64,000 bases of DNA, taken from positions 62,001-126,000 of the forward strand of contig NZ_JAHKQN010000035.1 in NCBI RefSeq assembly GCF_018861125.1, read 5' to 3'. The translations under genes and the position numbers were made by a program. Below the pieces are notes generated by a model. The model worked only from the letters and a program-made list of their open reading frames with translations, was not told the DNA's origin and ran no database searches. This document shows, piece by piece, positions 1-64,000 of the stretch. This DNA is from Cellulophaga baltica (GTDB lineage: Bacteria; Bacteroidota; Bacteroidia; Flavobacteriales; Flavobacteriaceae). How positions within the stretch are numbered: position 1 is the stretch's first letter; each line of letters starts with the position of its first letter.

Positions 1-298
1 TATTACTTGATTGTCCGTTTTTGTGGAATCGAAATACATTAGCTTTTTCTTCTAATTCTTCTCTAACTGTTGTTGTATACCCAATTGAAATAGAATCTCC
101 GTAAATAAAAACATTAGGTAATTTCTTGTTAGGATCTACATACTTAAAAGCAACGCCTTTATTAGCAAGTTTTTTCCATGCTTCACGAGATATTTCTTCA
201 TCATAACTGCTTCCAAAAATATTTATCGAAGCACATGATGATGCACTTATTACAATACCAGATGCTCCTAAATATTTTACAAAATTTCTTCTATTCAT
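1..298 (-). CDS. SGNH/GDSL-type esterase, N-terminal part (cut by window edge)
   Basis: The first 99 residues, read from the ATG at 298, continue past the left edge of the window. The N-terminus carries a twin-arginine-like start (MNRRNF), a hydrophobic stretch and a lipobox ending at Cys22, so the product is probably an exported lipoprotein. A segment reading VFIYGDSISIGYT holds the GDS block I motif of SGNH hydrolases, with the nucleophilic Ser, followed by an FRFHKNGQSSN stretch. Family members are often carbohydrate esterases removing acetyl or other acyl groups, and that role would fit a PUL, but substrate cannot be read from this fragment. It lies 12 bp downstream of the GH30 gene and belongs to the same long operon. 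Confidence 0.75.
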   Translation of the reverse strand, partial: MNRRNFVKYLGASGIVISASSCASINIFGSSYDEEISREAWKKLANKGVAFKYVDPNKKLPNVFIYGDSISIGYTTTVREELEEKANVFRFHKNGQSSN

Positions 299-310
299 CT
301 TTATGATATT

Positions 311-1747
311 TTATAAGCTAACTGTAAAAGTGTTGAATGATTTAGCGTCAAGCAAAGCATTTATTTCTTTATCGTTAATCTTAAAGTTTAACTCACGGTT
401 TTGATCTTCGTTATTGTAAGTTAACACTACAACTTTATTTTCAGCTTCATTATAAAATACAATTGTATCATCATCACCACCAGTTGCTGCTAATTTTACT
501 GATCCTGGTGCTACGTAAGCACTTAAATGTTTCATTAAATAAAACTCCGGATTGTAAGTAATTGCTTTTGTTTTACTATCGATAGAAATCATAGAATTTT
601 GTTTCCAACCCCATTGACTTTTACCTGTTTCATCTAAAACCATATTCCAGTACATGTATGAATTTGCACCATTTTTAAAATAATGTTTCATTAAATCAAA
701 GGTATGTTCTGCAGCTTTCCAATCATTAGAGCCATCACCACATTCTGTTTCTGTCTGCATTAGTTCCATTTCTGGATATTTTGCATGAACACCCTCAATA
801 GCACCTTTACCTGCCCATTGAAAACCAACACCAGTAACGTAATTTTTCGTGTTTTTATATTCTAATACATTTTCAACTCTTTCAATTTGTGGACGTTCAA
901 CAGTACCTAACCAAATTTCAGTATCTAAACCATCAGTTTTAAATTTAGGGCCTAAATAATCTGCAATAAAAATTCCTAAATCTTGAGGTTTCCAAACACA
1001 TGATGGAAAGTTTTGTGCCGAATTATATTCGTTTTGAACATGTACCGCTCCTATTTCAATACCCTCTGCTGCATATGCTTGTACAAACTTTGAAAAGTAT
1101 AATGCATAAGATTCGAAATATTCTGGCTCTGTAATAAAACGAGAAACCAATTCTTCCGTATTGCTCAACTCTAAAGGCAAATCATTAAATTCTGGATTTG
1201 CTTTACACGCATAATGCTTGCTATGTTTCATCCAAGATGGTGGACACCAGGGTGAAGCCCAAACAGCAATATCTGGGTTTATTTTTTGTGCTTCTTTAAT
1301 ATATGGAATTAAACGTTTTTTATCACGATCAATAGAAAAGTTTTCCATTGCAAAATCACCATCCGTTTCATTAAAACTATACCAGTCTACCGCATAGTCA
1401 TTAGCACCAATTGGCATTCTAAAAAGATTGAACTTACAACCTGTTTCTTGACTTACTAAATCATTTAATATTTGTTGTTTTTCTTCAGGAGTAACCATTC
1501 CTAAAGCATCCCAACCTAATTCATTAAAACAACCACCAAAACCAGTAATTTCTTGCTCTTGATTTTCAGTGTTGACAGTAATAGCAATATCAGAAGTTAT
1601 TTCTCCTTCTCTTTCTATATATTTCTTATCATTCCAAACATTATCTTCTGTACTACTAACCCATGAAACAGCTAGAGCTTTTTCCTCTTCTTTACAGGCT
1701 GTAAAAACAACAACTATAATTAACAGTAAACTTTTTAAAATTTTCAT
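311..1747 (-). CDS. GH30 family glycoside hydrolase (lipoprotein)
   Basis: 478 residues with a lipoprotein signal (lipobox FTAC, Cys18), so probably on the outer membrane or periplasmic face. The sequence follows GH30 throughout: GFGGCFNELGWDAL near residue 69, NLFRMPIGANDY near 107, WASPWCPPSWMK near 163, the acid/base Glu240 in VHVQNEYNS and the likely nucleophile Glu333 in MQTETECG. GH30 enzymes are retaining hydrolases of beta-glucosides, beta-1,6-glucans, beta-xylosides or beta-fucosides; I cannot assign the subfamily by eye. It sits 8 bp downstream of a GH3 gene. A second, divergent GH30 is at 17137-18531, also beside a GH3 gene, so GH30 plus GH3 looks like a repeated pairing. Exo-action on beta-linked glucose or xylose side chains is plausible but inferred. 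Confidence 0.9.
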   Translation of the reverse strand: MKILKSLLLIIVVVFTACKEEEKALAVSWVSSTEDNVWNDKKYIEREGEITSDIAITVNTENQEQEITGFGGCFNELGWDALGMVTPEEKQQILNDLVSQETGCKFNLFRMPIGANDYAVDWYSFNETDGDFAMENFSIDRDKKRLIPYIKEAQKINPDIAVWASPWCPPSWMKHSKHYACKANPEFNDLPLELSNTEELVSRFITEPEYFESYALYFSKFVQAYAAEGIEIGAVHVQNEYNSAQNFPSCVWKPQDLGIFIADYLGPKFKTDGLDTEIWLGTVERPQIERVENVLEYKNTKNYVTGVGFQWAGKGAIEGVHAKYPEMELMQTETECGDGSNDWKAAEHTFDLMKHYFKNGANSYMYWNMVLDETGKSQWGWKQNSMISIDSKTKAITYNPEFYLMKHLSAYVAPGSVKLAATGGDDDTIVFYNEAENKVVVLTYNNEDQNRELNFKINDKEINALLDAKSFNTFTVSL

Positions 1748-1755
1748 ATACTTTT

Positions 1756-4446
1756 TTATTTTACAGTTAAAATTTCTCTTAAACGAATATCTTTTGATGA
1801 AGCACCTATCATTATTCTAAAATCACCTGCTTCTACTAATCTTTTTAAATCTTTATCTAACATTGAAAGCTCATTCGGACCTAATTCAAAAGTCACTTTT
1901 TGAGACTCTCCTGCCTTTAAGTAAATACGTGTAAAACCTTTTAATTCTTTTATTGGTCTTGACACTGATGCTAACTCATCACGGATATACATTTGTACTA
2001 CCTCATCACCCGCAACTGCACCATTATTTTTAACAGTACAAGTCACTTTAATTTTTTCAGTTGGTGCAATATTATTTTTACTAAATTCTAAATCTGAATA
2101 TTCAAAATTTGTATAGCTTAAACCGTAACCAAATGGGAATAATGGTTGACCAGTTAAGTTATGATAGTTATCACCTCTACCTGTCGGTTTATTGTTATAG
2201 TATAAGGGACATTGCGCTTCATCGACTGGAAAAGTTATAGGTAAACGCCCTGCTGGGTTTTCATCCCCAAAAAGAATATCTGCAAAACCATTTCCTCCAT
2301 TTTCACCAGCATACCAAGCCATAATAATACCATCAACATCATTAATCCAGTTTGCCATAGTAATAGCACTACCACCAACTAAAACTACAACCGTAGGCTT
2401 TCCTGTTTTAGCAACTGCTTTTATCAGTTCTTCTTGGTGACCTGGTAATGCTAATAAGGCACGATCTCTGAATTCACCTTCGTGAATACCTGCAAAAACT
2501 ACAGCTACATCACTTTTTTTAGCTACAGCTACAGCATCTTCGATTTCTTTTTTCCATTCATCTTGAATATCAGCATCCCAAACTAATTTAAATTTTGCAT
2601 TTCCTGCAGATTCATAAAATTCAATGTTCACATCATACTCTTTTCCTTTTTCAAAAGAAAACTCTTTTAATGTAGTGTTGTATGATTGCTTTTGCCAATT
2701 ATCAATAAGTAATTTACCATCTAAATACATACGGTAACCATCATTACCTTCAATACCAATATTAAAAACACCTGTTTTAGTTGCTTTAATTTTACCTGTC
2801 CAACGAACAGAAAACCAATCGTATGGTAAATCTTCATGTGGAGAAAAAAGCGTCCATCCAAAGCTTACTTTTTTATCAATACGTTCTACTTTTGGTTTTC
2901 CACTTAATTTAATATTATCAAAATAATCACCTTTTAATCCCTCTACGTTTTTACCTTCACTCATCGTAGATAAATTAACAGACGCAATGGGTTTATATTT
3001 TACTTCAGTTAATGCAACACCTTCTGCATATTCAATATTTTCTTTTCCAATTTTACTAGCAACACCATCGTACATAGAAACTAAATCATTACCTGGTCCG
3101 CTATAACCTCCTAATCTTACCGTTTTTACATCGTGACCAATAAGTGCTACTTTTTGAGACGATTTATTAACTGGTAATGTTTGGTTCTCATTTTTTAATA
3201 ACACCATTGATTTTGAAGCCGCTTTTTTAGCCAATTCACGGTGTGTTTTATGACCATTCCAAATTTTTGCTTGTTTCGCATTAACATAAGGATCTTCAAA
3301 TAAACCTAATTCAAATTTTGCTCTTAAAACTCTACTTACTGCTTCATCAATGGCTTTAATGTCAACCATCCCTTTTTCATATGCTTCCCAAAACAAAGGA
3401 AAGTGATTGTAATTGGTTTGAAACATAACATCTAAACCTGCTTCAACAGCATCTTCTGTAGCTTCAGCATAATTAGCCGCTGTAAAGTGTAATACATTTG
3501 CTCCACCAGTAGCACCTGCGTCGGAAATTACAAAGCCATTAAAACCCCACTCATCTTTAAGTTTATCACGTAACAACCATTCATTTGATGTACAAGGTGT
3601 ACCGTCTAATGAGTTATAAGATGTCATTACTGAACGTGCACCTGCTTCTTTAAAAACAGCTTTAAATGCTGGGAAATAAATTTCTTCTAACAAACGCTCA
3701 TTAAAACTAATTGGGTAACTATCACGACCACCTGCACCAACATTGGCTACAAAGTGTTTTGGTGTTGTAATCACCCCTGCATTTTCAAACTGACTAATAA
3801 ATGCAACTCCCATTTGTGTTGTTAAGTATGGATCTTCACCATACGTTTCTTCTACACGCCCCCAACGTACATCGCGAGCTATGTTTAATACTGGAGATAG
3901 TATTTGACGAATACCTCTTGTTTTTGTCTCTTTAGTAATTGCGCTTGCAACATCACCGACTAAATCAGTATCCCAAGTTGATGCTAATGCAATTGCTTGA
4001 GGAAAAGTTGTTGCACCACCACGAGCTAAACCGTGTAATGCTTCGTTAAAAGGAATAATTGGTATACCCAAACGCGTTTCTTCTAAAAAGTATTTTTGAA
4101 GATCGTTAATCTCATTGGCCATGCTTTCTGCAGTACCTGCAGTTCCGTAATCCATGATTTGTTCGGCAGCATTATCATTTTTACCTTTTGATGAAATTTG
4201 AAAACCGAAAATACCATGTTTTAATTTATCTTTCCCAATACTCAAATCACCCGGAATCATAAACATTTGCCAGAACTTTTCTTCTAGAGTCATTCTACTT
4301 AACAAATCGCTTACGCGTTCTTCAACAGAGAGCTTTGGATTTTTATATGGCGGATCTTTTTTAGTAGTAAAGGCTAGTGAAATTGCGATAATTCCACCCA
4401 AAACTACAGAAGTTAAAATCTGTTTTATTTTCATTTTCTTTTTCAT
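1756..4446 (-). CDS. GH3 family beta-glycosidase with PA14 insert
   Basis: 896 residues with an N-terminal signal peptide. The order is the GH3 TIM barrel (about 35-385), an alpha/beta sandwich domain interrupted by a PA14 domain (about 502-627, from GLKGDYF to KLVWDAD), and a C-terminal fibronectin-III-like domain. Barrel hallmarks include RWGRVEETYGEDPYL, TPKHFVAN and the nucleophile region GFVISDAGATGG with Asp309. PA14-bearing GH3 enzymes usually act as periplasmic exo-beta-glucosidases or beta-xylosidases, with the insert limiting aglycone length; which sugar is cut is not evident. The stop lies 8 bp before the GH30 start and the gene follows a sulfatase by 11 bp. The start MKKKMKIKQ contains a second in-frame Met at residue 5, which would give a more typical signal peptide. 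Xylose catabolism genes at 60-64 kb make xylosidase activity attractive. Confidence 0.92.
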   Translation of the reverse strand: MKKKMKIKQILTSVVLGGIIAISLAFTTKKDPPYKNPKLSVEERVSDLLSRMTLEEKFWQMFMIPGDLSIGKDKLKHGIFGFQISSKGKNDNAAEQIMDYGTAGTAESMANEINDLQKYFLEETRLGIPIIPFNEALHGLARGGATTFPQAIALASTWDTDLVGDVASAITKETKTRGIRQILSPVLNIARDVRWGRVEETYGEDPYLTTQMGVAFISQFENAGVITTPKHFVANVGAGGRDSYPISFNERLLEEIYFPAFKAVFKEAGARSVMTSYNSLDGTPCTSNEWLLRDKLKDEWGFNGFVISDAGATGGANVLHFTAANYAEATEDAVEAGLDVMFQTNYNHFPLFWEAYEKGMVDIKAIDEAVSRVLRAKFELGLFEDPYVNAKQAKIWNGHKTHRELAKKAASKSMVLLKNENQTLPVNKSSQKVALIGHDVKTVRLGGYSGPGNDLVSMYDGVASKIGKENIEYAEGVALTEVKYKPIASVNLSTMSEGKNVEGLKGDYFDNIKLSGKPKVERIDKKVSFGWTLFSPHEDLPYDWFSVRWTGKIKATKTGVFNIGIEGNDGYRMYLDGKLLIDNWQKQSYNTTLKEFSFEKGKEYDVNIEFYESAGNAKFKLVWDADIQDEWKKEIEDAVAVAKKSDVAVVFAGIHEGEFRDRALLALPGHQEELIKAVAKTGKPTVVVLVGGSAITMANWINDVDGIIMAWYAGENGGNGFADILFGDENPAGRLPITFPVDEAQCPLYYNNKPTGRGDNYHNLTGQPLFPFGYGLSYTNFEYSDLEFSKNNIAPTEKIKVTCTVKNNGAVAGDEVVQMYIRDELASVSRPIKELKGFTRIYLKAGESQKVTFELGPNELSMLDKDLKRLVEAGDFRIMIGASSKDIRLREILTVK

Positions 4447-4457
4447 GGGTTGATTTA

Positions 4458-6050
4458 CTAAAATTTATTCTCGTTTAAATTTTCTAATTGTGGCCAAGAG
4501 CTAGCTTCATCATTTTGTTGCTTTTCTCCTGTAGTACTTCTTCCGTTGTTTATGATTTTTAATAAATCTGCTTTGTACTCTTTAATTATTTCAGGGTGCT
4601 CTGCTTGCAAATTATGTTTTTCAGCTACGTCATATTTTACGTTATAGAGTTGCACTGCTGGTAATGTATCATAAATTGCTTTTTTAGTATTGATATTTGG
4701 GTAGCTCCATCCTCCAGAACCTTTACAAAAATTTACCTTGTAATCCCCTTTACGGTAAGCGAAGTCTCCACGAACAGAATGATGAATAATGCTTTCACGT
4801 TTTGGTTCATCGCTACTTAAATTAGTTGTTGATAAATGACTAAAGCTATCTTCAGCAACATTATCGGGTAAATCAACACCTATAACATCGGCAACTGTAG
4901 CATAAAAATCTGTTGTACAAAGTAATTGATCAGATTTTGAAGCTGTAATTTTATTTTTCCAAGACATGATGTAAGGTACACGATGTCCGCCTTCATATAT
5001 ATCAGATTTTGTTCCTCGATACACATAACTTGGATTATGGTCTTTGCTTTTTAATTGTTTAAAGTTTGCCGTTGGTGAACAACCATTATCACTTGTAAAC
5101 ACAATTAATGTATTTTCCGCAATGCCGTTTGCTTCTAGAGCTTTTGTTACTTCACCTACTACCCAGTCAACCATAATAACAAAATCGGCATACGGATTAT
5201 CTAAATTACTCGTACCTTGAAACTCTGCTGTTGGAAGAATTGGGGTGTGTGGTGCCGGAAGTGGCATATATACAAAAAATGGCTTGTCACTTTTAGCATT
5301 TTCACCAATATAACTTACAGTATGTTTTGTAATTTCTGGTAACGCTTGTTCGTGTTCAAAATCATCAGCAGTTAGCCCTTTTCTCCAAGTGCCTTGTTTG
5401 GTTTTACCTTTAGTTAATTTTGTTGGTACGCTTGTTGGTATATCGTTTTCTACCCAAACATAAGGTGGCATATCTAAAGAGCCACAAAAACCATAACTAT
5501 AATCAAAACCATGTGTATTGGGGCCATTCTTAATTGGTGTTGTAAAATCCACTACCGGTCTAGATTTTAAATTATCAATATCTAAACCAAGAGAATCTGG
5601 TTGTCTAATATCCCAGTCCCAACCCATATGCCATTTACCAATAAAAGCGGTATTGTAGCCATTGTTTTTTAATAAATCTGCAACTGTTGAACGTTCTGGC
5701 TGAATTAAGGACTTAGAGTAACCACTTACCACACCTTGTTTAAGGCTAGTTCTCCAATTATAACGACCTGTTAAAATACTATATCGTGTTGGTGTACAAA
5801 CAGCAGAACTAGTATGGGCATCAGTATACATAACACCATCAGAAGCTAAATTATCAATATTTGGAGTTTGTATTTTTGAATTTTTATTATAAATAGATAC
5901 ATCTCCATAACCTAAATCATCTGCCAAAATATAAATGATATTTGGTTTTGCAACAGTACTCTTCTTCTCTTTGTTTATTGGATTTTTATCTTTACAAGAA
6001 AAGAGAAAGATACTTATTATGGTTATCTGTAAGATGCTTTTAAAAGACAT
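4458..6050 (-). CDS. type I sulfatase (S1), lipoprotein
   Basis: 530 residues, lipobox FSC at Cys19. The formylglycine motif is CTPTR, with the modified residue at Cys85 (SSAVCTPTRYSILTGRY), in the Thr rather than Ser form. The metal-binding pair is in ILADDLGYGD (Asp44, Asp45) and a second metal segment is IVFTSDNGCSP. An insert around residues 190-240 (GFCGSLDMPPYVWVEND) resembles the arylsulfatase A/B-like group. The product would hydrolyse sulfate esters on a sugar in the periplasm or at the cell surface. Its ATG overlaps the upstream sulfatase stop (TAATG at 6048-6052), so the two are probably translationally coupled. The sugar and sulfate position are not predictable here. Confidence 0.93.
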   Translation of the reverse strand: MSFKSILQITIISIFLFSCKDKNPINKEKKSTVAKPNIIYILADDLGYGDVSIYNKNSKIQTPNIDNLASDGVMYTDAHTSSAVCTPTRYSILTGRYNWRTSLKQGVVSGYSKSLIQPERSTVADLLKNNGYNTAFIGKWHMGWDWDIRQPDSLGLDIDNLKSRPVVDFTTPIKNGPNTHGFDYSYGFCGSLDMPPYVWVENDIPTSVPTKLTKGKTKQGTWRKGLTADDFEHEQALPEITKHTVSYIGENAKSDKPFFVYMPLPAPHTPILPTAEFQGTSNLDNPYADFVIMVDWVVGEVTKALEANGIAENTLIVFTSDNGCSPTANFKQLKSKDHNPSYVYRGTKSDIYEGGHRVPYIMSWKNKITASKSDQLLCTTDFYATVADVIGVDLPDNVAEDSFSHLSTTNLSSDEPKRESIIHHSVRGDFAYRKGDYKVNFCKGSGGWSYPNINTKKAIYDTLPAVQLYNVKYDVAEKHNLQAEHPEIIKEYKADLLKIINNGRSTTGEKQQNDEASSWPQLENLNENKF

Positions 6051-7426
6051 TATTTTGTTCTTAAGTGTTGTTGATTTCTTTTATTTTGATCTAATTCTTC
6101 ATCAAAATTCGTCATCATTTTTTTTAGTTTTTTTACTATTTTAGGGTGTTCTGATGCTAAATTATGTTGTTCTGATATATCGTTTTTTAAATTGTAAAGC
6201 GCCACATTATCTTCTACTATTCTCAATTTCCAATCTCCTTTTCTTACAGCTTCTAATCTAGAATCTAGATAATAGTAAAATCCTCCCTTATTATAAGGTG
6301 ATTTTTTATTGCTTTTTCCTGATAATAATGGCCATATGTTTTTACCATCAATCTTTTCTTTTGGTAAATCTGCACTGGTCAAATATGCTAACGTTGGCAA
6401 AATATCAATAGTTGAAGCTACTTCATCTGTTACTGTAGAAGGTGCGATTTTTCCTTTCCATTGAGCAATCATTGGCACTCGAAATCCTCCTTCAAAAGTT
6501 TCGTGTTTTTGCCCTCTTAATGGTAATGCACTACCACCCTGTTCTCCTTTTGATGTCCAAGGTCCGTTATCTGAAGTAAAAATTATCAATGTATTTTCAT
6601 CTAAACCTTGTTGTTTTAAAGTGTTTAAAATTTCACCAACACTCCAATCTATTTCTTCTACAGCATCACCATACAAACCTCTTTTACTTTTACCTTTAAA
6701 ATTCTCTGAGGCATATAAAGGTACGTGTGGCATAGAATGTGCCAAATACAGAAAAAAGTTTTCATTTTTATTTTTAGTAATAAAATTAATAGCCTGTTCT
6801 GTATAGCGTTTTGTTATGTTTGATTGATTTACTGGGTATTCAACAATCTCATCCTGATTCATTAAAGGTACTTTTCCACCTCTCCATTTTTTTTCTTTAA
6901 GGCTATCTAAAGTCATGTCCTCTCTAAAAACTATTTTTTGAGATATTTTAGCATTTGGATTTACAGACATATCATTACTAAACGGAATACCATAATACCT
7001 ATCAAAACCTTGTGATGTTGGTAAATACTGCTGTTGATCTCCCAAATGCCACTTACCTATGCATGCTGTAACATAATTTTTAGTTTTTAGCATGTTGGCA
7101 ATTGTAGTCTCTTCATTACTCAACCCTCCAGGAAGGTTTGGCCATAATACTTTAGGTACACCCACACGAGGAGGGTATGCGCCTGTTAACAAAGCTGCTC
7201 TTGACGGCGAACATACAGAAGATGCCGCATAAAAGTCAGTAAATTTTATACCTTCTTTTGCCATATTATCTAGATTTGGCGTACTAATCAATGGCGAACC
7301 AAAAACCCCAACATCTTGATACCCTTGATCATCTGTAAAAATGATAATTATATTAGGATTATCTTGTGCAAATACTCCTATATTAAAACCTAAAATAGTA
7401 ATTATTATGCCTATTATCAGCTTCAT
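6050..7426 (-). CDS. type I sulfatase (S1), secreted
   Basis: 458 residues with a Sec signal peptide ending near FAQ at residue 21 and no lipobox, so probably soluble periplasmic or further exported. FGly motif CSPSR with Cys72, in SSVCSPSRAALLTGAY. Metal ligands are Asp32 and Asp33 in IFTDDQGYQDVG and the distal IFTSDNGPWTSKG. The C-terminal NDISEQHNLASEHP stretch is typical of bacterial S1 sulfatases. This is a compact single-domain form. It is coupled by a TAATG overlap to the next sulfatase and follows the GH95 fucosidase by 21 bp, suggesting that desulfation and defucosylation are produced together. Confidence 0.93.
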   Translation of the reverse strand: MKLIIGIIITILGFNIGVFAQDNPNIIIIFTDDQGYQDVGVFGSPLISTPNLDNMAKEGIKFTDFYAASSVCSPSRAALLTGAYPPRVGVPKVLWPNLPGGLSNEETTIANMLKTKNYVTACIGKWHLGDQQQYLPTSQGFDRYYGIPFSNDMSVNPNAKISQKIVFREDMTLDSLKEKKWRGGKVPLMNQDEIVEYPVNQSNITKRYTEQAINFITKNKNENFFLYLAHSMPHVPLYASENFKGKSKRGLYGDAVEEIDWSVGEILNTLKQQGLDENTLIIFTSDNGPWTSKGEQGGSALPLRGQKHETFEGGFRVPMIAQWKGKIAPSTVTDEVASTIDILPTLAYLTSADLPKEKIDGKNIWPLLSGKSNKKSPYNKGGFYYYLDSRLEAVRKGDWKLRIVEDNVALYNLKNDISEQHNLASEHPKIVKKLKKMMTNFDEELDQNKRNQQHLRTK

Positions 7427-7447
7427 AAAATCTGTTCTTTTAACTAT

Positions 7448-9760
7448 TTATTTTTTATTTAAAGCACGATCAAACGTATACGTTTTTCCTGCTTCTGTTT
7501 CAAATTCTATTTCTTTGCCTTTATAAACCAGTTTACAATTTTGGCCTTTTTTAGAAGTAACCTTTACTGTTTTTAATTCAGAATTCCCCCATTCAAACGA
7601 CAATTCAAAACCGCCTCTAGCAACTATACCTGAAACACTACCTTTTGTTAGCGTTTTAGGTAATGCTGGTAATATTTCTATTTTACCTAAATGACTTTGT
7701 AAAATCATCTCTAAAATTCCTGAAGCTCCTCCAAAATTCCCATCAATTTGAAAAGGTGGATGTGCATCAAATAAATTTGGATATGATCCACCACCTACTT
7801 TTCCGTTAGGCCTTTCAGCTGGGCTCAATAATTTATTTAGTAATTTGTATGAATGGTCGCCATCTTTAAAACGAGACCAGAAATTAACTTTCCAAGCTAA
7901 ACTCCAACCTGTACCATTATCTCCTCTATATTCTAATGATTGTTTGGCCGCTTTCATTAATTCTGGAGTTTCCTCATAATTAATTTCATTTCCAGGGTAA
8001 ACAGCCCAAAGGTGTGATACATGTCTGTGATGACTTTCAGGATCGTCCTTGTCTTCTAACCACTCTTGCAATTGCCCATGTTTACCAATTTTATTTGGTG
8101 CTATCTTAGGAATCATAACTGCTAGTTCTTTTGAAAAATCTTCATCGATTTTTAAAATTGCACTAGCCTCAATAATACTTTTAAACAAAGCTCTTATTAT
8201 TTGATGATCCATTGTTGGACCAGCAACTAAACCTCCTATTTCGGGTGAGTTTGAAGGTGAACTTATTAAATACCCTGTTTTTTCATCTTCGTATAAAAAT
8301 TCAGAATAGAACCTTGCTGCATCACGCATTAAGTGATAATTCTCTTTTAAAAATTCTTTATCTTGAGTAAATAAGTAATGTTCCCATATATGTGAACTCA
8401 ACCAACCTGCCCCACCTAACCAAATACCGTGATGGGAAGCATTTACTGGAGCAGCACCTCTCCAGATATCAACATTATGATGAACAATCCATCCATCAGC
8501 ATCATATTGTTCTTTAGCTACAGTTTTTCCTGTTTTAGAAATATCTTCAATAAAATCAAATAATGGCTCGTGACACTCACTTAAATTAGCTATTTCAACT
8601 GGCCAATAATTCATTTCTAAATTAATATTTGTTGTATAGCTACTAAACCAAGGTGGGTTTAATTTATCATTCCAAATACCTTGTAGCGTTGCTGGCTTAC
8701 TACCAGGACGACTACTAGCTATCATCAAATAACGCGCATATTGTACATACAATGCTACAAATTGAGGATCATCAGGATTAGTTGAAAAATCTAATAATCT
8801 TTTATCTGTAGCTGTTTTTGACTTACCATTATCACCTAAGTCTAATTCAAAACGATTGTATAATGATTGGTAATCTTCAATATGCTTCTTCTTTGTTTTT
8901 TTATATTTTTCTGATGCTACATTAGCTAAAATCTCATCTACTATTTTATTTGGGTTACCAGTTACATCATTAAAATCAATAAAATTTGTAGCCGCAGTCA
9001 AGTAGATGGTTGCTTTTGAAGCATCTGTTATTTGAAGTTTTCCGTTTACGGCTACAATAGTACCATTGGTTTTAATTTTTAGTGTTGCTACACCTCTTAA
9101 AGCTCCGTCTTTTACTTGTACTTCTAAAGTTTGTGTATTTCCGTTTGACTTTACTGATTTATCCTCATGTAAAGCATCTAACCACAACTTAAAATTTAAT
9201 GCTTTTGATTTACTTGATGTTAAGTTTACTGCTATAACTTGATCTGGGAAACTTGAAAAAACTTCTCTTTTATAATCAACTCCGTTTACCGTATAAGAAA
9301 CTTTACTAATAGCCTCTTCTACATCTAATTCTCTTTGGTAATTGGCAAAGTTTTCATGGCCATTAAAAGCAATATATAAATCTCCGAAAGGTTGATACGG
9401 TACTTGCTTTAATGGTTCACTCATAAATTCTTTTTGAGCTAAAGTCTGTGCTTCTAATTGCTTACCATCCGCAAGCAATTGTCTTATTTCAGCTAAGTAT
9501 TTACTTGCACCTTTATGCGCATAATCATGAGGTTTACCAGCCCATAATGTTTCTTGATTAAACTGAATATGTTCTTGAGTAACACCACCATAAACCATTG
9601 CTCCAAGACTACCATTACCAATTGGCAAAGCTTCAACCCATTTTTCTGCAGGCGAGTTATAAAACAGTTTCAAATCTTCCTGCGCTTGTATATTTTGTGT
9701 ACTAAAAAATGTAACAGCACAAAAACAACTTATAAATATATGTTTTGCTAATTTCTTCAT
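7448..9760 (-). CDS. GH95 alpha-L-fucosidase / alpha-L-galactosidase
   Basis: 770 residues with a signal peptide (cleavage near IQAQ, residue 27). The N-terminus is the GH95 signature: LFYNSPAEKWVEALPIGNG, then QFNQETLWAGKPHDY. In the (alpha/alpha)6 barrel I see TNINLEMNYWPVE, matching the segment with the catalytic Asn residues of characterised GH95 enzymes, SPSNSPEIGG with the acid Glu, and PPFQIDGNFGG with the conserved Asp. GH95 enzymes are inverting and usually release alpha-1,2-linked L-fucose, some L-galactose. The lysine-rich stretch around residues 285-295 is a local peculiarity. Together with GH29 and GH141 it makes fucose a central product of this locus, which agrees with the fucose transport and oxidation genes at 51.9-60 kb. 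Confidence 0.93.
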   Translation of the reverse strand: MKKLAKHIFISCFCAVTFFSTQNIQAQEDLKLFYNSPAEKWVEALPIGNGSLGAMVYGGVTQEHIQFNQETLWAGKPHDYAHKGASKYLAEIRQLLADGKQLEAQTLAQKEFMSEPLKQVPYQPFGDLYIAFNGHENFANYQRELDVEEAISKVSYTVNGVDYKREVFSSFPDQVIAVNLTSSKSKALNFKLWLDALHEDKSVKSNGNTQTLEVQVKDGALRGVATLKIKTNGTIVAVNGKLQITDASKATIYLTAATNFIDFNDVTGNPNKIVDEILANVASEKYKKTKKKHIEDYQSLYNRFELDLGDNGKSKTATDKRLLDFSTNPDDPQFVALYVQYARYLMIASSRPGSKPATLQGIWNDKLNPPWFSSYTTNINLEMNYWPVEIANLSECHEPLFDFIEDISKTGKTVAKEQYDADGWIVHHNVDIWRGAAPVNASHHGIWLGGAGWLSSHIWEHYLFTQDKEFLKENYHLMRDAARFYSEFLYEDEKTGYLISSPSNSPEIGGLVAGPTMDHQIIRALFKSIIEASAILKIDEDFSKELAVMIPKIAPNKIGKHGQLQEWLEDKDDPESHHRHVSHLWAVYPGNEINYEETPELMKAAKQSLEYRGDNGTGWSLAWKVNFWSRFKDGDHSYKLLNKLLSPAERPNGKVGGGSYPNLFDAHPPFQIDGNFGGASGILEMILQSHLGKIEILPALPKTLTKGSVSGIVARGGFELSFEWGNSELKTVKVTSKKGQNCKLVYKGKEIEFETEAGKTYTFDRALNKK

Positions 9761-9769
9761 ATTTTTTCT

Positions 9770-11548
9770 TTAATCTAAAGACTTAACTTCAAGGTATAAT
9801 GGCATTGTTAATAGATCTTCACCATCTTTTTTAGTGAAAATTTCAGCCATTATATCAATATCTCCTTTATCAACTTTAAGTGAATCAACCATTAACATTT
9901 TACTGTTTGGTTTTTTGAAATTCATTTGTTTTATAGTATTACCAACTTTTAATAGAAGTTGACTGTCTTCATCTATTTCTGCGTATGTATGAACATTGAT
10001 AGCGTAATTCCCTGTTTTAGAAAAATTAACTTCCCAGCTAGCAATAGGTTTTCTTACACCTTCTTCTCTATGGTATAATGCATCATTTAAATTCAGTACT
10101 AAAGGGTTCTCGTGTTTTGTGCCAATAATTGGTCTTGGAGTCTTTATGAAATTTTCTGAATGTAACATTTCTGCAATCCAAGCTTTCATTTCAGATTTCA
10201 TTTCTTTCACTTTTAAAGTGTCAGAATTTGAAATATCATGTAATTCGTAAGGATCATTTTTTATATTAAACAACTCATATGTATCACTTCCTTTAAAGTC
10301 ATTTTCTAACGCAACTAATTTTAATGAGTCTTTTGTTGTAGAAATATTTTTATATTTAACAGGATGTTTTCTTGACCAATAGTTGTTTATAGTACGACTT
10401 TTAAGAGTTGCATTTTCATCAGTTAACAAAGGCATTAAACTTACCCCATCAATAGCATTATCTTTTGGTAATTCAATTCCACAAAACTCTGCAAGTGTTG
10501 GTAAAATATCTAAATGTGCTACGGTAGTTTTTACATCTCTAGGCGTTTTAAATTTACTAGGAAAATACCAAAAACTTGGCACCTTAATACCACCTTGAAA
10601 TACAGAAGATTTTTTACCTCTCAAGCCTGCGATATAACGCGGATCTTGAGGGCCATTATCGGTCATAAAAATAACTAGTGTGTTTTCATCAATATTTAAC
10701 TCTTGTAATTTCTTAAACAATCGACCTAAATTATCATCAATATTTGTAACCATCCCATATACCTTTCGTGCATATTCATTAGCTTTCGGGTACATATTCG
10801 GAAATGGTTTAGAATCATTCTTAAAGGCTTTTTTTACGTCAACATCTTTATACAAATCATAATATTCTTGCGGCACCTGCAATGGTGTGTGAGGTGCATT
10901 AAATGATAGGTATAAAAAAAAAGGATTGTCTTTATTTTCTTCTACAAAATCGATAGCTGCCGTTCCAAAAACATCTGAACAATACCCTTCAGTTTTTACC
11001 TGTGTTCCGTTTTTCCAAAGGGTAGGGTTGTAATAACTACTATCAGGGTTTATCGTATTTGGCCAATCACCTGGTTGCCCAATACCACCTGAAAGATGGT
11101 TTAACGTATAGTCAAAACCTTGATCTTGTGGTCTCATAGGATAATTATCTCCTAAATGCCATTTGCCAATTATTCCAGTTTTATAATTTGCTTCTTGTAA
11201 AAGTTCGGCAATAGTAATTTCTGAAGTAGCCATCAATGATCCGCCACGTTGTGTATCATAAACGCCAGTTCTCATAGCATAACGCCCTGTCATAATTGAA
11301 GCTCTAGTTGGTGCACAAACAGGTGACACTAAAAACTCATCAAAACGGACACTTTTACTAGCTAAACTATCAATAACAGGAGTTTTTACAATTGGGTTAC
11401 CATAGTAGCCCAAATCACCAAAACCTTGATCATCAGTAAGTATTAAAATGATATTTGGTTTTGCTGTTGCTTCAATTTTTTTATCATCAGAACAACCAGA
11501 CAAAACCAGCAAAAAAATAAAAATATGTATATGAATTAACCTTTTCAT
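9770..11548 (-). CDS. type I sulfatase (S1) with C-terminal beta-sandwich-like extension
   Basis: 592 residues, lipobox LSGC (Cys19). FGly motif CAPTR with Cys78 in SPVCAPTRASIMTGRY; metal segment LILTDDQGFGDLGYYG. It is the longest of the seven sulfatases: after the usual sulfatase C-terminus (about residue 475) there are roughly 110 extra residues rich in beta-strand-like alternation, including a WEVNFSKTGNYAINVHTY stretch and a LLLKVG segment, reminiscent of small carbohydrate-binding or Ig-like sandwich domains. That reading is inference from pattern only. The gene is 9 bp upstream of the GH95 start and 7 bp downstream of another sulfatase. Confidence 0.92.
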   Translation of the reverse strand: MKRLIHIHIFIFLLVLSGCSDDKKIEATAKPNIILILTDDQGFGDLGYYGNPIVKTPVIDSLASKSVRFDEFLVSPVCAPTRASIMTGRYAMRTGVYDTQRGGSLMATSEITIAELLQEANYKTGIIGKWHLGDNYPMRPQDQGFDYTLNHLSGGIGQPGDWPNTINPDSSYYNPTLWKNGTQVKTEGYCSDVFGTAAIDFVEENKDNPFFLYLSFNAPHTPLQVPQEYYDLYKDVDVKKAFKNDSKPFPNMYPKANEYARKVYGMVTNIDDNLGRLFKKLQELNIDENTLVIFMTDNGPQDPRYIAGLRGKKSSVFQGGIKVPSFWYFPSKFKTPRDVKTTVAHLDILPTLAEFCGIELPKDNAIDGVSLMPLLTDENATLKSRTINNYWSRKHPVKYKNISTTKDSLKLVALENDFKGSDTYELFNIKNDPYELHDISNSDTLKVKEMKSEMKAWIAEMLHSENFIKTPRPIIGTKHENPLVLNLNDALYHREEGVRKPIASWEVNFSKTGNYAINVHTYAEIDEDSQLLLKVGNTIKQMNFKKPNSKMLMVDSLKVDKGDIDIMAEIFTKKDGEDLLTMPLYLEVKSLD

Positions 11549-11555
11549 TATACTT

Positions 11556-12884
11556 TTAATTAGCTACACTTTTTTTAACGTCTTTATTCCAAGCTTCAAT
11601 TTTTGCAACCATAGTTTTTACCATATCTGGGTGCTCACTTGCTAGATTATTTTTTTCTTGGATATCATCTTTCAAATTAAAAAGTAAAGGCTCAGTTTCT
11701 TTATTTCTTAAAATTAATTTCCAATCACCTTCTCTTAAAGCTGTTCTACCTGCGTAGCCCCAATACAAATCTCTTTGAGATAAATGATAACCTTTAACTA
11801 GATTATTCTTTAGACTAACACCATCTAAATTTTTGGTTTTTTCAGCACCTACAAAATCCATAATCGTAGGAAATAAATCCATTGTTAAAATAGTTTCATT
11901 ATTTACCTGATTTGGTAAAATAGTTTCAGGATACCAAGCCATTGCAGAAACACGGTGACCACCTTCAAACAAAGTAGATTTAAAACCTCTTAGACCTCCG
12001 TTACTCCCAACTTTTCGAGAAGCTCCGTTATCTGAACAAAAGAATACCAAAGTGTTTTTATCTAACTTTAATTCTTTTAAAGTTTTCATAACTACTCCAA
12101 CACCTTCATCCATAACCTCAACCATTTCTTTATAGATATTGTTGAGCTCCTCTTCGGACATTTTATCTTTTTGCTTAGCACCATTTTTCCAACCTATCTC
12201 TCGTTCTGCTTTTGACAAACGGCCTTGAAACGGACCATGAGGAGCCTCATGAGGTATGTATAATAAAAATGGCTCATCTTTATGGCGCTTTATAAAATCA
12301 ACTGAATGTTCCGTAATCAAATCTGTTGAATAGCCTTTTTCATTCTTAATTTCATCGCCATTCCACCAATCTTCATAACCTTCTTGATCAATATGAGAGT
12401 GATAATCTACATTACCCGAAACGTAGCCAATATACTCATCAAAGCCTTGATTGATTGGATTGAATTCTGTTTTATAACCTACGTGCCATTTTCCAAACAT
12501 TCCCGTAACATAACCAGCCTCCTTAATTGCTTCTGCAAATGTTTTCTCTGAAGTTTCCAAACCTTTATCTCTATGGTGTTTTGCGGTAACTACACCATCA
12601 ATACCAACACGTTGTTGATACTTACCAGTTAATATTGCGGCACGTGTTGGGCTACAAACTGGTCCGTTAGAATGAAAATCTGTAAATTTAATTCCTTCAG
12701 ATGCCATTTTGTCTAAATTAGGCGTACTAATTAAAGTACTACCGTAACACGATAAATCTCCATAACCCATATCATCAGCCATAATTATGATGATGTTTGG
12801 CTTATCTTGCTTTTGTGCTACACAGCTTGTAAATACATTAGTTACAAAAAAAGAGACAAGAAGTATATTAAATTTTTTAAGCAT
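11556..12884 (-). CDS. type I sulfatase (S1), lipoprotein
   Basis: 442 residues, the shortest sulfatase here, with a lipobox FTSC at Cys21. FGly motif CSPTR, Cys77, in NGPVCSPTRAAILTGKY. Metal pair in IIMADDMGYGDLSCYG and distal FFCSDNGASRKVGSNGGLRG. The compact architecture and the GWKNGAKQKDKM region resemble bacterial arylsulfatase A-like and N-acetylgalactosamine-sulfatase-like enzymes, but I do not assign a specificity. It is third in a run of three consecutive sulfatase genes (14495 down to 9770) and starts 33 bp after the preceding one. Confidence 0.93.
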   Translation of the reverse strand: MLKKFNILLVSFFVTNVFTSCVAQKQDKPNIIIIMADDMGYGDLSCYGSTLISTPNLDKMASEGIKFTDFHSNGPVCSPTRAAILTGKYQQRVGIDGVVTAKHHRDKGLETSEKTFAEAIKEAGYVTGMFGKWHVGYKTEFNPINQGFDEYIGYVSGNVDYHSHIDQEGYEDWWNGDEIKNEKGYSTDLITEHSVDFIKRHKDEPFLLYIPHEAPHGPFQGRLSKAEREIGWKNGAKQKDKMSEEELNNIYKEMVEVMDEGVGVVMKTLKELKLDKNTLVFFCSDNGASRKVGSNGGLRGFKSTLFEGGHRVSAMAWYPETILPNQVNNETILTMDLFPTIMDFVGAEKTKNLDGVSLKNNLVKGYHLSQRDLYWGYAGRTALREGDWKLILRNKETEPLLFNLKDDIQEKNNLASEHPDMVKTMVAKIEAWNKDVKKSVAN

Positions 12885-12917
12885 AATTATTTTATTGAAT
12901 AATATTTTAGCTGAAAA

Positions 12918-14495
12918 TTAATCGTTCCAGTGTGCTTTTATAATTTCAAGAACTTCAGGTGTATCCGCATCAGTATCACCAACAGCTTCTTTTTTATTTA
13001 AAATTTCAACCTTTAATGCTGCTATAATTTCTTTGTATTTAGGATCGTTGTAAGCGTTGTGTAGTTCTTTTGGATCTTCTTCTAAATCATAGAAATCCCA
13101 AAATTGATTTTTTGCTACACCAGCAAACCCATTACCATAGAAAAAAGCAAGCTTGTAACGTTTACCACGAATACCAAAATGCCCTGGTCTATCTTTTGAG
13201 TGATCCCAGTATCTGTAATATCCATAATTTCTCCAGTCACTAGGTGTATTCCCTTTTAAGTTTTCACGGAAACTTTTTCCCTGCATATCTTCAGGGTAAT
13301 CTATACCTGCATAATCAGCAAATAATGCTGAAAAATCTACATTTTCAATAAGATCTTTATTTCTTGCACTTGCTCTAACTTCTTTTGGGTAACGAATTAC
13401 GAATGGCATATGAATAGATTCTTCAAAAATCAAACGCTTATCAAACCAACCATGTTCTCCTAAAAAGTAACCTTGATCTGCAGTATAAATTACAACCGTA
13501 TTTTCTGCTAAACCAGATTTATCTAAATAATCTAAAAGCTTTCCAATATTATCATCAACGGCAGCACCAGAACGCATAAAATCTTTAATCATTTTTTGAT
13601 ACGTTTTATATCGTGCTTCATCGTGAGTTAAACCATCAACTGAAAATGGTAAACCTGGATAATTCATAAAATCTTTACGTAACTCTGGGTTCGCTGTAGC
13701 ATCTAAATAACGTTGCTGAAGGTTATCCATAGATTGTCCTAAGAATGAACGACCAGTTGTTGATGCACTACTATCATAAAAAGATTCTGGCGCAGGAATT
13801 TCTTCATCTTTATACAAATCTGCATAGCGCTCAGGGTAATCATAAGGTTCGTGAGTTGCTTTAAAATGGCACATTGCCATAAAAGGTTTGCTTTTATCAC
13901 GATTCTCAATCCAATTTATAGTTTTGTCTGCAATAATATCTGTACTGTAGCCTTCGTATTGTTTACCACCTTCATAATAATCTTGCCAATTATCTTCCGT
14001 TTTAATTATTGGATTGTGATATTCTCCTTGACCAGGAAGTACCGCATAATAATCAAAACCTGCAGGTTCTTGCTTTAAGTGCCATTTACCAACAATTGAA
14101 GTTTGGTAGCCTCCTTTTTGAAGTTCTTTAGCGATGTTATTATATTCCGGTGACAAACCCGCATCTAAAACACGAACACCGTTTATATGGCTGTATTGAC
14201 CTGTTAATATTGTTGCTCTACTTGGCGTACAAATAGAATTTGAAACCAAACAATTTTCTAAAACAGTACCTTCAGAAGCCAACCTTTTTAAATTAGGATT
14301 ATGTACATAATCTTCTAAAATACCACCGTAAATTCCCCATGCTTGAGCCGTATGATCATCGGACATGATGAATAAAATATTTGGCTTTTCTGGTTTTGTT
14401 ACGGTTATTGCCTCCTCTTTTGGTTTTTCTTTACAGCTTGTTACAGTTGTAAAAGCTAGTAAAATTATTGCACCTAGTTGAAGTACATGTTTCAT
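12918..14495 (-). CDS. type I sulfatase (S1), G6S/iduronate-sulfatase-like group
   Basis: 525 residues, lipobox VTSC at Cys21. FGly motif CTPSR, Cys89, in NSICTPSRATILTGQY; metal segment FIMSDDHTAQAWGIYGG. The C-terminal half has YTADQGYFLGEHGWFDKR followed by an EES-x-HMPF segment, the pattern of the group containing glucosamine-6-sulfatase-like and iduronate-2-sulfatase-like enzymes rather than arylsulfatase A. It shares this layout, including the inserted helical segment around residues 225-300, with the sulfatase at 24095-25711; the two look like paralogues within this operon. Substrate is unassigned. It follows a GH3 gene by 11 bp. Confidence 0.93.
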   Translation of the reverse strand: MKHVLQLGAIILLAFTTVTSCKEKPKEEAITVTKPEKPNILFIMSDDHTAQAWGIYGGILEDYVHNPNLKRLASEGTVLENCLVSNSICTPSRATILTGQYSHINGVRVLDAGLSPEYNNIAKELQKGGYQTSIVGKWHLKQEPAGFDYYAVLPGQGEYHNPIIKTEDNWQDYYEGGKQYEGYSTDIIADKTINWIENRDKSKPFMAMCHFKATHEPYDYPERYADLYKDEEIPAPESFYDSSASTTGRSFLGQSMDNLQQRYLDATANPELRKDFMNYPGLPFSVDGLTHDEARYKTYQKMIKDFMRSGAAVDDNIGKLLDYLDKSGLAENTVVIYTADQGYFLGEHGWFDKRLIFEESIHMPFVIRYPKEVRASARNKDLIENVDFSALFADYAGIDYPEDMQGKSFRENLKGNTPSDWRNYGYYRYWDHSKDRPGHFGIRGKRYKLAFFYGNGFAGVAKNQFWDFYDLEEDPKELHNAYNDPKYKEIIAALKVEILNKKEAVGDTDADTPEVLEIIKAHWND

Positions 14496-14506
14496 TTTTA
14501 TTTGGT

Positions 14507-17104
14507 TTAATTTGTGACGTTTAGTTTAACAGTTTTGAAATTATCTGATGCTGGCCCTATACCTATTTCAAAAGTTCCTGGTTCTACAACATATTTGTGT
14601 TGTTCTAAATCAAAAAATGATAAATCTTCAGGTGTAATTTCAAATGTTACTGTTGTTGATTTTCTCGGTTTTAAAGAAATTCGTTTTATACCTCTTAAAC
14701 TTTTCAAAGGTCTCTTTACTGAACTCTCTAAATCTTTGATGTACAATTGTACGACTTCTTCACCCTTAAAGTCTCCTACATTTTTGACATTAACTGATAC
14801 TTTTATTGCCTCACTTGCTTTAATCTCGTCTTTTGACAGTTTTAATTTATCATATTTAAAATTTGTATAGCTTAATCCATAACCAAATGGGTATAAAGCT
14901 TCACCCTCAAAATAGCGGTATGTTCTCCCCTTCATACTGTAGTTTACAAAAGGAGATAAATCTTTATGTGATTTATAAAAAGTTACTGGTAAACGTCCTG
15001 AAGGATTGTAATCACCAAAAAGAACATCTGCAATTGCAGTACCACCAAGTTCACCAGGGTACCAAGCTTCTACAATAGCAGGCAGGTTTTCATCTTCCCA
15101 ATTTACAGCTAAAGCACTACCATTAAGTAATACTAAAACAACTGGTGTTCCTGTTTCGTGCAATGCTTTCAACAACTTAGTTTGAACGGCAGGTAAATCA
15201 ATATTAACTTTATCACCACCATCAAAACCTTTTGAATTTACTGGCATATGCTCACCTTCTACACTTGCAGAAATACCTCCAACAAAGACTACAACTTCAG
15301 ATTTCTTAGCTAATTCAATGGCTCTTTCATATGAAGTTTTATCTTTAGAAGCCCACATAAATTTCAACTTGGCAGGATAACCATGGTGTATATATTGAAT
15401 TTTAACATTATACGATTTCCCTTTTTCTAAGTGTATCGATCCTTTGACAACTTTACGTTTTGGACGCTCTGAATTATCTGCTATTACTTTTCCATCAATG
15501 GCTAAAGTGAACACCCTATGATGACTTTGTAAACCTAAATCGTAATCTCCGGATACATCTACTTTTATTTTTCCTGTGTATTCTACACCAAAATTTACTT
15601 CGTCTAAACCTTCAACAGGAATTAAATTCCAGTTAGAATTCACAACCTCTTCTATTCGTGTTGCAACTGGTGTTCCTGAAAACTCGTGATTATTATAATA
15701 CTTAGCTTGTAATCCAGTTTGATTGTTAAAGCTTAAATATTCAGCAGGAATTAAAGACATTTTTGAATCTTGGGTAATCATTTCTGTACCTGCTTCAAAA
15801 TACACTTTTGTATCTTTAGAAACTTTATTTTTTATACCATCTAAAGGTGTAAAATATCGTGATGGAAATCCGTTATAATTCCCTAATAACACTTCTAATT
15901 CGTTTGCATTAGGCCCTACAACAGCAATAGATTTTACATCTTTTTTAATTGGTAAGGTTTTGTTTTCATTCTTTAATAAAACAATAGATTTTTGAGCCGT
16001 TTCTAAAGCTAAAGCTCTGTGTTTTTCAGAACTCACAACATCCATAGGAATACTTGCATAAGGCACCATTTCAGCAGGATCAAACATTCCTAATTTAAAA
16101 CGTGCTTTAAAGATTCGTTTTAATGATACATCTACATCAGCCTCTTTAATTAAACCAATTTCAACTGCGTTTACTAAATATTCATAACGTGTACCACAAT
16201 TTAAATCTGTCCCTGCAAGAAGTGAAACTGCGGCAGCTTCTTCTTTAGAATCTACATAATTGTGATAATCGTGAATATCTCTAATGGCATTACAATCTGA
16301 AACTACAAAACCTTCAAATCCCCAATCTTGACGTAAAATTTCATCTAATAATTGGTGACTTGCACAACATGGTTTACCCATATATCTGTTATATGCTCCC
16401 ATAATAGAATATGCTTTCCCTTCTTTAACCGTGGCTTCAAAAGCAGGTAAATAAGTGTCGTATAAATCACGTTCGGTTGTTATGGCATCAAAGAAATGAC
16501 GTTCTGGTTCTGGACCACTGTGTACTGCAAAGTGCTTAGGCGTTGCTACCAATTTTAAGTATTTATCATCATCACCTTGTAATCCTTTAACAAAACTAAT
16601 TCCCATACGAGAAGTCAAATACGGATCTTCACCGTAAGTTTCTTGACCACGACCCCAACGCGGATCACGGAATATATTCACGTTTGGTGTCCAGTATGTT
16701 AAACCTTCGTATCTCTTAAAAGAATTGTTACGTAACGCTTCGTGATGTTTTGCTCTGGCTTCATCTGAAATTACGGTAGCCGATGCTAAAATTAATTCTT
16801 CATCAAACGTAGCACCTAAACCAATTGCTTGAGGAAAAACGGTTGCTTTACCAGCACGCGCAACACCATGCAAAGCTTCATTCCAATACTCATGAGCAGG
16901 AACATTTAAACGTTCGATAGCAGGAGCATCATTCATCATTTGACCAACTTTTTCTTCTAAAGTCATCCGACCAACAAGATCATCAACTCTTTCATCAAAA
17001 GATAAAGATGGATTTAAATATGGTAACTTTTCTTGTGCTACCATTTTAAGCGATACTAATATTAAAACTAGCAATGTTGTTTCTTTTATTTTAAAGATTC
17101 TCAT
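14507..17104 (-). CDS. GH3 family beta-glycosidase (beta-xylosidase-like) with PA14 insert
   Basis: 865 residues with a signal peptide ending near MVAQ (residue 24). GH3 barrel (about 28-345) with RWGRGQETYGEDPYLTSR, ATPKHFAVHSGPE and GFVVSDCNAIRDIHDYH, nucleophile Asp270. The LLAGTDLNCG segment (about 295-304) is characteristic of the beta-xylosidase / alpha-arabinofuranosidase branch of GH3. A PA14 insert lies at about 462-586 and a fibronectin-III-like domain at the C-terminus. It differs clearly from the GH3 at 1756-4446, so the two probably have different specificities. Directly upstream by 32 bp is the second GH30. With xylA and xylB in the window, release of D-xylose is the most economical hypothesis. 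Confidence 0.92.
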   Translation of the reverse strand: MRIFKIKETTLLVLILVSLKMVAQEKLPYLNPSLSFDERVDDLVGRMTLEEKVGQMMNDAPAIERLNVPAHEYWNEALHGVARAGKATVFPQAIGLGATFDEELILASATVISDEARAKHHEALRNNSFKRYEGLTYWTPNVNIFRDPRWGRGQETYGEDPYLTSRMGISFVKGLQGDDDKYLKLVATPKHFAVHSGPEPERHFFDAITTERDLYDTYLPAFEATVKEGKAYSIMGAYNRYMGKPCCASHQLLDEILRQDWGFEGFVVSDCNAIRDIHDYHNYVDSKEEAAAVSLLAGTDLNCGTRYEYLVNAVEIGLIKEADVDVSLKRIFKARFKLGMFDPAEMVPYASIPMDVVSSEKHRALALETAQKSIVLLKNENKTLPIKKDVKSIAVVGPNANELEVLLGNYNGFPSRYFTPLDGIKNKVSKDTKVYFEAGTEMITQDSKMSLIPAEYLSFNNQTGLQAKYYNNHEFSGTPVATRIEEVVNSNWNLIPVEGLDEVNFGVEYTGKIKVDVSGDYDLGLQSHHRVFTLAIDGKVIADNSERPKRKVVKGSIHLEKGKSYNVKIQYIHHGYPAKLKFMWASKDKTSYERAIELAKKSEVVVFVGGISASVEGEHMPVNSKGFDGGDKVNIDLPAVQTKLLKALHETGTPVVLVLLNGSALAVNWEDENLPAIVEAWYPGELGGTAIADVLFGDYNPSGRLPVTFYKSHKDLSPFVNYSMKGRTYRYFEGEALYPFGYGLSYTNFKYDKLKLSKDEIKASEAIKVSVNVKNVGDFKGEEVVQLYIKDLESSVKRPLKSLRGIKRISLKPRKSTTVTFEITPEDLSFFDLEQHKYVVEPGTFEIGIGPASDNFKTVKLNVTN

Positions 17105-17136
17105 TTTGTAGGGTTTATTTTCGAGATAATAATTGG

Positions 17137-18531
17137 TTATTTATAATTGGTTACTATAACTGAAATTGTATGTGCTGGAACATCAACCACTTTTGTTTGA
17201 TCATCTTTTAACCAAATGTCAAATGTTTTTGCTTTATCTGAACTATTTTTAACAAACAGATATATATTTTTATCATCTGCTAATGTGATAGTTTCGCTAT
17301 ACCATGAAGCTGATGCTATTCTTTTCATTCCTGGGCGCATAAACCTTCCAAACAACGCCATTGTAGCATAATCAGGATTGTATGTAACAGTTTTTTCTTT
17401 ACGATTTATTTTGATTAAACTGTTTTGTTTCCAGCCCCAACCACTGGATGAATCTTCATTCAAAATCATATTCCAGTAACAGAAATTAGGAACACCGTGG
17501 TTTATAAATGAAGCCACTTCGTTAAATCTAGAAAAAGCTTGATCTACACTATTTTTACCACCGTAGCAATTACCCTCAGTATGTAAAAAATTAATATCAG
17601 GATAAACAGCTTGCATATTTTCTATTTGTCTAGAATTCATGTATTGCACGCCAATACCATCAACTGCTTCTCTATAATCCGTATTACTAACAAACTCTAA
17701 ACCATCTAATCTTTTAGCCGTACGGAATGTACCTGCCCAAATTTCTGTTGGTATTTTTGCTTTAGCGAATTGCGGGCGTAAATAATTGATTACAAACTCA
17801 CCCATTTCTTCTGGAGGCATATGGTTAGACGGGTATTTTGTACTCACATCTTGCTCATTCTGAATTACAATTTTATTAACTGAAATCCCCTCTTTTGCAT
17901 ACGCTTCTACATATTTAGAAAAATATAAAGCATAAGTTTTGTAAATTTTAGGATCGTTTTTCAATACATTTTTTTCAGGAAACTCTTCTCCTCTATCCAT
18001 TAGTCCTGATTCTTTCATCCATCCAGGCGGACTCCACGGTGAAGCAAATAACTCCATTTCAGGTTTGTATTTGTATGCCATTTGTATAAAAGGAATAACA
18101 CTTGTCTTTTCTCTTTCGATAGAAAACTTTTTCATTTTATAATCATTTGGAACTTCACTATAACTATACGCATCAATTCCAAAATCACTTGCACCAATAG
18201 CCGTTCTACAAACCGTAAAATTTGCAAGACTTGAATCAAACAAGTTTTTCATGATATCATTTTGCTGTGTTTCGCTTAATGACATTAATGCTTCTCCTCC
18301 AATTTCATTGAAAGCACCACCAATACCTTCTATAGTTTGAAAAGTTATATCAGGATAAATACGCACAGATATTCCTTTTTCATCTGATTTACCTTCTATT
18401 TTTTTAACAGGATTGGCCTCAATACTTTGACCTTCAATTAACTCTACATAATAAACGTCAACATCTTTCTGAGCGTAAGCCTGAAAGGATGCTACTAAAA
18501 TTATTATCAGTGGAAAAACTATTTTTTTCAT
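17137..18531 (-). CDS. GH30 family glycoside hydrolase, secreted
   Basis: 464 residues with a Sec signal peptide (cleaved near AYAQ, residue 21) and no lipobox. GH30 landmarks are GIGGAFNEIGGEALMSLS near 69, CRTAIGASDFGIDAYSYS near 108, FASPWSPPGWMK near 162, acid/base Glu226 in IVIQNEQDVS and nucleophile Glu319 in FLHTEGNCYGG. It shares the fold order with the GH30 at 311-1747 but the sequences are well diverged and this one lacks the lipid anchor, suggesting different location or substrate. GH29 precedes it by 8 bp and a GH3 follows by 32 bp, so an exo-acting relay on one side chain is plausible. Confidence 0.9.
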   Translation of the reverse strand: MKKIVFPLIIILVASFQAYAQKDVDVYYVELIEGQSIEANPVKKIEGKSDEKGISVRIYPDITFQTIEGIGGAFNEIGGEALMSLSETQQNDIMKNLFDSSLANFTVCRTAIGASDFGIDAYSYSEVPNDYKMKKFSIEREKTSVIPFIQMAYKYKPEMELFASPWSPPGWMKESGLMDRGEEFPEKNVLKNDPKIYKTYALYFSKYVEAYAKEGISVNKIVIQNEQDVSTKYPSNHMPPEEMGEFVINYLRPQFAKAKIPTEIWAGTFRTAKRLDGLEFVSNTDYREAVDGIGVQYMNSRQIENMQAVYPDINFLHTEGNCYGGKNSVDQAFSRFNEVASFINHGVPNFCYWNMILNEDSSSGWGWKQNSLIKINRKEKTVTYNPDYATMALFGRFMRPGMKRIASASWYSETITLADDKNIYLFVKNSSDKAKTFDIWLKDDQTKVVDVPAHTISVIVTNYK

Positions 18532-18539
18532 TATTTCTA

Positions 18540-20165
18540 TTACTTAAAATTTGCTTTCAAAACAACAGGGTAACTATCTCCATTTACTGCAGGCATATCA
18601 ATACTTAAGCCTTTATCAGTTTGTTTAAATAAAATCTTTCTTCCGTCGTATAACTGAGTTAACTTTTTAAGTTTACCTGGGTTTACTTCACTTAATTTTC
18701 CTAATGAAGGAACTAAAAATTCTCCACCTTTAGGATTCATAACGATAATATAAAAATCGTCTCCATTAGTTGTGTAACGAACTTCATCAGGTGAAAAAGC
18801 CGGTGTTGCAGTCGTACGTTGGTTAAAATGTTCGCCATGTTTTTGGTTTGCTGTTGCGTTGCGCAACTCACCCTCAACAGTCTCAACTTCTTCTCCTCTT
18901 ACACTTTTACCATCACCGTAAACCTTCCAAGGTCTTGTGCCATAAATTGCTTCCCCATTAATTTTAAGCCAATCACCAACAATTTTCACACTCTTTTTAA
19001 TTTCATGAGGAATTGTTCCATCAGGATTTAACTCCATACTCAACAACAAGTTTCCGTTTTTACTAACTGCTTCAATCAGCATTTCTAAAATGGTACGTGC
19101 ATTATGCGTTAGATGACGGTCTTTTTTGTAAAACCAATCGGTAAACGTAATTTCTGATTGCCAAGGGTATTCTCTCAACGTATTACTACCTCCAGATTCT
19201 ACTTCATTAACCGTACCTGCTGCTTTTCTTTTTAAAAGCATTACAGCATCTATTTTACCATTTTCTTTTAAGCTATTATTGTAAAGAGTACGTGTAACTT
19301 CCTTACCATAATCCCCGTAGGTAAAATTAAAACCATCATTATACAACAAGTCTGGCTTGTAATTAGTTACTAATTCAATGTGGCGTTTTAACCAGTTTTT
19401 CTTAATATCTTCTATAATTTCTGGTGTGCGATCTTCAGGAGCTGGACCATATAATTTTTCAGGATCTAAACCTTCCCACCAAAGTCCCTTACCATCTGCT
19501 TTTGTTAAACGAGCATCATAAGGTATACCTTTATAAATTCCTTCTTTATCAGAACCAAAAGCTGGTTTCCACCAGTTTAAAAAACGATCATCATGACTTG
19601 TAACTCCAAATTTTAAACCTGCATTGCGTGTTGCTGTTTCAAATTCCCCAATAATATCTTTTTTAGGACCTACATTTACAGAATTCCATTCGTGATATGT
19701 AGAGTTAAATAAATCGAAATGATCATGATGGTTTGCTAAAGCAACAATATATTTAGCTCCATTTTCTTTTGAAAAATTAATTAATGCTTGTGCATCAAAT
19801 TTTTCAGCTTTCCATTCGTTAATAACATCTTTAAATCCAAATTCTGAAGGATGTCCGTAAGTCTGTAGATGATATGGGTAAGCCATTTTTCCAAATTTTT
19901 GACGGCCAACATCTTGCATATACATATGGCGAGCATACCAACCACCACCCTGCTCTGGCTGTGCTTGTGGCCCCCAATGAAACCAAATACCAAACTTAGC
20001 GTCTCTAAACCATTCTGGACATTCATATTGATCGGCTAGTTCATTCCATGACAGTTCTTTATCTTGAGCGTTTAGCGGAATACTAAGTGTGACCATAAAA
20101 AAGGCACAAAGAGTTAAAAAACTAAATTTTGGAATCAATTTCATATCGTTCAAAGGGATATTCAT
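18540..20165 (-). CDS. GH29 alpha-L-fucosidase
   Basis: 541 residues. The N-terminal domain shows the GH29 pattern: WFRDAKFGIWFHWGP near 52, ANHHDHFDLFNST near 144, and the nucleophile segment PDLLYNDGFN with Asp277. GH29 enzymes are retaining exo-alpha-L-fucosidases. The chosen ATG overlaps the upstream sulfatase stop (TAATG at 20163-20167); a second Met at residue 8 (MKLIPKFSF) would give a conventional signal peptide, so either start is possible, but overlap favours the first. The C-terminal region (about 440-541) carries the usual beta-sandwich. Coupling to a sulfatase suggests sulfated fucose or a fucose next to a sulfated residue as the target. Confidence 0.93.
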   Translation of the reverse strand: MNIPLNDMKLIPKFSFLTLCAFFMVTLSIPLNAQDKELSWNELADQYECPEWFRDAKFGIWFHWGPQAQPEQGGGWYARHMYMQDVGRQKFGKMAYPYHLQTYGHPSEFGFKDVINEWKAEKFDAQALINFSKENGAKYIVALANHHDHFDLFNSTYHEWNSVNVGPKKDIIGEFETATRNAGLKFGVTSHDDRFLNWWKPAFGSDKEGIYKGIPYDARLTKADGKGLWWEGLDPEKLYGPAPEDRTPEIIEDIKKNWLKRHIELVTNYKPDLLYNDGFNFTYGDYGKEVTRTLYNNSLKENGKIDAVMLLKRKAAGTVNEVESGGSNTLREYPWQSEITFTDWFYKKDRHLTHNARTILEMLIEAVSKNGNLLLSMELNPDGTIPHEIKKSVKIVGDWLKINGEAIYGTRPWKVYGDGKSVRGEEVETVEGELRNATANQKHGEHFNQRTTATPAFSPDEVRYTTNGDDFYIIVMNPKGGEFLVPSLGKLSEVNPGKLKKLTQLYDGRKILFKQTDKGLSIDMPAVNGDSYPVVLKANFK

Positions 20166-21706
20166 TATTTTTTTGTTTTAAAATTATAATCTTCAGGATG
20201 GTCGAAAAGTCCGAACTCTTTCTTAGTTAAATCTGCAGGATCACCGACTTCTTTAATTAATTTATCTAACTCTAATGTTAAATCTTCTTTTACATTATTG
20301 TAATTCTCATCATCAATTAGATTAACCAACTCCCAAGGGTCGTTTTTAAGATTGAATAATTGATACGTGTATGTGTCTTTTTTTGAACTTACTATTAATT
20401 TAAAATCTCCTTTACGAACAGCTCTATGCCCACCATAATTATTGATATTTTGTCTATAAGTATCTCCTGGCCAAGAGTTATAAGCATAAAACATACTAGT
20501 TCTAACTTCTTTAGCATCACCTTCAATTACTGGAGTTAAATCTTCTGTTTGTATAGACTCAGGAATATCTAAACCTGTTAAACCACATAATGTTGGAAAA
20601 ACGTCATGTAAGTAAGCTAATGCATCGGTTTTTTTGTTTTTAGGAATATTTGGCCCAACAAATACTAATGGTACACTAACACTATGTTCATAAACATTTT
20701 GCTTACCTAATAAACCGTGTTGCCCTAAAGCTAAACCGTTATCACCTGCTAAAACTATAATTGTGTTATCTGCTTCACCTGAAGCTTCCAATGCTTTTAA
20801 AACTCTACCTATTTGAGTATCGGTAGCAGTAATCATTGCATAATAATCTGAAATTTCTTTTTGAACAATAGCTTCTGTTCTTGGAAAAGGAGCTAAAACT
20901 TCATCTCTAATATGATCATCAGCAATTTCAAAAGGATGTTGAGGCTTATAATTTTCAGGTAACGCTATATTTTCTGAAGGATACATATCATGAAATTCCT
21001 GTGGTGCTGTACGAGGATCATGTGGTGCTGTAAAAGCAACATACATTAAAAAAGGCTTTTCTTTATCTTCTTTATAAGAATTTAAAAAACCTACAGCAGC
21101 GTCAGCAAATACTTCACTACTAAATTTTTCGTCATCTTGATATCCGGCAGACCATCCTGTCTCAGGTGTATAATCTTTAACTTTTGTACCAAAATGTCTC
21201 GTCATACCTCCTAAAAAAGCAGACTTAATTTTATCAAAACCACGCTCTAACCAAATTTCACCGTTGTGTTGTTTTCCTGTAGCAAAAGTTTCATAACCGT
21301 TAGATTTGAAATATTCAGGAAAAGTCAATTTGTCACTTTTACCTTTATCCTCTTTATTAAAAGCAAATTGAGCATATACATTTGGCTCTATATTAAAGTA
21401 ATGACGCCCTGTCATTAACATAGCTCTACTTGGTGAACAAACAGCAGCAGTTGTTGCTCCTAAAATGTATGAATTTGTAAATGAAGTCCCTTTATTAACT
21501 AATTTATCCATATTCGGTGTTTGGACATCGTACTTATCCATTGCACCAATTGTTCCACCTCTTTGATCATCTGTAAATAAGAAAAGTATGTTTGGTTTTT
21601 TACTCTCTTCTTTTACAACTTCTGTTTTCTCTTCTTCCTTACAGCTACTAACACTTACAAAAAGTATTAATGCAACTATTTTGATTAGATTTTTGGTATT
21701 GTTCAT
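20165..21706 (-). CDS. type I sulfatase (S1), lipoprotein
   Basis: 513 residues, lipobox VSSC at Cys22 followed by a long charged linker to about residue 37, suggesting surface display. FGly motif CSPSR, Cys90, in TAAVCSPSRAMLMTGRH. Metal segment FLFTDDQRGGTIGAMDKYD and distal VLAGDNGLALGQHGLLGKQN; this GQHGLLGKQNVYEHS form is seen in choline-sulfatase-like and related S1 branches, unlike the other six sulfatases here. Substrate is unassigned. It precedes and overlaps GH29, and the upstream DUF5703 gene ends 49 bp away, the largest gap in the operon. Confidence 0.93.
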   Translation of the reverse strand: MNNTKNLIKIVALILFVSVSSCKEEEKTEVVKEESKKPNILFLFTDDQRGGTIGAMDKYDVQTPNMDKLVNKGTSFTNSYILGATTAAVCSPSRAMLMTGRHYFNIEPNVYAQFAFNKEDKGKSDKLTFPEYFKSNGYETFATGKQHNGEIWLERGFDKIKSAFLGGMTRHFGTKVKDYTPETGWSAGYQDDEKFSSEVFADAAVGFLNSYKEDKEKPFLMYVAFTAPHDPRTAPQEFHDMYPSENIALPENYKPQHPFEIADDHIRDEVLAPFPRTEAIVQKEISDYYAMITATDTQIGRVLKALEASGEADNTIIVLAGDNGLALGQHGLLGKQNVYEHSVSVPLVFVGPNIPKNKKTDALAYLHDVFPTLCGLTGLDIPESIQTEDLTPVIEGDAKEVRTSMFYAYNSWPGDTYRQNINNYGGHRAVRKGDFKLIVSSKKDTYTYQLFNLKNDPWELVNLIDDENYNNVKEDLTLELDKLIKEVGDPADLTKKEFGLFDHPEDYNFKTKK

Positions 21707-21755
21707 TTTTATAAATTTGTTCCTGTTTGTTTAATTGATATTGCTAAATAATATT

Positions 21756-24059
21756 TTATTCCCCTTCCCAAACCTCGGGTTTAGGAGCTTCTAATTTCTG
21801 ACCTATAAAAACATCTTTTTTACGGTCTGGAGGAATTATTTTCAATTCTTTAATTTTTCCTTTTTCAATTTTACCTTCAATTATTGTATTCTTTTTAGCA
21901 TACAACTTAAACTCGCCTCCCCAAGTTTTAGGAAATGCTGGTAATAAGATTATTTTATCATCTACATTTTGTAAAATCATACGTTGTAGTGCAGTAGCAG
22001 CAACTGAAGAGTGTTGCACATCAGGAGTACCGTCATGTGTAGACATAAAAAAACCTGGGTAACGTTGCTCTGGTACTGGACGGTATAATGCCCAAACAAC
22101 TTCTTTTTGAACAGAATCTGTTAAACCAACCATTGCTGCCATTATAGCTTCAGGATGCCAGCCACCACGAATGTAACCTGGTGCCCATTTTGGGTTTTCT
22201 CCTCCAACATCGTTTACTAAAGTTGTTCTGTTTTTATAGGTGTCTTGTGCCATTTTTAAATCTGGTAAGCCAACACCATACAAGTGATATGGAAAAACAG
22301 CATACAATTCAGCAACTTCAACATTTGCTTTTTTAGATTTTATAACTTCAGCATTTGCTAAAATTTTAGTTCCGTTTCTATCTCTTGTTGGCACTTCAGG
22401 CACACGAGCTAACAATTCTTTCCAATATGTTCTATCAGGTTGAGTAGTCAAGTGTTCTGGTAATTTAAGTAAGCTACCCAATACTGAACGTAAGCCTGCA
22501 ATAAACGGCATTGGATTGTCTGCATCTCGAAACGACTCTAACACGTGAACATCAGGGAAATATAATTTTCCATCTTTATGAGGCCAATGTAAATCGAAAA
22601 ACTTTACAATTTCTGAAGCAAAAGGAATAAATTCTTCTTTAGCAAAAGTTTCATTTTGCAAATAATCATAATGCTCCGATAAATACCACGCAACTTCTAA
22701 ACCTGCATTCCAGTGTGTTCTATGCCATTTAGATTGTTGTTGTCCTGGCTCTAAACCTTTTCTATCTACACCATAAACACCTGGAGCAACAACACCCCAT
22801 AGCGTTGTAGATTCTCTTATTACAGTACCTTCATGGCCAAAAACCGTGTTTGAATGTTCTTTCATTAAATTAAAACCTCTCATGTAGGTGTTAATAAATG
22901 GATTTGTATACTTAAATTGCCCAGCAGCGTTCATAGAATAAAACGGTAAACGTACATTTTGATGCAACATCAAATTACCCCATGAGCGGTGATCTTTATT
23001 TTTAAAATATTTTATACCTGTATGGTTTCGTTGTAAAACTTCATTTAAATCTGGAGCAAACATAGATCCGTTCCATATAATAGGAAATTCACCTTCACCT
23101 GCCATAGCATTTAAATACATGGTATATGCATAACCAGCACTAGTTTGTTTTGCTTCTTTAAACCCAGTTAAATGAATATAACTGCTTTTCCAAAATGCAT
23201 CCCACCAAGTTGTATGTGCTTGCCAATCAGCCTTTAAATTTTCTTTTTTAGAAGCATTAGCTTTTATGTCAGCTAACCATTTATCAGCAGAATCAATTCG
23301 TTTATTAAGGGTGTATATTTTAAGATGATTGTATTTTTTAGCTTTAGATATCATTGTTGAATCTGAAGTATTCGACATTTTGTCACCAACAATCATCGCA
23401 CCAAAAGTTCGGTTTTCTAAAACGTTATCTAAATTTTCAGGCTTAGGAATTTCTAAAGCTTTAATTGTCCAATCGAAAGCTTTAGTAGTTTCATTTCTAT
23501 GATACCATGTAATTGCTTTTTCGTTATCTTTTACGATAACATCTGGCGATTCAGAAATACCGTCAGGTACACCTTTAAAATTTGTTTCTGTGATTAATTC
23601 TGCTTCATCTCTCCAATCATGAAGCTTTACATTCAACTTAAATTTTGAATCAGAAATATTTTCAACATGGATAACACTATTGTTCTTATCTATCCAAATT
23701 TTAGATTTAAAACCATTATCGCCTGTTAAATAAATAACACCATCACTTAAAATAAGATCTTGTTTAAATGTGCTGTCAAAAGGATTGGGAGAAACTTCAA
23801 CCTCTACATCACCTAATTTTAATAATCTGTGCGCTTCAGACCAAGCATCGATATGTCGAACAGAAATCCAAATATTACCATTTTCCAAAACAGAAACTAA
23901 AGCACCTGTAGTTCCATTACCCAAGGGCATGGCATCAGAAGCAATTTTACTTTTCTCACTCCAAGAAACATTATATTGATCTACAGATATACTTTGACTG
24001 TATATTTTAAAAGACATTAAAAATACACCTAAAAAAACACCTGCTAATTTAAATTTCAT
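21756..24059 (-). CDS. DUF5703-domain protein, GH95-like putative glycoside hydrolase
   Basis: 767 residues with a signal peptide (cleaved near IYSQ, residue 22). The N-terminal VSWSEKSKIASDAMPLGNG segment followed by WISVRHIDAWSEAHRLLKLG is the DUF5703 pattern, which resembles the N-terminal sandwich of GH95/GH65-like enzymes. The remainder looks like an (alpha/alpha) barrel, with WNGSMFAPDLNEVL, NLMLHQNVRLPFY and a late FFMSTHDGTPDVQHSS segment. This family recurs in Bacteroidota PULs and, as far as I know, has no firmly established activity. Its position between two sulfatases, next to GH29, suggests a debranching exo-enzyme for the same glycan. That function is inference. Confidence 0.75.
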   Translation of the reverse strand: MKFKLAGVFLGVFLMSFKIYSQSISVDQYNVSWSEKSKIASDAMPLGNGTTGALVSVLENGNIWISVRHIDAWSEAHRLLKLGDVEVEVSPNPFDSTFKQDLILSDGVIYLTGDNGFKSKIWIDKNNSVIHVENISDSKFKLNVKLHDWRDEAELITETNFKGVPDGISESPDVIVKDNEKAITWYHRNETTKAFDWTIKALEIPKPENLDNVLENRTFGAMIVGDKMSNTSDSTMISKAKKYNHLKIYTLNKRIDSADKWLADIKANASKKENLKADWQAHTTWWDAFWKSSYIHLTGFKEAKQTSAGYAYTMYLNAMAGEGEFPIIWNGSMFAPDLNEVLQRNHTGIKYFKNKDHRSWGNLMLHQNVRLPFYSMNAAGQFKYTNPFINTYMRGFNLMKEHSNTVFGHEGTVIRESTTLWGVVAPGVYGVDRKGLEPGQQQSKWHRTHWNAGLEVAWYLSEHYDYLQNETFAKEEFIPFASEIVKFFDLHWPHKDGKLYFPDVHVLESFRDADNPMPFIAGLRSVLGSLLKLPEHLTTQPDRTYWKELLARVPEVPTRDRNGTKILANAEVIKSKKANVEVAELYAVFPYHLYGVGLPDLKMAQDTYKNRTTLVNDVGGENPKWAPGYIRGGWHPEAIMAAMVGLTDSVQKEVVWALYRPVPEQRYPGFFMSTHDGTPDVQHSSVAATALQRMILQNVDDKIILLPAFPKTWGGEFKLYAKKNTIIEGKIEKGKIKELKIIPPDRKKDVFIGQKLEAPKPEVWEGE

Positions 24060-24094
24060 ATCTGTTTATCTTACTGTTTGGTTTTGTACTATTT

Positions 24095-25711
24095 CTAGTG
24101 TTTTTTAATTCCCTTTTTTGATAAATACTTCTCTAAATTCTCTTCATTTAAAGCATCACTATCACCATACTTTGTTCTCATTTTTTCAAGTTGCTCATGC
24201 ATATCTTTCTTAATTGAAGCATAATCAGGATCTTCATATACATTATGCATTTCGGTTGGGTCTTTTTCTAAATCATATAATTCCCACTTATCAATATCAT
24301 AATAAAAATGAATCAACTTAAACTTATCTGTTCTAACACCGTAATGACGCTTTACTTTGTGCTCTGCTGGGTATTCGTAGAACGTATAATAAATTGCATC
24401 TCTCCATTCACTAGCTTCACCGTTTACTAATTTTCTTAACGATTCGCCTTGAATTGATTCATCTATTTCTGCTCCTGCATAATCTAAAAATGTTGGTGCA
24501 AAATCAATATTTTGAACTAGTTCATCAATTACAGTACCAGGCTTAATTTCTTTAGGATATTTCATTAAAATTGGCGTTCTAAATGATTCTTCATACATAA
24601 AACGCTTATCAAACCAACCGTGTTCTCCTAAATAAAACCCTTGATCTGATGTATACACAACTATTGTATTTTCTTCTAAACCATTTTCTTTTAAATAATC
24701 TAAAACTTGACCCACACCATCATCTACAGATTGGATAGTTCTTAGGTAATCGTGCATATATCTGTTATATTTCCATACTGCTAAATCTTTACCTTTTAAA
24801 TTTTTAGATTTAAAATCAGCTATAATAGGATCGTAATAAGCGTCCCAAGCGGCTTTTTGCTCATCCGTCATTCTATCATACTTTCTTTGGAACATACCTC
24901 TATATTTAGTTTTCAGTTCCTCTTCTTTATCAAGCATTTTAAGATCGTAAACCAAGTCCATATCTTTATAAATACTCATCTCTTGAGCCGCTGCCGCAGG
25001 TCTATCTTCATAATCATCAAAGAAATTTGCAGGCGGATCAAAAGTTACACTATCCATTAAAGTCAAATATTTTTCTTCTGGCATCCATGTTCTATGTGGT
25101 GCTTTTTGATGGTACATTAACATAAAAGGCTTTTCTTTATCTCGCTTAGTATCTAACCAGTTTAAAGCAATATCGGTTGTAACGTGAGTGATATAACCAG
25201 GATAAGTTTTAGCAACACCATTCTCAATAAAATCTGGTGAATAATATTGCCCTTGGCCAGGAAGTACATTAGAATAATTAAAACCTTGTGGTAAACCATC
25301 TAAATGTATTTTACCTACTAAAGCAGTTTCGTAACCATTTTTTTGTAATGCTTTTGCGAAGTTATCTTGGTCCCAATTAAATGCATGAACATTATCTACT
25401 TTTCCATTTTTAAAACTATGTTTACCTGTAAGCATTGCCGCTCTACTAGGTGCGCATATTGAATTATTTACAAAACCTCTATTGAAAATTGCGCCTTCTT
25501 TTGCAATTCTATCGATATTGGGTGTATTGTTTAAACCATGACCATAAGCACTAATTGCTTGGTAGGCATGATCATCACTCATTATAAAAACAATGTTTGG
25601 CTTTTTTGCTTTTACTTCTTCTTCAATAACTTTTTTTTCTTCTTTACATGCTACAAATGCTAAAGCAAAAAATGCAAGTATGCTAATTTGTTTTATTTGT
25701 GTTCTCATCAA
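24095..25711 (-). CDS. type I sulfatase (S1), G6S/iduronate-sulfatase-like group
   Basis: 538 residues, lipobox FVAC at Cys22 (start is MMRTQ; the second Met is equally possible). FGly motif CAPSR, Cys86, in NNSICAPSRAAMLTGKH. Metal segment FIMSDDHAYQAISAYG and C-terminal YTSDQGFYLGEHGWFDKR with a following MYEESFRTP. It parallels the sulfatase at 12918-14495 along its length, including the helical insert at about 225-300, where this copy is more charged (DKEEELKTKYRG). The pair probably arose by duplication and may act on different positions or neighbours. It is 22 bp downstream of a GH92 gene and begins the sulfatase-rich part of the operon. Confidence 0.93.
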   Translation of the reverse strand: MMRTQIKQISILAFFALAFVACKEEKKVIEEEVKAKKPNIVFIMSDDHAYQAISAYGHGLNNTPNIDRIAKEGAIFNRGFVNNSICAPSRAAMLTGKHSFKNGKVDNVHAFNWDQDNFAKALQKNGYETALVGKIHLDGLPQGFNYSNVLPGQGQYYSPDFIENGVAKTYPGYITHVTTDIALNWLDTKRDKEKPFMLMYHQKAPHRTWMPEEKYLTLMDSVTFDPPANFFDDYEDRPAAAAQEMSIYKDMDLVYDLKMLDKEEELKTKYRGMFQRKYDRMTDEQKAAWDAYYDPIIADFKSKNLKGKDLAVWKYNRYMHDYLRTIQSVDDGVGQVLDYLKENGLEENTIVVYTSDQGFYLGEHGWFDKRFMYEESFRTPILMKYPKEIKPGTVIDELVQNIDFAPTFLDYAGAEIDESIQGESLRKLVNGEASEWRDAIYYTFYEYPAEHKVKRHYGVRTDKFKLIHFYYDIDKWELYDLEKDPTEMHNVYEDPDYASIKKDMHEQLEKMRTKYGDSDALNEENLEKYLSKKGIKKH

Positions 25712-25733
25712 AAAATAGATTTAAATCTTTTCT

Positions 25734-27980
25734 TTATTTTTTAGGCGTATTGCCCATTTCTAATTCTAAAATTGCTCCGTTTACAAGTGTTTCATGAGTA
25801 ATAGAATAACCGTTTAAAGTTTTACCATTAAGTTTAATTGCTTGTATGTATTTATTTTCTTTGGAATTATTTTTCGTCATGATTTTTAACGTCTTTCCTA
25901 AATAGTATTTAGGGTCTAAAGTGATTTCTACTTCATCAAAAACCGGACTTGCAATTTGATATACATTATCACCAATTGATACAGGATAAATACCCGACAT
26001 GGCATAAACTAACCAAGCAGACATTGTACCAGTATCATCATTACCCGGTAAACCAGCTGGTTTATTTTGAAAATACTCACTTGCTAGTTCTCTAACTAAT
26101 TTTTGAGTTCTCCACTCCTCACCTTTTACATAGTTAAACAAAAAAGGATAAGCAATATCTGGCTCATTAGCCATATCAAATTGGTCTGTATCGAAAAGTT
26201 TTTGTAGTTGATTGGTAAAGCTTTTACTACCACCGTACAATTTTATCATGCCATTAATATCATGAGGTGCCATAAATGCATATTGCCATGCATTACCCTC
26301 AATAAAACCAACATTTTCAGTAAAATTTGCTCCTGCTAAAGGGTCAAAAGGTTCGTAATACGATCCATCTTGATTTCTCGGCCTTAATAGCTTGTAATTT
26401 TTATCGTATAATTTGTGGTATGATAATGATCTCTTTTTATACTTTTTATAATCACTTGTTTTACCTAATTTCTTCGCTAACGTTGCAATAGCAAAATCTG
26501 AAGCATTGTACTCTTGTGTTGTAGAAACAGGACCTCTTTGCCCTGCAACTAAATATCCTTTTTCTAAATAATTTTTTAAACCTGGTCGTAATGGGTTGTT
26601 TTCAATTTGATTAGCGCTTTTTATCATTGCAGTATATGCTTTTTGCACATCAAAATCTTGTATTCCTTTTAAATAGGTATCTGTAATAACTATACCTGCA
26701 GGGTCACCAACCATTGTAAAAGTTTCAGTAGAATTTAATTCCCATTTTGGCAACCAACCGTTTTCATCATACATTTCTAACATGCTTTTAACCATGTCAG
26801 ATTGTTGTTTAGGGTACACTAATGACATTAATTGGTGTAAATTTCTATAGGTATCCCATAACGAGAATACTGTAAACCGTGTACCAGAGGTATTACCTAT
26901 TTTCCCCGTTTTGATTTCAGGGTAATCACCATTAAAATCGTTTAAAGTATTTGGGTGAATTAATGTGTGATATAATGCCGTATAAAAATTTACTTTATCA
27001 TCATGCGTACCACCTTTTACTTTTATTTTTGAAAGTAGCGTGTTCCATTCTTCAAAAGTATCTTTATAAATAGCATCAAAAGATTTGTTTGAAGTTTCTT
27101 TCTCTAAGTTTTCTCTTGCGTTGTCAATACTCACATACGAAACTCCAATTTTCACTTCAACAGTTTCTTCTTTATCAAAATTGTATGAGAAATAAGTCCC
27201 AATGCTATCTCCAACTACCATTTTGGTATTGTTTTCCATCATACGGGTTTTACCATTGTAGGTCATCCATTGTGCTTCTTCTCCTTTATAAGCTCTTGGC
27301 TTTTTCCAGGCTCCGAAATTTGTAGCTGGTTTAGAAAATTTAGCCACAAAATACACAGGATAAGCATCTTCAGGACTATTATAGCAAAAGGAACCAACGC
27401 TACGCATACCTTCAATTTCAGTAGGCGAAACCACTTGAACCATGGCTCCTTCTTCATTTGTTAAACCCAAACCAAGATTTATAAGTACGTTTGATTTACC
27501 TTTAGGAAATGTGAATTTACTGACACCTACTCTTTTTGAGGCTGTAAATTCTGTTTTTACGTTATACTTATCTAAAGTAGTACTGTAATATCCAGCTTTT
27601 GCAATTTCATTAGAATAGGTTGTACCATATTCTAAATGATTGGTTTTAACTTCACCTGTAGTTGGCATAAGTAATATTACACCCAAATCAGGACAACCAA
27701 CACCACTTAAATTTACTTGACTAAACCCTGTTAAAAATGTATTTTCATTTACATACGGGTTTGAAAGCCAACGACTATCTTTCTCTAATACATTTTGTTT
27801 TCCGGCAACATTAAATGGCGAAATACTCGCCATACCTCTTGGTGCAATTGGCCCTGGAAAAGTCGCTCCAAAATTAGATGTACCTATAAAAGGATTTACA
27901 TACGTAGCTACATCTTGCGCAACTACGTATGAAATACTCTCACAAACAATAAATAAAAACAAAAAAAGTCTTCTATACAT
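25734..27980 (-). CDS. GH92 family alpha-mannosidase (secreted)
   Basis: 748 residues with a signal peptide (cleaved near VVAQ, residue 22). GH92 hallmarks are YVNPFIGTSNFGATFPGP at the N-terminus, FLTGFSQVNLSGVGCPDLG, FSLWDTYRNLHQL, EGNAWQYAFMAPHD and, near the C-terminus, LPGNDDTGTMSAWLVY with the Asp residues expected to act as base. GH92 enzymes are calcium-dependent inverting exo-alpha-mannosidases used in Bacteroidota on N-glycans, yeast mannan or sulfated alpha-mannan. The start abuts the stop of the glycosylasparaginase with no gap (TAA directly followed by ATG). A second GH92 at 34091-36328 heads the operon; the two differ enough to suggest separate linkages. Confidence 0.93.
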   Translation of the reverse strand: MYRRLFLFLFIVCESISYVVAQDVATYVNPFIGTSNFGATFPGPIAPRGMASISPFNVAGKQNVLEKDSRWLSNPYVNENTFLTGFSQVNLSGVGCPDLGVILLMPTTGEVKTNHLEYGTTYSNEIAKAGYYSTTLDKYNVKTEFTASKRVGVSKFTFPKGKSNVLINLGLGLTNEEGAMVQVVSPTEIEGMRSVGSFCYNSPEDAYPVYFVAKFSKPATNFGAWKKPRAYKGEEAQWMTYNGKTRMMENNTKMVVGDSIGTYFSYNFDKEETVEVKIGVSYVSIDNARENLEKETSNKSFDAIYKDTFEEWNTLLSKIKVKGGTHDDKVNFYTALYHTLIHPNTLNDFNGDYPEIKTGKIGNTSGTRFTVFSLWDTYRNLHQLMSLVYPKQQSDMVKSMLEMYDENGWLPKWELNSTETFTMVGDPAGIVITDTYLKGIQDFDVQKAYTAMIKSANQIENNPLRPGLKNYLEKGYLVAGQRGPVSTTQEYNASDFAIATLAKKLGKTSDYKKYKKRSLSYHKLYDKNYKLLRPRNQDGSYYEPFDPLAGANFTENVGFIEGNAWQYAFMAPHDINGMIKLYGGSKSFTNQLQKLFDTDQFDMANEPDIAYPFLFNYVKGEEWRTQKLVRELASEYFQNKPAGLPGNDDTGTMSAWLVYAMSGIYPVSIGDNVYQIASPVFDEVEITLDPKYYLGKTLKIMTKNNSKENKYIQAIKLNGKTLNGYSITHETLVNGAILELEMGNTPKK

Positions 27981-28988
27981 TTACTTATTTTTTTTAGGAA
28001 TTTTAGATGTTGCAGGTTCCATTCTGTTCCCTTCTTCATCATCACAAACAGCATAATTAAACCCTGGTCTAATACTATAACCAGCATGTTCGCCATTTTT
28101 ATTAATTGCAATAAAACCAACCTGTAGGTATTCCATATCCTTATGATTTTTGTGTTTATTGTAAATACGTTCTACAATTTCTTTACAAGCCTCAAAAGGT
28201 GATTTGCCTTGTCGCATTAATTCTACGACCATTGCACTACCCGCTGTTCTTATTACTGCTTCCCCTAAACCTGTTGCCGCCGCAGCACCAACTTCATTGT
28301 CTAAAAAAAGACCAGCTCCAATAATCGGGGAGTCTCCTACTCTACCATGCATCTTCCACGCTGCTCCACTTGTAGTACACCCCCCGGATAAATTGCCATC
28401 TTCATCTAAAACCAACATACTTATCGTATCATGATTCTCTATGTTTATTACTGGTTTATATTTTGATTTTTCTATCCACTTTTTCCATGCCTTTTCTGAT
28501 TTTTCCGTAAGTAAATCTTCTTCGGTAAAACCTTCTGATAAAGCAAACTGTAATGCTCCTTCACCAGTAAGCATAACATGTGGTGTATTTTCTAAAACCT
28601 TTTTAGCAACTGCAATTGGGTGTTTAATACCTTGTAAGAATGAGACAGATCCACAATCACTATTTTGATCCATAATACAAGCATCTAAAGTAACTTTACC
28701 TTCTCTATCAGGTAAGCCTCCATAACCAACACTACGTACTTCTGGGTCTCCTTCAGGAATACCAACACCTGCAACTATTGCATCTAAAGCTGGTGTTCCT
28801 TTTTTTAATTGCGTCCAAGCTTCATCGTTTGCTGCTAAACCATGTCTCCAAGTAGAAATTACTAAAGGCTTTTTTTGTGCTTTTTTGGTAGTAACGGATT
28901 TACTTTTTGCTGTTGCATAGCTAAAAGCTGTACTCGCACCAACGGTACCTAAAGCGGCCTTTTTAATAAATTTTCTTCTATTTGACAT
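27981..28988 (-). CDS. N4-(beta-N-acetylglucosaminyl)-L-asparaginase (glycosylasparaginase) family
   Basis: 335 residues, Ntn-hydrolase fold. A twin-arginine signal (SNRRKFIKKAALG) suggests periplasmic delivery. The fold signature is present: STWRHGLAANDEAWTQL at the N-terminus, the autoprocessing and catalytic threonine Thr188 in ENHDTISMLVLD, and HGRVGDSPIIGAGLF downstream. Family members self-cleave before this Thr and hydrolyse the GlcNAc-Asn bond left after proteolysis of N-glycoproteins. Being directly coupled to a GH92 and close to a GH130 of the mannosyl-GlcNAc phosphorylase type, it supports an N-glycan-directed submodule. Family assignment is confident; exact substrate is inferred. 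Confidence 0.9.
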   Translation of the reverse strand: MSNRRKFIKKAALGTVGASTAFSYATAKSKSVTTKKAQKKPLVISTWRHGLAANDEAWTQLKKGTPALDAIVAGVGIPEGDPEVRSVGYGGLPDREGKVTLDACIMDQNSDCGSVSFLQGIKHPIAVAKKVLENTPHVMLTGEGALQFALSEGFTEEDLLTEKSEKAWKKWIEKSKYKPVINIENHDTISMLVLDEDGNLSGGCTTSGAAWKMHGRVGDSPIIGAGLFLDNEVGAAAATGLGEAVIRTAGSAMVVELMRQGKSPFEACKEIVERIYNKHKNHKDMEYLQVGFIAINKNGEHAGYSIRPGFNYAVCDDEEGNRMEPATSKIPKKNK

Positions 28989-29006
28989 ATCTAGTGGTTT
29001 TAGTTA

Positions 29007-30128
29007 TTATTCTTTTTTAGATGCTTTAATTATTTCAAATTGTTCATCTGTCATTGAATAATCATCAAAGAAAGCTACACCTTTAGCGCCATTATCTTTT
29101 GCTAATTGAATTGCTTCTTTTAAATCTGGATTACTCAATTTAGGTGTATATAAACCTGTGTGTAATTCTGTTGGTCTACCTTCTAAATCTTGAACACCTT
29201 GTTTTGTTGCATACCCTATCCAATCTAACTCTTCATTATAAAAGTTATAATATATCATAGGTAAAACCATATCAATTTTCCATTTATCCCAACGTTGACG
29301 AACCATATGATCTGCCATTTCAGGGTAAGGAAATACTGCTGCACTTAATTTTTTATCGTGATCATGAACAACTTCATATGCTTCATTTACAAGTGATCTA
29401 ATTTCATTTAAACGAAAATTTTTCCACTCAATATCAATCGCAGGATTTTCCATTTCACGTGGATCTTTGTGATGAAGCTTCATAAATTTTTCAACACTAG
29501 CATCAGAATAATCAAAATCGTAATCAGCTAATTCAACTTCTTGCTTCAGGTTATATTTCGGCAATAAACCAATTGGTAAATACACGTCTGGGTAACGGAT
29601 ATAATCTAAATGTACACTAGCAACACCTTCAACTTCTGCTAAACCTTCAACTAAGCTTAAAATATGCTTTCTAGCATCAGGATGACTTGGTGAAAGCCAT
29701 TGGTAATAACCAACATAAGGTCTTTCTTCTTTTACAAAACAAGATTTTCCACTTCTACTTACTTGGTACCATTCTGGATGTTGTTGTGCAATTGAATCCC
29801 CTGGTCTGTTTGTTGTAAACATCCAAGCATGTACTTCTAATCCTTCTTTAGTTGCAATTGGTGTTAATCTTTTTAATAATTTAGGATCAGCACCCGTGTT
29901 TAATAAAACAGCATCAAATCCATTATTTTTTAATTTTTTGAAGTGTGCCGTATAGGCCGAATCAGACTTTTTGTTTCCAACAGTCATCCAACTCCAATAT
30001 TTAAAGCTTTCTGCTTTTTCAGTTTCTGCCTCCACTTTTGCTGTAACATTCTCTTTTGAAGTTTCTTTGGTATTACATGAAACCAAAGTATTTAACACAA
30101 CAAAAAACAACATTTTTACTACTTTCAT
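29007..30128 (-). CDS. GHL10-like (family 10-like) putative glycoside hydrolase, lipoprotein
   Basis: 373 residues from the chosen ATG at 30128, which gives a lipoprotein signal with Cys18 (LVSC); longer in-frame starts up to 30200 would overlap the upstream gene by some 68 bp and hide this signal. The body looks like a TIM barrel of the GHL10/DUF187-like group: NNGFDAVLLNTGADP, GLEVHAWMFTTNRPG, WLSPSHPDARKHILSLV, VHLDYIRYPD and DMVLPMIYYNFY, with a terminal GVAFFDDYSM. Acidic residues in LDYIRYPD are the usual catalytic candidates. No activity is firmly established for the group to my knowledge. It lies 4 bp downstream of the CBM9-like gene, pointing to a joint function. Confidence 0.8.
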   Translation of the reverse strand: MKVVKMLFFVVLNTLVSCNTKETSKENVTAKVEAETEKAESFKYWSWMTVGNKKSDSAYTAHFKKLKNNGFDAVLLNTGADPKLLKRLTPIATKEGLEVHAWMFTTNRPGDSIAQQHPEWYQVSRSGKSCFVKEERPYVGYYQWLSPSHPDARKHILSLVEGLAEVEGVASVHLDYIRYPDVYLPIGLLPKYNLKQEVELADYDFDYSDASVEKFMKLHHKDPREMENPAIDIEWKNFRLNEIRSLVNEAYEVVHDHDKKLSAAVFPYPEMADHMVRQRWDKWKIDMVLPMIYYNFYNEELDWIGYATKQGVQDLEGRPTELHTGLYTPKLSNPDLKEAIQLAKDNGAKGVAFFDDYSMTDEQFEIIKASKKE

Positions 30129-30132
30129 ATTC

Positions 30133-31209
30133 TTACTTTTTAGTGATAAATTTTCCATCTTCTCTAAGGATAAGTTGATTGCCTGTAAATGGGCTTTCAA
30201 CTATAATATTCCAACCTTGACTATGACTTTCAAGAATTGGTTCAATAATTTTACCATCAATTGATATTTCAGCTTTTTTTAAACTATCAATTGAAGTGAA
30301 ATAAGTATTATTTGTTTTAAAGTTTTTATTCTGAATACGGTACATTTTGTACAATTCCCATTTTATCTTCTCATCTTGAGGAATTGTAAACTGAGCTTTT
30401 TGACCAGGTGTTTTAGATGAAAAATATACATAACCCCATTTTTCTGGTTCATGCATATTTACAACGCCCATTGGAGACCAAACCCAATTGTATTCATGAG
30501 TCATTTTACCGTTAGCTTGTTTTTTTCTTTCATATTTTCCATCTGTAATTTGGTAATCCCAATTTACACGAGAAAAATTAACTCTCCAGAAATTATCTAC
30601 TGGTACATTTTTATGGTAATACCCTGTTTTATAAACAGACCATGGAATTGCAATTTCTAACACCCAACCTTTGTCTGTATCATTAGGGTTATTAATGGTT
30701 CCGTTAACTTTTACTGCAGATTTTAAACCCGTAATATTCCAGTCATTAACTACAACATTAACATCTCTATATGGTTTAGTTACAAATAAATCCCAAGCAG
30801 TATTTAATGTATTTATTTCAAGCTCATAATAATTATGAGTATCTCCATCTGGTTCTATAAAAACCTCAAAGTCGTTATTATGAAATATAATTGTATCTCT
30901 TTTTGTTAAATCGCCCCAAACATGAGGCTCTTCCATCTTAGCTAAAATATAATAGTAGTTATCATCCCACAACATTTTAACTTGAGTTTTGTATTTGGGT
31001 TTCTTAACACCTTCAATATCAATAAAAAGATCAGACCAGGCTACTTTACTCCATGATGGATCAGATTCATCACCATCAATAGTAATTGCAGTAGGTGTTT
31101 TATAAGCTATATGCGTTTTAGGTTCAACATTATCTGAATTTTGAGCACAACTACTAATTGTAACCATAATACAAATTAAAAAACTAAAAAATGTTGTTTT
31201 AAAACGCAT
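30133..31209 (-). CDS. carbohydrate-binding CBM9-like protein, lipoprotein
   Basis: 358 residues, lipobox ISSC at Cys21. The region about 30-240 matches the CBM9-like sandwich found in Bacteroidota: ITIDGDESDPSWSKVAWSD, QVKMLWDDNYYYILAKMEEP, HNNDFEVFIEPDGDTHNYYE and GWVLEIAIPW. The C-terminal part (about 240-358) carries WVWSPMGVVNMHEPE and an IQNKNF segment of unknown role. It has no evident catalytic site. It is 4 bp upstream of the GHL10-like gene and 10 bp downstream of GH130, so it may serve as a surface or periplasmic glycan-binding partner of the GHL10-like protein. That partnership is inferred from adjacency. Confidence 0.8.
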   Translation of the reverse strand: MRFKTTFFSFLICIMVTISSCAQNSDNVEPKTHIAYKTPTAITIDGDESDPSWSKVAWSDLFIDIEGVKKPKYKTQVKMLWDDNYYYILAKMEEPHVWGDLTKRDTIIFHNNDFEVFIEPDGDTHNYYELEINTLNTAWDLFVTKPYRDVNVVVNDWNITGLKSAVKVNGTINNPNDTDKGWVLEIAIPWSVYKTGYYHKNVPVDNFWRVNFSRVNWDYQITDGKYERKKQANGKMTHEYNWVWSPMGVVNMHEPEKWGYVYFSSKTPGQKAQFTIPQDEKIKWELYKMYRIQNKNFKTNNTYFTSIDSLKKAEISIDGKIIEPILESHSQGWNIIVESPFTGNQLILREDGKFITKK

Positions 31210-31219
31210 ATATTTTGAA

Positions 31220-32185
31220 TTATAAACTATTGTTTTTTGTAAATTCTACTACTTCACTAAGCTTACCAAAAGCTAATGCTACCACAGTATCTGCTGCACC
31301 ATAATAAACCGCTAGTTTATCCTCCTTTTCATCATGCAATGCTGCACAAGGGAAAACAACATTTGGCACATCACCAACTTGCTCATATAATTCTGCCGGA
31401 CCTAATAAATAAGGTTGTGTTCTATATTTTACTTTATCAGGTTGATTCTCATCTAATAATGCAGCACCCATTGCATATCTAAATCCGTTACACGTATTTA
31501 TTACACCATGGTATAGCATTAACCAACCATCATCAGTAAGAATAGGAATTGGTCCTGCACCTACTTTTGTACATTGCCAAGCACTATCAATAAAATCTGT
31601 TGCTTTAAGCACACAACGGTGTTCACCCCAATATTTCATATCAGGACTATAGCTTATATAAATATCACCAAAAGGTGTGTGACCGTTATCACTAGGTCTA
31701 CTCAACATTGCATATTTACCATCTATTTTTTTAGGAAATAAAACTCCGTTTCTATTAAAAGGTAAAAAAGCATTTTCACATTGGAAAAATTCTTTAAAAT
31801 CGTATGTATATCCAATACCAATTGTTGGCCCGTGATATCCGTTACACCATGTAATCCAATATCTATCTTCAATAAACACAACACGAGGATCGTATTTATA
31901 ATCAGATTCAATCATCTCTGTATTACCCGCCATCATTTCAATTGGCTCGTGATTGATGTCCCAATTAATACCATCTTTACTGAAACCAGCAAAAATATTC
32001 ATTTGCACGGCTTTGTTATCACAACGAAAAACACCAGCAAAACCATCTTCAAAAGGCACTACTGCACTATTGAACACACTATTTGATGATGGAATCGCAT
32101 CTCTATTAATAATAGGATTAGCGTTATAACGCCACATTACATCAGTACAATTTTCAGGCTTATCTTGCCAAGGAATAGAACTCAT
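31220..32185 (-). CDS. GH130 family phosphorylase, 4-O-beta-D-mannosyl-N-acetylglucosamine phosphorylase-like
   Basis: 321 residues, no signal peptide, so cytoplasmic. It follows GH130 enzymes of the N-glycan type closely: [67 protein letters not shown] and [14 protein letters not shown]. The catalytic acid is probably Asp99 in [11 protein letters not shown]. Characterised relatives phosphorolyse Man-beta-1,4-GlcNAc to mannose-1-phosphate and GlcNAc. Downstream of a sodium symporter by 9 bp, which could import the disaccharide. With two GH92 and a glycosylasparaginase in the same transcription unit, N-glycan core salvage is the best interpretation. A mannan-oligosaccharide phosphorylase is the alternative. 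Confidence 0.9.
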
Positions 32186-32194
32186 ATTATTTTC

Positions 32195-34072
32195 TTAATT
32201 TTCGTATTTTCTTACTTTATCTAACCAAGTGAATTTTAATATAGCTGTTGTTATAGCAAATATCACAAAGGCAATCAATGTCATTGAATAATCTCTTATC
32301 ATAAAATATATTGGCAATAAAATCATACTTGATTGCCACACAATACCTATAACACAATTCATCATATCAGACCAAAAATCTGAGTTTTTAGTAAAGCTAT
32401 TATCTTCTTCATTTAATTCTTTATACACTGGGTTCCATAACCCCCATGGCCTAACGTTGGCATAAAACTTTTTAAGAGTTTTCATATCAGTTGCAGGTGT
32501 TAATATCGTTCCTAATATTGAACCTAACAACGAAACTGCAAATATTACTAAGAACATGTATATCGTAGGTATTTGAGCTATATGATACATTACCGTATCT
32601 ACTTCAAAATTTGCTTTGTTTTTATCTACAATAAATTGCAGTGTCGCAATAATTAAGCCAGAAGTCATTCCCCAGAAATAACCCCAACCGTTAAAACGCC
32701 ACCAAACCCATTTTAAAAAGTTAGCTGCAACATATCCACCATAAAGTGCACTAGTAATCCATAATGTAATTGAGTTGATAGAATCAGCAAAAAAGCCCAT
32801 AACAACACCTAAAGTCACTACAACTATTGATGCTAAATGACTCACTCTAATATAATGCCTATCTGAAGCTGTTGGCTTAAAGTATTTTTTATAAATATCA
32901 TTTACAATATATGCGGGACTAGAATTTACAAATGCTGAAAAAGTGGACATAAATGCTGCTAACAAACCTGCTAACAACAAACCTTTAATACCAATTGGAA
33001 CATGGTTATTAATTACTTTAGGCAAAATAACTTCTAAATCTGCCAAACTTAAACTAGCAGAGCTTGCCATATCTGGTGCAATAAAAACTAAGGCCAAAAC
33101 AACCACACCTCCAATAAGTAAATAACGTGGAATAAATAAGATTAAGTTTGTAAAGCCACTCATATATGCCGCTTCTTTAACAGATTTTGTAGATAGTATT
33201 CGCTGCATATCAAAACCTGGTGTTGGACCTGCTATACTTGCGAAAAAGCCTTTGAATAATGACATACCTATAAAAGCTCCAAACATTTTATACCCTTGTG
33301 TGTCTACCAAAGTATTGAAAGCTTCATATTTACCCGTCCAAGTACCCTTTAAATTTGTATCAAAAAATATAGCTCCCCAGTCTTCTGAAATAATGCTATA
33401 TAATTGCACATCGGTAACTTCAACAAAAGCATATATTGCAACCAAAACACCAGCAACTACCATAATTGCGTATTGTAAAACCTCAGTAGCAACAACTGAA
33501 AACATACCACCTTTTATAGTATATATTGTCGTTAAAAAAATTAATATTAAAGCATAACTTTGATCAGAAGTAAGAAGAATATTATCGCCAGAAATTAAGG
33601 AGAAATCCCATGGTAGAATAATGGTCATAAATTTACCTACGCCTTCAAAAAAGTAAGCAATAAACCCTATAGAAGCTATTACAGCAAAAATAGCAACTAT
33701 TAAATGTGAAGCCCTACCTGGTCTATCATCTCCAAACCTAGTTAAAATCCACTCTGACCCTGTCATTATATTAGACCTTCGAATCCAAGCTGCTAAAAAA
33801 ATCATTATGAAGACTTGGTTCCATACAGGCCAAATCCACATAAACATAAAACTCTTTGCTCCATAAAGAAACAAAACACCTACCATCCAAGCAGTTCCAG
33901 AAACATCAAACATACCCGAGCCATTACTTAAACCTAAGTAATACCATTTGATACTTTTTCCTCCTAAGAAATAAGAATCTAATCCTTTTGAGGCGCGTTT
34001 TGAAATCCAAATTCCAACACCCAGTGTTAGTACAATATATAGTACTATAATTATTACATCTACAATATGCAT
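32195..34072 (-). CDS. sodium:solute symporter (SSS family)
   Basis: 625 residues with about 13-14 predicted membrane helices. SSS features are LGVGIWISKRASKGLDSYFLGG at the N-terminus, LSNGSGMFDVSGTAWMVG (first discontinuous helix) and LLAGLLAAFMSTFSAFVNSS (sodium site region). A hydrophilic segment about 535-575 precedes two last helices, the long form seen in Bacteroidota carbohydrate clusters. It is sandwiched between GH92 (18 bp gap) and the cytoplasmic GH130 (9 bp gap), so import of a mannose-containing mono- or disaccharide is the simplest hypothesis; the substrate cannot be read from sequence. Confidence 0.92.
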   Translation of the reverse strand: MHIVDVIIIVLYIVLTLGVGIWISKRASKGLDSYFLGGKSIKWYYLGLSNGSGMFDVSGTAWMVGVLFLYGAKSFMFMWIWPVWNQVFIMIFLAAWIRRSNIMTGSEWILTRFGDDRPGRASHLIVAIFAVIASIGFIAYFFEGVGKFMTIILPWDFSLISGDNILLTSDQSYALILIFLTTIYTIKGGMFSVVATEVLQYAIMVVAGVLVAIYAFVEVTDVQLYSIISEDWGAIFFDTNLKGTWTGKYEAFNTLVDTQGYKMFGAFIGMSLFKGFFASIAGPTPGFDMQRILSTKSVKEAAYMSGFTNLILFIPRYLLIGGVVVLALVFIAPDMASSASLSLADLEVILPKVINNHVPIGIKGLLLAGLLAAFMSTFSAFVNSSPAYIVNDIYKKYFKPTASDRHYIRVSHLASIVVVTLGVVMGFFADSINSITLWITSALYGGYVAANFLKWVWWRFNGWGYFWGMTSGLIIATLQFIVDKNKANFEVDTVMYHIAQIPTIYMFLVIFAVSLLGSILGTILTPATDMKTLKKFYANVRPWGLWNPVYKELNEEDNSFTKNSDFWSDMMNCVIGIVWQSSMILLPIYFMIRDYSMTLIAFVIFAITTAILKFTWLDKVRKYEN

Positions 34073-34090
34073 GTATGTCTTAGCTTTAAA

Positions 34091-36328
34091 TTATATTCCC
34101 CACTCTTTATTTGGCGCATCACCCATTACAAAATGTAATGTTCCCCCTTGTAAAATTGTTTCATGAGAAATGTTGGTCTGGCTGAATTCAACACCGTTTA
34201 GTGTTGCCGATTGGATGTAAATATTTTTATCAGAAACATTTTCCGCCTCTATTACAAAGCTTTTACCTTCTGATATGTTTATTGTAGATTTTTCAAAAAT
34301 TGGACTTCCAATTTCATAAGTAGTCGATGACGGGTTCATTGCATATAAACCAATTGAACTTAACACATACCATGCACTCATTTGACCACAATCTTCATTA
34401 CCACTCAAGCCATTTGGAGTTGTATTGTATTGCGTATCTAATATATGACGAACCCAAAATTGTGTACGCCATGGTTTACCTGCATGATTAAATAAATATG
34501 CGATATGGTGACTAGGTTCGTTACCATGCGCATACTGACCTATTAAACCAGAAATATCAGCTGACACATTTGAACCATTGATTTCTGAGCTTTCAGTAAA
34601 CAATTGTTCTAATCTTTTTGTAAATACTTCGTTTCCACCATGAAGTGAAATAAAATCTTCGACATTATGCGGTACAAACCAGCTGTGTTGCCAAGCGTTA
34701 CCTTCTGTATAATCCGTATGTTCTCTGTGGTTTGAATATTTCGGATCAAAAGGCTCGTGCCAAGTTAAACCATCATCAGCCTTACCACGCATAAAACCAG
34801 AATCAGCATCAAACAAAGGTTGGTATGCTTTTGAACGCTTCAAGAAATACTTATAATCTTCATCTTTACCTAAAGCCTTCGCAATTTGAGCAACACACCA
34901 ATCATCATAAGCATATTCTAATGTTATGGTCACAGATTCATCTAATAAGTTATAAGGAATGTAACCGTATTTTTTATAATGATCCAAGCCTCTTTCATCT
35001 TGCATCATTGTTTTTTTCATAGCCTCATAAGCTTTCTCTCCATCAATTCCTTCTACACCTTTTAAATACGCTTCAACTATCACAGGTATTGAATGGTAAC
35101 CCGTCATTGTATTTGTTTCATTTGCATAAAGCGTCCAAACAGGAAGTATTTCTTTTGTTTTATAGTACTCTAACATTGTATTCACAATATCAGAAACTCT
35201 ATCAGGAGCTAATAATGTAAGTAATGGTTGCTCTGCTCTAAACGTATCCCACAATGATAATGTAGAGTAAGCTGTATAATCTGTTGCAGTAACAATACTA
35301 TCATTCTCTTTTCTAAACTGACCATTTTTATCACTGTATGTTACAGGCGCTAATTGCGTATGATATAAAGATGTATAGAAAATAGTCTTTAAAGAATCAT
35401 TTTCTGTTTCAACAGTAATTTTAGATAATGCTTCATTCCATTTATCTTCTGCAGCTGTTTTTACAGCATCAAAATTAACATCAGCATCTAAATTTTGCTT
35501 TGCATTTTCAATACTTACCGAAGACAATGCCACTTTTACCAACAATGTAGCATCATTTTTTTCATCAAAAAATAACTGAGCAGCAGTTTTAATACCTTCA
35601 GCTTTACTTTTTTCAGTTGCTTCATCATCAGCTATAAAAGATTTTTCAACTACAGGCTTTGAAAATTTTGCTACAAAAAATACTTTTTGGTTTTTAGCCC
35701 AGCCCGTACTATAACGGTAACCTGATAAGGTATACTCGTCTTCTAATTCAATACCAGTACTTGTTGCTTTATCCCAATTAATTCCGAAACCAAGATTTAA
35801 AACTACAGATTGCTTATCACCTTCTTTAAAAGTATATTTATGATGAGCTGTACGCAATGATGTAGTTAATTCTACATTTACATTATGATCTTCAAGAAAA
35901 ACCTGATAAAACCCCGGAGTTGCAGTTTCATTCTCATGACTATATTTAGATGCATATGAAAGTGAATCTCTACTCGTAATTTGTGTAGAAAGTGACACCT
36001 CTTTATTAACTGGCATAATCATCACATCAGCTAAATCACCAATACCAGTACCACTTAAACTTAAGTGACTAAAACCTATGGCAATAGAATCTGAATAATG
36101 ATAACCAGAGCACCAATCCCACTTACTTATACCATTAACCGGACTAACCTGTAACATACCAAAGGGAACGGTTGCACCTGGATATGTATGTCCATGACCA
36201 CCTGTACCTATAAAAGGGTCTACTTTAGCAATTAAAGGTTGCTCTTTCTCAAGCACTGTAGCCTTTTTATTTTCACTACAGCTAGAAGCTAATATTGCAA
36301 TAAAAAGAGGAAGAATATATTTTTTCAT
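34091..36328 (-). CDS. GH92 family alpha-mannosidase, lipoprotein; first gene of the 36-kb operon
   Basis: 745 residues from the ATG at 36328, which gives a clean lipoprotein signal (MKKYILPLF, lipobox SSC at Cys17). In-frame ATGs upstream to 36364 would add 12 residues and spoil the signal. GH92 motifs are VDPFIGTGGHGHTYPGATVP, LSLWDTFRAEQPLL, TEGNAWQHSWFVPH, NEPSHHIAYLFNHAG and LSGNEDCGQMSAWYV. The HGHTYPGA and EPSHHIAY segments match classical GH92 alpha-mannosidases more closely than the copy at 25734-27980. It heads the enzyme operon and is divergent from lytS (about 95-130 bp between starts), so its control region is the likely switch for all enzymes downstream. Confidence 0.93.
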   Translation of the reverse strand: MKKYILPLFIAILASSCSENKKATVLEKEQPLIAKVDPFIGTGGHGHTYPGATVPFGMLQVSPVNGISKWDWCSGYHYSDSIAIGFSHLSLSGTGIGDLADVMIMPVNKEVSLSTQITSRDSLSYASKYSHENETATPGFYQVFLEDHNVNVELTTSLRTAHHKYTFKEGDKQSVVLNLGFGINWDKATSTGIELEDEYTLSGYRYSTGWAKNQKVFFVAKFSKPVVEKSFIADDEATEKSKAEGIKTAAQLFFDEKNDATLLVKVALSSVSIENAKQNLDADVNFDAVKTAAEDKWNEALSKITVETENDSLKTIFYTSLYHTQLAPVTYSDKNGQFRKENDSIVTATDYTAYSTLSLWDTFRAEQPLLTLLAPDRVSDIVNTMLEYYKTKEILPVWTLYANETNTMTGYHSIPVIVEAYLKGVEGIDGEKAYEAMKKTMMQDERGLDHYKKYGYIPYNLLDESVTITLEYAYDDWCVAQIAKALGKDEDYKYFLKRSKAYQPLFDADSGFMRGKADDGLTWHEPFDPKYSNHREHTDYTEGNAWQHSWFVPHNVEDFISLHGGNEVFTKRLEQLFTESSEINGSNVSADISGLIGQYAHGNEPSHHIAYLFNHAGKPWRTQFWVRHILDTQYNTTPNGLSGNEDCGQMSAWYVLSSIGLYAMNPSSTTYEIGSPIFEKSTINISEGKSFVIEAENVSDKNIYIQSATLNGVEFSQTNISHETILQGGTLHFVMGDAPNKEWGI

Positions 36329-36372
36329 GAAATGATTTATCATATTTACCATATAAAAATTCATAATTTTAA

Positions 36373-36401
36373 CAAATTTTAAAATAAATTTAGACAGACA
36401 A
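36373..36401 (-). promoter_or_regulatory. candidate promoter of the GH92-led enzyme operon
   Basis: On the minus strand a TTG (36399-36401) is followed after 17 bp by TAAAATTTG (36381-36373), close to the Bacteroidota -33/-7 layout TTTG / TAnnTTTG but with a 3-base rather than 2-base gap in the -7 element. Transcription would begin near 36366, giving a leader of about 38 nt to the ATG at 36328 and arguing against the longer start at 36364. Weak match, so low confidence. Confidence 0.3.
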
Positions 36402-36458
36402 CATATTAACGTAGCTAAACATCAAAAAAAATAATTACTTATAGAATTCTTAAATAAT

Positions 36459-37550
36459 ATGAAGTTTAATTCCAATAAAGTTTATCAAGTTTCTCCATTA
36501 CACCATGTAATATTCTGGTTAGTATATTTTCTTTTTAATTTTTTTAGATGGGGGAGTTATTTCGATAACTACTTATACTCATTAAAAACAAATTTACTCG
36601 GCTTCCCTATACATATGATACTTAGCTACTTGAATGTGTATATTTTAATGCCAAAATTTGTTTTCAAAAAAAAATACGTCTCTTACATAATCATCATATT
36701 ACTTTCAATTTTTGCAATGGTGATTATGAAATTCAATCTCACCTATTTTTTAGTGAGTAGTAATGTATGGCCAGAAGGTCCAATACCAACAAATGAGCTT
36801 ACATTAAATTATACGATTGATATGATGATTGGTGAGTTGTATGTGGTAACATTTGTAACCGCAATTAAAATAACCTTAGATTTTTTAAAGGAACACAAAA
36901 GAGTTGCCGATTTAGAGAAAACACAATTGGAAACAGAGCTCTTATTTTTAAAAACCCAAATATCTCCACATTTCTTTTTTAACACATTAAATAATATTTA
37001 TTCGCTTTCGGTTGAAAAATCAAATAAAACACCTAAGATCATATTAATGTTATCTGAACTAATGCGATACCTATTATATGAAACAAAAGGTAAAAGGCAA
37101 TCATTAGAAAACGAAGTACTATGCATCCAAAATTATTTAGACTTAGAGAGGATAAGGCACAATGATGATTTAGATGTAGACATGTCAATTTCTGGAGACA
37201 TTCAAGACAAAGAAATATCTCCTATTTTACTATTAACCTTTATAGAAAACGCATTTAAACATGGGGTTCAAAAAAATATTGGAAAAGTTAAAATTGTCAT
37301 TAATTTAACAATTAAAAAAGATTTTCTTTACTTTTCGATCTCAAACCCTATGCCTTTAGTTACAGCACAGCAACAACCATTAATGAAACAAGCTAGTGGT
37401 ATAGGCCTAGAAAATGTAAAGAAAAGACTTGAGCTAGGCTACCATAAGAACGATTACAAATTAAAAATCAAGGTAAACAAAAAAAATAGATTTGTTGTAA
37501 AACTTAAAATTAGAGTACAAAAAGGGAGTTTTGAGCAAATCAAAGAGTAA
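36459..37550 (+). CDS. LytS/YehU-type membrane sensor histidine kinase
   Basis: 363 residues. Four hydrophobic helices fill about residues 15-145, with a short extracytoplasmic loop near 100-118, then a coiled-coil-like linker and the His_kinase domain (PF06580 type): LFLKTQISPHFFFNTLNNIYSL with phosphoacceptor His171, and an ATP-binding region with LLTFIENAFKHGVQK and ASGIGLENVKKRLEL. No periplasmic ligand domain is present, so the signal is probably membrane-borne or relayed. Its partner is the LytTR response regulator 53 bp downstream. Such pairs are less common PUL regulators than hybrid two-component systems, and its position between the enzyme operon and susC argues that it governs this locus. 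Confidence 0.92.
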   Translation: MKFNSNKVYQVSPLHHVIFWLVYFLFNFFRWGSYFDNYLYSLKTNLLGFPIHMILSYLNVYILMPKFVFKKKYVSYIIIILLSIFAMVIMKFNLTYFLVSSNVWPEGPIPTNELTLNYTIDMMIGELYVVTFVTAIKITLDFLKEHKRVADLEKTQLETELLFLKTQISPHFFFNTLNNIYSLSVEKSNKTPKIILMLSELMRYLLYETKGKRQSLENEVLCIQNYLDLERIRHNDDLDVDMSISGDIQDKEISPILLLTFIENAFKHGVQKNIGKVKIVINLTIKKDFLYFSISNPMPLVTAQQQPLMKQASGIGLENVKKRLELGYHKNDYKLKIKVNKKNRFVVKLKIRVQKGSFEQIKE

Positions 37551-37603
37551 AAACTAAAAAATAGTAGTATTTTATAATAAGGTTTTAATAAAGCTGAAAT
37601 TGA

Positions 37604-38320
37604 ATGTCGATGAAAATAAATTGTTTAATTATAGATGATGAGCCATTAGCTATAAATGTAATAAAAAAGTACCTAGAACAAATTGAAGATTTTGAGGTAA
37701 TTAATACATTTAGCAATGCAATTGAAGGATTAAACTTTTTGAAAAGCAACTCCGTCGACGTTATTTTTTTAGACATAAATATGCCTGTTTTAGATGGTAT
37801 AAATTTCATTAAAAGTTTAGAAAAACCACCTTTATTAATAGTCACCACTGCTTATGACGAATTTGCTTTAGAAACTTATGAATTAGATGTTATTGATTAC
37901 CTAATTAAACCCATTGAATTCCCAAGGTTCATGAAAGCTCTGAACAAAGTCACCAGAAGACTTGATAGTAGTAAAGCAATACAAGAGCCTGTGATTGACC
38001 GTCCATTTCTTTTTGTGAAAATTGATAAAAAGAAAATGAAAAAAATATATTTAGATGAAATTTTAATTATTGAATCACTCAAAGATTATCTAAAAATAAA
38101 TACCACCACAGGTAAATATATTATTCATAGCACCTTATCAGACTTTACAAACCAATTACCTTCTAGAGAATTTATACGAATTCATAGATCATACACGATA
38201 GCCATAAACAAAATTGATGCTGTTGAAGGTAATAGTGTTGAAATTGAAGGCCTTAGATACGTAATTGGCCGATCATATCTTGAAGAAGTAAAGCAAAAAA
38301 TATTAAATTCTTCAATTTAA
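37604..38320 (+). CDS. LytTR-family response regulator
   Basis: 238 residues. Receiver domain at about 4-118 with acidic pocket LIIDDEP (Asp11, Asp12), phosphoacceptor Asp57 in VIFLDINMPVLDG and the LIKPIEF lysine segment. The LytTR DNA-binding domain spans about 133-235, with YLDEILIIESLKDYLKIN, REFIRIHRSYTIAINKID and YVIGRSYLEEVKQKI. LytTR proteins bind tandem 9-10 bp direct repeats about 21 bp apart, and such repeats occur upstream of both susC genes here. A second Met at residue 3 is an alternative start. No terminator is visible between this gene and susC. Confidence 0.93.
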   Translation: MSMKINCLIIDDEPLAINVIKKYLEQIEDFEVINTFSNAIEGLNFLKSNSVDVIFLDINMPVLDGINFIKSLEKPPLLIVTTAYDEFALETYELDVIDYLIKPIEFPRFMKALNKVTRRLDSSKAIQEPVIDRPFLFVKIDKKKMKKIYLDEILIIESLKDYLKINTTTGKYIIHSTLSDFTNQLPSREFIRIHRSYTIAINKIDAVEGNSVEIEGLRYVIGRSYLEEVKQKILNSSI

Positions 38321-38471
38321 ATTATACAAATAATTAACATTAAAGTCACCATTGTTATATAAGTACACTTGATTTAAATATTTATAAAAATTGTCAAATA
38401 AAACCTTCAAAATCAATAAATCCTTAAAAGAACAGTTGCTTTAGCCATAAAATATTAACAATTAAATTTGA

Positions 38472-38503
38472 TTATCTGTCGATAAAATTTAGTTATTCGT
38501 CGA
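38472..38503 (+). promoter_or_regulatory. LytTR-type direct repeat upstream of the first susC
   Basis: Two near-identical half-sites, TTATCTGTCGA (38472-38482) and TTATTCGTCGA (38493-38503), lie in the same orientation with a 21-bp period, i.e. two DNA turns on one face. That is the geometry known for LytTR regulators such as AgrA. The repeat sits directly downstream of the LytTR gene and about 115 bp before the susC start, and its second half ends 31 bp before a candidate -7 element, the same distance as in the second susC promoter. Binding is inferred. Confidence 0.6.
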
Positions 38504-38533
38504 AATTTTTAACTCCCTTTTAGCAAATCATTT

Positions 38534-38542
38534 TAAGTTTAG
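38534..38542 (+). promoter_or_regulatory. candidate -7 element of the first susC
   Basis: TAAGTTTAG resembles the Bacteroidota -7 element TAnnTTTG with a final TAG. No TTTG -33 element is found at the usual distance upstream, as expected for an activator-dependent promoter. Transcription would start near 38548, leaving a leader of about 70 nt. The same TAnnTTTAGT appears before the second susC. Confidence 0.4.
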
Positions 38543-38616
38543 TCCACCCATTACAAAGCTTTTATTGAAAACCGATTTAATATATTTTTTTAATTAAAAA
38601 TTTTTAAATCACTTTT

Positions 38617-41600
38617 ATGAAAGTTAAACAAATTAACCCTGTTACCTCACATGGTAGTAGGTCACTTATTCTCGTAATGAGAGTATTCTTTTTTTTACTC
38701 TTAACATCATCATTTGGAGCAACAAAAACTAATGATGAGGAAAAAAATGTAGTTCTAAATATACAAAACCTTGTCAATGGAACTATTAAGGATGATACTG
38801 ATTTACCATTACCAGGAGTAAACATTCTAGAAAAAGGAACTTCTAATGGTACACAAACAGACTTTGATGGTAATTTCTCAATTACTGTTTCTACCGCTGA
38901 TGCAATTTTGGTCGTATCATACCTTGGATACAAAACAAAAGAGATTCCACTTAACAACAAAACAGAATTATCAATTGTTTTAGAAGAAGATGTTGCCGCT
39001 TTAGAAGAAGTTGTTGTTGTAGGTTTTGGCACACAAAGCAAACAAAAAGTATCTGCATCCATCACTCAAGTTTCTGCAGAAGATCTTGGCACTGACAAAC
39101 GACCTGTTACAAATGTTGCTTCAGCATTAATTGGCTCAATGGCAGGTTTAAACGGATTCAATTCAAGTGGCCAACCTGGAAACTCTCCTAGTTTTTCTAT
39201 AAGAGGAACAAGTACAACTTCATCAGAGGCAGAAGTATTAGTAATAATTGACAACTTTGAAGGTTCATTAGATGATATAAACCCTCAAGAAATTGAATCC
39301 GCAACTATACTTAAAGATGCTTCCGCTGTTGCTATTTATGGTGCCAGAGGTGCAAATGGTGTATTATTAATTACTACTAAAAAAACTAAAAAAGGAGAAA
39401 AAATTTCTGTTTCTTACAATTACAGCAGCGCTATGCAAGCTAAAGGAACGTTACCAGATGTAACAAATGCTCAAGAATATATTAGCCTTGTTAATACCGC
39501 TGCTCCTGACACTTTTAGCAGTACAGTGGTAGACTTAGCAGACAGCGGATTTTATCCAAACACTAATTGGGCTGATGCTTTGTACGGAGGTACAGCTATG
39601 CAACAGTCACATAATTTAACTTTAAAAGGGGGGACTAATAACGCAGGCTTTCTTATGAATGTTGGTTATTTAAACCAAGATGGTTTAGCTATTGGCACTG
39701 ATAATTTTGAACGTCTAAATTTAAGACTAAAAATGGATGTTGATGTAACTGATTGGCTTAGTGTGGGCACAAACACATTGATTACTAACAGACTTACAAA
39801 TACTGTCCCAGTTACAACAGGAACAAATTTATTAGGCTCACCTTTTATGCCAGTAACAACTGAAGATGGTTATTGGGTTGATAAAAGCGGAGGCCTTTAT
39901 GGAGGTGAAGTAAATCCTGTTGCTTTAGCTTCGTCAGGAAGTTATACAAAAACCGACAGAGATAACCTTAACTTACAACTATATGCTAAAATAAAACCTT
40001 TTAAAGGCTTTACATTAGAGCAAAGTGTTTCAATCTTAAAAAATAATACAACCTACAGAGATTGGGACAATACATATGCATACGTGACTTTAGATTATGA
40101 AGATCCTGATTCATATACAAATCCTGATTCTGAAAACAGACTTTATACGGAAGCTTCAACAGATTCAAGAGTATTAACTCTTTATTCTACAACAAGCCAC
40201 ACCATAACAGCACTTACTAAATTAAACTACGATTTTAACATCAATAACGAACATAATTTTAGTACTCTATTAGGTTTTCAAGCAATAGAATATTCAGGTG
40301 AAGGTTTTGCTGCCTCTAGACAAGGTTTTGCATTAGATGACCCAGTTGACTTAGTTTTAGGTGAAGAAGCCAATTCAACTTTATCACTTTTTGGTACAGG
40401 TGAACAATCATCAGGAAATACTTCATATTCAGAAGACACGGCAACCCTATCTTATTTTGGTAGATTAAATTATGATTATAAAGGCCGTTATATTATTGAA
40501 GGCTCATTCCGTTATGACGGTAGTTCTTATTTTGCAGATAATAATAAATGGGGATTCTTTCCTTCTGCTTCAGTTGCATGGAATGCTAAATCTGAAAATT
40601 TCATGAAAGACATAAGCTGGATTGACAGACTTAAACTAAGGGCATCATACGGACTTTCTGGTGATGATTCTGGTGTTGGAGCCTTAACTGTACAATTAGT
40701 AAATTACGATGCTTCTGGAGGATATCCGATAGGAAATGAAGCAAATCCAGGATATACATTAAGTGATTATGCTAATCCAGATTTGAAATGGGAAACTGCT
40801 AAAATTTTTAATGCAGGTATGGATTTCTCTTTATGGCAAGGTAAATTACAAATTAATGCCGATTATTTTATAAATAACAGAGAAGATATATTAGATGAAG
40901 CTCAAGTTGCTGAAGAATTCGGTTTTGGCGGTGGAGAAGTTGCCTCAAACTTATTTGCTGTAAGAAGCTGGGGTTGGGAGTTAAATTTTACTCATAAAAA
41001 TAATATCAGTAAAAACTTTTCATACTGGATAAATGGTAATTTATCTGATTACGATAATAAAATCACGGATTTAGATGGGTATGATAGTGTTGACTTTGCT
41101 GTTGGTCAAAGTGTAAATGATAGATTTGGTTACGAAACGGACAAGTTTTTTAATAGTCAAGATGAAATTGACGCTTATACGACTTCTGATGGTACACTTA
41201 TAGATCAATCCGACGTTGGTGGTTCTTATGTTGGTGGTTTTAAATACTTAGATCAACTTACAGTTGATAGTGACGGAGATGGCGTAATGGATACTGGAGA
41301 TGGTGTTATAAATTCAGACGACCGTGTAATGCTTGAAAGTAATAGTGCTACAAACTACAGGTTTGGTTTTAATCTAGGGTTTGATTATAAAAACTTATCA
41401 GTTTCTGCTCGTTTTTATGGCGCATTTTACAGAAATCAATTTTTAAATAATCAAGCAAGTTCACACGAACCATTTATTGGAGCAAATTCATTTGCATATA
41501 TGTTAGATTACTGGAGTGAAGACAATCAAGATGCTCTATTACCTGTACCTGTAGGCTTTGGAACACAAGGCTATACTTCAAATGTATCTGATTTCATATT

Positions 41601-41838
41601 AGATAATGAATTTATAAAAATGCAGACCCTTAATTTTGGTTACAATTTAACTAATGCTATATCAGCAAAGTTCAAAGGAGTAAAATCAATAAATTTAAAT
41701 CTTTCATTTGAGAATCTTGGAGTTATATGGACCAACAATCCATTATATGAATATGGATGGGATCCAGAGTCAACTATTGGTACTTACAACTACCCCCTGC
41801 CTTTTACTACTTCAGTAGGTTTAAACATTACATTTTAA
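38617..41838 (+). CDS. SusC-like TonB-dependent transporter (first pair)
   Basis: 1073 residues. Signal region at 17-35, a carboxypeptidase-regulatory-like domain at about 53-125 (GTIKDDTDLPLPGVNI, TDFDGNFSITV), a TonB-box region near 128-140 (LEEVVVVGFGTQ), then plug (SFSIRGTSTTSSEAEVLVII, IYGARGANGVLLITTKK) and a 22-strand barrel. A DSDGDGVMDTGDGVINSDDR segment near 885-905 is a calcium-binding-like loop common in this family. It lacks an N-terminal STN domain, so it does not look coupled to a sigma/anti-sigma pair. With the SusD 13 bp downstream it would import oligosaccharides released at the cell surface. Confidence 0.95.
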   Translation: MKVKQINPVTSHGSRSLILVMRVFFFLLLTSSFGATKTNDEEKNVVLNIQNLVNGTIKDDTDLPLPGVNILEKGTSNGTQTDFDGNFSITVSTADAILVVSYLGYKTKEIPLNNKTELSIVLEEDVAALEEVVVVGFGTQSKQKVSASITQVSAEDLGTDKRPVTNVASALIGSMAGLNGFNSSGQPGNSPSFSIRGTSTTSSEAEVLVIIDNFEGSLDDINPQEIESATILKDASAVAIYGARGANGVLLITTKKTKKGEKISVSYNYSSAMQAKGTLPDVTNAQEYISLVNTAAPDTFSSTVVDLADSGFYPNTNWADALYGGTAMQQSHNLTLKGGTNNAGFLMNVGYLNQDGLAIGTDNFERLNLRLKMDVDVTDWLSVGTNTLITNRLTNTVPVTTGTNLLGSPFMPVTTEDGYWVDKSGGLYGGEVNPVALASSGSYTKTDRDNLNLQLYAKIKPFKGFTLEQSVSILKNNTTYRDWDNTYAYVTLDYEDPDSYTNPDSENRLYTEASTDSRVLTLYSTTSHTITALTKLNYDFNINNEHNFSTLLGFQAIEYSGEGFAASRQGFALDDPVDLVLGEEANSTLSLFGTGEQSSGNTSYSEDTATLSYFGRLNYDYKGRYIIEGSFRYDGSSYFADNNKWGFFPSASVAWNAKSENFMKDISWIDRLKLRASYGLSGDDSGVGALTVQLVNYDASGGYPIGNEANPGYTLSDYANPDLKWETAKIFNAGMDFSLWQGKLQINADYFINNREDILDEAQVAEEFGFGGGEVASNLFAVRSWGWELNFTHKNNISKNFSYWINGNLSDYDNKITDLDGYDSVDFAVGQSVNDRFGYETDKFFNSQDEIDAYTTSDGTLIDQSDVGGSYVGGFKYLDQLTVDSDGDGVMDTGDGVINSDDRVMLESNSATNYRFGFNLGFDYKNLSVSARFYGAFYRNQFLNNQASSHEPFIGANSFAYMLDYWSEDNQDALLPVPVGFGTQGYTSNVSDFILDNEFIKMQTLNFGYNLTNAISAKFKGVKSINLNLSFENLGVIWTNNPLYEYGWDPESTIGTYNYPLPFTTSVGLNITF

Positions 41839-41851
41839 AAAAATAAAAAAA

Positions 41852-43540
41852 ATGAAAAAATATAGCATAATAACCTTTTCAATTTTAATCTTAGCATACT
41901 TTTCATCATGCAGTGAAGATTTTTTAGAAATTGTAGATTCAGATGAGTATTCTGCTGATGCATTATATCAAGACGAAGATGATATGGAAAATGCTTTAAA
42001 TGGTTTATATTTATATTTACCAGGTGGCGATATTACCAGCACTAATATAACTCCATATTTTTGGACGGATGATGCTGTACATAGAAACATAAATGATGGA
42101 TCTGGAACAATACGAGAGTCTGATTACAACTGGACTACAACATCAAACGTACTTGATGATTTTTATAAATACACAGCTATAGCAAACATAAATTATTTTC
42201 TTGAAAAACTTCCTGATGCAACTTATACTGATGAAGATACAAGGTCACAACATGAAGCTGAAGCTAGATTTATAAGAGCATATATTTATGAAGAAATGCT
42301 GTTTGCCTATGGGGATGTCGTACTATTAACATCAACAATTAGTACTGATGAATACCCTTCAAGAGATGACAGAGAAGAGGTTTTTGATTTCATAATTTCA
42401 GAATTAGAAGAAATTCAAGACGATTTACAACTATCATACACCTCTGATGATTATGGTCGCATTACACAAGGAGCTGTTTTAGCCTTAAAAGCCAGAACAT
42501 ACCTTAAAGCTTTACACTGGTATTCAGATACCTCAACTTTATATGCAGCAGCAGAAGAAGCTTGTGCTGAAATTATTGCTGGAGGACAGTATTCATTGGT
42601 TGATGGTATTGATGGATTTGAAAGTTTATTTTCAAATTCAGGTGATGGTAACAGTGAAGCTATTTTATCAAGTATTTATATTGAAACTTATAGAACACAT
42701 GGCCTAGCAAGACAATTAGCACAAAAAGGTTCATGGATTGGTAGCTCTGCTACTTTTGCTAATAACCAAAGTCGACCAGGATATTCATCTGATTTTATTG
42801 AAGAGGTACAAACCATCAATGGTTTATTTCCTGCAGATGACTCTGAATACGACCCTGCAGATCCATGGACTAATAGAGATCCTAGACTTGCAGTTTCAGT
42901 TGTGTTACCTGGAGACTTATTGCCTTCTAAAACAGATTCCGATGAAGATTACGAATATCAACCACACCCAAGTATAGGTACTACTACTGATGATATAAAT
43001 AAAACATCTGCACCAACCGGTTATGGTTTTAGAAAATATATTGATTATGATTTAGATGCTCTTGACCAAGGTGATGTAGATATTGAACTAATAAGGTATG
43101 CAGAGGTTTTACTTATGTATGCAGAAGCATTAGCTGGCCAAGGAAGAGACGGTGAAGCATTAACTTATTTAGATATGGTACGTGATAGAGTTGGCATGCC
43201 TAAATATGCTGATATAGGTTTACCAACAGTAACAAGAGGTACTACAGGAAACACAATGATTGATGCTATTTTACTAGAACGTCGTTATGAATTTGCAGGT
43301 GAAGGACAACAACGTTGGTGGGATATTTGGCGTTATCAATTAGGTAATCAAGTTATTACCCAAGTTTATGGAATTCCAACAAGCACCACAGAACCTGGAG
43401 ATTTAGTTGGTGAAAAATATAAAGCTAGTAACAGTGACACACAGTATGCTAGAGTATGGGATGATAAATATTATTTATTACCAATTTCACAAACCGTTTT
43501 AGATGCAAACCCAAACATTACTCAAAACGAAGGATGGTGA
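41852..43540 (+). CDS. SusD-like outer-membrane glycan-binding lipoprotein (first pair)
   Basis: 562 residues, lipobox FSSC at Cys20, then SEDFLEIVDSDEYS, the typical SusD N-terminus. TPR-like helical segments include EAEARFIRAYIYEEMLFAYGDV and ALTYLDMVRDRVGMPKY, and the C-terminus carries ILLERRYEFAGEGQQRWWDIWRY, the RagB/SusD family hallmark. It forms the lid of the adjacent SusC. The C-terminal third is very similar to the second SusD (47109-48827), including the GMPKYADIGLPT and RGTTGNTMIDAILLERR stretches, while the central ligand-contact region differs more, suggesting duplicated pairs that diverged in ligand. Confidence 0.95.
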   Translation: MKKYSIITFSILILAYFSSCSEDFLEIVDSDEYSADALYQDEDDMENALNGLYLYLPGGDITSTNITPYFWTDDAVHRNINDGSGTIRESDYNWTTTSNVLDDFYKYTAIANINYFLEKLPDATYTDEDTRSQHEAEARFIRAYIYEEMLFAYGDVVLLTSTISTDEYPSRDDREEVFDFIISELEEIQDDLQLSYTSDDYGRITQGAVLALKARTYLKALHWYSDTSTLYAAAEEACAEIIAGGQYSLVDGIDGFESLFSNSGDGNSEAILSSIYIETYRTHGLARQLAQKGSWIGSSATFANNQSRPGYSSDFIEEVQTINGLFPADDSEYDPADPWTNRDPRLAVSVVLPGDLLPSKTDSDEDYEYQPHPSIGTTTDDINKTSAPTGYGFRKYIDYDLDALDQGDVDIELIRYAEVLLMYAEALAGQGRDGEALTYLDMVRDRVGMPKYADIGLPTVTRGTTGNTMIDAILLERRYEFAGEGQQRWWDIWRYQLGNQVITQVYGIPTSTTEPGDLVGEKYKASNSDTQYARVWDDKYYLLPISQTVLDANPNITQNEGW

Positions 43541-43570
43541 TGTTTATATAAAAAATACTCTTAAATTACT

Positions 43571-43608
43571 AAAAGCCTCAACAGTAAACTGTTGGGGCTT
43601 TTGTTTTT
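43571..43608 (+). terminator. rho-independent terminator after the first susD
   Basis: AAAAGCCTCAACAGT (43571-43585) pairs with ACTGTTGGGGCTTTT (43588-43602) with one mismatch, a two-base nominal loop, then a T-rich run to 43609. It lies 30 bp after the susD stop and separates the two SusCD pairs into independent transcripts, consistent with the second susC having its own promoter. Confidence 0.85.
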
Positions 43609-43675
43609 TCTGCAAATAAGCACAGTATTATCTTGTTAAATTTTATTTTCTTCAAAAAATTACTTCAAATATATT

Positions 43676-43707
43676 GTGTTTATCGTACCCGACAAGTTAT
43701 TGGTCGA
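43676..43707 (+). promoter_or_regulatory. LytTR-type direct repeat upstream of the second susC
   Basis: The second half-site, TTATTGGTCGA (43697-43707), differs from that of the first susC by one base within the 15-bp context AGTTATTsGTCGAAA. Twenty-one bp upstream is a weaker half-site, GTGTTTATCGT (43676-43686), sharing T-TT--TCG. The second half-site ends 31 bp before the TAnnTTTAGT element, exactly as in the first susC promoter. Conserved sequence and spacing in otherwise dissimilar DNA suggest one regulator, probably the LytTR protein at 37604-38320. Confidence 0.5.
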
Positions 43708-43737
43708 AAAATTCATGTCAAAAATTTTTATTGTAAA

Positions 43738-43746
43738 TAGTTTTAG
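43738..43746 (+). promoter_or_regulatory. candidate -7 element of the second susC
   Basis: TAGTTTTAG, matching the TAnnTTTAG form at the first susC, with a T following in both. No -33 TTTG upstream. It gives a leader of roughly 85 nt to the ATG at 43835 and makes the longer reading frame start at 43676 untenable, because that lies upstream of the promoter. Confidence 0.4.
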
Positions 43747-43834
43747 TAAATCTTTAACACTAGTTTTAATTACAATAAAACTACAAAACACGACCAATAT
43801 TAAACAATTTTACAAACTAAACAACTCATGTTTT

Positions 43835-46800
43835 ATGGAAATTAAACTCAAAAACACTCCATTTTTTTTTAAAAAAGGGATGTTTAATCTTTTAACAAGA
43901 GCATTTATTTTTCTTTGCTTTAGTTCAACTTTTGGTTTTAACCCAAATGTGGACTTAATTACAGCTGAAGATAAAATTGCTTTGCAAAGTCAAATTAGCG
44001 GTACCGTTTTAGACAACAACGGACAACCATTACCTGGTGTAAACATCGTTGAAAAAGGAACTTCAAATGGAATGCAAACAGATTTTGATGGTAATTTTAC
44101 TCTTACCATTTCAAATAGTGATGCCGTTTTAGTAGTTTCTTATCTTGGATACAAAACTAAAGAGGTAAGTGTAAGCAGTCAAACAGAATTATCAATTGTA
44201 TTAGAAGAAGATGTGGCCGCTTTAGATGAAGTTGTTGTTGTTGGTTTTGGCACACAAAACTCATCAAAAGTAGTAAGTTCTGTTGTTCAAGTAACTAATG
44301 AGGAGCTAAATCTTGAAAAGAGACCTGTTACAAATGGTTACTCAGCATTAGTTGGTTCTGCTCCTGGTCTTGTTATGACAAATAACAATGGTTCTCCAGG
44401 TGCTATTCCGAGTGTTCAAATTAGAGGAACTAGTACAATTGGTGACGCCAGTGACGTATTAGTAATTATTGATAACTTTGAAGGCTCTTTATCTGATATT
44501 AATCCTCAAGATATTGAGAGTGTATCCGTTTTAAAAGATGCATCAGCAGTAGCTATTTATGGAGCTCGTGGTGCAAACGGTGTGTTATTAGTAACTACAA
44601 AAAAAGCTTCTAGAAATAAAGAAACTACGGTTAGCTATAACGCAGTATCATCAATACAAACAACTCCAAGATTACAACAAACAGTTAACTCTATTGAATA
44701 TATGGAGTTTCAAAATGATATTGCACCAGGTACTTGGAGTGAAGAATCGTTAGCACTAGCAAATAGTGGTTTTTATCCTGACACTAACTGGATTGAAGAA
44801 ACATTTGAAAGTAGTGCCGTGCAACAATCGCATAGTCTTACATTATCAGGTGGCTCAGAAAAAACAGGCTTTTTAATGACAGGGAGCTACTTAACTCAAG
44901 AAGGTTTAGCCCTAGGCGAAGATAAATTTGAAAGATTAAATTTACGTTTAAAAATTGATACCGACATTAACAGTTGGTTAAATATAGGTACTAACACACT
45001 ACTAAGTAATAGAACAGATAAATCTGTAACAGTAGTAAGTGGTGGTAACACAAGAGGTTTACCTTTCTACCCTGTAAAAACAGTTGATGATTTATGGGTA
45101 AGTAATGGTACAGCTGATGGTGCTAACCCTGTGGCAAGTGCTTCTTCAGGTAGTTTTAGCGAATCTGATTTAGATAGAATTAATGTTCAGTTATATGCAA
45201 AATTGACACCAATAAAAGGCTTAACATTTGAAGAACGTGTTTCTTATATAAAATCAAATGAGTATGCTAGAGAATGGACTAATCCTTTTTCATCAGTAAG
45301 CATTGATCCTACTGATCCAGATTCTTACACTAATCCTGACTCTGAAAATAGAGATTATTTTATTGCATCAACGGATGAAAGAGTTTTAGAAGTAGCATCA
45401 TTAAAATCACATGAATTTCGTTCTTTAACATCTTTAACTTATGAATTTGAAAAAGGAAAACATTATGCTAAAGCATTTTTAGCAGTTCAAACAGAAAGTG
45501 GCGAATCTGAAACTTTATCTGCTAGTAGAACAGGTTTTCTTTTCGATAACATAATTTCATTAAATCAAGGAGAGATTGTAAATGATAGTAATGATTATGA
45601 TGGTCTTGGAAATACTGAGGTTAGAAATGGTAATGAAAAAACATTATCTTATATAGGAAGACTTAATTACAGCTTTGCAGATAAATATTTAATTGAAGCT
45701 GCATTTAGAAGAGATGGTTCTTCTTATTTTACAGATGAAAACAAATGGGGATTTTTTCCTTCAGTAGCTATAGGTTGGGTTGCTTCTAGAGAAAACTTTT
45801 TTGAAAATGTAGATTTTGTTGATTTGTTAAAACTAAGGGCTTCTTATGGTTCTGCTGGATCTGATGGTACTCTTGGCTCAGTAACACAACAATTAGTAAC
45901 TTATGATGCATCTGGTTACCCATTAGGTGGTGTTTCAAATGCAAGACTAGGTGTTGATGATTTTGTAAACCAAGATCTAATTTGGGAAACATCAACTATA
46001 TTAAACATTGGACTTGATGCTTCTTTTTTTAATAGAAAATTATCATTTGAGGCTGAATATTTTGTGAATAATCGTAAAGATATTTTAGACAATATTTCTT
46101 CTACTGCATATGAGTACGGTTTTGGAGATGCACAAGGCAACCCATATGATGTTAGAAGTTGGGGTTGGGATTTAAATGTAAATCATAAAAATAAAATTGG
46201 AAAAATTGGTTATACTATTGGTGCTAATATTTCTAATTATGATAATAAAGTAACTTATATTCAAGATGGTGCTGAAACAAACACACTACAAGAAGGGTTG
46301 AGTGTAAATAACCGATTTGGATATCAAGTTGATGGATTTTTTGATACACAGGAAGAAATTGATACATATACAACCGCTGACGGAACTTTAATTGACCAAA
46401 GCGATGTAAGTACATCTCTTGACAATTCTGTTGGAACATACTTAGGTGGTTTTAAATATATTGATCAATTAACTATAGATAGTGATGGTGATGGCGTAAT
46501 GGATACAGCGGATGGAGTTATTGACAGTGATGACCGTGTAACAATTGATGATAATAATGATAGAAACTGGAACGTTGGATTTAATTTAGGCGTTACTTAT
46601 GAAAACTTATCATTATCTGCTCGTTTCTATGGTTCATTTGACAATAATCAATATTGGAATGCGGCAAATGTTGTTGACCCATTTTTAGGAGGTGGTGTAC
46701 CTTGGTCATACCAACTTGATTACTGGTCAGAAACTAATACTAACCCATTAGTACCAAGACCTATAAGTACTAGTAACGAAAGTTACAATAGTGCTATAGA

Positions 46801-47050
46801 TTATTATATTGTTGATGCTGAATTTGTTAAACTACAAAACATCACTCTTAATTATGATTTCAGCCAAAAACTACTACAAAATATTTCATTTATAAAAAGT
46901 TTAAATATCTATTTATCTATGGAAAATGTTGGTGTGGTTTGGACAAACAGTCCTGTTTATGAGCATGGTTGGGATCCTGAATTAGGAATAAACACTATAG
47001 ATTATCCTTTACCATTTACTACTGCCATTGGTTTAAATGTTAAATTTTAA
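43835..47050 (+). CDS. SusC-like TonB-dependent transporter (second pair)
   Basis: 1071 residues from the ATG at 43835 (MEIKLKNTPFFF), chosen because the open frame to 43676 would place 53 residues over the promoter and regulatory repeat and ahead of the signal peptide (LLTRAFIFLCFSSTFGF). Domains are as in the first SusC: regulatory-like domain about 53-130 with ISGTVLDNNGQPLPGVNIV, TonB-box region ALDEVVVVGFGTQ, plug with SVQIRGTSTIG and AIYGARGANGVLLVTTKK, then the barrel. The SDGDGVMDTADGVIDSDDRV loop recurs. Similarity to the first SusC is strong at the N- and C-termini and weaker in barrel loops. The SusD start follows about 58 bp after the stop. Confidence 0.95.
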   Translation: MEIKLKNTPFFFKKGMFNLLTRAFIFLCFSSTFGFNPNVDLITAEDKIALQSQISGTVLDNNGQPLPGVNIVEKGTSNGMQTDFDGNFTLTISNSDAVLVVSYLGYKTKEVSVSSQTELSIVLEEDVAALDEVVVVGFGTQNSSKVVSSVVQVTNEELNLEKRPVTNGYSALVGSAPGLVMTNNNGSPGAIPSVQIRGTSTIGDASDVLVIIDNFEGSLSDINPQDIESVSVLKDASAVAIYGARGANGVLLVTTKKASRNKETTVSYNAVSSIQTTPRLQQTVNSIEYMEFQNDIAPGTWSEESLALANSGFYPDTNWIEETFESSAVQQSHSLTLSGGSEKTGFLMTGSYLTQEGLALGEDKFERLNLRLKIDTDINSWLNIGTNTLLSNRTDKSVTVVSGGNTRGLPFYPVKTVDDLWVSNGTADGANPVASASSGSFSESDLDRINVQLYAKLTPIKGLTFEERVSYIKSNEYAREWTNPFSSVSIDPTDPDSYTNPDSENRDYFIASTDERVLEVASLKSHEFRSLTSLTYEFEKGKHYAKAFLAVQTESGESETLSASRTGFLFDNIISLNQGEIVNDSNDYDGLGNTEVRNGNEKTLSYIGRLNYSFADKYLIEAAFRRDGSSYFTDENKWGFFPSVAIGWVASRENFFENVDFVDLLKLRASYGSAGSDGTLGSVTQQLVTYDASGYPLGGVSNARLGVDDFVNQDLIWETSTILNIGLDASFFNRKLSFEAEYFVNNRKDILDNISSTAYEYGFGDAQGNPYDVRSWGWDLNVNHKNKIGKIGYTIGANISNYDNKVTYIQDGAETNTLQEGLSVNNRFGYQVDGFFDTQEEIDTYTTADGTLIDQSDVSTSLDNSVGTYLGGFKYIDQLTIDSDGDGVMDTADGVIDSDDRVTIDDNNDRNWNVGFNLGVTYENLSLSARFYGSFDNNQYWNAANVVDPFLGGGVPWSYQLDYWSETNTNPLVPRPISTSNESYNSAIDYYIVDAEFVKLQNITLNYDFSQKLLQNISFIKSLNIYLSMENVGVVWTNSPVYEHGWDPELGINTIDYPLPFTTAIGLNVKF

Positions 47051-47108
47051 TATAATGACAAAAGTAAATACACACACGAAACTTTTATTTTTAAATATAA
47101 TTTTGATT

Positions 47109-48827
47109 ATGAAAAATATAAAAACCTTCAAAGTAGCATCTTTACTGTTATTGATTGTCTTTATTAGCTCTTGTAGCGATGACTTTCTTGAGGTAGAAGA
47201 TCTTGATGAAATTGACATTTCTACTGTTTATCAATCAGAAGAAGATTTAAACCTAGCGTTAAACAACCTATACTTTGCATTGCCAATATTAGATATTGAA
47301 GACCCTCTATTTAGTGTTGATGCAAACCAAGCATATATAGTACCTTATTTTTGGACCGACGATGCTATACACAGAAATATTGCAAATACAGCAGATAACC
47401 AAGGTTCTGATTTTAACTGGTCTGATAGTAGAAGATCTTTAAGAACTTTTTACCGCTATCACGATATCGCAAATATTAACTTTTTCCTAGAAGCATTACC
47501 TGGAGCAACTTTTGAAACAGAAGCAAATAGAGATAGGTTTGAAGCAGAAGCACGTTTTTTAAGAGCATGGATTTACGAATCAATGGTATTAGCTTATGGT
47601 GATGTACCATTAGTAACAACAACTCTTTCGCCTACGGATAACCCAACTAAAACACCTAGAGAGGAAGTGTTTGAATTTGTAATAAGTGAATTAGACGAAA
47701 TAGATGATATTTTACCAGAATCATACTCAGGCGATGATGTTGGTCGTATTACTAAAGGAGCGGCATTAGCTTTAAAATCTAGAGCTTATTTAAATGCAAT
47801 TGGCTGGAATAGTGATGTTGATGCAATGTATGCAGGCGCTGAAGCTGCTTGTTCAGAAATTATTAATGAAATCGGAATCTATAGTTTAGTTGACGGTATT
47901 GATGGTTTTAAAGAACAATTTACACCTGATAGTGATTTAACATCGCCAGAAACAATATTAGAAACAATATATGTCTTAGGTATTAATGTTAGTAGAATTG
48001 CATTACAGGTTTCTCCAAGAGATTTGTACAAGGGGCCTAATGGAAGTGGAAATAACCAAAGAAGAGCCGGGTTTACATCTGATTTTATTGAAGAAGTACA
48101 AACAATTAACGGTTTATTCCCTAAAGATGATCCTGAATATGACCCTGCAAATCCGTGGGAAAATAGAGATCCTAGATTAGAAGCTTCTGCTTATTTACCA
48201 TTAGATGAATTTTTAGGAACAGATGGTGTAAATAATGATATTTTTCAACCTCATCCATTTTATGAAGATACAAGAGATTGGGTTTCTGCAAACAACAATA
48301 ACCCTACAGGATATAATTTTAAAAAATATACTGATTATTATATGCTTAACAATATAGAAGGAAATGCTGATTTAAAAATAATCAGATATTCTGAAATATT
48401 ATTGATGTATGCTGAAGCTTTAGCTGGTCAAGGTAGAGATGCAGAAGCTTTAACATATTTAGATCAAGTACGTGAACGTGTGGGTATGCCTAAATATGCT
48501 GATATTGGTTTACCAACAATCACTAGAGGTACAACAGGAAACACCATGATTGATGCTATTTTATTAGAAAGAAGATATGAATTTGCTGGTGAAGGCCCCC
48601 AACGTTGGTTTGATATTTGGAGATATAAGTTAGGAAGCCAAGTTATAGGTAATGTTTATGGCATACCTGATGATGTTGATTTGCCAGGTGATTTAACTGG
48701 TCCAAAATATGACGCCAATGACCTTACTACATATCAAAGAGTATGGGATGACAACTATTATTTACTTCCATTCTTTGTAACTTTTACTGATGATAATCCT
48801 AATTTAACACAGAATCCTGGATATTAA
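47109..48827 (+). CDS. SusD-like outer-membrane glycan-binding lipoprotein (second pair)
   Basis: 572 residues from the ATG at 47109, giving a proper lipoprotein signal (MKNIKTFKVASLLLL, lipobox SSC at Cys22). The open frame extends back to 47037, overlapping the SusC gene, but the extra 24 residues would precede the signal. SusD features are FLEVEDLDEIDISTVYQSEE, FEAEARFLRAWIYESMVLAYGDVP and the terminal RRYEFAGEGPQRWFDIWRYK. It pairs with the second SusC. The segment YADIGLPTITRGTTGNTM is almost unchanged from the first SusD, evidence for tandem duplication of the pair. Confidence 0.95.
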   Translation: MKNIKTFKVASLLLLIVFISSCSDDFLEVEDLDEIDISTVYQSEEDLNLALNNLYFALPILDIEDPLFSVDANQAYIVPYFWTDDAIHRNIANTADNQGSDFNWSDSRRSLRTFYRYHDIANINFFLEALPGATFETEANRDRFEAEARFLRAWIYESMVLAYGDVPLVTTTLSPTDNPTKTPREEVFEFVISELDEIDDILPESYSGDDVGRITKGAALALKSRAYLNAIGWNSDVDAMYAGAEAACSEIINEIGIYSLVDGIDGFKEQFTPDSDLTSPETILETIYVLGINVSRIALQVSPRDLYKGPNGSGNNQRRAGFTSDFIEEVQTINGLFPKDDPEYDPANPWENRDPRLEASAYLPLDEFLGTDGVNNDIFQPHPFYEDTRDWVSANNNNPTGYNFKKYTDYYMLNNIEGNADLKIIRYSEILLMYAEALAGQGRDAEALTYLDQVRERVGMPKYADIGLPTITRGTTGNTMIDAILLERRYEFAGEGPQRWFDIWRYKLGSQVIGNVYGIPDDVDLPGDLTGPKYDANDLTTYQRVWDDNYYLLPFFVTFTDDNPNLTQNPGY

Positions 48828-48861
48828 TAAAATTATTTATATTAAATAGTTTAGTGTTTTT

Positions 48862-48894
48862 AAAGTGCTCAAATTTAATTTGAGCACTTTTTTT
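48862..48894. terminator. bidirectional terminator between second susD and TRAP genes
   Basis: A perfect 14-bp stem, AAAGTGCTCAAATT (48862-48875) with AATTTGAGCACTTT (48877-48890), followed by a T run. The A-rich left arm makes it usable on both strands, closing susD on the plus strand and the TRAP operon ending at 48977 on the minus strand. Confidence 0.85.
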
Positions 48895-48902
48895 ATGCTT
48901 TA

Positions 48903-48932
48903 AAAAAGTACCCTAAATTTAATTTGAATACT
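48903..48932. repeat. degenerate second copy of the terminator hairpin
   Basis: AAAGTACCCTAAATTTAATTTGAATACTTC repeats the layout of the terminator just upstream with mismatches in the stem (AAGTA/TACTT ends and an AAATTTAATTT centre are kept). It looks like a decayed tandem copy and may help stop convergent transcription from the minus strand. Confidence 0.45.
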
Positions 48933-48976
48933 TCTTAAGGAATGAATTTAATATATAAATGAAATTACTTTTTACA

Positions 48977-50272
48977 CTATAAATCAAATAAACTTGGCAA
49001 CCACAGACTTAATTGCGGAAAATAAGTCACTAAAAATAGCGCAAATATCATTGCTAAAAACAAAGGAAGTAATGGCTTAATTACCTTTTCTATTGTCGTA
49101 TTAGCAACTCCTACTCCAACAAATAACACAGAACCTACAGGTGGCGTACATAAGCCAATACAAAGGTTCAGAATCATAATAATTCCAAAATGTATAGGGT
49201 CTAATCCTAACTTAGTAACCACTGGTAAAAAAATAGGCGTAAAAATTAATACTGCAGGAGTCATATCCATAAAAATACCTACGAACAATAATAGTAAGTT
49301 AATAATTATTAAAATAACCACCTTATTATCACTGATACTTAATAATCCTGCACTAATATCTTGAGGAATATTTTCAAATGACAAAACCCAAGACATACTC
49401 ATTGAAGCTCCTATTAAAAGCATAACAATTGCTGTTATAGATGCTGCATCTAATAAAACTTTTGGTAAGTTTTTTACGGTAACCTCTTTATAAATCATTC
49501 CTAAAATTAGAGTGTACAATACTGCAATGGCTGAAGCTTCTGTAGCCGTAAAAATTCCAGTCACAATACCACCAATTACAAGTATTAATAGAAACAAACT
49601 TGGCAAAGCATCAACAAAAGTTTTAAAAACCTCCTTAAAACTTCTTCGTTTACCTACTTTATATTTTTTCTTTTTCGCCCAAAATGATGCTACTATCATT
49701 AAAAATAAACCTGTAAGTATTCCTGGAATATAACCTGCTAAAAACAATGCGGCTATTGAAGCACCACCACTTGCCAATGAATAAACGATTAAAACATTAC
49801 TAGGCGGAATTATTAAACCTGTAGTTGCTGACGTGATATTTACTGCTGCACCAAACTCTTTAGAATAGCCTTCTTTTTCCATTTCAGGACCAAGAATACT
49901 ACCCATTGCCGATGCTGATGCCATAGCTGATCCTGCTATTGCTCCCATCAACATTGCTGAAATTACATTTATTAATGCTAAGCCACCAGGCAAACTGCCC
50001 ACTAATGTTTTTGCAAATGCTATTAACCTATGGGCTATTCCGCCTTTATTCATTAATTCTCCTGAGAGCACAAAAAAAGGTATTGCCAAGAGAGAAAAAC
50101 TATCAAGTCCTGTACCTATTCTTTGAGAGACTGTTGTAAACGCTGGTAAAACAGGAATACTTACTAGCATTGTTAATAATGCCGAAATACTAATACTCCA
50201 TGCGACTGGAGTACCTATTGCTAGCAAACACAAAAAACTAATTATTAAAACGAGTACCGGAATATAATCCAT
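48977..50272 (-). CDS. TRAP transporter large permease (DctM type)
   Basis: 431 residues with about 12 hydrophobic helices. DctM features are LAIPFFVLSGELMNKGGIAHRL, GSAMASASAMGSILGPEMEKEG, LIIPPSNVLIVYSLASGG and CIGLCTPPVGSVLFVGVGVA. It forms the ion-coupled channel with the small subunit 6 bp upstream and receives ligand from the DctP-type binding protein. TRAP systems usually carry organic or sugar acids with sodium. Ligand is unknown; L-fuconate, a uronate or another sugar acid would suit the oxidative fucose pathway around it. It is last in the operon, facing the bidirectional terminator. Confidence 0.94.
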   Translation of the reverse strand: MDYIPVLVLIISFLCLLAIGTPVAWSISISALLTMLVSIPVLPAFTTVSQRIGTGLDSFSLLAIPFFVLSGELMNKGGIAHRLIAFAKTLVGSLPGGLALINVISAMLMGAIAGSAMASASAMGSILGPEMEKEGYSKEFGAAVNITSATTGLIIPPSNVLIVYSLASGGASIAALFLAGYIPGILTGLFLMIVASFWAKKKKYKVGKRRSFKEVFKTFVDALPSLFLLILVIGGIVTGIFTATEASAIAVLYTLILGMIYKEVTVKNLPKVLLDAASITAIVMLLIGASMSMSWVLSFENIPQDISAGLLSISDNKVVILIIINLLLLFVGIFMDMTPAVLIFTPIFLPVVTKLGLDPIHFGIIMILNLCIGLCTPPVGSVLFVGVGVANTTIEKVIKPLLPLFLAMIFALFLVTYFPQLSLWLPSLFDL

Positions 50273-50278
50273 AATATT

Positions 50279-50737
50279 TTAAGAATTTAAAAGGTCAGAT
50301 ATTTTGTAATAAATTATTAATACGCCACTAATAGGAATAACAAGGTATACAAGTGATAATGGCATTTGTAATGCTGGTGAAAATTGTTTTAAATCGTAGG
50401 TAATATAAACAAGTCTAGAACCCCCAATTACCAATGCTGCAACACTAAAAAGAATGATTAACACGTTTACAAATACTTTTAATTTCTTTTGCTTGGTTTC
50501 ACTTAATCGCGATGGCAGTACATCAATTGCTACATGATTATTTTTACCTGAAACATAGGCTGCACCCAAAACTCCAATCCAAATCATTAGATAACGGGCA
50601 AGTTCATCTGTAAATGAGCTGGGTTCTGCTAAACAATAACGACTAAAAACTTGCCATAGCACGTTTACAACCATAATACTCATAATCACAATTAATACAT
50701 TTGATAATATTTTATCAATTATAGCTCGTAGTTTCAT
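50279..50737 (-). CDS. TRAP transporter small permease (DctQ type)
   Basis: 152 residues with four hydrophobic helices (about 12-32, 48-66, 86-106, 126-146). The SSFTDELARYLMIWIGVLGAAY and KNNHVAIDVLP segments are the DctQ pattern. It lies 6 bp from the large permease and 1 bp from the binding protein gene, the usual P-Q-M order, and would form a complex with the large subunit in the inner membrane. Confidence 0.94.
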   Translation of the reverse strand: MKLRAIIDKILSNVLIVIMSIMVVNVLWQVFSRYCLAEPSSFTDELARYLMIWIGVLGAAYVSGKNNHVAIDVLPSRLSETKQKKLKVFVNVLIILFSVAALVIGGSRLVYITYDLKQFSPALQMPLSLVYLVIPISGVLIIYYKISDLLNS

Positions 50738-50738
50738 A

Positions 50739-51719
50739 TTATTTAACAGCTTTTATATCTTGAATAAGGGTATAAAATTCTTTATCTGATTTATATTGCT
50801 CATATATATCATCTAATTTATCAGCAAATAAAGATTTATCAGGTCTTATAATTTCAACACCTGCTTTTTGTACTTCTATCAATGCCGTTTCTTCTGCTTC
50901 TGCCCAAAGTTTTCTTTGATAAACCACTGAATTATCAACAGCTTCTTGTAACCACTCTTTTTCTTGCTCTGATAAATTATCCCAAAATTGAGTTGCTATT
51001 ACCAAAACATCTGGCAATACCGTATGTTCATCTAAAGAATAAAATTTACAAACCTCATAATGTCTTGATAAATAAAAACTAGGTGGATTATTTTCTGCAC
51101 CATCTACAACACCTTGTTGTAAAGAAGTATATAATTCTCCCCATGATATTGGAGTTGGTGAGCCCCCAAGAGCTTTCACCATATCCATCGCTGTTATACT
51201 CTCCATCACCCTAACTTTTAATCCTTTTAAATCACTAGGTTTATAAATAGGTCTATTTTTGCTGTAAAAACTTCTACTACCAGCATCATAATATCCTAAG
51301 CCTTTAAGTCTAAATTGTTCACTCTCTACTAATAACTTTTTGCCGATTTCACCATCTAAAACTTGAAATACATGTTCTTTATCTCTAAAAAGAAATGGTA
51401 GCCCCAAAACCTTCATTTTTGGCGCAAAATTCTCTAAAGTACCTACTGAAATTTTAGTCATATCTAAACTTCCAATTTGAAGCAATTCTAAATTTTCTCG
51501 TTCAGTTCCTAATTGTTGACTTGGATAGATTTTTAAATTTAACTTGCCACCAGAAATATCCATTAAATCTTCACCCATTTTAACCATTGCTTTATGAACG
51601 GAATGGTTTACATCTAAACCATGAGCAAGTTTTATAGTTTTGGTTTCACTGATTTGATTACATCCAAGTAAAAATAGGATACAAGAAATCACCAAAAAAG
51701 TTGTTGTTTTTTGTTTCAT
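50739..51719 (-). CDS. TRAP transporter substrate-binding protein (DctP type), lipoprotein
   Basis: 326 residues with a lipobox LLGC at Cys20, so membrane-anchored, unlike soluble periplasmic DctP proteins of Proteobacteria. Family features are IKLAHGLDVNHSVHKAM, KIYPSQQLGTERENLELLQ and LKGLKVRVMES with Arg170, which in characterised members forms the salt bridge to the ligand carboxylate. That residue suggests an acidic ligand. The VVDGAENNPPSFYLSRHYEV segment is also typical. There are 145 bp upstream before the mutarotase gene, enough for a separate promoter, though none stands out. Confidence 0.93.
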   Translation of the reverse strand: MKQKTTTFLVISCILFLLGCNQISETKTIKLAHGLDVNHSVHKAMVKMGEDLMDISGGKLNLKIYPSQQLGTERENLELLQIGSLDMTKISVGTLENFAPKMKVLGLPFLFRDKEHVFQVLDGEIGKKLLVESEQFRLKGLGYYDAGSRSFYSKNRPIYKPSDLKGLKVRVMESITAMDMVKALGGSPTPISWGELYTSLQQGVVDGAENNPPSFYLSRHYEVCKFYSLDEHTVLPDVLVIATQFWDNLSEQEKEWLQEAVDNSVVYQRKLWAEAEETALIEVQKAGVEIIRPDKSLFADKLDDIYEQYKSDKEFYTLIQDIKAVK

Positions 51720-51864
51720 TTTAGCTTTATCGTTTTAAAACTGTATAATTGGTTTAACTAACGCTCCAATAAGAATTCACTTCTCTATTAAACTAAATAT
51801 TTTTTATTCGAAATACTTTTTAATTATCAGAAAATTTGGAACAACAATACTGAGTTAATATGCA

Positions 51865-52194
51865 TTATAATTTAAAAATGCGTTCCATTAACATCCATTT
51901 TTCACCTGGCTTTACACCAGGTAACTGTTGTTGGTAATTCCACATTAAGTTTTCCCATTTTTGAACAACCTCATTTTCGTTGTCCATTTTAGCTTTATTT
52001 TTTAAAGTGAAAGTTTCTGTAGTTTCAATAAGCATGAATAATCTGTTATGCACTAAATATATTTCAGCTTCAAGAATACCAGAAGATGAAATACTTTCTA
52101 ATATTTCTGGCCAAACATTTTTGTGGTATGTGACATATTCTTCAATAAGTTTTTTATCGTCTTTCAAATCAAGAGCAAAACAATATCTTTTCAT
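51865..52194 (-). CDS. L-fucose/L-rhamnose mutarotase (RhaM family)
   Basis: 109 residues, the usual length. RhaM-family features are MKRYCFALDLKDD, YVTYHKNVWPEILE with the conserved His24, AEIYLVHNRLFMLIE and a C-terminal PGEKWMLMERIF. The family interconverts alpha and beta anomers of L-rhamnose, and members in fucose clusters act on L-fucose. It is 9 bp downstream of the FucP-like gene and two genes from a fucose dehydrogenase-like SDR; no rhamnose isomerase, kinase or aldolase is in the window, so fucose is the more likely substrate. Cytoplasmic, no signal peptide. Confidence 0.88.
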   Translation of the reverse strand: MKRYCFALDLKDDKKLIEEYVTYHKNVWPEILESISSSGILEAEIYLVHNRLFMLIETTETFTLKNKAKMDNENEVVQKWENLMWNYQQQLPGVKPGEKWMLMERIFKL

Positions 52195-52203
52195 ACAGAA
52201 AAA

Positions 52204-53544
52204 TTAAGCCATTTTATTTTCATAATTTTTAAATACCGTATAACCATACCAAGCGATAAACAAGAAACAGATTAGAGGCAAAATAAAAGAAAAATTTACC
52301 TCAGCAACACCTGCAATTTTAGTATCAGAAACCCCACTACCACCTGCATCAATTATCATACCTTGTAGCATAGGCAATAGTGCACCACCAACAATTGCCA
52401 TTACTAAACCAGCAGAGCCAACTTTTGATTCTTCCTCACTTAAATCATCTAAAGCAATACCATAAATAGTTGGGAACATTAATGACATACAGAATGATAT
52501 TCCAACAACACAATAAAGGCCAATTAAATTTTCGATAAAAATTGCACCTAAAACAAATGCTCCTGCTAAAACAGCAAAAAACATTAACAATTTACCAGGA
52601 CTCATAACACGCAACATAGCAATACCAACCATTCGACCAATTGTAAACATTACAAAAGCTATAAATTGATAAGTAAAAACATCTATTTTCTCATAACCTG
52701 AAACTCCAGCATTAGCCAAATCAATAGCTTCTGCATATTGATAGATATAAGTCCATGTCATAATTTGCGCACCTACATATAATATTTGTGCAATTACACC
52801 TAAAACGTATTTTTTGTTCTTTCCTAAATTTTTAAACGTTTCACCTAAACTAGGCATACCGCCTTCATCTTTTGATTGAGGCATTTTATTTACTAAAAAT
52901 AAAACAAACACTGCTAAAATAACTAAACCTAATACCACATATGGATCGCGAATAACAGCTAGATCTGCAACTTTTATCATATTCCTTTTTACTTCTGAAA
53001 GTGCACTAAAATCTGCAATATCATCGGACTGTAATTTATCATAAACAAAAAACTTTGCGACCAACAAACCTGCTATTAACCCAACAGGATTAACTGACTG
53101 AGCTAAATTTAAACGTCGTGTTGCAGTTTCTTTAGCACCCATTGCTAAAATGTATGGGTTCGCCGCTGTTTCTAAAAATGCTAATCCGAAAGTTAAAACG
53201 TATAACCCTAAACAAAAGAACCAAAATTGTTCTGTAATAGCTGCTGGGTAAAATAACAAAGCTCCTCCTGCATAAAGTCCCAAACCAATTAACACACCTA
53301 CTTTATACGAATATTTACGCATAAACATTGCAGCTGGTAAAGCCATACAGAAATAACCACCGTAAAATGCCATCTGTACCCAAGATGCTTGCGTGTTTGA
53401 TAGCTCTAAAACTTTTTTAAATGCGTTAACCATTGGATCTGTTACTGCATTTGCAAAACCCCAAAGAGCAAATAATGAGGTTACTAGAATAAATGGTATT
53501 AATATTTCTTTTGAAACAACTGGTGATTTTTTATTATCTTCCAT
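52204..53544 (-). CDS. fucP: L-fucose:H+ symporter-like MFS permease (FucP family)
   Basis: 446 residues with 12 predicted helices. FucP features include LFALWGFANAVTDPMV with Asp36, corresponding to the conserved acidic residue in the first helix of the E. coli protein, and LAFLETAANPYILAMG with Glu125 matching the second proton-coupling acid. The cytoplasmic loop around 205-245 is followed by the C-terminal six helices. It would bring L-fucose across the inner membrane; glucose/galactose-type relatives exist, but the mutarotase and SDR neighbours favour fucose. 79 bp separate it from the SDR gene upstream. Confidence 0.88.
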   Translation of the reverse strand: MEDNKKSPVVSKEILIPFILVTSLFALWGFANAVTDPMVNAFKKVLELSNTQASWVQMAFYGGYFCMALPAAMFMRKYSYKVGVLIGLGLYAGGALLFYPAAITEQFWFFCLGLYVLTFGLAFLETAANPYILAMGAKETATRRLNLAQSVNPVGLIAGLLVAKFFVYDKLQSDDIADFSALSEVKRNMIKVADLAVIRDPYVVLGLVILAVFVLFLVNKMPQSKDEGGMPSLGETFKNLGKNKKYVLGVIAQILYVGAQIMTWTYIYQYAEAIDLANAGVSGYEKIDVFTYQFIAFVMFTIGRMVGIAMLRVMSPGKLLMFFAVLAGAFVLGAIFIENLIGLYCVVGISFCMSLMFPTIYGIALDDLSEEESKVGSAGLVMAIVGGALLPMLQGMIIDAGGSGVSDTKIAGVAEVNFSFILPLICFLFIAWYGYTVFKNYENKMA

Positions 53545-53563
53545 TAAATGATTTTAAATTTTT

Positions 53564-53590
53564 AAAGTGACTATTAGTAGCGTTACTTTT
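53564..53590. other. imperfect hairpin between SDR and fucP
   Basis: AAAGTGAC and GTTACTTT arms flank an inner CTA/TAG pair, giving an imperfect stem in the 79-bp gap, followed by T on the plus strand and by CACTTTAAAAATTT on the minus strand. It could be an attenuator or an RNA processing site modulating fucP relative to the dehydrogenase, or mere AT-rich chance. Confidence 0.25.
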
Positions 53591-53623
53591 TTATCGTTGA
53601 GTTAATTTTTTAAACAATCTATA

Positions 53624-54406
53624 TTATTTTATAGATCTATCTAAATGTGTGTAACCGCCATCTACATATATTAATTGTCCAGTGGTGTGACTTGATTTAT
53701 CAGAGAGTAAAAACACAACCATATCAGCAATTTCTTCAACAGTTGTCATTCTATTTTCAAAAGGAATTAAATTATTTATCTCTTCAAGCTTTTTATCACC
53801 ATTTTCAAAAGTTTTAATCCATTTTTCATACAATGGAGTAAAACATTCTGCAACAATAAGTGCATTAACACGAATTCCATAAGGTAATAATTCAACAGCC
53901 CACTCTCTTGTTAACGCATTTCTACCTCCATTAGCTGCTGCATAACCCGAAGTACCGCCTTGACCTGTATCCGCAGTTTTAGAACCTATATTTAAAATTG
54001 AACCTTTAGTTTTTTTAAGTTCAGGTAACACATGATGTGCCATTAAATAATAGTGAACCAAATTGCGCTCTAAAGATTTGATAAAATCTTTATGATTACC
54101 ATGCTCTAAACTTACACCATCATTTACTCCTGCATTATTTACAAGAGCATCAATACGTCCGTATTTTTTTATAACCTCATCAACAGCATTCTTACATTGG
54201 TCTGGGTCAGTCAGTTCTGCTATTGTATAAAAAAACTCTTTACCTTGGTTTTTAAAAGACGCTTCAACATCTAAAACACTAGCTTTATTTCTCGTAACAA
54301 TAACAGGTATTGCACCTTCATTAGATAAGGATTCAACAATCCCTAAACCTATTCCTTTTGAACCTCCGGTAACAACAACAACCTTATCTCTTAAGTTTAA
54401 ATTCAT
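53624..54406 (-). CDS. SDR oxidoreductase, L-fucose dehydrogenase-like, with YxxxN in place of YxxxK
   Basis: 260 residues, Rossmann fold. The cofactor motif is TGGSKGIG (13-20), then NNAGVNDGVSLE, the catalytic Ser142 region NIGSKTADTGQGGTSGY, Tyr155, and a C-terminal SSHTTGQLIYVDGGYTHLDR typical of fucose dehydrogenase-like SDRs. The reaction would be L-fucose to L-fucono-1,5-lactone with NAD(P)+. The residue four after the catalytic Tyr is Asn159 (YAAAN, codon AAT at 53930-53932) where almost all classical SDRs have Lys. Either a neighbouring residue substitutes, or activity is altered. First gene of the FucP/mutarotase group. The lactonase at 59168 could take its product. Confidence 0.85.
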   Translation of the reverse strand: MNLNLRDKVVVVTGGSKGIGLGIVESLSNEGAIPVIVTRNKASVLDVEASFKNQGKEFFYTIAELTDPDQCKNAVDEVIKKYGRIDALVNNAGVNDGVSLEHGNHKDFIKSLERNLVHYYLMAHHVLPELKKTKGSILNIGSKTADTGQGGTSGYAAANGGRNALTREWAVELLPYGIRVNALIVAECFTPLYEKWIKTFENGDKKLEEINNLIPFENRMTTVEEIADMVVFLLSDKSSHTTGQLIYVDGGYTHLDRSIK

Positions 54407-54517
54407 TTTCTTAACAAAAAATTATTTTAATTATTCTTATACAAAACAACTAACTCTACAAAATTCTTTTCAAGCGAACACCAATTTATCTGTTTTTCTC
54501 AAATAAAAAACGCTTAA

Positions 54518-54529
54518 TATTAGTCGAAA
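54518..54529 (+). promoter_or_regulatory. single LytTR-like half-site
   Basis: TATTAGTCGAAA matches the TATTnGTCGAAA core of the second half-sites at both susC promoters. A weaker TATCTGTTTT lies 31 bp upstream (54487-54496), three rather than two turns away, and a TAnnTTTAG element lies 57 bp downstream of the core instead of 31. It may be a weak site of the same regulator, or coincidence. Confidence 0.3.
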
Positions 54530-54938
54530 AAATGGTTAATTTTTCCATTTTCTTAAGAAGTTATTTCATTTTTGATTAATTCATAAATTTAGAAGATTAA
54601 ATATCAACAGACAATAATTTTAGACGAACGTATACTGGTAAAGCACCATTGTCAAATTAACACCCTGTTTGGTTTAATTTACTGTTATATCAAAAAAACG
54701 AATAAAAAATTTTAAATCTAATATTTTAAATACTTTAAAATTATCAACTATTATATTTTAATTTTGAATCCTTCTCCTTTAAATGTTATTTTTTTAAATC
54801 GACATTCACCAATTAGCTCAATTTTTAAATTCATAGGTTTTTTTAAATAGTGTTACATCTTTTTTTTAATAATAATTTTATTGGTATGAAACCTAATGTT
54901 ACTCGTCTATATTTTTAAAGAATAAATAGTTTATAAAT

Positions 54939-54946
54939 TATATTTG
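54939..54946 (+). promoter_or_regulatory. candidate -7 element for the GH43-like gene
   Basis: TATATTTG is an exact TAnnTTTG match, 57 bp before the start codon. A clear TTTG -33 element is not visible; the best upstream is TTAAAG near 54915. Confidence 0.4.
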
Positions 54947-55002
54947 TTAGTAAGCCCAAATGATTTTTTGGCAATCTATTTAAAACTTAAATACTAAAAT
55001 AC

Positions 55003-56121
55003 ATGAAAAGGAGAACGTTTATAGATACATCTATAAAAGGAGCGGCAGTATTATCAACAGCTAGCTTATGGTCTTGTGTATCTTCGAAAAAAACAACGGA
55101 AACATCATTTATTGATAGAATACAACCAGCACCAAAAAACGGAGGTTTTCGTGATGATAATTACTGGATATGGGGTTCGTCTGTTATTAAAGGTGAAGAT
55201 GGCAAATACCATATGTTTGCTTCAAGATGGTCTAAAGATGTTGGTTTTGGAAATTGGGTAACTAATTCTGAAATTGTCAGAGCTGTGGCTGATTCTCCTG
55301 TTGGTCCTTATAAATTTCAAGAAGTTGTTTTACCACCAAGGGGTTCTGAATTTTTTGATGGCATGTGTACACACAACCCTAGAATTGTAAAATATAAAGA
55401 CAAATACTTACTCTACCATTTTGGTACAACATATGATTTTGCAATGCCAACAAAAGACAATAGAAAGCCTGAGGGCTACGATTGGAACGTCGCTTGGTTA
55501 AATAAGCGTGTAGGTTTAGCAATTAGCGATTCTGTTTTTGGGCCTTGGGAACGTGTTGACAAACCGGTCATTGAACCAAGACCAGGACATTGGGATGCAT
55601 CTATAACTTCAAACCCATCACCTGCAGTGGACCCAAAAACCGGAAAAATACTACTAATGTATAAATCCTCTGCTACACCAAAACCTCCATTATTACTAGG
55701 TGTTGCTATGGCTGATAGCCCAAAAGGTGAATACAAAAGGCTTAGTGAAGAACCTGTTTTCAGGTTTGAAACACCTGACAATAATCATATTGATGTGGAA
55801 GACCCATACATTTGGTGGGCTGGTAATAGATATGAAGGAGTTATTAAAGATAGATCAGGTGAAATATGTGGTGAAGAAGGTGGCGGTGTTCATATTTGGT
55901 CTAAAGATGGTGTGAATTGGAAATTATTTGAAGATGTAAAAGCTTATAGTAGAAATATCTTGTGGGATGATGGGACTACAACTCATCAGAATCATTTTGA
56001 AAGACCTTTTGTTCTAGTTGAAGATGGCAAACCAACGCATTTATTTGCAGCAGTTGGTAGTGGCCCTAAAGCATGGAGTTTTGAAAATACCTGGAATATG
56101 GTAATTCCGTTAAAACATTAA
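55003..56121 (+). CDS. GH43-like five-bladed beta-propeller protein, twin-arginine lipoprotein
   Basis: 372 residues with a twin-arginine-type start (MKRRTFIDTSIKGAA) and lipobox LWSC at Cys25. Repeating propeller-like blades show in GSSVIKGEDGKYHMFASRW, NPRIVKYKDKYLLYHFGTTY, NPSPAVDPKTGKILLMYKSS, DVEDPYIWWAGNRYEG and FERPFVLVEDGKPTHLF. The acidic residues in RDDNYWIWG and VEDPYIWW are where GH43/GH32/GH117-like propellers place catalytic acids. I cannot place it in a numbered family with confidence. It has its own promoter region and a terminator behind it, is isolated from the main enzyme operon and lies among fucose catabolism genes, so an exo-glycosidase on a fucose- or galactose-containing fragment is a reasonable guess. 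Confidence 0.75.
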   Translation: MKRRTFIDTSIKGAAVLSTASLWSCVSSKKTTETSFIDRIQPAPKNGGFRDDNYWIWGSSVIKGEDGKYHMFASRWSKDVGFGNWVTNSEIVRAVADSPVGPYKFQEVVLPPRGSEFFDGMCTHNPRIVKYKDKYLLYHFGTTYDFAMPTKDNRKPEGYDWNVAWLNKRVGLAISDSVFGPWERVDKPVIEPRPGHWDASITSNPSPAVDPKTGKILLMYKSSATPKPPLLLGVAMADSPKGEYKRLSEEPVFRFETPDNNHIDVEDPYIWWAGNRYEGVIKDRSGEICGEEGGGVHIWSKDGVNWKLFEDVKAYSRNILWDDGTTTHQNHFERPFVLVEDGKPTHLFAAVGSGPKAWSFENTWNMVIPLKH

Positions 56122-56133
56122 TACTTTATACTA

Positions 56134-56165
56134 AAAAAGCCAAGTAATTATTTACTTGGCTTTTT
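56134..56165. terminator. bidirectional terminator between GH43-like and GH141-like genes
   Basis: AAAAAGCCAAGTAA pairs with TTACTTGGCTTTTT around a short TTAT loop. The A-run and T-run at the two ends let it serve the plus-strand gene ending at 56121 and the minus-strand gene ending at 56168. Confidence 0.88.
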
Positions 56166-56167
56166 AT

Positions 56168-58987
56168 TTAAAACTTCACTTTGAATTTTTTAGAGTTATA
56201 ATCTCTAAAAGCAGTAATTACAACCTTTTTGTTTTTGTATTTTTTCATTGCTTTTTGAAGATCACTAATATTATTTATTTTTTCTCCGTTTACTTGCTGA
56301 ATGACCCAATCTCTAGGTAACTTAGCATCTAACCACATTTTAGCTTTCTCATTATCTATTGACTTTATATAACACCCAAAATTATAACCGCCAGTTGCAT
56401 CAATTAGATCAGGATCATCAGCTATATTAATTAATAATGCGCCTTCTATTTCCAATTCAATCGCTTTGTTTTTTTCTGCAAATTTCTCACCTAAATATTC
56501 TCCTGCTAAAAGAGTACTATACCAACTTGGATAAACAATTTTTTCTGCTTTATTAAATGCTGCAATTGCCGTAAATCCAACAGAAATATTTTCTTGATTA
56601 TATGTTTTTGCTTTTATAATTGTAGTCGTGTCAATTTTAAAAGGTTCGGCATATACCAATGAATTTATAGTTGGCTCGGTACCATCAACCGTGTAATAAA
56701 TTTTATAATTTTTTCCTGCACTTTTATCGGCTTTGATATTTATTACTTTAGATTGTTCAAACTCACCACCAAAAGGAACTATTTTCGTCATTTCATGACC
56801 AAAACTGTCCATTTCAAAATTTTGAAAACCTAGTTTTATAGCCGGAGAATTTTCTTTTACTTGATAATTACCATTTTCAATATCAACAAATAATGGGTTA
56901 CCTGATAATGAATGTACATCATAACCTTTTTGTTGCCATTGTTCCATATTTAAACCCACTATAATATCAAAATTATAAGGATCGTTAATATTCCAATAAA
57001 AATTATTATCATAATGTTTACTCCACATTGTTTCTGTTGGTAAGCCTACATCTCTAATAAATCTGTTGGTTGGTTCTTTCTTTCCAGGTACAGCACCTGA
57101 TATAACAAATATGTTTTTATAAATTTCATCTTCAGAATCTTTTGGCCAAACATGCCAACCTAATGGAACTGCACTTACTGTAATATTATTAAAAACTTTA
57201 CGAGCCATACCATCACGTAGTTTTATAGTGGATCCTAAACTTAAATTATTATAAATCTCATAGTAACTAGAACCATCATCTAAATCAATAGTCCAATTAC
57301 CCGCACTAATTGATTTTCTATAATTTGCAATTCTGTTGTTTCTTATAATTACATTATCAATCGCATCAAGTTTGGTAAGCTCTTTAATAAAATGATCATC
57401 AGACCCTCTTGAGCCCTTCCATTGCCTTTCTCGTCCCCATGAATTAAAAGGGCCGTGCTCACCAGTTTCTCTAACCGTTTCCCAAATATCATTGAACTCA
57501 ATAACATGTCCTCCCCAGGTACCATCATTAATACAAATTCCTGCCCTTGGGCAGTTGTATATGGTATTGTGAGATGCTTTTATTTTATGACTCATTGAAA
57601 TAAAAACTCCAGCAACTTGTTTACCAACATCTCCAAAATCATGCATAATAGAATTCTCCACAACACAATTTTTTGGATAATGGTCAGTTTTAGGTCCTGC
57701 TGTTAAATCCATATCTTTACGCATGCTTTCCCAATTTTTACCATAAATTTCTTTATCATCCCAAGTTTGAAAAAAACGAACAGCAGATGGTAAACCAACA
57801 AAACAAACAGCACTTTCGCCTGTGTGTACAAAACGGCAACCTGACACCTTATTATCTCTATTATAACCACTCATAAACACCCCGTTACCACCGAGGTATT
57901 CAAAATTGCAACTTTCAATAGTACTATTTTCTACACTTTCAAAATATACAGCCCCACCACGATGAATTGCCCAATCACCACGAGCTAAAGGTTCATAATC
58001 ATCCATAAAAGTGTATTGCGATTGTGTAAAATTAAAACCTTTAAAATGAATGTATTTTACCGGATTGTCTATTGTTCCTTTTAATTCTATTAAATTTTTC
58101 AATAATGGAACCTCAATAATTGCATCATTTAAATCTAAGTCTGAAAATGGATAGTAATATAATAAATTAGTGTTTTTATCAAAAAACCACTCACCTGGAA
58201 CATCTAGTTCTTCAAAAACATTATCAATAAAAAACCAAGAGGCATGTGAACCTTTGCTTCCTATTCCAAAAACGCGTTGTAATTGCCAACCACCTTCATC
58301 TAAATAAATTTTATGTTCTAGCTTATCTACATTTTTTATTTTGTATTGCATGTTACCCCAGTTGTGGCTTTGAAATGCATGTACAATTCCTGTAGCCGGA
58401 TTACTCCAATCTTTCATTGTAAATGTTTCTGTATTATATGAAAACCATTTATCAAACCTTTGATCTGTACCATCAACTACTTCATCATAACTTGTGCCAG
58501 CACCGCGTAAAGGATTGTCGTAGTCATAATTTGGAAAACGAGCCCTAATCTGTCTTTCTTCATTAACAAATAATTGATCAAAATTTAAATCTCTTGGTAA
58601 TTGGCTTACATATATTCCATTTTTATATGGTTTCCAGTCTAAATTCTCTAATTTTTTTGAACCTTTAATATTTACCTCCACACCTGGTAGTGCTGAAAAG
58701 ACAACGGGATATTCTTTAGTTCCCGAATATTCACCCCCTAACTTAATGGTATTCTCTAAATAATAATCCCCTTTATTAAACCATACTGTTACTGTTTCTG
58801 TGCCAACATATTTTTTTAATTCTTCAAGTGATTTTTCAATAGTTTTAAATGGATGCATTTTTGTACCATCATTAGTATCGTCACCTAACGGAGAAATAAA
58901 AATATCATGTGCATTAATATATTGAGATGCGCAAAGTATCAAAATAAATAAAGTAATTTGATTATTACATTTTAGTATGGATTTCAT
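56168..58987 (-). CDS. GH141-like right-handed beta-helix enzyme with chitobiase-like and PDZ-like C-terminal domains
   Basis: 939 residues with a signal peptide (cleaved near INAH, residue 27). The N-terminal DIFISPLGDDTNDGTKMHPF opening and the long beta-helix (about 28-720), with repeats such as VENSTIESCNFEYLGGNGV and NKVSGCRFVHTGESAV, match the GH141 type, which includes an alpha-L-fucosidase acting on rhamnogalacturonan II and xylanases. Residues about 744-813 (YYTVDGTEPTINS) resemble a chitobiase/Fn3-like domain. The last ~95 residues (about 845-939), with LPRDWVIQQVNGEKINNISD and VVITAFRD, look like a PDZ domain, unexpected on a glycosidase. It is transcribed alone. Fucosidase activity fits the neighbourhood but is inferred. 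Confidence 0.8.
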   Translation of the reverse strand: MKSILKCNNQITLFILILCASQYINAHDIFISPLGDDTNDGTKMHPFKTIEKSLEELKKYVGTETVTVWFNKGDYYLENTIKLGGEYSGTKEYPVVFSALPGVEVNIKGSKKLENLDWKPYKNGIYVSQLPRDLNFDQLFVNEERQIRARFPNYDYDNPLRGAGTSYDEVVDGTDQRFDKWFSYNTETFTMKDWSNPATGIVHAFQSHNWGNMQYKIKNVDKLEHKIYLDEGGWQLQRVFGIGSKGSHASWFFIDNVFEELDVPGEWFFDKNTNLLYYYPFSDLDLNDAIIEVPLLKNLIELKGTIDNPVKYIHFKGFNFTQSQYTFMDDYEPLARGDWAIHRGGAVYFESVENSTIESCNFEYLGGNGVFMSGYNRDNKVSGCRFVHTGESAVCFVGLPSAVRFFQTWDDKEIYGKNWESMRKDMDLTAGPKTDHYPKNCVVENSIMHDFGDVGKQVAGVFISMSHKIKASHNTIYNCPRAGICINDGTWGGHVIEFNDIWETVRETGEHGPFNSWGRERQWKGSRGSDDHFIKELTKLDAIDNVIIRNNRIANYRKSISAGNWTIDLDDGSSYYEIYNNLSLGSTIKLRDGMARKVFNNITVSAVPLGWHVWPKDSEDEIYKNIFVISGAVPGKKEPTNRFIRDVGLPTETMWSKHYDNNFYWNINDPYNFDIIVGLNMEQWQQKGYDVHSLSGNPLFVDIENGNYQVKENSPAIKLGFQNFEMDSFGHEMTKIVPFGGEFEQSKVINIKADKSAGKNYKIYYTVDGTEPTINSLVYAEPFKIDTTTIIKAKTYNQENISVGFTAIAAFNKAEKIVYPSWYSTLLAGEYLGEKFAEKNKAIELEIEGALLINIADDPDLIDATGGYNFGCYIKSIDNEKAKMWLDAKLPRDWVIQQVNGEKINNISDLQKAMKKYKNKKVVITAFRDYNSKKFKVKF

Positions 58988-59167
58988 AATAAATATTAAT
59001 TTTCACTTATTTTTTATAATTTATAATTTATAAAAATTGAAAAAATGACCAAAATAAATACTCTAAATAACAGCTCACAAACGACAGAAAACATTAATTA
59101 TAATAATCAATACTATTATCTTATTTTAGTCTCATATAGTTAATAACTACTTCAAAAAAAAAAAAAA
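58988..59167. promoter_or_regulatory. 180-bp divergent region between GH141-like and lactonase genes
   Basis: AT-rich spacer with no gene. It ends in an uninterrupted run of 15 A (59154-59168, the last being the A of the lactonase ATG). A TTTCTGTCGT on the minus strand (59081-59090) recalls the susC half-site but has no partner at 21 bp. No clear -7 element is seen on either strand. Confidence 0.4.
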
Positions 59168-59995
59168 ATGACAATAGATTCTCATCAACATTTTTGGAAA
59201 TACACCCAAGAAACACATGGTTGGATTGATGATAATATGGCCGTAATTAGGCGTGATTTTTTACCTAGAGATTTAAAACCAATCTTACAGGAAAATAATA
59301 TCGATGGTTGTGTAGCCATACAAGCCGATCAAACACTTGAAGAGACAAACTTTTTATTACAATTAGCTAATGAAAATGATTTTATAAAAGCTGTTGTTGG
59401 TTGGGTTGATTTACGAGAGCAAAACATAGCATCTACACTTGAGGGTTTAAAACAAAATAAAAAACTAAAGGGCTTTAGACATATTGTACAGGGTGAATCT
59501 GACCCTAATTTTTTATTACGTTCTGAATTTTTAAATGGAATTAGTCACCTAGAAAAAAATGATTTTACTTATGATATTCTTGTTTTTCCGCATCAATTAG
59601 GAGCTACTTTGGAGTTTGTTAAAAAATTTCCTAATCAGAAATTTGTAATTGACCATATTGCAAAACCGTACATTAAAGATAGTTTTTTTGATGGTTGGGC
59701 TTTATTAATGAAAGAAATAGCAAAGCAAGAGAATGTATTTTGCAAACTATCTGGAATAGCTACTGAAGCTGATATAAAGTTATGGACTCCTCAGCAATTA
59801 GAACCTTATATGCAATTGGTATTAGACAGTTTTGGTAGTAATAGAGTAATGTATGGTTCCGACTGGCCTGTTTGTTTAGTTGCAGGTGATTATAGTGAAA
59901 TAAAGAATATTGCTACTGATTTTATTAAAAACCTATCAAATACTGAACAGGAAAACATTATGGGAAATAATGCTGCTAAGTTTTATAACTTATAA
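59168..59995 (+). CDS. amidohydrolase family 2 protein, L-fuconolactonase-like
   Basis: 275 residues, no signal peptide, so cytoplasmic. Amidohydrolase signatures are MTIDSHQHFWKY (His6, His8), FVIDHIAKPYIK (His163) and VMYGSDWPVC with Asp232. The HFW...GWID...IRRDFLPRDL pattern fits the COG3618 group, which includes L-fuconolactone and L-rhamnonolactone hydrolases. It would open the lactone made by the SDR at 53624. The next enzymes (L-fuconate dehydratase and the downstream aldolase or dehydrogenase) are not in the window. The start follows directly on a 14-A leader tract. Confidence 0.88.
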   Translation: MTIDSHQHFWKYTQETHGWIDDNMAVIRRDFLPRDLKPILQENNIDGCVAIQADQTLEETNFLLQLANENDFIKAVVGWVDLREQNIASTLEGLKQNKKLKGFRHIVQGESDPNFLLRSEFLNGISHLEKNDFTYDILVFPHQLGATLEFVKKFPNQKFVIDHIAKPYIKDSFFDGWALLMKEIAKQENVFCKLSGIATEADIKLWTPQQLEPYMQLVLDSFGSNRVMYGSDWPVCLVAGDYSEIKNIATDFIKNLSNTEQENIMGNNAAKFYNL

Positions 59996-60001
59996 CAATT
60001 A

Positions 60002-60037
60002 AAAAAGTCCACTATAATTATTTATAATGGACTTTTT
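60002..60037. terminator. bidirectional terminator between lactonase gene and xylA
   Basis: AAAAAGTCCA (60002-60011) pairs with TGGACTTTTT, and an inner TATAA/TTATA pair extends the stem past one mismatch. T-run on the right and A-run on the left serve the plus-strand lactonase gene (ending 59995) and the minus-strand xylA (ending 60061). Confidence 0.85.
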
Positions 60038-60060
60038 AAAAAATTAATTACTTTTAATTT

Positions 60061-61386
60061 TTAAATATATTGGTTAATTATATTTTCAAACAATTCTTGC
60101 TTTCCACTTTGTAATTTTAATTCTCCGTTTTCTTGGGCAATTTTATATAAATCTTCTAAGCCTAATTTTCCTGCTTCAAAATCTTTTCCTTTACCTGAAT
60201 CGAAAGAACTGTAACGCTCTGTTCTCAGTTTATCGTAAGCTGAAGAACTTATGATTTTATCTGCCGTTAATAAAGCTCTTGCAAAAGTATCAGCACCACC
60301 AATGTGTGACAAGAAAACATCTTCCATATCTGTAGAGTTTCTTCTAATTTTAGCATCAAAATTAACGCCACCACCTTGTAAGCCTCCTGCCTTCAAGAAA
60401 ACAAGCATTGCTTCAGTAGTTTCTTGAATATTATTAGGGAACTGATCTGTATCCCAACCATTTTGGTAATCACCACGATTAGCATCTAAACTACCTAACA
60501 TACCAGCTTTTGCTGCAACTTCAATTTCATGTTGAAAGGTATGTTGTGCTAACGTAGCATGGTTAACTTCAATATTAATTTTAAAATCTTTATCTAAACC
60601 ATACTCTTTTAAGAAACCAATTGCCGTAGCCGAATCAAAATCATACTGATGTTTCATTGGTTCCATTGGTTTAGGTTCTATAAAGAAATTACCTTTAAAA
60701 CCTTGAGCTCTCGCATAATCTCTTGCTTTTATCAAAAACTGTCCCATATGGTCTAGTTCACGTCCCATGTCTGTATTAAGTAAAGACATATAGCCTTCTC
60801 TGCCTCCCCAGAAAACATAGTTTTCACCATCTAGAGCAATTGTAGCATCAATAGCAAGTTTTATTTGTCCGCCAGCTCTTGCTACAACATCAAAATCAGG
60901 ATTAGTAGCAGCACCGTTCATATAACGAGGGTTTGAAAAGCAATTCGCCGTTCCCCATAATAATTTTATACCTGATGCCTTTTTCTTTTCTTGTAAATAT
61001 TCTGTAATTGAAATTAATCGCTTTTCTGAATCAGCAAAAGTTGGTGCTTCTTGAACCAAATCATAATCATGAAAACAGAAATAATCAAATCCCATTTTAC
61101 TAATAAATTCAAAAGCAGCATCTGCCTTATCTTTAGCTGCTTGAATAGGATCTGAAGCTTTATCCCACTCAAAACTTTGAGTTCCCGGACCAAAAGGATC
61201 ACCACCTTGACCACAGAATGTATGCCAATAAGCAATAGCAAACTTAAAATGCTCACGCATCGTTTTACCCGCTACAACTTGTTCAGGGTTATAGTATTTA
61301 AATGCCAAAGGATTGTCAGATTCTTTTCCTTCAAATTGAATGTCATTAATACCTTTAAAGTATTCTTTATCGCCTAAAATCGCCAT
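60061..61386 (-). CDS. xylA: xylose isomerase
   Basis: 441 residues, the class II length usual in Bacteroidota. Conserved segments are [18 protein letters not shown] near 53-70, [12 protein letters not shown] with catalytic His106, [33 protein letters not shown] (the metal and substrate lysine region; the usual Thr before KHQYD is Met here) and [13 protein letters not shown]. It converts D-xylose to D-xylulose in the cytoplasm, with activity on glucose as a side reaction. The stop faces a bidirectional terminator and the start is 26 bp after xylB, in an operon with the GntR-type regulator. Its presence argues that xylose is released from the locus substrate. Confidence 0.97.
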
Positions 61387-61412
61387 AAGTAATTTATTTA
61401 TTTTGTTATTTT

Positions 61413-62897
61413 TTATTTATTCTTTAGAGCCAATTCAAGTTCTTTTTTCCATTTTTGATATGCTTCTTCATAGACAGATTTATCTTTTAATGGCTTATAC
61501 GCCATCACATAATCATTATTCATGATTAACTTACCATAGTTTTCAAAATCTCCTTTACGCAAACCTGCCGCTCTTGCAGCACCTATTGCTCCCGTAGTAT
61601 TGTATATTTCAATATCATAACCAATTAATGTAGCTACTGTATTTGCAAATATTTCAGATCTAAACAGGTTATCATTACCTGCTCTTATAACATTCACTTT
61701 TATTCCGTCAGATTTTAAAATCTCCATGCCGTAAACAAATGAAAATGCGATTCCTTCTAAAGCTGCTCTACATAAATGTCCTTTTTGGTGGTTATTCAAA
61801 TTCACATTAACCAACCTTGTTCCTATATCTTGGTTGTTTAACATACGTTCTGCACCATTCCCAAAAGGCAATACGCAAACCCCATCAGAACCAACAGGAA
61901 CTGCTTTTGCTAAAGCATTCATTTCATCATAAGAATTCACAGAAAGGTTATTTAACAACCATCTGTACTGTATACCTGCACCATTTATATTTAATAACTT
62001 ACCAATTCTTGGGGTTTCTTTTTTATAATTTACATGTGCAAAATTGTTAATCCTAGTACTTTCCTTTCCTGATAAGCTATCCGTTATTGCATACACAACT
62101 CCTGAAGTCCCTCCGGTTGCTGCAACTTCTCCTGGATTAAATACGTTTAATGATAATGCATTGTTTGGCTGATCACCTGCTCTATAAAAAATAGGTGTAC
62201 CAACTTCTAAACCACTTTCTTTCGCACCATTTTCATCAACAAAAGATTGCTCGCCAAAAGTATCTACTATATCTGGCACTAATGATGGCGCAAAGCCATA
62301 ATACTCTAATAGAAAATCTGCTACAGAATTCTTTTCAAAATCCCAAAAAACACCTTCTGATAGACCTGATATAGTTGTGTTAATAGTATTTGAGAATTTA
62401 TATGCTATAAAATCACCTGGTAGCATAAATTTAGATGCCTTTGCATATATTTCAGGTTCATTTTCTTTTACCCATTTTAATTTTGATGCGGTAAAATTAG
62501 CTGGAGAATTTAATAATTGAGAAGAACATTTTTCTGCTCCAATACTTTTAAAAGCATCATTACCAATCTCAACGGCTCTACTATCACACCAAATAATACT
62601 GTTACGGAGTGATGCTCCATTTTCATCTACCAAAACCAAACCATGCATTTGATATGAAATACCAATCCCTTTTATTTGAGATTTAGAAACCGAGTATTTT
62701 TCTTTTATTTTTTCAACACCATTACAAATGTAATTCCACCATTCGTTAGGGTTTTGTTCTGCCCAACCGTTATTTATAGCAATCATACACATTTCGGTTT
62801 CTGGTTCTTGAACAACACCTAAACTTTTTCCTGTTTCAACTTCTACTAAAGATATTTTAATAGACGAACTTCCTAAATCAAATCCTATATAATACAT
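61413..62897 (-). CDS. xylB: xylulokinase (FGGY family)
   Basis: 494 residues. FGGY-kinase features are [18 protein letters not shown] at the N-terminus, [15 protein letters not shown] (the QMHG segment typical of xylulokinases), [13 protein letters not shown], and [15 protein letters not shown] with probable catalytic base Asp242. The C-terminal domain has [18 protein letters not shown] and [19 protein letters not shown]. It phosphorylates D-xylulose to xylulose-5-phosphate for the pentose phosphate pathway. It begins 2 bp after the regulator gene stop and is followed by xylA. The N-terminal half has a non-standard insertion of acidic residues around 26-45, otherwise ordinary. Confidence 0.95.
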
Positions 62898-62899
62898 AG

Positions 62900-63898
62900 T
62901 TATAATGAATCTCTAATTATAATTTTAGTTGACACATAAAGTTGTTTGGGTGCATCATCTGCAACAAACCTAGCTGCTTGTTCACCCATCTCTTTAAAGT
63001 CTGTAGTTACAACAGATATGCCTTTGTAAATAAATTTTTTCATTGGTGTATCATTATAGGACAAAAAGCCCAAATCTTTTCCTGGCTCTAAATCTTTAGC
63101 CCTACATTGTTCTAAAAATTCACCCAACATCCTATCACTTACACTTATATATGCAATACCTCTTTCTACTTGCAAATTTTTACAATCCGTTACAGCTTCA
63201 CCAACAATACCAAAATCCTTACAAAATTTTTTAAAATATGTAATGGTTTCTATTGGGTGGTTGGTGTATTCTGGATACAGAAAATGTATTGCTTTATACT
63301 TTTTAAATAGTCTTTCAATATCAGATAAAGATTTATAGAAATTTTTTCCAAAGTCTTGAAAAACATAATTATTTGAATCTTGTACGTGAATATTCCAATC
63401 TAACAGCAATAAATTATTACTATCTATTTTATCTAAAACAATTGGTATGTCTTTGTGGTCAAAACCCATAATTACATACTTGTAATACTTACCAATACTG
63501 TTATTAATTATGGTTTTAAAATTTTCAATATTATAATGGTGAAACTGCACATCTGTAATTACATCATCACCCAAATAATTAGTAAATGAATGATATAAAA
63601 CTTCTTTATATGCCTTAAAAGTATCTAAAACCAAAAGTACTTTTTTAGTATTGCTAGCTACGTAGTACCCTTTATTTGGCACAGACTCAATAACATTACT
63701 TTCTTTTAAAATTGAATATGCTTTAAAAACCGTATCACGAGACAACGAAAATTTACGACACACTACATTAACTGATGGCAATAAATCGCCAATATTCAAA
63801 TGGTTTTTTGCTACAGCCTCATTTACAGCGTTAACAATTTGCTGATACTTTGGTACCGAGCTATTAGGTTCAATTTTAAAAACAACTATATCCTGCAT
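62900..63898 (-). CDS. GntR-type transcriptional regulator with LacI-like sugar-binding domain
   Basis: 332 residues. N-terminal winged helix at about 8-78 with VPKYQQIVNAVNEAVAKNHL, LPSVNVVCRKFSLSRDTV and the wing SVPNKGYYV; then a periplasmic-binding-protein-like ligand domain (about 85-332), with VLLVLDTFKAYKEVLYHSF and LGFLSYNDTPMKKFIYKG. Such chimeras regulate pentose and other sugar genes in Bacteroidota. It is first in the operon with xylulokinase (2 bp) and xylose isomerase, so xylose or xylulose is the likely effector. Its own leader holds a tandem operator-like repeat at 63911-63930, suggesting autoregulation. Confidence 0.9.
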   Translation of the reverse strand: MQDIVVFKIEPNSSVPKYQQIVNAVNEAVAKNHLNIGDLLPSVNVVCRKFSLSRDTVFKAYSILKESNVIESVPNKGYYVASNTKKVLLVLDTFKAYKEVLYHSFTNYLGDDVITDVQFHHYNIENFKTIINNSIGKYYKYVIMGFDHKDIPIVLDKIDSNNLLLLDWNIHVQDSNNYVFQDFGKNFYKSLSDIERLFKKYKAIHFLYPEYTNHPIETITYFKKFCKDFGIVGEAVTDCKNLQVERGIAYISVSDRMLGEFLEQCRAKDLEPGKDLGFLSYNDTPMKKFIYKGISVVTTDFKEMGEQAARFVADDAPKQLYVSTKIIIRDSL

Positions 63899-63910
63899 AA
63901 AATAATCCGT

Positions 63911-63930
63911 ACTGGTCTGTTCTGGTTTGT
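63911..63930 (-). promoter_or_regulatory. tandem-repeat operator candidate for the GntR-type regulator
   Basis: On the minus strand ACAAACCAGA (63930-63921) is followed directly by ACAGACCAGT (63920-63911): a direct repeat of ACArACCAGw with a 10-bp period, one helical turn. It lies between the -7 element and the start codon, covering the expected transcription start, where a repressor would block. ACTGGTCT is also the left half of GntR-type palindromic operators, here arranged as a direct repeat instead. Confidence 0.5.
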
Positions 63931-63933
63931 TTT

Positions 63934-63941
63934 CAAATATA
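63934..63941 (-). promoter_or_regulatory. -7 element of the gntR-xylB-xylA operon
   Basis: TATATTTG on the minus strand (plus-strand CAAATATA) is an exact TAnnTTTG. Transcription would start about 7 bp on, near 63927, inside the tandem repeat at 63911-63930. A good TTTG -33 element is not apparent upstream. The rest of the DNA to 64000 is AT-rich spacer with no gene. Confidence 0.55.
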
Positions 63942-64000
63942 CTAATTAATTATAATTTAAAAACACATTTTGTAGATTTTAACGCAAATCAATAATTATA

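Follow-up and report, generated by a model that had tools for sequence, protein, structure and literature searches.

Our comparative analysis identified a two-part promoter element that very probably acts as operator for the LytTR response regulator encoded next to it, and through which a dispersed set of N-glycan-type genes would be directly activated. The element was found in a 64,000-nucleotide stretch of a Cellulophaga baltica genome (the window), upstream of two susC genes and of a divergent glycoside hydrolase operon. The sites, their spacing, their conservation in the family and their co-occurrence with the regulator are direct observations; that the regulator binds and activates there, as well as the nature of signal and substrate, we infer.

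Candidate operators around the LytS/LytTR pair

The LytTR gene (37604..38320, + strand) encodes 238 amino acids with a receiver and a LytTR domain (Pfam; PF00072, 1.4e-20; PF04397, 2.3e-18) and is our proposed activator. It adjoins the gene of a LytS-type sensor histidine kinase of 363 amino acids (36459..37550, + strand; PF06580, E 2.6e-22). Further along the same strand lie susC1 (38617..41838; TonB-dependent SusC-like, Pfam and TIGR04056), susD1 (41852..43540, Pfam), susC2 (43832..47050; TonB-dependent SusC-like, Pfam) and susD2 (47037..48827, Pfam). For susC2, the ATG at 43832 was chosen over the mechanically called GTG at 43676, which is disfavoured because it falls within the operator region. 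On the - strand, a series of 21 ORFs reading in one direction (311..36364), nowhere more than 49 bp apart and probably a single transcript, makes up the proposed target operon and includes by Pfam two GH92, an SSF symporter, GH130, CBM9, GHL10, Asparaginase_2, GH29, GH95, GH3, GH30 and sulfatases. Such susC/susD pairs together with carbohydrate-active enzymes are the content of a polysaccharide utilization locus (PUL), and GH92, GH130, GH20 (GH20 being encoded to the left of the window) and an asparaginase-type amidase point, by Pfam, to N-glycan degradation; the NCBIfam matches of the amidase and of GH130 are below cut-off. The Asparaginase_2 family also includes other amidases.

Both susC promoters contain GTTATTSGTCGAAA (at 38492 and 43696) with a TAnnTTTA box 42 bp downstream. 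At susC1 (+ strand), sequence comparison and matrix delimit an upstream half-site ATTATCTGTC (38471..38480), which is atypical and like half-site 2, followed by the downstream half-site GTTATTCGTCGAAA (38492..38505) and the -7 element TAAGTTTA (38534..38541), at +42 from the start of half-site 2. The corresponding elements of susC2 (+ strand) are TGTGTTTATC (43675..43684), located with a matrix derived from other genomes, GTTATTGGTCGAAA (43696..43709) and TAGTTTTA (43738..43745). A third site precedes the GH92 operon on the - strand, with the matrix-defined upstream half-site GATGTTTAGC (36414..36423), the downstream half-site GTTGTCTGTCTAAA (36389..36402) and a -7-like element AATTTTTA (36354..36361). 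An earlier note on this DNA had described much of the susC architecture correctly: the shared 15-bp context AGTTATTsGTCGAAA is present at 38491 and 43695 on the + strand, a third exact copy being absent from both strands of the window; the distance from the A of GTCGA to TAAGTTTAGT (38534) and TAGTTTTAGT (43738) is 31 bp in each case; a -33 TTTG is missing from both susC promoters; and the end of the LytTR gene, at 38320, precedes the first half-site by 151 bp. Its 21-bp repeat holds at susC1, where 12/16 positions are identical and 21 is the best among periods 15 to 29, and fails by direct comparison at susC2 (8/16 identical, 21 not the best period).

The upstream half of the susC2 site is similar to the consensus for half-site 1 from other genomes (8.7 bits, a score reached by 0.03% of window positions), and that of susC1 is unlike it (-8.8 bits, reached by 14%). 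Applied to the whole window, the out-of-genome matrix ranks the GH92 site first (40.5 bits) and the susC2 site second (24.6), the next match scoring 5.4 and susC1 0.0. Two 10-nt half-sites with an 11-nt gap, hence a period of 21, are clear at GH92, poor by direct comparison at susC2 and atypical at susC1, and the putative operator lies directly upstream of a predicted core promoter (WAnnTTTR at +41/+42). Passages of PMC4847170 describe LytTR operators in general as a pair of direct repeats, each 9-11 nt long, with a gap of 11-13 nt, a geometry that our sites match, in keeping with the LytTR-like period claimed before. A 21-bp period is in itself not specific to LytTR, as several predicted HTCS motifs have a period of 20-21 bp too (passages of PMC3878776).

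We propose that a pair of LytTR subunits would bind both half-sites, which are offset by 21 bp and lie immediately before the -33 region. The promoters concerned lack a good -33 box but have a -7 box at a fixed distance downstream; upon a signal through the LytS kinase, LytTR would activate transcription from them. Within the window, the predicted targets are the GH92/GH130/asparaginase operon and the two susCD pairs; elsewhere in the genome they comprise further susC genes, GH2 and unknown genes. The reading of the earlier note, that LytTR would bind and directly activate genes of glycan import, is supported by the placement of the motif and its recurrence with orthologs. Restricting this control to the susC promoters was too narrow, since similar sites are present upstream of the divergent GH92 operon and of other distant genes.

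Conservation beside LytTR orthologs and copies in the own genome

In a family sample of 249 genomes, 37 other genomes carry an ortholog with at least 54% identity to the window LytTR; these ortholog-bearing genomes are called group A here, and three loci under the cut (L172, L173, L174) were left out. A LytS match adjoins LytTR in 40/40 regions, which were chosen by LytTR and whose unmatched ORFs were left unannotated. The site recurs beside the orthologs, where the earlier note had suggested searching for it: in 35/37 other group-A genomes, a two-part site with a 21-bp period and at least 12 bits lies upstream of LytS, pointing away from it. The regions L135 and L164 have no 12-bit site, and L135 has a lone second-half copy downstream of LytTR. 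The matrix was built from 34 group-A genomes with the own genome excluded, leaving out L135, L160 and L164 (3, 3 and 2 mismatches; the L164 match was judged spurious by eye); in L160, a site of 24.7 bits is located further out. Columns 0-12 of the matrix are circular; outside the anchor, conservation covers GTTTAGC (-18 to -12) and the -7 box (+41 to +48), and 29/34 training sites carry WAnnTTTR at +41/+42.

Further loci with a site outside the training set numbered 72 (80 minus 8 that shared a training site), and 67 of these have a site of at least 20 bits located 36-237 bp upstream of LytS, with WAnnTTTR at +41/+42 in 66 of the 67. Among the misses, L209 and L252 have sites further in (31.5 and 20.7 bits), the script having found no LytS ORF there, the site of L238 reaches 13.9 bits, and no site precedes LytS in L182 or L256. 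In total, 791,284 bp around 40 LytTR genes yielded 53 matches of at least 12 bits, compared with 1.25 for permuted matrices and 3 for reversed sequence. Moreover, the exact motif derived from the own genome stands before a susC-like gene in 9/12 of its copies in other ortholog genomes, versus 0/13 in non-ortholog genomes. The two-part pattern is present in 21/38 group-A versus 4/211 other genomes, a comparison that is partly circular in that the pattern was designed from the same genomes. Ortholog loci with the site were seen in Flavobacterium, Maribacter, Gelidibacter and others. In some relatives NagB-like genes are preceded by a site, although the own NagB homolog (C5:72444) is without one.

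In the own genome of 3.92 Mb, the exact GTTATTSGTCGAAA occurs four times and never in the reversed control. Searches allowing up to two mismatches were abandoned: they gave 65 matches versus 116 in the reversed control, and such loose matches are noise because the control outnumbers them. The genome-wide motif search proposed earlier revealed a non-random placement, 7/8 copies of GTT..GTCKAAA preceding glycan-type genes, and WAnnTTTR stands at +41/+42 in 7/7 own-genome sites (chance per site 0.010-0.042). With the full matrix, four of the seven score high, namely the GH92 and susC2 sites, a susC site on contig C18 (23.5 bits) and a site before an unknown gene on C10 (19.3), while susC1 and the sites before a susC gene on C3 (8.5) and before GH2 (7.0) score low because their upstream halves differ.

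Paralogous regulators and the chitin locus

Five genomes (G006, G240, G219, G209 and G155) have no group-A LytTR, yet carry a site before GH92 (28.5-38.9 bits), and all five possess a paralog 46-49% identical to the window LytTR. The expectation that the paralog's own loci in these five genomes carry the GTC site was not borne out in the two whose susC promoter beside the paralog fell within the region examined (G006, G155), where the site is absent. Among nine promoter stretches beside the paralog, five are of a GTA type and four of neither type (G155, G115, G002, G006). We also considered that the site merely travels with GH92/GH130, and rejected this in nine non-group-A genomes with GH130: five have the site and the paralogous LytTR, and two (G217 and G220), which have the GH92 operon and neither LytTR type, have no site of 8 bits before GH92. 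The other two were not scorable, as the contig ends inside GH92 in G170 and G023 has no GH92 operon.

Flavobacterium johnsoniae CI04 possesses both LytS/LytTR systems, its ortholog of the window LytTR being 78% identical. Its paralogous pair (regulator 46% identical) lies in a locus, L320, whose genes are ordered as in the chitin PUL, and each of the two susC genes there is preceded by 21-bp direct repeats; the second half-site reads GTA instead of the GTC of the group-A site, and at these cusC promoters a TAnnTTTA box stands at +41, counted by eye. From its gene order, L320 appears to be the chitin locus Fjoh_4563/4564. The CusS/CusR pair encoded there is, according to passages of PMC5127042, required for growth on chitin and for ChiA, and resembles our pair in being a two-component system beside SusC/D genes that is needed for glycan use. 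It differs in serving chitin genes rather than N-glycan-type genes and in belonging to one contiguous locus as described there; the words LytTR and LytR are absent from the main text of that paper. A tree separates the two LytTR types; its bootstrap is unsettled and several outgroup rows are wrong ORFs picked by length, and we therefore draw no conclusion from it. It is conceivable, though we hold it only tentatively, that LytS/LytTR pairs of the Flavobacteriaceae are specialised by glycan, a lineage with GTC operators controlling N-glycan-type genes and a CusR-containing sister lineage with GTA operators controlling chitin/GlcNAc genes, with operator position 9 (C/A) and matching protein residues setting the regulon.

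Alternative explanations and known systems

It is improbable that the operator belongs to another regulator, an AraC-type HTCS or a different LytTR, with the window LytTR a mere neighbour. Predicted HTCS motifs of Bacteroides likewise consist of direct repeats whose periods are similar (16+5, 12+9 and 14+6 bp), including those of alpha-mannan loci (passages of PMC3878776), and the five genomes with the site but no group-A LytTR also speak for such a regulator. Furthermore, no LytTR of the window type is encoded in the stretches, each of 16-19.5 kb, that surround the C3 and C18 sites, and a different LytTR gene (C3:98998), just beyond the C3 stretch, lies 12.9 kb from the C3 site, which it could serve. 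However, among 38 of the 39 listed window ORFs (one antisense ORF was left out of the scan) there is no AraC-type gene and no sensor kinase fused to an AraC-type DNA-binding domain, as an HTCS regulon would have at its locus. Also against another regulator are G217 and G220, which lack the site along with both LytTR types, the restriction of the exact motif before susC to genomes with the window-type LytTR, and the constant LytS/LytTR pairing, although those regions were selected by LytTR. The GTT.. form of the half-sites, moreover, fits the consensus of LytTR repeats.

A window LytTR that binds and represses until the glycan appears is less probable still. The LytS start is 57 bp from half-site 2 of the GH92 operator, which may also overlap the lytS promoter; but the site lies upstream of the -33 position, where the -33 box is poor, as is usual for promoters that depend on an activator, and CusS/CusR is required for ChiA (passages of PMC5127042). 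Chance similarity between two AT-rich promoters has hardly any probability left. Shuffled versions of the two upstream regions (296 and 291 bp) shared 14/15 bases in 67/1000 trials, and therefore the shared word of the two promoters alone is not significant; as the whole explanation, chance is contradicted by the ranking of the out-of-genome matrix in the window and by the comparative counts (9/12 versus 0/13, 35/37 and 67/72).

Direct activation by LytTR remains our preferred reading. The window sites can be compared with several known systems. Like the operators of YpdB, HdrR and BrsR, they consist of two direct repeats, which for HdrR and BrsR of the Streptococcus mutans LRS operons are 12 bp apart and just upstream of -35 (passages of PMC6193735 and PMC4847170). 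Unlike those, the window promoters follow the Bacteroidota pattern with its -7 box, and their targets, SusC/D and glycoside hydrolase genes, form a dispersed regulon. The HTCS and SusR regulators of Bacteroides also control susC/D genes through direct-repeat motifs (passages of PMC3878776), but HTCS proteins have an AraC-type DNA-binding domain and unite sensor and regulator in one protein, and the spacing between SusR repeats is 67 or 77 bp.

HTCS, ECF sigma/anti-sigma and SusR-like systems are the PUL regulators that the literature passages mention, and among the matches listed in an open-access literature search there was no paper defining a LytTR operator for susC/D genes. A defined operator would allow the regulon to be listed genome by genome, connecting dispersed susC genes that lack a known substrate with a single diet. 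The finding also suggests an operator for CusR, the known regulator of chitin utilization.

Matching sites in the susC promoters and across the genome

Promoters of Bacteroidota follow a -33/-7 consensus. The promoters of the two susC genes of the window share the word AGTTATTsGTCGAAA at 38491 and 43695, and at both a TAnnTTTAGT box lies 31 bp past the A of GTCGA, a -33 TTTG is absent, and the first site lies 151 bp from the LytTR gene, in line with an earlier note on this DNA. The direct repeat also claimed there holds for susC1 (12/16 at period 21) but not, by direct comparison, for susC2 (8/16). On its own the shared word is weak, being matched by 67 of 1000 shuffles.

Within the C. baltica genome, exact GTTATTSGTCGAAA occurs in four copies (none in the reversed control), and RTYRTYNGTCKAAW gives 13 matches versus nine in the control. 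Eight of the 13 start with GTT and finish with GTCKAAA; seven of these are intergenic, 74–136 bp ahead of a likely same-strand ATG, and the remaining one falls within a gene. The other five start with ATT and score at most 4.8 bits with a matrix built from other genomes (see below). The own-genome sites precede susC1 and susC2 in the window, the divergent GH92 operon, a susC on contig C3 close to a SASA esterase, a second on C18 preceded by a GH92, a GH2 gene also on C18, and a gene for an unknown secreted protein on C10 that is followed by GH92 and GH20. All seven carry a -7-like WAnnTTTR box at +41 or +42 from the start of the second half-site, and only four reach at least 19 bits. The upstream halves are atypical at susC1, the C3 susC and GH2, and the first half-site of susC1 resembles a second half. 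With up to one mismatch, the motif stands ahead of four of the 20 SusC genes that score over the family cut-off. Of the 14 LytTR matches in this genome, one (C3:98998) is 12.9 kb away from the C3 site; immediately ahead of the C3 susC we also observed a receiver-type response regulator fused to a GT2 glycosyltransferase domain (region L075, 7843-8988).

Conservation upstream of LytS

Orthologs at least 54% identical to the window's LytTR (group A; E 6.7e-84 or better) were found in 38 of 249 family genomes, own included. For the other 37, and for three lower matches (G199, G160, G002), we read up to 20 kb of surrounding sequence. LytTR adjoins a LytS match in 40/40 regions, and the pair is mostly divergent from GH92-SSF-GH130-CBM9-GHL10 genes. 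Among the 37 other group-A regions, 34 have a core match upstream of LytS and 35 have a site of at least 12 bits there. One lower match brings these sites to 36, of which 24 have GH92 as the next gene and 12 face SSF, CBM9 and others. Conserved columns are -21 to -12 (G..GTTTAGC), 0 to 12 (GTTRTTSGTCTAA, circular as the anchor of the alignment) and 41 to 48 (AAnnTTTA); the box lies at +41 in 23 and at +42 in six of the 34 training sites. Region L138 carries two identical copies of the 37-bp operator (at 4849 and 8280 in its oriented coordinates); one precedes GH92 and the other a sulfatase-like pair located between GH92 and LytS, as though a promoter duplication had taken place.

A 37-bp matrix built from 34 other genomes, scanned over both strands of the window, ranked the GH92 site at 40.5 and susC2 at 24.6, with the next match at 5.4; susC1 scored 0.0 with the full matrix and 13.8 with its second half alone. 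We fetched 80 named orthologs, most from Flavobacterium, the rest from Tamlana, Wenyingzhuangia, Maribacter, Gelidibacter, Algibacter and more, and excluded eight loci sharing a training site. A site of at least 20 bits was present in 67 of the remaining 72, lying 36–237 bp ahead of the LytS ORF with a median of 50 bp, and 66 of these 67 had the box at +41/+42. Around 40 LytTR genes (791,284 bp), 53 matches reached 12 bits, as against 1.25 with permuted matrices and three on reversed sequence. They comprise 36 upstream of LytS, three in genes on the opposite strand and 14 other intergenic sites, which precede SusC-like (4), NagB-like (3), GH92-like (2) and other genes (5). The three NagB-like proteins are 75–80% identical to one from genome G121, which Pfam assigns to Glucosamine_iso plus PIG-L, and the product of two of the five other genes is a 695/697-aa protein with weak similarity (24%) to the GH29 of the window.

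Co-occurrence of site and regulator

The exact own-derived motif is present in 24 of 249 genomes, namely the own genome, 10 of the other 37 in group A and 13 of the 211 outside it (p 4.7e-4). Nine of the 12 copies in the 10 group-A genomes precede a susC-like gene, one a NagB-like gene and one another ORF, and one is coding; none of the 13 copies in genomes without group A precedes a susC-like gene, and six lie within coding regions. A two-part pattern, whose count is partly circular, matched 21/38 group-A versus 4/211 other genomes (reversed control, one match).

GH130 occurs in 31/38 group-A versus 9/211 other genomes. Five of these nine have the site, all holding a second LytTR type (a paralog, 46–49% identical); two, with neither LytTR type, lack it; of the last two, G170 has a contig that stops within GH92, and G023 has no GH92 operon. 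In G220, a genome with the GH92 operon that lacks both such a LytTR and the site, a gene that by eye is GntR-like (L301, 15763-16488) faces the locus, as if control had been replaced.

A putative glycan regulon and a possible chitin counterpart

By Pfam, the LytS-type kinase (36459-37550) and receiver-LytTR regulator (37604-38320) precede susC1-susD1 and susC2-susD2. The opposite strand holds, from 36364 to 311, a series of 21 ORFs separated by no more than 49 bp, which encode two GH92, an SSF symporter, GH130, CBM9, GHL10, Asparaginase_2, GH29, GH95, GH3, GH30 and many sulfatases. Left of the window, C10:40000-52000 holds two GH20, one GH92, one GH43 and one sulfatase. Because GH92, GH130, GH20 and an asparaginase-type amidase occur together, the gene content suggests N-glycan-type substrates that may here carry sulfate and fucose. 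The mechanical start of the GH92 ORF (36364) lies upstream of its own proposed -7 box; a lipoprotein-like start 36 bp further in (36328, MKKYILPLF) is more likely. After the susCD pairs, 48977-53544 encodes a DctP/Q/M TRAP transporter and a fucose permease (fucP, exceeding its NCBIfam cut-off), and the window scan listed no strong site in this stretch. A second-half-like match (14.2 bits, 54897-55003), with no upstream half-site noted, precedes a 372-aa ORF (55003-56121) with no Pfam match.

Judged by eye, LytS appears to have membrane helices and just a short outer loop, so the signal is not obvious; most likely it would sense a product of glycan breakdown. LytTR would bind both half-sites of the predicted operator, as other LytTR regulators do (PMC4847170, PMC6193735), and would then bring polymerase to promoters whose -7 box is fixed and whose -33 box is weak. 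The sites, their spacing and their co-occurrence with the regulator are observed and support the LytTR control proposed earlier; direct activation, and with it binding, direction of effect, signal and substrate, we infer. The putative regulon would be a new one under a regulator of an already known kind; in the open-access papers searched we found no defined LytTR operator for a PUL.

The second LytTR type adjoins SusC/D genes and in part also MFS, HGSNAT-like or NagB-like genes. Both types are present in F. johnsoniae CI04, whose second-type locus (SusD-SusC-GH18-SusD-SusC facing LytS-LytTR-MFS) shows the gene order of the chitin locus in PMC5127042, where deleting cusS-cusR eliminated growth on chitin as well as ChiA. 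In the CI04 locus, each of the two susC promoters contains a repeat with 21-bp spacing whose second copy has GTA instead of GTC; a GTA site occurs in five of nine second-type promoter stretches, and the other four have neither a GTA nor a GTC site. In L308, L309, L310 and L320, second-type sites read GTATAA versus GTCTAA at first-type sites. Gene order suggests that CusR is the second-type LytTR; if so, genetics would already offer one case in which a LytTR-type pair drives a PUL.
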